Positions 1-24,965 of a stretch of DNA of 24,965 nt are shown piece by piece; within the stretch, counting starts at the first letter, position 1; every line of letters starts with the position of its first letter. Where the stretch lies: positions 1 through 24,965 of the IMG/VR virus record IMGVR_UViG_3300027797_000129; one strand, given 5' to 3'. Below the pieces are notes generated by a model, which was not told the origin of the DNA, did no database searches, and saw nothing but the letters and a program-made list of their open reading frames with translations. The position numbers and the translations under genes were made by a program. This DNA comes from a virus.

Positions 1-1
1 C

Positions 2-28
2 TACATGGTTTTTGATTTGAGTAAATAA
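2..28 (+). CDS. Probable 3' end of an upstream gene (partial)
   Basis: One frame is open from the window edge and ends in TAA at 26-28, giving a C-terminal tail YMVFDLSK. The stop lies 4 bases before the next ATG at 33, which matches the tight packing of the rest of the block. The other two forward frames also stop within 20 bases (TGA at 13-15 and 18-20), so the assignment rests only on spacing. Nothing can be said about its function. Confidence 0.3.
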   Translation, partial: YMVFDLSK

Positions 29-32
29 CAAC

Positions 33-2216
33 ATGGCCGATATCATCCTACCACCCAATGTCAAGCAGGATCCCAACACAGGATTGTATATTATTACCAA
101 TGCTCAGGGCAAAACGGTGCGGGTCAACGCGGACAATCAAGCGCAATTAAATCAGTATGTAAATTCTGTCAACACTGGTGTTCCTGCAACTGTTACCACA
201 ACAGATCCCAACACAGGAAATCCAAGAACTCGAACTTTTGATTCCAATGCTATTATATCTGAAAAAGAGGCTATAAACAGACAAAACGAGTTGTTGACCG
301 CTGGAAAAAGACAAGCAGGTGTGATAGGCAACCGCGATGGATCATATCAAGATTTCAAAACTGGGGAAACAATTACCAAAGAACAAGCAGAAGCAAAAAT
401 AAAAGCTGCTGGCTTGCCGCCCGAAACTCTTGTGGCAGTGACACCAAAAAATTCTCCAGCCTATGCGGCTGCGCAGGCAAGTATAAATCAAACAGCAACA
501 GGGCCCAGTAATATACCTCCTGCTGAGACTCAGCAGCCCAGTCAGTCAGGAGGGGGAAACAGCACCAGTGCTGAAGTCACTGCCAGTGTGCTGGGCGCGG
601 CCCCTGCACCTGCGGCAGCAGCAGTACCAAGGGTACCAGACCCTGCTGTTGCACCTGCAGTGACCGCAGAAGACAATGCTAAAATAGCAGAACTTCAAGC
701 AAAGCGAGAACAAAACTTCCAGGAATTACGAGACCTGCGACAAAAATCCATCGACTTACCTGACGGTCCTGAACGTGATGCTGTGCTGGCACAAAGAGCT
801 GCACTGAGTGCCGAACAAAAAACCCTTGCACGTGAAGTTGAAGTGGCCAGCAATCAAAGTCCAGCCACTGGTCAATTTGAAGGTGTAGATCGAAATTCTG
901 GTGAGTACCAATACAAAAATCCTGTCACAGGTACGGTATTTTTAAGTAAAACTGCGCCCACAGCCGAACAACAACAGCAGTCCGGGCAAACTGCACCAAT
1001 ACCAGCAGTGCCTCCATTGCCCAGCGAGTCTCGACCAGAGACATCGCCTGCTCAGGTACAGACTGCGGCAGCAGTACCGGCGCTGGTTGACAATGTGGCG
1101 CCAGGAGATGTGTCAGCAAACCAAGATCCAGCCTTGCTGACTCCAGAGCAATCTATTGCACGAGCACAAGTGGCTGCTCCAGCACCAGTGGACGCTGCAA
1201 CTTTCAATGCCAACACCAGTACCGGCGTGTTGGGAGCCATTGGTGTACCACCGCCGGTAAACCCTGCCACCGATCCAGGAGTCAAGGGCCCGTTTGGTGG
1301 CGCCGCCTTCACGACCGCTGCCGCAAGAAATCCTGAAGCCGCCGCCGCCGCTTATCAACAAGAGCAGGCCAATCAAGCTGCTGCCATGAAACAAAAGGCA
1401 CAGGAACAACCAGCCATTCAAGCAGAATTTCAATCACCTGCATCAGGTGACTGGCGTGTGCGGCTGCGACTGGCACCCAATGCCACATATCTTTACAAAG
1501 ATAAGAATGTGGCCGCCGGCATATTGGCACCACTGGCAGCCAGCAATGGTGTGGTGTTTCCCTACATGCCTACCATACAGACCACGTACAACGCTGACTA
1601 CGACAGTGTGGAGCTCACACACTCAAACTATCGTGGACAATTTTACAAAGGTTCCTATGTGGGTGATGTGTCAATCACTGGCATATTCACTGCTCAAGAC
1701 ACTGCCGAAGCCAACTACCTTTTGGCCGTGATACACTTTTTTCGTTCAGTGACCAAGATGTTTTATGGCGCCAAAGATCCCTTGCGTGGGGCGCCGCCGC
1801 CCCTGGTGTATCTCATTGGCCTGGGACAGTATCAATTCAACAACCAACCCTGTGTGGTCAAAACATTCAACTACAGCATGCCCAATGATTGTGACTACAT
1901 AAAAACCAAGCCCAACAACTACAACGTAAACCTAAGCGGTCGATCTCCCAAACCACAGGCCTCCAGCACCCCCATATCATCAGTGATCGGCAGATTGACA
2001 AACGGGGGGTTGAGCCAAGGAGCGTTGCCCAATGTGCCTGCACAGGGCCTGTTGGAAATGCAAAGTGTGACCAACATAGCTGATGCCACCTACGTGCCTA
2101 CCAAATGCGAAATACAACTCACACTCATGCCCATACAAACACGCAGTCAGCAGAGCCAGCAGTTCAGCATGGAGAACTTTGCCAATGGTAACTTACTGAA
2201 AGCGGGGTTCTGGTAA
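33..2216 (+). CDS. Tail-tube-cap-like (gp48/gp54-type) baseplate protein with long low-complexity N-terminal extension
   Basis: 727 residues. Residues about 1-135 are a polar segment. Residues about 136-455 are rich in Ala, Pro, Gln and Thr and probably disordered, ending in an Ala/Gln helix-like stretch. The folded part is about 458-727, beginning with DWRVRLRLAPNATYLY, then a helix LLAVIHFFRSVTKMFYG, a Cys-containing strand NNQPCVVKTFNYSMPND, and a C-terminal strand PTKCEIQLTLMPIQTR. The helix, Cys strand and final strand occur in the same order as in T4 gp48 (tail tube cap), and similar domains occur in T4-like virion proteins of aquatic phages. The role would be at the junction of tail tube and baseplate hub. 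T4 gp48 is about 360 residues, so the N-terminal half is extra. The stop overlaps the next start by one base (TAATG). The ATG has only a weak GAG upstream. Family assignment is by recalled motif order; a generic tail-tube-fold protein is the main alternative. Confidence 0.5.
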   Translation: MADIILPPNVKQDPNTGLYIITNAQGKTVRVNADNQAQLNQYVNSVNTGVPATVTTTDPNTGNPRTRTFDSNAIISEKEAINRQNELLTAGKRQAGVIGNRDGSYQDFKTGETITKEQAEAKIKAAGLPPETLVAVTPKNSPAYAAAQASINQTATGPSNIPPAETQQPSQSGGGNSTSAEVTASVLGAAPAPAAAAVPRVPDPAVAPAVTAEDNAKIAELQAKREQNFQELRDLRQKSIDLPDGPERDAVLAQRAALSAEQKTLAREVEVASNQSPATGQFEGVDRNSGEYQYKNPVTGTVFLSKTAPTAEQQQQSGQTAPIPAVPPLPSESRPETSPAQVQTAAAVPALVDNVAPGDVSANQDPALLTPEQSIARAQVAAPAPVDAATFNANTSTGVLGAIGVPPPVNPATDPGVKGPFGGAAFTTAAARNPEAAAAAYQQEQANQAAAMKQKAQEQPAIQAEFQSPASGDWRVRLRLAPNATYLYKDKNVAAGILAPLAASNGVVFPYMPTIQTTYNADYDSVELTHSNYRGQFYKGSYVGDVSITGIFTAQDTAEANYLLAVIHFFRSVTKMFYGAKDPLRGAPPPLVYLIGLGQYQFNNQPCVVKTFNYSMPNDCDYIKTKPNNYNVNLSGRSPKPQASSTPISSVIGRLTNGGLSQGALPNVPAQGLLEMQSVTNIADATYVPTKCEIQLTLMPIQTRSQQSQQFSMENFANGNLLKAGFW

Positions 2217-2518
2217 TGAGTGCTAATTATGATGCAACCAGTCCGTACTACACCACGGGCTACAATCAATTTTTCTTGGATGTCATGGTCAATAGACCCA
2301 TCCCCAGTCAGAGTGATGATTTGGCTTTCACAATCAATTTGACCTATCAGTACAGACCAGATCTGTTGGCACATGACTTGTATGGGGATGCTCGACTGTG
2401 GTGGGTGTTCTACCAACGCAACCCCAACACCTTGACCAAGCCTCCACTGGATTTTGTGGTCAATACGCAGATCTTGTTGCCCAAGATAACCACTCTCAAA
2501 TCAGTACTGGGATTCTAA
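2216..2518 (+). CDS. 53: Baseplate wedge protein, gp53-like (short form)
   Basis: 100 residues. The core RPDLLAHDLYGDARLWWVF at about residues 47-65 matches the gp53 signature (in T4, RPEELANAIYGNPQLYWVL), in which a helix packs against an aromatic strand. The tail, with DFVVNTQILLPKITTL, resembles the LysM-like end of short gp53-type and P2 gpX-type proteins, where a hydrophobic strand precedes a leucine-rich finish. In T4, gp53 holds wedges to each other and to the hub. T4 gp53 is about 196 residues, so this is roughly half-length and keeps only the N-terminal module. It starts inside the stop codon of the preceding gene and ends one base before the next ATG, which indicates translational coupling with the tube-cap-like and hub-like genes. 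Confidence 0.7.
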   Translation: MSANYDATSPYYTTGYNQFFLDVMVNRPIPSQSDDLAFTINLTYQYRPDLLAHDLYGDARLWWVFYQRNPNTLTKPPLDFVVNTQILLPKITTLKSVLGF

Positions 2519-2519
2519 C

Positions 2520-5500
2520 ATGGCCACAGTAGCAGAAATTCAAAGAGAACTTGATGCAGCCCAATTAATTTACCAAGAGTTGGAAGCACAGGCAAGTGTT
2601 ATTAATAATCAGACACTTGATGTTAACAAACAACTAAAAGCAGCAAGAGCAGCAGGCGATACAGCCGCAGCCGAGGCATTATCCAAAACTTATCAAAACT
2701 TGACAAATCAGTCAATGTTTCTGTCAGACAAAATGGATGCTGAAGCACGAAGAATTAATGCTCTTGTACGTGGATTAAATGACGCTAAAGAAGCTGCCGA
2801 AGAAGCGGCAAAAGCACCGCCACCGCCACCTGCCACGCCGCAGAGGACTGAAAAAGAGAAGGCAGAAAGTGACAAAACCACTCCTGTGGTCAGCAAACCA
2901 GCACCAGTGCCACCACCTGGTGGTGGCACTGCAAGCAATCCTCCCCCTCTTGCCCCCGGGACTAGCCCGCCACCGCAACAGACAGTGGCACCTGACACGA
3001 CAATACAAAACCAAGGTGCCGCAGCGGCAGGTCCTCAAGGACCTTCCAACACTTCGCCAGGTACCAATACGTCAGGCAACCTCAATGCCGACGGCGCAAT
3101 AGAACCACAGCCCAATATCCTGGATCGTTTTGCCAGCTACACCTATTCGGCCAGTGTGTACTTGATGAGCACCAGACAGTACACCCGACTGCTTCGCAGC
3201 AAGAAAAAAAACATCAACGGCTACAACTTGTTGTTTCAATCAGGCGGCGCTCCTACCAATGTTGATGGGTTTTTGGGCAAAGGCACAGGCTCGGTCAATG
3301 CTAAAGATCCTGGTGCAGAGTTTGCTCAAGAGTTCAATGATAAAGACTATGGACGCAATCCTGCGTTCCCTCAGGACTTTTACATTGATTCCATAACCAT
3401 AGACAACATGTTGCCTGGCCGTCAAACACGGGCAGCACACATGGTCACCAATTTGAAATTCACAGTGATTGAGCCTGGCAACATCAGCCTGTTGGATCGA
3501 CTGTATGAGGCTGTGCAAGACATGGGACAAACTGCTGGAGAAAATCAACCCATCAACTACACTGCCACAGCCTATCTCATGGTCATGCGTTGGTATGGAT
3601 ATGATGCCAACGGTAACTTGGTCAAAGTTGGTGCGTTAGATCCGGCCACAGGACTCACAGACCCCAATGCTGTGGTAGAAAAGTTTATTCCTTTCATCAT
3701 TAAAAAAATCAACTGGAGTGTGGGATCAAAACTGGTCTCATATGAATTTGACTGCGCACCCATAAACCAAATGGTGGCCGGCGGCACACGTCGGGGCACT
3801 GTGCCCTATGATGTGCAATTGACTGCAACCAGCGTGGGCGAGCTACTGGGCGGCAATGTCGCATACAGCTCAGGCAACGCACCAGCCAGTGCGCCAGGTC
3901 AAAGCACTTCTAATCAATCAAGCGCGGAAACAGCCAGACTCGCCAGACAAGGTAACCCACCAGGCCAAGCACAACAACGGGTGCCTGACAGGCCTACTCA
4001 AGCATCAGTGCGAGCAGTGGACAATGCCATTGATGCTACAGGTGCTCCTCCCAAGGCCAATGCTGCCAAAGACAAAAAAATCATCAAGCTGGGACTGATG
4101 GGAGCCATGAATGAATTTCAACAAAGATTGGTCACAGATAAAATATATCGCAAGGCTGACACATATGAAATAGTTTTTGTGCCCGGGCGGGACGGCAAAC
4201 AAAATATTCGTGACGCTCAGATCAGATTACCCGGTAAAATTGTTGAACAAACACAAACTAGCATGGGCGCCCCTGCCAGCGAAAATGCCAATCAAGCGTT
4301 TGATTCAAACAAGAATGCCTTGAACATCAGCAGCCGCAACTGGAGTGTCACAGCCGGCATGCAAGTGATACAAGCCATTGACTTGGCCATACGCAACAGC
4401 AGTTACATCTACAATCAGGCACTTACTGTGAACAACGAACAAGAAGGTACTGAATCATTGGCCGAAGGTTACGAGACTCGTACCACGCCCTTGCAATGGT
4501 TTAAAATCAACATGGAAGCTGAACAAGGTAATTATGACAATCTTCGCAACGACTATGCCTACAAAATAAAATTCATCATCAGCGAATACGAAGTGCCTCT
4601 CTTTGACTCAAAATATTTTCCTGTAAGTAAATTTCGTGGAGTACACAAAAGTTATCCATTCTGGTTCACAGGGCAAAACACTGCGGTGTTGGATTTTCAG
4701 GCCAATTTCAACGGCCTGTACAACATCACTGTGACTGGAACAACACCAGAAAATAGTGCAGCAGCCAAACTAAGAGAAAAGTTCACGGCCAGCATGAGAG
4801 AAATTCCCAAATACACTTACATGGCTGCCAGCTCAGAAAGTCGTCAAGGCTCTGCTGAAAAAGGCAACGAAATTCCCGCCAATGCGTCAGAAGTGCTGTA
4901 CAGCCCTTCAGACATGGCCAACAGCAAGATACGCATCATTGGAGATCCTGCGTGGATACAACAAGGCGATTTGGCCGGCGGCGTCAGTGTAGCAGAATTC
5001 AGTTACTCTCCATTCTTTCTTGATGGTACCATAAACTTTGATGCCAACCAAGTGTTGTATGAAATTTCCTGGCAACGTCCACAAGACTACGACATAGCCA
5101 CAGGCTTGGCTGATCCTTACAAAGGCGCAGGGCTCGAAGCTAGACTACCACTGCAAAGCACAGTGTATCAGGCCAACAGAGTTGTCAGTGAATTTCGGCA
5201 GGGAAGATTTGAACAGACCATTGAAGGCACCATGTATTACTTTCCAATTCCTTCAAAGACCAATACTGTGGCTGCCACCACTGAGAACAATCAATCAGAT
5301 CCAGAACTACAAAGGTTAATCAATCGAAACAATGCAAATGGCAATGCAGCTAGAAATCAAGCTACAGCAGACAATAATGCCCTGGCAGCATCTGGTGCCA
5401 TACTCGGCACAGCAACAGCTCAAAGTAGACTGGGACCATCCAATACTAGTACAGCTGTCGGCGGCCGCGGATCAACAAATGCCTTGGCTGCCCAGCTGCC

Positions 5501-5831
5501 TGGTGGTGGTGCTGCCGGCAGTAATCTAAATCAATTGGCCAACGGTGCGCGAGCCGCGGTCGGGCCGCCTGCTCCAAATACCAAAAGTGCCAGTGCACCA
5601 CCACCTCCACCTCCACCGGGCTTCCCAATTGGTCCGCTACCTCCTGCACTGCCCCCAACCAGCAATGGTGTGATTGTGGGGCCGGCTGCAAATGACGCTG
5701 TGACTCAAACAGTCAATAATGCTACAAGTGGCTATGCTGGAGCCAAAACTGTTTCTGCACCGGTCGCACCAGGAAGAGTCAATCAAAGCTACAACTTATA
5801 CAGCCCACAGCGCGGCGCACGAGATAACTAA
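2520..5831 (+). CDS. Large baseplate hub-like virion protein (two folded regions joined by Pro/Ala-rich linkers)
   Basis: 1103 residues. Residues 1-98 are a charged Ala/Gln helix, likely coiled coil. About 98-195 is Pro-rich linker with runs of five and three prolines. Folded region 1 is about 197-443 (NILDRFASYTYSASVYLMS at its start, then FTVIEPGNISLLDRLYEAV). About 444-515 is a Gln/Ser/Ala linker. Folded region 2 is about 517-917, with WFKINMEAEQGNYDNLRNDY and KFRGVHKSYPFWFTG. About 918-1050 is a second low-complexity linker holding a seven-proline run, followed by a short polar end. Similar region-2 motifs occur in T4-like aquatic phage structural proteins. The position just before the gp5-like spike is where a hub ring (gp27 partner) would be expected, so a gp27-type role is inferred, not shown. 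No enzymatic motif is visible. A different baseplate structural role is possible. Confidence 0.5.
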   Translation: MATVAEIQRELDAAQLIYQELEAQASVINNQTLDVNKQLKAARAAGDTAAAEALSKTYQNLTNQSMFLSDKMDAEARRINALVRGLNDAKEAAEEAAKAPPPPPATPQRTEKEKAESDKTTPVVSKPAPVPPPGGGTASNPPPLAPGTSPPPQQTVAPDTTIQNQGAAAAGPQGPSNTSPGTNTSGNLNADGAIEPQPNILDRFASYTYSASVYLMSTRQYTRLLRSKKKNINGYNLLFQSGGAPTNVDGFLGKGTGSVNAKDPGAEFAQEFNDKDYGRNPAFPQDFYIDSITIDNMLPGRQTRAAHMVTNLKFTVIEPGNISLLDRLYEAVQDMGQTAGENQPINYTATAYLMVMRWYGYDANGNLVKVGALDPATGLTDPNAVVEKFIPFIIKKINWSVGSKLVSYEFDCAPINQMVAGGTRRGTVPYDVQLTATSVGELLGGNVAYSSGNAPASAPGQSTSNQSSAETARLARQGNPPGQAQQRVPDRPTQASVRAVDNAIDATGAPPKANAAKDKKIIKLGLMGAMNEFQQRLVTDKIYRKADTYEIVFVPGRDGKQNIRDAQIRLPGKIVEQTQTSMGAPASENANQAFDSNKNALNISSRNWSVTAGMQVIQAIDLAIRNSSYIYNQALTVNNEQEGTESLAEGYETRTTPLQWFKINMEAEQGNYDNLRNDYAYKIKFIISEYEVPLFDSKYFPVSKFRGVHKSYPFWFTGQNTAVLDFQANFNGLYNITVTGTTPENSAAAKLREKFTASMREIPKYTYMAASSESRQGSAEKGNEIPANASEVLYSPSDMANSKIRIIGDPAWIQQGDLAGGVSVAEFSYSPFFLDGTINFDANQVLYEISWQRPQDYDIATGLADPYKGAGLEARLPLQSTVYQANRVVSEFRQGRFEQTIEGTMYYFPIPSKTNTVAATTENNQSDPELQRLINRNNANGNAARNQATADNNALAASGAILGTATAQSRLGPSNTSTAVGGRGSTNALAAQLPGGGAAGSNLNQLANGARAAVGPPAPNTKSASAPPPPPPPGFPIGPLPPALPPTSNGVIVGPAANDAVTQTVNNATSGYAGAKTVSAPVAPGRVNQSYNLYSPQRGARDN

Positions 5832-5834
5832 AGG
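5830..5834 (+). promoter_or_regulatory. Ribosome binding site of the spike gene
   Basis: AAAGG lies 5 bases before the ATG at 5840 and overlaps the stop codon of the hub-like gene. It supports this start. It is one of the few recognisable Shine-Dalgarno-like sites in the window. Confidence 0.5.
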
Positions 5835-5839
5835 CACAC

Positions 5840-7342
5840 ATGTCAGAAGAAGCACAACGCAGTAGAGGCACACCTCAAAATTACAAACTAGACCGCGGCG
5901 GTACCCCTGCTGAGTACGGGCCATTCTATGGTGTGGTCAAAAATAACGTGGACCCCACCCGAGCCGGACGTTTGCAAGTGTACATTGAAACATTTAGTGG
6001 TGGCAATCCCAACGACTCAAGCAAATGGGTCACAGTGAGATACCTGCCAGGGTTCTTTGGATACACACCGGCCGGCAACACCGCAGATAAAGGCGTTGGT
6101 ACGTTTACACAAAATCAAAATGCCTATGGCATGTGGTTCACACCCCCAGACATTGGTATTACAGTGTTGTGTGTGTTTGCCAATGGTGATCGCCAACTGG
6201 GTTACTATATTGGTGTAGTGCCTGGCAACGGACTGGGGCACATGGTACCAGCCATTGGCAGCAGCTCAAGATATCTTTCAACCAATAAAAATCAACAAAC
6301 ATATTTTGCTGATGATCTTTTATTACCAGTCACAGAAATCAATGCCAGCAACATGGGGTCAATAAACTCACCTGTATTTTTTAATGAAGTCAAGCCAGTA
6401 CACAATATAGTAGCTGGTGTGTTGTTTCAACAAGGGCTCAACCGAGACATTGAACGTGGACCAATACGCAGCAGTAGTCAACGTGAAACTCCTAGCAAAG
6501 TATTTGGAATTTCAACCCCTGGTACCCCCATATACGCAGGCGGTATGAAGCCCAATGATATCTTGCAAAAAATTCAAAACAATGAAATAAAACCCGAACA
6601 AGCGGAAGTAATAGGTCGCATGGGCGGACACACACTGGTGATGGATGACGGTGACCTCACTGGTGCCAATACATTATTTCGACTGCGAACAGCCAAAGGT
6701 CATCAGATCACAATGAATGACTCGGGCAATTTCTTTTATATCACACATGCCAATGGTCAGACCTGGTTGGAGTTTGGTGCAGAAGGCACCGTGGATGTGT
6801 TCTCAACCAACAGTGTAAACATACGCACCAATGGTGATATCAACATGCATGCTGATCGTGACATCAACATGTATGCTGGACGCAACATCCAGGTCAAAAG
6901 TGAGGCCAGTACCACAATAGAAGCTGCCACTGACTTGGCTATCTCTGCACAACAAGATTTGAAAATTTACAGCAAGGCCACACTGGGTATCAAAGCAGAT
7001 GGCACCTTGGCGTTGCAAAGTGCAGGCGGATCATGGAATGGTGGTGAATCATTGACATTCACAGCAGGTGGAATTGATTTGAATGGTCCTGCCGCTGCCT
7101 CAGTTACAGCCCCCAAACCCATTGCCACAATCAAATTAGATGACACAAAATTCAGCACTGCCAAAGGTTGGGAAGTTGATCCTGGCGCACTGACCACCAT
7201 TGTGCCCAGAGCACCCACGCACGAACCTTATCCTTACCATAACAAAGGTGTTGATGCCAAGATCAAATTTGAAGAAGGCAAGCCTACCCCACCTCCGGGT
7301 GCGCCTGCTGTGCCAGCCGGAGTAACCATTCAAGCATTATGA
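5840..7342 (+). CDS. 5: Baseplate central spike, gp5-like, without lysozyme domain
   Basis: 500 residues. Residues about 25-128 form an OB-fold-like domain (YGPFYGVVKNNVDPTRAGRL, a gp5 signature: T4 has WFVGVVEDRMDPLKLGRV). About 130-260 is a linker. About 261-316 leads into a beta-helix. From 317 to 396 there are ten perfect eight-residue repeats of pattern x-hydrophobic-x-hydrophobic-x-small-x-x, the hallmark of the gp5/VgrG three-stranded needle. The C-terminal end carries APTHEPYPYHNKGVD, a motif I recall near spike ends. In T4 a lysozyme domain sits between the OB fold and needle; here that interval is too short and has no such domain. The role is membrane-puncturing needle below the hub. 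Its stop overlaps the next start by four bases (ATGA). Confidence 0.85.
   Translation: MSEEAQRSRGTPQNYKLDRGGTPAEYGPFYGVVKNNVDPTRAGRLQVYIETFSGGNPNDSSKWVTVRYLPGFFGYTPAGNTADKGVGTFTQNQNAYGMWFTPPDIGITVLCVFANGDRQLGYYIGVVPGNGLGHMVPAIGSSSRYLSTNKNQQTYFADDLLLPVTEINASNMGSINSPVFFNEVKPVHNIVAGVLFQQGLNRDIERGPIRSSSQRETPSKVFGISTPGTPIYAGGMKPNDILQKIQNNEIKPEQAEVIGRMGGHTLVMDDGDLTGANTLFRLRTAKGHQITMNDSGNFFYITHANGQTWLEFGAEGTVDVFSTNSVNIRTNGDINMHADRDINMYAGRNIQVKSEASTTIEAATDLAISAQQDLKIYSKATLGIKADGTLALQSAGGSWNGGESLTFTAGGIDLNGPAAASVTAPKPIATIKLDDTKFSTAKGWEVDPGALTTIVPRAPTHEPYPYHNKGVDAKIKFEEGKPTPPPGAPAVPAGVTIQAL
6788..7027 (+). repeat. Ten tandem eight-codon (24-base) repeats encoding the spike beta-helix
   Basis: The octads begin TVDVFSTN, SVNIRTNG, DINMHADR, DINMYAGR and end TLGIKADG, TLALQSAG, without insertion or deletion. 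At the DNA level only the DINMHADR/DINMYAGR pair is still near-identical, which suggests the most recent duplication lies there (6836-6883). The remaining octads keep only the hydrophobic pattern. Confidence 0.85.
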
Positions 7343-9051
7343 GTGAATTTACATTTGATCTTGGCAGTCTCAAAAGTTCAATTGGTTCATTTGAGGCTGG
7401 ACTAAGTGCCAATACCCCTGATGACAAATTAACATATTCAGGCAATGACCCTATAGTATGGGATAGAGTCAACAACGAACGTCTTCGTAGAGGACTCAGT
7501 CCGTTGCCTGGCACTAGACCAGTAGACGATGGCAAAACTTATGGAAGGTTTCAAGGTACCCCACCAGCCAACACTGCACCAAACAGACCCTTGACCGAAG
7601 CTGAAAAAGCTCAAGCCGCTGCAATAGCAAAACAGTTTGGATTGCCAGATCCTGTGGCATCAGCAGAAACGTTCAAACTCACCTGTCCACCAGGCACCAC
7701 ACGTGAACAAGCATTTGAAATTTTCAAGAAACAGGCTGATGCTGGTGGGCTCACAGGGTTTTCTCCCGGCGATATTCTCAGCGCAGAAACACAGGCCAAA
7801 GATGGTCTTGAAGAGGCCAAAGCAGAACTGGCTCAGGCACAAAGCGGATTTCCAGGCACAGACAAAGGCGTATTGAATTCTTTCAAGAACATTGCAGACA
7901 CTGCCAAACAGTCAATTGCAGCTGGTACCACTGGCAAAAGCCTCAGTGATTCAGTAGGTGTGTTTGGAAGTGTGGCCAAAGACACCCTGGGCAAAGTCAG
8001 CAGTTTGTTGGGTACTCCCGTCACTAGTGGTATCAACGGTATCAACACAGCTGACTTTGCAAAAACAGCATCCGCAGTCATGCCCATGGTAGGACTTGGC
8101 GTCACAGATGTTCGAGCCACAGTGGCCTCAGTTGGCACAGCAACTGGACAAGATTTCAGTCAATTTACCAATGCAGTAGGAGTGGGAAAATATGGATTCA
8201 ATGCCACACAATTAGAAACAGCAGGTCTAGTCAAACCAGGCACTGCAAGCAAATTCCTCAGTCAAGGAGCCAATGATCTCACTGATGTGTTAAAAAGTCC
8301 CACGGTGTGGACTGGCAAAAGCGGAATCAACAGTCTTGATGGACTGTTGAGTAATCCAGCAGCACAAAATTTAACACAACAAGATTTAATGGGCAAAGGA
8401 CTGTCAGTGGCCAGCCAGTTTGGACTGCCGATCAAAGAATTAACTGCCAAGGATCAGGGCGGTCTAGCAGCAGTGTTCAGCAAAGATTCAGCAGAAGGAG
8501 TAGACTGGATTCGCGGACAACTACCAGCTGACAAGCAAGCTGACTTTGACAAACGTTTTGCTGATGCCAAATTTGCTATTGGCAGTGCTGATGAAAAATT
8601 CAATGATGCAATGTTACAAGAAGCGCCACCAGGAGAAGCCACAGATACAGTGAATCGAGAAACATTGACTGCGGCACTGGGAAGAGTGTTTGGAAATGAC
8701 AAAATCCCTGCTATAGATTACAACGGTCCTCCGCGGCCACCACCGACTCTGTTTGCTGAGAACAAGCGATTGAACTATTTGGCCAAGGAACAACAAGTCA
8801 AACTGGCTGACTTAGGTGGCAAAGAAGCCACTGCCAGCACTGCTGATGCGCTGATTGCACAATATGAATCTATTCGCAAATACTTAGACAAATTGGCCAA
8901 AGATTATGCATCCTTGCAAAAAGATGTAGCCGGAAAACCCTATACTGAATTCATTGCTCAAGTAAACGCCGGCGCGGCCTTGGTCCTGGCACTGATTGAC
9001 GACATAAGAACATTGTATCTACCCAACTTGCGCAGAACCAGGGGTGGATAA
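7339..9051 (+). CDS. Unrecognised virion-associated protein between spike and gp25
   Basis: 570 residues, Ala/Gly/Lys-rich, no signal peptide. About 30-60 holds SGNDPIVWDRVNNERLRRGL, a segment I recall from T4-like baseplate proteins. About 60-90 is a Pro-rich linker. About 115-170 is helical and charged. About 200-300 is Gly/Thr/Val-rich and ends in YGFNATQLETAGLVKPGT. About 310-415 includes SPTVWTGKSGINSLDGLLSN and NLTQQDLMGKGL, a pair resembling a repeated element found in other phage tail proteins alongside cell-wall enzymes. About 470-570 is a long helix-forming end (KLADLGGKEATASTADALIA then LDKLAKDYASLQKDV). No lysozyme Glu or peptidase His/Asp/Cys set is recognisable. It starts in the stop of the spike gene (ATGA overlap), so it is probably coupled to the spike and may be a hub component or chaperone. 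I assign no function. Confidence 0.75.
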   Translation: MSEFTFDLGSLKSSIGSFEAGLSANTPDDKLTYSGNDPIVWDRVNNERLRRGLSPLPGTRPVDDGKTYGRFQGTPPANTAPNRPLTEAEKAQAAAIAKQFGLPDPVASAETFKLTCPPGTTREQAFEIFKKQADAGGLTGFSPGDILSAETQAKDGLEEAKAELAQAQSGFPGTDKGVLNSFKNIADTAKQSIAAGTTGKSLSDSVGVFGSVAKDTLGKVSSLLGTPVTSGINGINTADFAKTASAVMPMVGLGVTDVRATVASVGTATGQDFSQFTNAVGVGKYGFNATQLETAGLVKPGTASKFLSQGANDLTDVLKSPTVWTGKSGINSLDGLLSNPAAQNLTQQDLMGKGLSVASQFGLPIKELTAKDQGGLAAVFSKDSAEGVDWIRGQLPADKQADFDKRFADAKFAIGSADEKFNDAMLQEAPPGEATDTVNRETLTAALGRVFGNDKIPAIDYNGPPRPPPTLFAENKRLNYLAKEQQVKLADLGGKEATASTADALIAQYESIRKYLDKLAKDYASLQKDVAGKPYTEFIAQVNAGAALVLALIDDIRTLYLPNLRRTRGG

Positions 9052-9066
9052 CCCATAAATATTGTT

Positions 9067-9441
9067 ATGACCACATTTATCGGCTTCAACACCATCAATC
9101 AAAACAAGAAATTCACTCTGACTGATTTTGCATTGATTCAACGGGACCTGTTGAATGCATTCAACATTCGTCAAGGTGAGTTGCCTGGCCGTCCTGGATA
9201 TGGCACAGTGATTTATGATTTTTTGTTTGAAAATCAACTGGAACAACTGCAACAGGAAATCAGAGCTGAAATACAACGTGTGTGTGGTGGCGATCCTAGA
9301 ATATTACTGAGTGACATACAGGTATTTCCTCAGGAAAATGGCGTAATGATACAAATTGCCATCACCATAGTCAACACTACCAATGCCGAAATACTCAGCA
9401 TATTCTTTGATCAACAACAACGCAATGCCAGTTACGTATAA
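9067..9441 (+). CDS. 25: Baseplate wedge subunit, gp25-like
   Basis: 124 residues, close to T4 gp25 (132). About 20-35 is the N-terminal helix (DFALIQRDLLNAFNIRQGEL). Next comes LPGRPGYGTVIYDFLFEN, the counterpart of the family's Gly/Pro-Phe/Gly then D-x-L-F segment. GGDPRILLSDIQVFPQENG at about 74-92 contains DPR, matching the conserved E/D-P-R motif of gp25 and its type VI secretion relative TssE. Two strands complete it. gp25 joins the gp6 wedge core to the sheath-initiation machinery. It sits directly before gp6, as expected for a wedge module. The 15-base gap before it holds CATAAATA but no clear ribosome site. Confidence 0.85.
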   Translation: MTTFIGFNTINQNKKFTLTDFALIQRDLLNAFNIRQGELPGRPGYGTVIYDFLFENQLEQLQQEIRAEIQRVCGGDPRILLSDIQVFPQENGVMIQIAITIVNTTNAEILSIFFDQQQRNASYV

Positions 9442-9460
9442 CTGCGCCGTTTTTATTATC

Positions 9461-9468
9461 AATAAATA
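9461..9468 (+). promoter_or_regulatory. Candidate T4-type late promoter element
   Basis: AATAAATA differs from the T4 late consensus TATAAATA at one base. It lies in the widest intergenic space in the window (9442-9488) and would start transcription near 9474, leaving a leader of about 15 bases before the gp6 ATG. A single eight-base AT-rich match can occur by chance and could also be unstructured leader. CATAAATA at 9054-9061 is less convincing because transcription would begin at or within the gp25 start codon. Confidence 0.3.
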
Positions 9469-9488
9469 AAGCACGGACGAGAAAAACA

Positions 9489-12400
9489 ATGGCCACAACC
9501 ACAAGACAAACAGCGATATTTGGTGTAGAAGATTGGAAACAGATCTATCAAACCTATCGCGAAGCCGATTTTCAAAGCTATGACTTTGAAACACTGCGCA
9601 AAAGTTTCATTGATTACCTGCGTTTGTACTATCCTGAAACATTCAATGACTACATTGAATCTTCAGAATTTATTGCCTTGTTGGACGTTATGGCATTTAT
9701 GGGCCAAGCACTGGCCTTTCGTACAGATTTAAACACTCGTGAAAACTACATTGACACAGCTGAACGACGCGATTCTGTTGTGCGTCTTGCTAACCTTGTG
9801 AGCTACACAGCCAAGCGCAACACAGCCGCTGAAGGTTTTCTCAAAGTATTCAATGTGTCTACCACTGAAAACGTGGTGGACTACAACGGCGTAAACCTGA
9901 GCAATGTCACAGTTAACTGGGCTGATCCCACCAACAACGACTGGCAAGAACAGTTTACCGCCATTGTCAACGCTTCATTGGTAGACAGTCAAAAAGTAGG
10001 GCGTCCGGGCAATCGTCAAACCATCTTAGGTGTGAGAACTGACGAATACGCAATCAATTTTGTACCTGGCTTCTTGCCCGTAATTCCTTATTCAGCCACA
10101 ATAGACAATGTAAACATGCCATTTGAAGCCATGACTTCAACCGCTGTGGGACGTGATTATGTGTACGAACCAGCGCCCACTCCCAACACAGTGTTCAACA
10201 TGCTGTTTAGAAATGATCAGCTGGGCTTTCAATCGGCCAACACAGGATATTTCTTTTTGTTCAAACAAGGTGTATTGCAGAATCAAGATTTCAACTTGGC
10301 CGAACGTGTGGCCAACCGCACTGTGGACATCAACATAGAAGGTGTCAATAATGAAGACCGTTGGTTGTTTCAGCTGGACAATGTTGGCAACATCAACAGA
10401 CAATGGCAATATGTGGACAATGTGTACACAGCAGCCGCACAACGAGACAATGCATTGCAACCAGTGTACTCAGTTACAAGCCGAGCCAATGATCAAATCA
10501 CCATGGTGTTTGGTGATGGTGTATTCTCAGAAATTCCTGTGGGCATCTTCCGTGCCTATGTTCGCGCTTCAAACGGGTTGCAATACATCATCAATCCTGA
10601 AGAAATGCAAAACATTGTGTTGCCCATCAGCTATACCGATCGCAATGGCAACTTGCAAACTATCACATTCACTTGTGGTATCACACGTCCCGTGTCAAAC
10701 AGTCAGGCACGTGAACCCATTGGGGAAATCAAACAACGTGCTCCTGCACGTTACTATACACAGAACCGCATGGTCAACGGCGAAGATTACAACCTGTTTC
10801 CATACACTGCTTATAACTCAATTATCAAATCTAAAGCCCTGAATCGTGCGTCAATTGGTACCAGTCGTTACCTTGACCTTGTGGACAACACTGGCAAATA
10901 TTCCAGCACAAACACATTCTCAAGTGATGGTGGCATATGGCGTCAAAATATTCTACCTACCATTTTGTTTTCCTGGACCAACCGCAACGACATTGCGGAT
11001 GTTATTACCAATCAAGTTCAACCAGCCCTGATTGGCCCCACAGTCAAACAGTTTTACTACGAAAACTTTCCAAGAATTACCGCCACTACTACTCCCACAA
11101 ATATAACGTGGTTGAGTGGATACACTTGGAATCAAAGTACCACCATGGCCAATGAAACCACTGGCTATTTTAGAAATACCACAACCAGTGCTACCTGGCC
11201 CAATGGCACACCAATTCCCATTGGTGTAAACACTACCACAATGTTTCAGTATGTGATACCAGGAGCATTGATTAAATTTGTGCCTCCCACCGGCTATTAC
11301 TTTGACCGCAACAACCGACTGGTACAAGGCACACCCATGCGAGCAGATGAACGCATGGAAATTTGGGCCAGTCCACAACTCATCATAGGAGATGGATACA
11401 ATGGCGGTCTTGGCAATTTAACTTCGGGTGCAGGACCAGTCACAATTAACAACTTTGTGCCCACTGGTGCCATTGTTGACACTATTATTCCGTTGTTTGT
11501 GACAGATCTGCCCAACTCAGTGGAACAAGCCGTAACTGATCAAATCTTGTTGAATCGTAATTTTGGTCTGGGCTACGACAACAATGGTGATATAACTGGA
11601 ACACCTTACACCTGGTATATCATAACCAGCACTAATCTTGACGCATATTCTCAAAGCAATACTGCTACCTGGAGTCAGCAATATGCTGGCAATACTTCCG
11701 GAGCAAATCTTGATGCGTCTTGGATGATACAATTTGTGGTGCAAAATCAAAACTACACTATCACATTCCGTGGATTGAGTTATAACTTTGGATCTGTGTT
11801 ACAAACACGTTTCTTCTTTTACGAAGACCAACTGGTATACGACAGTCGCACAGGCACAATCATCAAGGACTTTGTCAATGTGCTGGCAGTAAACACACAA
11901 CCCAACAGCACACAGCCACTGCCTGGCGATATCTATACCACCATAATTGGGCAACCTGTGGAAAGTGATGGTTATGTTGATGACTTCCAGGTGCTGATAA
12001 GTTATCGCGATTCAGACAATGACGGCGTGCCAGACAATCCTGACTTCTTCGACGAGATTGTGGGACCAGCTTCACCTTCAGGACCTTTTGTGTTCCTACA
12101 ACAAACAGTGGACTTTGACAATTTGCAACGTTACTTGTTGGCAGAACCGGGCGTTGTGAACTATGACTATGCCACACTGGATGACATTGAACTGGCCAAA
12201 ACTGAGTGGACCCCAGGACAAGTTTTTTATGCCTACACTGATCAGGCATTTTATCAACTCAGTATTTCAGTCACAGGTGTGAGAACCATTATCGCAGTGT
12301 CAGGATGGATTGCCAGAACTGGACGTCAAGCATTGTATTTCCAATATCGTCACAACTCACCACTCACAAATAGAATTGATCCAGGCACAACCAACATCAT

Positions 12401-12965
12401 TGACCTGTATGTTGTAACCCTGAGCTATTACACTGCTTATCAAAATTGGTTGCGAGACACCACTGGCACTGTGCTACAACCAAACTTGCCTACAATTGAT
12501 GAATTAACTACAGAATACCAAAACTTACAAGATTACAAAATGATCTCAGACAACATCATTGTGAACCCTGTGATATTCAAACCACTGTTTGGGCCCAAGG
12601 CAGCACAACAGTTACGAGCCACAATCAAAGTAATTCGTGCTCAAAATAGCACGGCCAGCACCAGTGAAATCAAAAGCTCAGTACTGGCCGAAATGAACGC
12701 ATACTTCAGCATTGACAAATGGAATTTTGGTGACACATTCTATTTCTCAGAGCTGGCAGCATACCTGCACAGACAACTGGGTACAATCATCAGTTCCGTT
12801 GTACTGGTGCCCTTGGATCAACAAAAGAGTTTTGGTGACCTGTATGAAATTCGCAGCCAGCCCAATGAAATTTTTGCCAATGGCGCTGTCATTGACAACA
12901 TTGATGTGATTGAAGCATTGACCAGTACCAATCTGCGGACTGCCCCAGGCAGCGGAGTAATTTAA
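9489..12965 (+). CDS. 6: Baseplate wedge subunit, gp6-like (enlarged)
   Basis: 1158 residues. About 25-120 carries the gp6 N-terminal block, including FIDYLRLYYPETFNDYIES and ENYIDTAERRDSVVRLANLV, which is strongly conserved in T4-like gp6. About 1020-1158 forms a baseplate-J-like end with GPKAAQQLRATIKVIRAQNS and a later FGDTFYFSELAAYLHRQLG. gp6 forms the inner wedge ring dimer. T4 gp6 is about 660 residues, so the middle (roughly 430-1000) is extended with Thr/Asn/Tyr-rich strands. A calcium-loop-like DSDNDGVPD occurs at 841-849. The ATG is preceded by GGACGAG about 9 bases upstream, an imperfect ribosome site. The stop TAA overlaps the next ATG by one base. Confidence 0.85.
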   Translation: MATTTRQTAIFGVEDWKQIYQTYREADFQSYDFETLRKSFIDYLRLYYPETFNDYIESSEFIALLDVMAFMGQALAFRTDLNTRENYIDTAERRDSVVRLANLVSYTAKRNTAAEGFLKVFNVSTTENVVDYNGVNLSNVTVNWADPTNNDWQEQFTAIVNASLVDSQKVGRPGNRQTILGVRTDEYAINFVPGFLPVIPYSATIDNVNMPFEAMTSTAVGRDYVYEPAPTPNTVFNMLFRNDQLGFQSANTGYFFLFKQGVLQNQDFNLAERVANRTVDINIEGVNNEDRWLFQLDNVGNINRQWQYVDNVYTAAAQRDNALQPVYSVTSRANDQITMVFGDGVFSEIPVGIFRAYVRASNGLQYIINPEEMQNIVLPISYTDRNGNLQTITFTCGITRPVSNSQAREPIGEIKQRAPARYYTQNRMVNGEDYNLFPYTAYNSIIKSKALNRASIGTSRYLDLVDNTGKYSSTNTFSSDGGIWRQNILPTILFSWTNRNDIADVITNQVQPALIGPTVKQFYYENFPRITATTTPTNITWLSGYTWNQSTTMANETTGYFRNTTTSATWPNGTPIPIGVNTTTMFQYVIPGALIKFVPPTGYYFDRNNRLVQGTPMRADERMEIWASPQLIIGDGYNGGLGNLTSGAGPVTINNFVPTGAIVDTIIPLFVTDLPNSVEQAVTDQILLNRNFGLGYDNNGDITGTPYTWYIITSTNLDAYSQSNTATWSQQYAGNTSGANLDASWMIQFVVQNQNYTITFRGLSYNFGSVLQTRFFFYEDQLVYDSRTGTIIKDFVNVLAVNTQPNSTQPLPGDIYTTIIGQPVESDGYVDDFQVLISYRDSDNDGVPDNPDFFDEIVGPASPSGPFVFLQQTVDFDNLQRYLLAEPGVVNYDYATLDDIELAKTEWTPGQVFYAYTDQAFYQLSISVTGVRTIIAVSGWIARTGRQALYFQYRHNSPLTNRIDPGTTNIIDLYVVTLSYYTAYQNWLRDTTGTVLQPNLPTIDELTTEYQNLQDYKMISDNIIVNPVIFKPLFGPKAAQQLRATIKVIRAQNSTASTSEIKSSVLAEMNAYFSIDKWNFGDTFYFSELAAYLHRQLGTIISSVVLVPLDQQKSFGDLYEIRSQPNEIFANGAVIDNIDVIEALTSTNLRTAPGSGVI
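12954..12957 (+). promoter_or_regulatory. Ribosome binding site of the giant virion protein
   Basis: GGAG lies 7 bases upstream of the ATG at 12965 and inside the last codons of gp6. It is the best-spaced Shine-Dalgarno-like site in the window and supports this start. Confidence 0.5.
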
Positions 12966-15900
12966 TGGCCCGCATAAGATCAGTCGATTTTCTTCCACAA
13001 ATTTTTCAAACTCCAGTCAACAAACAGTTCCTGGCTGCCACTCTGGACCAAATGGTACAAGAGCCCAAGTTTAAAAAGACTCAAGGCTTCATTGGCCGCA
13101 CAGTGGGTCCTGGAGTCAACCCCAATGACAAGTATGTGGTTGAACCAGACAAAAGCCGTCAGGACTATCAACTTGAGCCGGGGGTCATCAGTCTTGAGCC
13201 AGATACCGACAACATCAAAAATGTCATCACATATCCTGGTATAAATGATGCCATTGGGTTCCAAGGTGGTGATCAAACCAGACCCGATCAACTGTATAAC
13301 AGTGAGTATTATACCTGGGATCCGTTTGTAGATTATGATTCATTTGTAAACTTCAGTCAATACTTCTGGGTACCCACAGGACCACAAACTGTGGAAATAT
13401 TCACTGGAGGAATACCTGCCACTGACAATTTTGATGTCACAAGAGAAAATGGTGTTTACACATTCTCTGGTGTGCCAGGTAACAATCCCACACTTGATCT
13501 TGTGCGCGGTGGTAGCTATACTTTCCGGGTAGCACAAAACGCCAAAGAAACTGTGAATTATCGTGTGACCAACCGTGGCACCAGTTCATATCTAATAGAT
13601 CAACTGCCCAATCCAACATTGACCTTGGCACGTGGTAACACTTACGTGTTCAACCTCACGCTGAATGCACCATATCCTTTTTGGATCAAAACTGCCATAG
13701 TGCAAGGCACCGGCAGTGCGTACAATTCTGGAGTCACACGCAACGGCAGTGTCACTGGGTTGGTAACATTTACTGTGCCTCAAGATGCTCCTGACACACT
13801 GTATTATGTGGCCGAAAATCAAACCAATTTGCACGGCACATTCAACATTGTCAACGGTACCCCAGGCACTGGACCAGGATTTTGGATTCAAACCAATCCA
13901 GGTACTGCAGGAGTTTTGCCGTTCACACCCAACATCAGTAGCCGAGACGTTGTTGGTGTGGCCAACAATGGAGAAGATCTTGGCGTAATTACTTTCAATG
14001 TGCCACAAAAAACAGCACAACAATTTTACGATGATCTTGCAGATGTGGGCCCAGTTGATTTGTTGACAACATTGGATTTTGACCAAATCAATAATCAACC
14101 GTTGGATGAGTTTATTGCAACTTACAATGGCATTGATGGCATCACCTACCTTGACGCCCGCACCTTGGTGTTTACCAACCCCATAGTTGATGCCGAAAGC
14201 GGCGGATGGTTGCAAACAACGTTTTATGACCCATTGTTTCAATTGGGCTTTGCCCAACCCACAGGCAATCGTCGGCTCCCCATCAACATTGTTGACATAA
14301 CAACCGATTTATCTGGTATAACAACATTGGACTTTGCGTCTGAACTGTATCCACCATTGGTTGGCGATCTAGTGCGTATCACTGGGGTAACTCCCAGTTT
14401 GTACAACGGTGATTTTGTAGTTACTGCATCAAGCGGCACGTCGATCAGTGTAATCAACACTCAAGCAACTCCAGTCACCAATTGGCCACTGCCCGGCGGA
14501 ACCATCACTGTGTACGGAAATTACAATTCTGTGTCAGTGACATCTGTCACAGGCACTGGCACTGGGGCCTTGCTCAATGTAAATTTATTTGCAGGCAGCA
14601 ACACTTACAATACCAAAACTGAAATACAAGTGGTGTCTCCGGGCACAGGATACACAGTTGGAGATATTTTAAAAATTACCGGAAATCAATTGGGTGGGGC
14701 AACACCAGCCAACGATCTCACATTGGTTGTGGCATCAATCACAGACAATGGCTCAGTTGGTAGTTTTGACACCACAACATTTGATCAAGCTATAACCATT
14801 CCCTTCGAAGATCGTTACCAAGTTTGGCAAATTAACATTGTGGATCGCAACGGCACAGATTATATCAGTCTGGCAAAAATTAGCAATGTCAATACCAATG
14901 AAAAATTCACAGTCCGCTATGGTAGAACATACAGCAGTACCAGCTGGTACAAACTTGCCACAGGATATTTCAAACAAATTCCATTGCTGACAGCGGCACT
15001 GGACGAGTTGTATTATCAAGACGGCACAGATCCAGAAATATTTGGCCGCATTAGATTGTTAGAACAATCTGAATCCAACACAATTTTCATTGATCAAGTT
15101 TTAGGACAGTCTGATTATACATCTCCCAATGGCGTGGTGTTCACCAACGGATTAAAAGTCAAATTTATCGGCGACATTTATCCTGCCAGTTACGGGTCAG
15201 GCACATTGGCAGTCACTTGTACAGACACCGTGGGCGGGTCTAACTATATCACTTGCGAAACCACGGTGGGGTTGTATGAAGGCGAAGAAATTATATTCAG
15301 TGCCAGCACCTTTGGCATTGTTGCCGGCCAAACTTATTACATCAAATCAATTTCTGCCAATGGCGTGCAATTTTCAATATCCTCAGTAAGAGATGGAGCG
15401 GCTGTGGTATTGACCACAGGTGTTTACCAGGTGGCTGCCACAGCATTTAGTTTGAATGAATATTATGTTGCAGGGGTGGGCACTGCCATTGAGCTGTTGC
15501 CAGTTAAAAATTTCGTCACACCAGAAAGCTATGTAGAAGATGCCAACGACAGCACTATTGCAACTGAACCCAATCAACTGGATTACCTCACTATTGATCG
15601 AGCAAGTCAAGACTTGAATCCTTGGACTCGTAGCAATCGTTGGTTCCACATCGATGTACTTCAAGCCACTGCCAGTTACAACAACACCGTGGCTGACCTT
15701 GACAACAACTATAGAGCCAAACGTCCTATCATCAGTTTCAGACCTGGTGTCAGACTGTACAACATGGGCACTGAAGGCAAGCAACCAGTGGACATGATTG
15801 ATTTTGCTGAAACTGATGCACTCAGCAATATCGAAGGCAGTACTGGATACAGCACAGATGGCTACACACTGGTTGATGGCAGCAGAATTATTTTTGCAGC

Positions 15901-18900
15901 AGATCAAGATCCCAATGTACGCAACAACATTTACGTAGTGCAATTTATCACACCAGACACCGTGCCACCCCTGATTGCACAACCAATAATTCATTTGGTG
16001 TTGGCCAGCGATGGCGAAGTGCTGTTGGACCAATCCACAGTGTGTTTGTACGGCAACACCAATCCAGGCAAAACATTTTGGTATGATGGTGTTGAATGGA
16101 CATTGGCACAACAAAAGACTGCCATCCAACAAGCACCACTGTTCAACGTTTATGATTTGAACAGCATCAGCTTTGGCGACAGAGCCACATATCCATCTAG
16201 CACATTTGTGGGCAGCAAGTTGTTCAGTTATGCAGTGGGTGACACCACTATACTAGATCCTGTATTGCAATTCCCATTGCAATATTTAAATATCAACAAC
16301 GTTGGTGATATTGTGTTTGAAAACAACTTGTACAAAGATACATTTTTGTATGTTGAAGACAATGTTTCAATTACTACAGATATCAGTTCAGGTGCCGCAA
16401 GAGAGTACGCGGATAGAACAATTTATAAAAAATTAATTGGATGGCAAACAGCCGCGGCCACCAGCCAGCAGTATCAACAATTTAAATTTACTTACACTGG
16501 GCAGACATTAAAATTAGATGTTGCTGTGGGCACTGCCACAGTGATGCCACCTTTGAAAATTTATGTGGGTTCTAATTTTATAAAGCCAGAAAAATACACT
16601 TATACGCTGGGAACCAACAGTACAACTATTACGCTGGTAGACACATATCTACCAACTGATGTAATTGAAGTACTGGCACTGAGTGATCAAACCAGTGCCA
16701 CAGCATTTTATCAGGTACCAATTAATTTAGAAAACAATCCGTTGAACGGCAACAGCCCAAGTTTTACCTTGGGTACCATTCGCACACAGTATGAAAGCAT
16801 CTGTGAAAATTTATCAACTCTGGTTGGACCAATAACCGGTGCCAACAACACCAGAGACCTGGGCAATATAGTTCCTTATGGATTAACTATTTTACAACAA
16901 AGTTCTCCACTGACCTTGGCTGGATATTTCCTGCGCAGCGAGAAGTTCAATATATTTGCCAGCTTGCAGTACAACAGCAACGAATATTTGAAATTCAAAG
17001 GACAGATGTTGAATGCTGTCACACAGCAAACCATACAAGAATCAGATACCACCAGCGAAGTGCTTGACACTGTGATAGCGGACATCACCCTGGGCCGGGT
17101 GGAAGCACAGCCGTTCTATTGGAGTGACATGCTGCCGGCCGGCCAGGTGTATCAGGCTACCACATACACCGTGTCAAATACCACAACAGACACATTTGAT
17201 ACCATTCAAGTTTACAACTACACATCGGCTAACTATCTTGGAATGAATGTGTATTTGAACAATGTTATTCTCACAAGAGATCTTGATTATGTTGTGGCCA
17301 CAGATGGTCCACGCATTACAATTTTAACTGATCTTGTGCTGGGAGATGTGTTGTTGTTGCAAGAATATTCTGCAACGTACGGCACATTTGTACCAAACAC
17401 ACCAACCAAAATGGGCTTGTATCCGGCGTTTCGTCCTGAAATTGTGTCGCAAAAAACCACCAATGGCACACAGACAGTGATTGTTGGGCATGATGGCAGC
17501 ATCACAAAAACATTTGGTGACATACGTGATCAAGTGTTGTTGGAATTTGAAACAAGAATATTCAACAATTTAAAATTGGACGGAAATCCTGTCCCTATCG
17601 AATTAGCTGATGTCATACCTGGGCAATTTAGAACCACTGGTTACAGCATAGATGACATCAACAACATCCTGGCAACAGACTTTTTGAGTTACGTGGCCTG
17701 GAACAAACTGGATTACAAAACACAAAACTATCAGGTCAACAACGAATTTTCTTGGAACTACAGTGGCAGTCAAAGTCGACTTGACAATGATCTATTGCCC
17801 GGAGCCTGGCGAGGTATCTATCGCTACTACTATGACACACAACAACCACAACTGACTCCTTGGGAGATGTTGGGCTTGAGTATTAAACCACTTTGGTGGG
17901 ATACCTTGTATGGTGAGGGACCTTACACACAAGACAACTTGGTGTTGTGGGATGACATAGCGGCAGGGTACATTGCTGATCCCATTGATCCAAGATTTGT
18001 ACCACAGTATGCTCGTCCAGCATCGTACACATCAACTGATCCCACTGATCCAACATATTCTGGACCGCGCGAAGGTGCCTGGGCTATAAGTTCGTACGGA
18101 CAAGGGCCATATCCTCAGTTGCAACCAGTGGTGCCCACGGCTGACGAAGGTGCATTGCTGAGTCCGTTTGATGCTGTGGTAGGAACCTACAATGATCAAA
18201 CATTCCGTAAGAGTTGGAGCATCGGCGACGGCGGCCCAGTAGAAGCATCGTGGTGGAACAGCAGTGCGTATCCGTTTGCAGCCATGCGATTGTTGGCACT
18301 GACTCGCCCAGCTAAGTTCTTTGCGCTGTTTGCTGATCGTGACTTGTACAAGTACAACACTGATTTTGATCAATATCTCTACAACAATCGTTACAGATTA
18401 AATGCTCGAGACATTGAAGTCTACGGCAATGGAGTCAGCAAGGCCAGTTATATCAACTGGATAGTGGACTACAATCGTCAAAGCGGAGTAGACAGCACTG
18501 TGGAGCTCACTGCGGATCTTGATTTCCTTGATGTGAGATTGTGTTACAGAATGGCCAGTTTCAGTGACAAACAGTACATTAAAATTTACACAGAAAAATC
18601 CAGTCCTAACTCTGTAAATACCACGCTGTTGATTCCTGACGAAAGTTACGATCTTGTGCTGTATAAAAATCAGCCATTTGATCGTGCCAGTTATTCTGCT
18701 GTGGTAATACAAAAAGTTGTGGGCGGGTACGCTGTGTTTGGCTACAGCACCACACAACCATTCTTTAACGTAGAACAAAGCCAGTTTACAGGACAATTAC
18801 AAACCTACAACGTGGCTGGCATCACAGTTCAAGTTCCTACTTTTTACACTGGCACTGTTACACAAGTTCCTTATGGATATATCTTTGCAGACGAAACCGC

Positions 18901-21900
18901 GGTCAGTACTTTCTTGCTAGGATACGGGCAGTATCTAGAAAAACAAGGTTTGATTTTTGACGACGTGACCAACAACTACATTCTAAGTTGGAATCAAATG
19001 GTCACCGAATTCTTGTATTGGAGCCAACAAGGTTGGGACGACAATGCCTTGATCAATCTCAACCCACTGGCATTTAGATTACAGGTAACTCGTCCACAAG
19101 CAGTGGTTGACAGCGTGGTGGCACAAACCAGTGAAAATATTATTTTAGATCAAAATCGTCAAGAATTGGCCACTCGCAATCTTGTGATCACACGCATTGA
19201 CAATACTTTTACAGTAGAACCTGCCACAGATCAAACACTGAGTCAAATTGATTTGAAATACACCTCTTACGAACACATGATAGTGTTGAACAACGCCAGT
19301 GTGTTTGGTGACTTGATCTATCAACCCATAACTGGCGCACGTCAAAGCAGATTGACACTAATTGCTGCCACCACCACTGAGTGGAATGGTTCAGTTGACG
19401 CCCAGGGATTTATTCTCAATCAAGACAATGTGCAAGATTGGTCTCCATATCAAACTTATACCAAAGGTCAAATTGTAAAATACAAAGGCGCTTATTGGTC
19501 AGCGGCCTACATTGTACAACCCACAGAAATATTCAATGCCAACGACTGGTTGGCCAGTGATTACACACAAATTGAACTGGGACTGTTGCCCAATCTGGCC
19601 AACAAAGCCAATCAACTGCAAAACAGTTACAACATCAACACAGCCAATTTGGAAAGCGACAACGATTTGTTGAGCTACGGCCTGATTGGCTTCCGTCCAC
19701 GTCAGTATATGGCATCATTGAACCTTGACGATGTCACACAACTCAATGTATACAGACAGTTCTTGGGATCAAAAGGTACCATACTCAGTGCTGAATTATT
19801 CTCTCAAGCCAATCTTGGCAAGGAATCAGCAGACTACAACATCTATGAAAACTGGGCGGTGCAACGTGCAGTATATGGTGCTAACGCCAACCGCAGTTTC
19901 TTCCAGTTACGATTGAATCGTGCATTGCTGGATTCCAACCCCAGTCTTGTGCAAGTGGTCTTCCCACAACAGGTCAGCGAGGCAGATCAGGCCATATTGG
20001 TGTCAGACATCTGGAGAGAAAGTTACAATATAACATCTCCTGAAATATTGCCAGTTACTACTGCTTTGCCCACAGATTCTGCGTTGCCCACAGCAGGGTA
20101 CGTGAATTTAGATGATGTTGATATCACCGTATTTGATATCAATGATACTTTTAGTCTAGAAGCTAACCTTGACGCCATTGGTGTTGGTACCAATATCTGG
20201 GTGGCCAAAATTAATTCGTTTGATTGGGCCATTTATCGAGCACAGGCAGTGCCGGGTATTATTGCTCACGTGTGTGACAACTTGGATGGCACCAGTCTGG
20301 TAATATTCTCTGAACAACACGGACTTACGGTCCGTGACAAACTGATAATTAGATTCTTTGACGCTGAAGTAAACGGAGTTTACACTGTGTTGACACGACC
20401 TAGTCTTGACAAGGTTACCATTGCATTCAGCTTTACTGGTGACCGAACAGTGGTCAACGGAGTCGGCATTGGATTTACGTTGGAAACACAACGTGTGTCA
20501 CAGGCCAGTGACGTGTTGAATTTGCCTTATGCCAACACCATTCAACCAGGTGCCAAAGTTTGGGTAGACAACAATGGCGCTGACCTGTGGACAGTGTTGC
20601 AAAAACAAGAAGTATTCTCCGGCATTTCTGAACTGGCACCTGTAGAAGTAGACGAAGGCGAACAATACGGCAGCGCCATTGCACAGGCACAAAACCGTAC
20701 TGCTGCCTTGGTTGGCAGCCCAAGATATCGTTTCCCAGCAGGCGCCACTCAATGGAGCATTGCAAACACCTACGCAACCAATGACATTGTGTTTGTGCTG
20801 GATCCTGTACAAACTGAATTTTTCCAGGCTGTGCAATCAGTGCCCGCCAGTCCTCCAGTGCCAATTACCAATACCGCATATTGGACTCCGTATTCATTGA
20901 GCAGTTTGCCGCGTCAGGGTGGCGTGTATGTATATGTGAAGAGTGACAGCAATGTGTACTCACCAATTTCAGCTCTGGCACCATTGGATGCTGTGTTGAC
21001 CTTGGACCGAGTTGATGTCAGCGGCGGTGCATTCAACGGACAAACTGCTGCTCGCGGCTACGGCACCAGTGTGGACTTTGGCAATCAGACCTGGGCAGCC
21101 GCTGGCGCACCAAATAGCTTGGGATCCACTGGTCTAGTGGACAATGGTTATGCCACAGTGATCTTTCGTGATCCACAGTTGGGAAGACCTGGACTAATTC
21201 CCTACGGTCAATGGCAGTTGTTGACCAGCCCGGTCTCTCGCACTGCCGCAGAAGAATTTGGGTACAGCGTGTCAGTCAGCCTGGATGAACGTTGGATGTA
21301 CATTGGTGCACCTGGAGTGAACTCTGTGTATGCTTATGGTCGAGTGGACTGGGAAAGACAAAGAGTGCAGGCACTGGGTGATGGCGTTACTACCACATAC
21401 GCCATTGGTAACATTATTCAAATTGATGCCAACACTCAATTGACTGTGAGTGTGGCCGGTGAAGAACAGTTCCTTGGCACAGATTACACAGTGATTGGCT
21501 CGTTGACCGCAGTTCAATTTACCACAGCACCTGCGGATGGTGATGCTGTTGAAATTTTAAGAACCAGTCGCAAGTTACTGGATTATCAAACATATTTCAA
21601 TGTGGCAACAACTTGTGCCACAGGTTCAGGTGCAACATTTGATGTCACTCGTGTTAGAGGAACTGTCACAGTGTATCTTAGCGGCGGTGGCTCAGGATAT
21701 GTTGATGGCACACCCAGTGCAAACAGCATCACTATTCCTGCTGCAAATTTTGGCGGCGGCACTAGTCCTGCAAATGACATCACTGTCACCGTGACAGTAT
21801 CAGGGGGAGTGGTCACAGGTATTTCTGGCACACCAACATACACACCACCCGCATTGGCCACAGTGTTTTCGTTGAATGAATATTTGTACACTGCCAACAA

Positions 21901-24900
21901 CATCAACAGTTTCTCAATACTGGTCAATGATGTATTACAACGTCCCAATATTGATTACACATTTAGTACCGTCACACAAGATTTGACATTTGTCAACAGT
22001 CCAGCAACTGGCTCGGCTATTCTTGTGAGAGCTGAAGGGTATTTTGCATATTCAGGTACCATCACCAATCCAGCCAGCACGGCCGGCAATAGATTTGGAC
22101 ACAGTGTCAGCACCAGCACTGATGGACGTCAGGTATTGATCAGTGCTCCGTATACCACAGTTGACACCAATGCCGAAGCAGGCACAGTGTATGTGTACGA
22201 TCGTGATGTGCAACGATTCATATACGGAACAGATGGGTCAACTGTGACATTCACTGTGTTGGGCACAGTGTCGGCACCGGTGAGTGTACTGGTCAATAAT
22301 ATGTTTTTCACCAACGAATTGGATGCAGCACCTGGTGCAACCAACACATTCTCTGTGAGCGGCAATACTGTTACTATCAACGGTGATTTGTACATTGGTG
22401 ACATAATTGAAATTGAAACCAATGCGTTCAACTTGGTACAAACAATAAATCAAAACACAGTCGAAGAGTTTTCAAATTATGGATATGCCACTGACCTGTG
22501 CCAGTATAATTGCAGCCTGTATGTGGGTGCGCCCAACAGCAGTGTGCAAAATTTCAAAGGTGGTGTGGTAGAACGCCAAATAAATCAAAGTCGTGCATTT
22601 GGTATTATCACTGCTCTCAATGCCAATCCTACCTTGACCAGCGGCAATACCATACGTGTGAACAATCAAGATGTTGTTGTGCCATCTGCATGGAACAGCG
22701 CATCAACTTATTCCACAAATACCATTGTTTACAATTACAGTTCTGCCACAACAGTGACAACAATTTATGTGAGTTTGCAAAACGTGTCACTTGGCATTGC
22801 ATTGACCAACACATCTTATTGGAACACTGCCACAACTACCATGGTCACCGCCAGTGGCCAAATACGTGCGCTGGCAGCACAAATCAATACGGATGTGCCC
22901 AATGTTAATGCCACAGTTGACGCCACTGGAAAGTTGACCTTGGCAGTTAAAAATTCAGCGGCAGCACCGGTGGGAAACAAACTGCAAGTGGCACCAGGAT
23001 CAGTCGGAACTGCATTTGATGATATTGGTTTTGACACATTTGTGTTTACACAAACCATTCAGAGTCCGTATCCTGTGGACTTTGCTGGCTTTGGCACCAG
23101 CTTGAACATTGATGACACAGCCGTGAACCTGGTGGTGGGTTCACCACGAGGCACGTTGTACCTAATCACAGTGTTTGATGTTACTATCAACACTGATGGC
23201 AACACAGTAGAAACTGACTTTGATGAAGGTGCTACTGATTTCTTTGATCAAACCATACAAAGTGGTGCAGTATACACTTACGATTTGTTGTCAAGTTCAA
23301 ATTCTTCTGTGGCCAATCCTGACAAATTTGTGTTCGGCCAACAAATCAGCAGTCCAGCCATAGCATCATATGATCGATATGGAACTGCTGTGAACTACAA
23401 TGATGGTGTGCTGTTCACCGGAGCACCAGGCAACGAATTTGGAGACAGTACACTCAGCGGCAACTATGGCAGAGTATTTGTCAGTGTCAATCCCGACAGA
23501 GTACCTGCATGGACTGCACTGAGAGTTCAACAACCTGTGGTTGATATTAGACTGTTGAATTCAGTGTACAGTTATGATCGTATCACTTCTGCGGTGACAC
23601 AATATTATGATTTCTTCAATCCATTGCAAGGCAAGATACTAGGAGCTGCACGTCAGAACTTAGACTACATTGGTGCAATTGATCCAGCCAGCTACAATGT
23701 GGGTCCTGTAAATATTCGCGGCACAACTTGGGGTGCAGGCTATGTGGGCCAAACCTGGTGGAATACCAGCACAGTGAGATTTATTGATCCCAGCCAAGAT
23801 GACATTGTGTATGCAAGTCGTCGTTGGGGACAAGTGTTCCCAGGCAGCACAGTAGATGTGTATCAATGGGTTGTCAGTCCAACTCCACCTTCGGCTTATG
23901 TTGGTGAAGGCATACCATATGACACAGCCAGCTATGTAATAAACACTGTGTTAAGTCAAGTTGGCATCTTCAACACTGAATATTATTTCTGGGTGCGCGG
24001 AATAACCGCAACAGCCACACAGAAAGGCAAAACATTGCCTGTCAGCACTGTGGCCAATTACATTGAAAATCCCAGAGCAAGTGGTATAACTTATATTGCG
24101 CCAATCAATGCCAGTACCATTGCACTGTACAATGCGGCTGATTACATAGAAGCTGAAGACACTGTGATTAGCATTGAATTTGACAAAGAATTCAACAATG
24201 ATAACGTTCACGTTGAGTACGAATTAATTGCACAAGACAAAGCAGACGGCTGGCTTAGCAACAATTTATATCGCAAACTGCAAGACAGCTTTTGTGGTGT
24301 AGACACTGCTGGTAATCTTGTGCCAGACGTTAATCTTGGCCCAGCCGAGCGATATGGAGTGCAATTCCGTCCAAGACAAAGCATGTTTGTGGACAGATTT
24401 GCTGCATTGAAAAATTATCTGGTTCGTGCCAACACTGTTTTGGCTCAATTTACTATATCAGAAAACCGTACATTTGTGCTGTTGAACAGTCGCGAACCTG
24501 AACCCAGTGCCACAACAACTATTGGTGGTATTACAACTGTTAACTGGAACAAACGTGTGGCCAATTTGGAAATACTAGGGTTCCAACAAATTGATACAGT
24601 ACCATTGGGTTACAAATATTTGGTGGCAACAGACTCTAGAAATCGTGGACTGTGGACAATTTATCAAGTGATAGAAACCACTCAGGCCAGTGGCACTGTT
24701 AGAGAACTGCAACTAAATCGTGTGCAAAATTATGACACACGCCAGTACTGGAGTTATATCAACTGGTATCTACCTGGTTACAACAGTAGTGCCAAAATCA
24801 TTGCTGAAGTTCCTAATTTTGCCGCATTGTCCACACTGAACGTGACAGTTGGTAGCAGTGTAAAAGTCACAGCCAATGGGCAAGGAAAATTTGAAATTTA

Positions 24901-24965
24901 CCTACGCACTGTCACTGGTTGGGATCGCGTGGGCCTACAAGACGGTACCATAGAATTCTCAGCTG
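12965..24965 (+). CDS. Giant multidomain virion structural protein (3' end missing), in the gp7 position
   Basis: The frame is open for 4000 complete codons with no stop and continues past the window. The N terminus (MARIRSVDFLPQIFQTPVNK, then FLAATLDQM and KFKKTQGFIGR) resembles a segment seen in large T4-like wedge proteins. Landmarks in order: cupredoxin-like strand pair about 174-295; a GGT-PAND beta module about 529-593; conserved DLNPWTRSNRWFHID about 883-897; two fibre-like beta modules about 1173-1469; Trp-rich PFYWSDMLP and TPWEMLGLSIKPLWWD between about 1380 and 1650; DGGPVEASWWNSSAYPF from about 1754; a CBM-like module about 2160-2198; seven FG-GAP-like repeats about 2566-3509 with inserted modules; then RWGQVFPGSTVDVYQW and FRPRQSMFVDRF. 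It lies straight after gp6, where T4 has gp7 (about 1030 residues); a gp7-related role is inferred. It could instead be a peripheral fibre-like component. Confidence 0.9.
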   Translation, partial: MARIRSVDFLPQIFQTPVNKQFLAATLDQMVQEPKFKKTQGFIGRTVGPGVNPNDKYVVEPDKSRQDYQLEPGVISLEPDTDNIKNVITYPGINDAIGFQGGDQTRPDQLYNSEYYTWDPFVDYDSFVNFSQYFWVPTGPQTVEIFTGGIPATDNFDVTRENGVYTFSGVPGNNPTLDLVRGGSYTFRVAQNAKETVNYRVTNRGTSSYLIDQLPNPTLTLARGNTYVFNLTLNAPYPFWIKTAIVQGTGSAYNSGVTRNGSVTGLVTFTVPQDAPDTLYYVAENQTNLHGTFNIVNGTPGTGPGFWIQTNPGTAGVLPFTPNISSRDVVGVANNGEDLGVITFNVPQKTAQQFYDDLADVGPVDLLTTLDFDQINNQPLDEFIATYNGIDGITYLDARTLVFTNPIVDAESGGWLQTTFYDPLFQLGFAQPTGNRRLPINIVDITTDLSGITTLDFASELYPPLVGDLVRITGVTPSLYNGDFVVTASSGTSISVINTQATPVTNWPLPGGTITVYGNYNSVSVTSVTGTGTGALLNVNLFAGSNTYNTKTEIQVVSPGTGYTVGDILKITGNQLGGATPANDLTLVVASITDNGSVGSFDTTTFDQAITIPFEDRYQVWQINIVDRNGTDYISLAKISNVNTNEKFTVRYGRTYSSTSWYKLATGYFKQIPLLTAALDELYYQDGTDPEIFGRIRLLEQSESNTIFIDQVLGQSDYTSPNGVVFTNGLKVKFIGDIYPASYGSGTLAVTCTDTVGGSNYITCETTVGLYEGEEIIFSASTFGIVAGQTYYIKSISANGVQFSISSVRDGAAVVLTTGVYQVAATAFSLNEYYVAGVGTAIELLPVKNFVTPESYVEDANDSTIATEPNQLDYLTIDRASQDLNPWTRSNRWFHIDVLQATASYNNTVADLDNNYRAKRPIISFRPGVRLYNMGTEGKQPVDMIDFAETDALSNIEGSTGYSTDGYTLVDGSRIIFAADQDPNVRNNIYVVQFITPDTVPPLIAQPIIHLVLASDGEVLLDQSTVCLYGNTNPGKTFWYDGVEWTLAQQKTAIQQAPLFNVYDLNSISFGDRATYPSSTFVGSKLFSYAVGDTTILDPVLQFPLQYLNINNVGDIVFENNLYKDTFLYVEDNVSITTDISSGAAREYADRTIYKKLIGWQTAAATSQQYQQFKFTYTGQTLKLDVAVGTATVMPPLKIYVGSNFIKPEKYTYTLGTNSTTITLVDTYLPTDVIEVLALSDQTSATAFYQVPINLENNPLNGNSPSFTLGTIRTQYESICENLSTLVGPITGANNTRDLGNIVPYGLTILQQSSPLTLAGYFLRSEKFNIFASLQYNSNEYLKFKGQMLNAVTQQTIQESDTTSEVLDTVIADITLGRVEAQPFYWSDMLPAGQVYQATTYTVSNTTTDTFDTIQVYNYTSANYLGMNVYLNNVILTRDLDYVVATDGPRITILTDLVLGDVLLLQEYSATYGTFVPNTPTKMGLYPAFRPEIVSQKTTNGTQTVIVGHDGSITKTFGDIRDQVLLEFETRIFNNLKLDGNPVPIELADVIPGQFRTTGYSIDDINNILATDFLSYVAWNKLDYKTQNYQVNNEFSWNYSGSQSRLDNDLLPGAWRGIYRYYYDTQQPQLTPWEMLGLSIKPLWWDTLYGEGPYTQDNLVLWDDIAAGYIADPIDPRFVPQYARPASYTSTDPTDPTYSGPREGAWAISSYGQGPYPQLQPVVPTADEGALLSPFDAVVGTYNDQTFRKSWSIGDGGPVEASWWNSSAYPFAAMRLLALTRPAKFFALFADRDLYKYNTDFDQYLYNNRYRLNARDIEVYGNGVSKASYINWIVDYNRQSGVDSTVELTADLDFLDVRLCYRMASFSDKQYIKIYTEKSSPNSVNTTLLIPDESYDLVLYKNQPFDRASYSAVVIQKVVGGYAVFGYSTTQPFFNVEQSQFTGQLQTYNVAGITVQVPTFYTGTVTQVPYGYIFADETAVSTFLLGYGQYLEKQGLIFDDVTNNYILSWNQMVTEFLYWSQQGWDDNALINLNPLAFRLQVTRPQAVVDSVVAQTSENIILDQNRQELATRNLVITRIDNTFTVEPATDQTLSQIDLKYTSYEHMIVLNNASVFGDLIYQPITGARQSRLTLIAATTTEWNGSVDAQGFILNQDNVQDWSPYQTYTKGQIVKYKGAYWSAAYIVQPTEIFNANDWLASDYTQIELGLLPNLANKANQLQNSYNINTANLESDNDLLSYGLIGFRPRQYMASLNLDDVTQLNVYRQFLGSKGTILSAELFSQANLGKESADYNIYENWAVQRAVYGANANRSFFQLRLNRALLDSNPSLVQVVFPQQVSEADQAILVSDIWRESYNITSPEILPVTTALPTDSALPTAGYVNLDDVDITVFDINDTFSLEANLDAIGVGTNIWVAKINSFDWAIYRAQAVPGIIAHVCDNLDGTSLVIFSEQHGLTVRDKLIIRFFDAEVNGVYTVLTRPSLDKVTIAFSFTGDRTVVNGVGIGFTLETQRVSQASDVLNLPYANTIQPGAKVWVDNNGADLWTVLQKQEVFSGISELAPVEVDEGEQYGSAIAQAQNRTAALVGSPRYRFPAGATQWSIANTYATNDIVFVLDPVQTEFFQAVQSVPASPPVPITNTAYWTPYSLSSLPRQGGVYVYVKSDSNVYSPISALAPLDAVLTLDRVDVSGGAFNGQTAARGYGTSVDFGNQTWAAAGAPNSLGSTGLVDNGYATVIFRDPQLGRPGLIPYGQWQLLTSPVSRTAAEEFGYSVSVSLDERWMYIGAPGVNSVYAYGRVDWERQRVQALGDGVTTTYAIGNIIQIDANTQLTVSVAGEEQFLGTDYTVIGSLTAVQFTTAPADGDAVEILRTSRKLLDYQTYFNVATTCATGSGATFDVTRVRGTVTVYLSGGGSGYVDGTPSANSITIPAANFGGGTSPANDITVTVTVSGGVVTGISGTPTYTPPALATVFSLNEYLYTANNINSFSILVNDVLQRPNIDYTFSTVTQDLTFVNSPATGSAILVRAEGYFAYSGTITNPASTAGNRFGHSVSTSTDGRQVLISAPYTTVDTNAEAGTVYVYDRDVQRFIYGTDGSTVTFTVLGTVSAPVSVLVNNMFFTNELDAAPGATNTFSVSGNTVTINGDLYIGDIIEIETNAFNLVQTINQNTVEEFSNYGYATDLCQYNCSLYVGAPNSSVQNFKGGVVERQINQSRAFGIITALNANPTLTSGNTIRVNNQDVVVPSAWNSASTYSTNTIVYNYSSATTVTTIYVSLQNVSLGIALTNTSYWNTATTTMVTASGQIRALAAQINTDVPNVNATVDATGKLTLAVKNSAAAPVGNKLQVAPGSVGTAFDDIGFDTFVFTQTIQSPYPVDFAGFGTSLNIDDTAVNLVVGSPRGTLYLITVFDVTINTDGNTVETDFDEGATDFFDQTIQSGAVYTYDLLSSSNSSVANPDKFVFGQQISSPAIASYDRYGTAVNYNDGVLFTGAPGNEFGDSTLSGNYGRVFVSVNPDRVPAWTALRVQQPVVDIRLLNSVYSYDRITSAVTQYYDFFNPLQGKILGAARQNLDYIGAIDPASYNVGPVNIRGTTWGAGYVGQTWWNTSTVRFIDPSQDDIVYASRRWGQVFPGSTVDVYQWVVSPTPPSAYVGEGIPYDTASYVINTVLSQVGIFNTEYYFWVRGITATATQKGKTLPVSTVANYIENPRASGITYIAPINASTIALYNAADYIEAEDTVISIEFDKEFNNDNVHVEYELIAQDKADGWLSNNLYRKLQDSFCGVDTAGNLVPDVNLGPAERYGVQFRPRQSMFVDRFAALKNYLVRANTVLAQFTISENRTFVLLNSREPEPSATTTIGGITTVNWNKRVANLEILGFQQIDTVPLGYKYLVATDSRNRGLWTIYQVIETTQASGTVRELQLNRVQNYDTRQYWSYINWYLPGYNSSAKIIAEVPNFAALSTLNVTVGSSVKVTANGQGKFEIYLRTVTGWDRVGLQDGTIEFSA
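13484..13849 (+). other. Cupredoxin-like strand pair within the giant protein (residues about 174-295)
   Basis: NPTLDLVRGGSYTFRV (residue 174 on) and NPTLTLARGNTYVFNL (residue 216 on) are two copies of the same opening strand 42 residues apart. The second continues to PYPFWIKT, then TFTVPQDAPDTLYYV and HGTFNIVNG. The arrangement matches the cupredoxin-like modules of phage structural proteins, which usually end Y-x-C-x-x-H-x-x-M-x-G. Here the Cys is absent and only the His before Gly remains, so copper binding is unlikely. The first copy is truncated after the opening strands. Confidence 0.5.
14549..14743 (+). repeat. GGT-PAND beta module, copy 1 (residues about 529-593)
   Basis: The module reads T-G-T-G-T-G-A opening, then SPGTGYTVGDILKITGNQLG and GGATPANDLTLVV. 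The same order of elements returns at 21620-21823. Modules of this kind are common in tail fibres of aquatic T4-like phages. Confidence 0.55.
16481..17371 (+). repeat. Fibre-type beta modules A and B of the giant protein
   Basis: Module A (16481-16684) has LKIYVGSNFIKPEKYTYTLG followed by ITLVDTYLPTDVIEVLAL. Module B (17189-17371) has NVYLNNVILTRDLDYVVATD followed by RITILTDLVLGDVLLLQEYS. Both follow the pattern strand, V-x-V-x-(G/N)-x-x-x, DY-x-V turn, hydrophobic strand, G/T-D-x-(I/L)-x-(V/L). Three more copies appear near the propeller. Confidence 0.5.
19438..19555 (+). other. CBM5/12-like aromatic module 1 (residues about 2159-2197)
   Basis: The segment has W, then YTKGQIVKYKGAYWSA, and closes with DW: the W-x(n)-Y-x-x-G-x-x-V-x-Y-x-G-x-x-Y-x-A pattern of chitin-binding-type modules. 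Related segments recur at 20753-20884 and 22691-22822. Sugar binding is inferred only. Confidence 0.45.
20753..20884 (+). other. CBM5/12-like aromatic module 2, between blades 1 and 2
   Basis: The segment has W, then NTYATNDIVF, FFQAVQSVPASPPVP and closes with AYW (residues about 2597-2640). It matches the aromatic spacing of modules 1 and 3, including the Ala/Ser-rich proline turn before the final YW. Confidence 0.5.
21377..21568 (+). repeat. Fibre-type beta module C, between blades 3 and 4
   Basis: The segment has GDGVTTTYAIG, then LTVSVAGEEQFLGTDYTVIG and VQFTTAPADGDAVEILR. This is the most canonical copy of the G-D-G-x-T-T, V-x-V-x-G, D-Y-x-V, F-x-x-A-P-x-x-G-D pattern common in phage fibres. 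Confidence 0.65.
21620..21823 (+). repeat. GGT-PAND beta module, copy 2, between blades 3 and 4 (residues about 2886-2953)
   Basis: The segment has TGSGATFDVTRVRG, then SGGGSGYVDG, ITIPAANFGGGTSPANDITV and a closing V-x-G-I. It repeats the element order of the copy at 14549-14743, more than 2300 residues earlier in the same protein. Confidence 0.6.
21863..22420 (+). repeat. Fibre-type beta modules D and E, on either side of blade 4
   Basis: Module D (21863-22039) has SFSILVNDVLQRPNIDYTFS and LTFVNSPATGSAILVRAEG. Module E (22226-22420) has GTDGSTVTFTVLG, VSVLVNNMFF and GDLYIGDIIEIET; it lacks the DY turn. Blade 4 (about 22094-22207) lies between them. Confidence 0.55.
22691..22822 (+). other. 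CBM5/12-like aromatic module 3, between blades 5 and 6
   Basis: The segment has W, then STYSTNTIVYNYS, TIYVSLQNVSLG and closes with SYW (residues about 3243-3286). It follows the same aromatic spacing as module 2, with the F-x-Q-A strand replaced by I-Y-V-S. Confidence 0.45.

Follow-up and report, generated by a model that had tools for sequence, protein, structure and literature searches.

The window analysed here is a 24,965-nucleotide stretch of viral DNA, positions 1 to 24,965 of IMG/VR record IMGVR_UViG_3300027797_000129. Its genes include four with profile matches to baseplate proteins and a giant open reading frame (ORF) whose backbone is divided by an added domain:

2216..2518, plus strand: small baseplate wedge subunit, gp53-like (phrog_7145, E 3.8e-21)
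5840..7342, plus strand: gp5/VgrG-like baseplate hub protein (phrog_13211, E 6.1e-37)
9067..9441, plus strand: gp25-like baseplate wedge protein (phrog_261, E 4.1e-10)
9489..12965, plus strand: gp6-like baseplate wedge protein (phrog_10646, E 1.7e-272; phrog_219, E 3.8e-24)
12965..24965, plus strand: giant virion protein ORF, 4000 aa within the window, 3' end open
12965..20509, plus strand: giant-protein backbone ahead of the propeller region, with stretches shared by cultured jumbo phages up to residue ~2458
23528..24964, plus strand: resumed backbone, beginning QQPVVDIRLLNSVYSYD..., common to cultured relatives

The giant ORF lies directly downstream of the gp6-like gene and matches phrog_10938 along its backbone (E 1.7e-282), and by this profile match its product is a member of that family of giant jumbo-phage virion proteins, with an added domain. 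Relatives of the protein are 4700-6000 aa long, and IMG/VR holds 156 relatives of the propeller described below and at least 595 of the backbone, on contigs of up to 349 kb. Family members from isolates are PA5oct gp355, whose record bears the note ESI-MS/MS, PBECO4 gp538, Atu_ph07 gp180, SCTP-2 gp140 and Vibrio 2.275.O 424. In the cultured relatives with an annotated gp6 the giant gene directly follows gp6, as it does in the window; in SCTP-2 it follows an unannotated large ORF. The phrog_10938 label, “head and packaging”, may be misleading because members of the family are encoded among the baseplate genes, immediately downstream of gp6. This is also the place held by gp7 in T4, and no homology of the giant protein to T4 gp7, gp6, gp8 or gp10 was found; the gp7 comparison was a weak one, in which a single gp7 sequence was matched neither by an HMM of the giant protein nor by hhalign limited to the giant protein's N-terminal 170-200 residues. 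An Asp-box-like SNDKGQTW in T4 gp7 raises the question of whether gp7 has a propeller of its own. Profile searches of the PDB with backbone segment A2 and post-propeller segment A6 yielded no matches. Near the N-terminus, residues ~193-297 (about 13541-13855) form a module common to cyanophage tail-fibre proteins, at 47% over 98 aa with a P-SSM2 tail-fibre protein.

The added domain occupies giant-protein residues ~2560-3525, with C-terminal strands reaching about 23527, and contains seven FG-GAP units at residues 2568, 2699, 2765, 3044, 3172, 3376 and 3472. An earlier note, made from the letters of the DNA, had described seven FG-GAP-like units in order at 20660-23491; all seven fall inside those coordinates, and their number and order are confirmed by shuffling, by conservation across 72 sequences and by a leave-one-out profile. 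The elements of the domain are as follows:

20546..20605, plus strand: entry hairpin GAKVWVDNNGADLWTVLQK; a similar hairpin is kept in propeller-less PA5oct
20666..20965, plus strand: blade 1 (FG 2568) with a B-C insert; conservation, unit profile, predicted strands
20750..20914, plus strand: blade 1 B-C insert, CBM5/12-like by eye
21059..21223, plus strand: blade 2 (FG 2699); conservation, unit profile, predicted strands
21257..22066, plus strand: blade 3 (FG 2765) with a C-D insert; FG-GAP_2 match at 21245-21319
21347..22039, plus strand: blade 3 C-D insert, 231 aa; first part matches Phage_T7_tail (PF03906)
22094..22447, plus strand: blade 4 (FG 3044) with a 60-aa C-D insert at 22223-22402; FG-GAP_2 match at 22076-22198
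22478..23059, plus strand: blade 5 (FG 3172) with two conserved Cys around the A-B turn and a C-D insert
22586..23038, plus strand: blade 5 C-D insert, 151 aa, with a Flagellin_IN-like domain
about 22691-22855, plus strand: CBM5/12-like stretch (by eye), nested in the blade 5 insert
23090..23347, plus strand: blade 6 (FG 3376) with a B-C insert at 23144-23263; conservation, unit profile, predicted strands
23378..23527, plus strand: blade 7 (FG 3472); FG-GAP_2 match at 23360-23449, unit profile, predicted strands

A scan of the 4000-residue ORF with the pattern [FY]G-x12-15-[GS][AS]P returned eight matches, the seven units and one at residue 3087, which was rejected as an eighth unit because it is not conserved in relatives. 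When the region was shuffled 20,000 times, never more than two matches arose. In an alignment of the window with 71 relatives, the glycine of each FG is present in 72 of 72 sequences and the aromatic residue before it in at least 70 of 72, in each unit. In addition, a profile trained on any six units recovered the seventh (i-E 0.0044 to 3.6e-8, with repeat 7 the weakest at 0.0044), and these profiles found no significant match elsewhere in the giant protein. On the shuffles and the conservation, a chance motif pattern was rejected. Two cysteines flanking the A-B turn of blade 5, at residues 3179 and 3183, are invariant in the 72 sequences and could possibly form a disulfide or a metal site.

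Matches to existing profiles were clear for the domain and uneven for its parts. Pfam FG-GAP_2 scored 30.2 bits on the window domain (cut-off 23) and matched 50 of 51 diverse members, with a best E-value of 8e-23; individually, only three of the seven window units were matched, that in blade 4 being over the cut-off at 26.3 bits. Most of the PDB sequences found by an unbiased profile search were integrin alpha chains, with weak E-values, the best being 0.014 and the rest ranging to 0.9 or weaker. The weak per-unit matches speak for another reading, in which the motifs arose by chance or convergence in a beta protein that is rich in Gly, Ala and Pro and is no propeller. We consider this very improbable in view of the shuffles, the conservation, the leave-one-out test, the FG-GAP_2 matches across the family and two structure predictions.

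The first of these predictions, by AlphaFold2, covered residues 2516-3566 with 101 related sequences and gave a mean pLDDT of 89.1 and a pTM of 0.88. Its 28 predicted strands follow in order and were assigned to seven A-B-C-D sets, with each A strand beginning just after the FG and each B strand ending at the GAP. Foldseek comparison of the model with the PDB returned many integrin heads (E 1e-7 to 1e-5, probability up to 1.00), at target TM values of 0.48 for 4wk2_A and 0.49 for 8tcf_A, integrin alpha chains; this moderate likeness to integrin propellers, at most 0.49, is probably due to the inserts. In the viral library the best match was an uncultured Caudovirales protein (E 5e-27); next came proteins of giant viruses and others, several with an FG-GAP annotation. 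The second model, of a 694-aa relative with fewer inserts (L149), reached a pLDDT of 81.3 and a pTM of 0.84, and its PDB matches were largely beta-propellers or propeller-bearing chains, including the seven-bladed CIAO1 (TMt 0.76, rmsd 6.2). The model of the window domain contains the seven four-stranded blades that the earlier note had anticipated, and from the strand count, the pTM and the fold matches of the models we infer a closed seven-bladed ring. By sequence and predicted fold the domain belongs to the FG-GAP propeller superfamily, and for the propeller fold itself our confidence is very high.

The integrin alpha N-terminal propeller likewise has seven FG-GAP repeats with A-B-C-D strands per unit, and integrin alpha chains dominate the PDB profile matches and are among the top Foldseek matches of the window domain. 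The window domain differs in its large B-C and C-D inserts and in being embedded in a phage protein of ~5000 aa. Strictly defined, an alpha-integrin propeller binds Ca2+ through DxDxDG loops that lie between its A and B strands. The window propeller has no such site, and 26 of 101 members show a lenient pattern of this type at some position in the region. The Cage motif (phi phi G phi X13-20 P X2-15 G X5-8; PMC3192720), in simplified form, fits six of the seven units, unit 6 having an insert between the P and the G. As the Ca2+ sites are absent, the domain is an FG-GAP_2-type propeller and not a strict alpha-integrin propeller; of the “integrin-type” label in the earlier note, the FG-GAP fold and the matches to integrin heads stand, but in the strict sense the label fails.

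Several loops between the strands of the domain are expanded by inserts. The expanded B-C loops of blades 1 and 6 measure 66 and 40 aa. The start of the blade 3 insert scores 25.5 bits with Phage_T7_tail (PF03906), barely over the cut-off of 25.2, and is followed, by eye, by a Gly-rich module and then a second similar beta module. Gly-rich stretches at residues ~2870-2970, within this insert, and at residues ~525-600, in the N-terminal part of the giant protein, look alike by eye. The blade 5 insert matches Flagellin_IN at 22.8 bits, again barely over the cut-off (22.7). Of 101 members, about 12% carry the blade 1 insert and about 40% the CBM-like stretch nested in the blade 5 insert. A CBM5/12 identity for these two W-rich inserts of the window has no Pfam support, and CBM_5_12 was matched by one of 51 diverse members (E 1.5e-4). 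At three divergent loci (L169, L171 and L172) a more degenerate propeller seems to fill the same site, and in L172 seven units can be made out by eye in about 420 aa with hardly any insert.

Comparison with the cultured relatives places the propeller at a single site. The giant-protein profile aligns collinearly with their proteins until about residue 2334-2458, the alignment is restored from about 3503-3534, and in PA5oct, SCTP-2, Atu_ph07, Vibrio 2.275.O and PBECO4 the backbone match stops and then resumes, with the FG-GAP propeller absent from all five. In PA5oct a hairpin, GKVWIDS...DWAVAVV, resembles the entry hairpin of the window, and the post-propeller sequence follows it within about 15 residues. 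The gap between the flanks is about 90-400 aa in the other cultured relatives and about 1500 aa, without FG-GAP, in Atu_ph07 gp180 (L083 19885-24420), where short parts of this segment repeatedly match a more C-terminal portion of the giant protein; because of that segment, the site may accept other domains too. Among backbone relatives that span both flanks and were found with a window-led profile, 62 of 62 carry the domain, and those found with PA5oct or L155 mostly carry it, some as degenerate matches only, with no propeller profile match in L170. Searches of 50,697 phage records by tblastn gave no match with the propellers of the window, L149 or L160 and two short partial matches with that of L163, and a pattern scan of bacterial and archaeal genomes found no relative. 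Sequence and prediction thus show the propeller as a self-contained domain at one fixed site of the giant-protein backbone.

This distribution bears on what the propeller might do. It could serve only as a structural hub inside the baseplate or the tip of the tail, with the inserts contacting neighbouring subunits. There is a precedent in the nozzle protein of SU10, a seven-bladed tail propeller with inserted domains that forms a sixfold tail ring and carries a fibre dock (PMC9509320), and blades 3 and 4 have strongly conserved A-B turns. We nevertheless find an internal hub quite unlikely, as cultured relatives with the same backbone do without the domain, which makes the propeller no necessary core part, and as the inserts come and go. 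T7 gp12 and the SU10 nozzle also differ from the window in gene context and tail type (podovirus), and neither is among the 50 PDB matches listed by Foldseek.

Mean pairwise identity is 0.59 in the propeller, compared with 0.68-0.78 in most of the flanking backbone, 0.64 in the variable N-terminal part and 0.61 in the entry hairpin, and the most variable parts of the propeller are the D-A, C-D and B-C loops. Such a conservation profile fits a platform that is exposed and dispensable better than it fits a core part of the wedge; the propeller is also less variable than would be expected of a receptor-binding tip. Receptor recognition, which the earlier note had thought suited to such a propeller, is possible. 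The receptor-binding domain could be the propeller itself, which would bind a host glycan or surface protein with the face that bears the loops, in the manner of FG-GAP-related lectin and integrin propellers. This would agree with the frequent ligand and sugar binding of FG-GAP/VCBS-type propellers (PMC8023676, PMC9218822), and with the beta-propeller platform of Gp45 in the baseplate host-recognition device of Staphylococcus phage phi11 (PMC4901313). The variable D-A and B-C loops, the faster evolution of the domain relative to most of the backbone and the differences in CBM-like inserts between lineages point the same way. We nonetheless regard it as conceivable but improbable, since no ligand site is identifiable and Ca2+ sites are lacking, the core seems more conserved than is typical of hypervariable receptor-binding proteins, and in relatives the giant gene is followed by separate genes that are candidates for fibres. 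The phi11 Gp45 protein, moreover, has five blades, is a homotrimer and is encoded by a separate RBP gene.

Seven-bladed phage-tail propellers and beta-propeller receptor-binding proteins are already known (PMC9509320, PMC4901313); in the papers and the PDB searched, an FG-GAP propeller was not found in any characterised baseplate protein. By analogy, the precedents run both ways, the SU10 nozzle carrying a fibre dock and phi11 Gp45 being a propeller near the receptor, and a role as exposed scaffold or dock, for which the T7/SU10 nozzle protein is a model, would be at least as likely as receptor recognition. The propeller probably forms an exposed platform on the baseplate of the tail; it would carry extra modules and may touch the host. 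The flanking backbone segments, also found in cultured relatives, presumably build the baseplate wedge, from which the propeller would project as a rigid platform; its inter-strand loops would display lineage-specific modules (T7-fibre-type, Flagellin_IN-type and CBM-like), and the platform would dock appendages, make accessory host-surface contacts, or both. Because cultured relatives lack it, the propeller would be dispensable for the wedge itself. To this reading as a whole, an exposed wedge platform acting as scaffold or dock with possible host contact, we give slightly better than even credence. A bolder version, in which the domain of uncultured jumbo phages is an integrin-like adhesion head in the wedge whose loop face and swappable modules bind the host and couple to baseplate triggering, we consider doubtful.

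Part of one of the largest proteins of jumbo phages, a protein with no assigned function, is now given a content, a propeller domain. The domain is present or absent as a whole, always at the same site, in a baseplate backbone that is otherwise collinear. As a defined, expressible domain, it allows us to ask whether the baseplate wedge, beyond the fibres, contacts the host. Of the five complete or near-complete isolate records searched, Atu_ph07 alone matched FG-GAP_2, through a separate protein, gp320 (E 5e-18). By eye, about seven FG-like units can be counted in the 393 aa of gp320, which is small and free-standing, unlike the giant-protein domain of the window. Its gene (L244 4019-5200) is annotated “hemagglutinin” and lies beside genes annotated as tail sheath.
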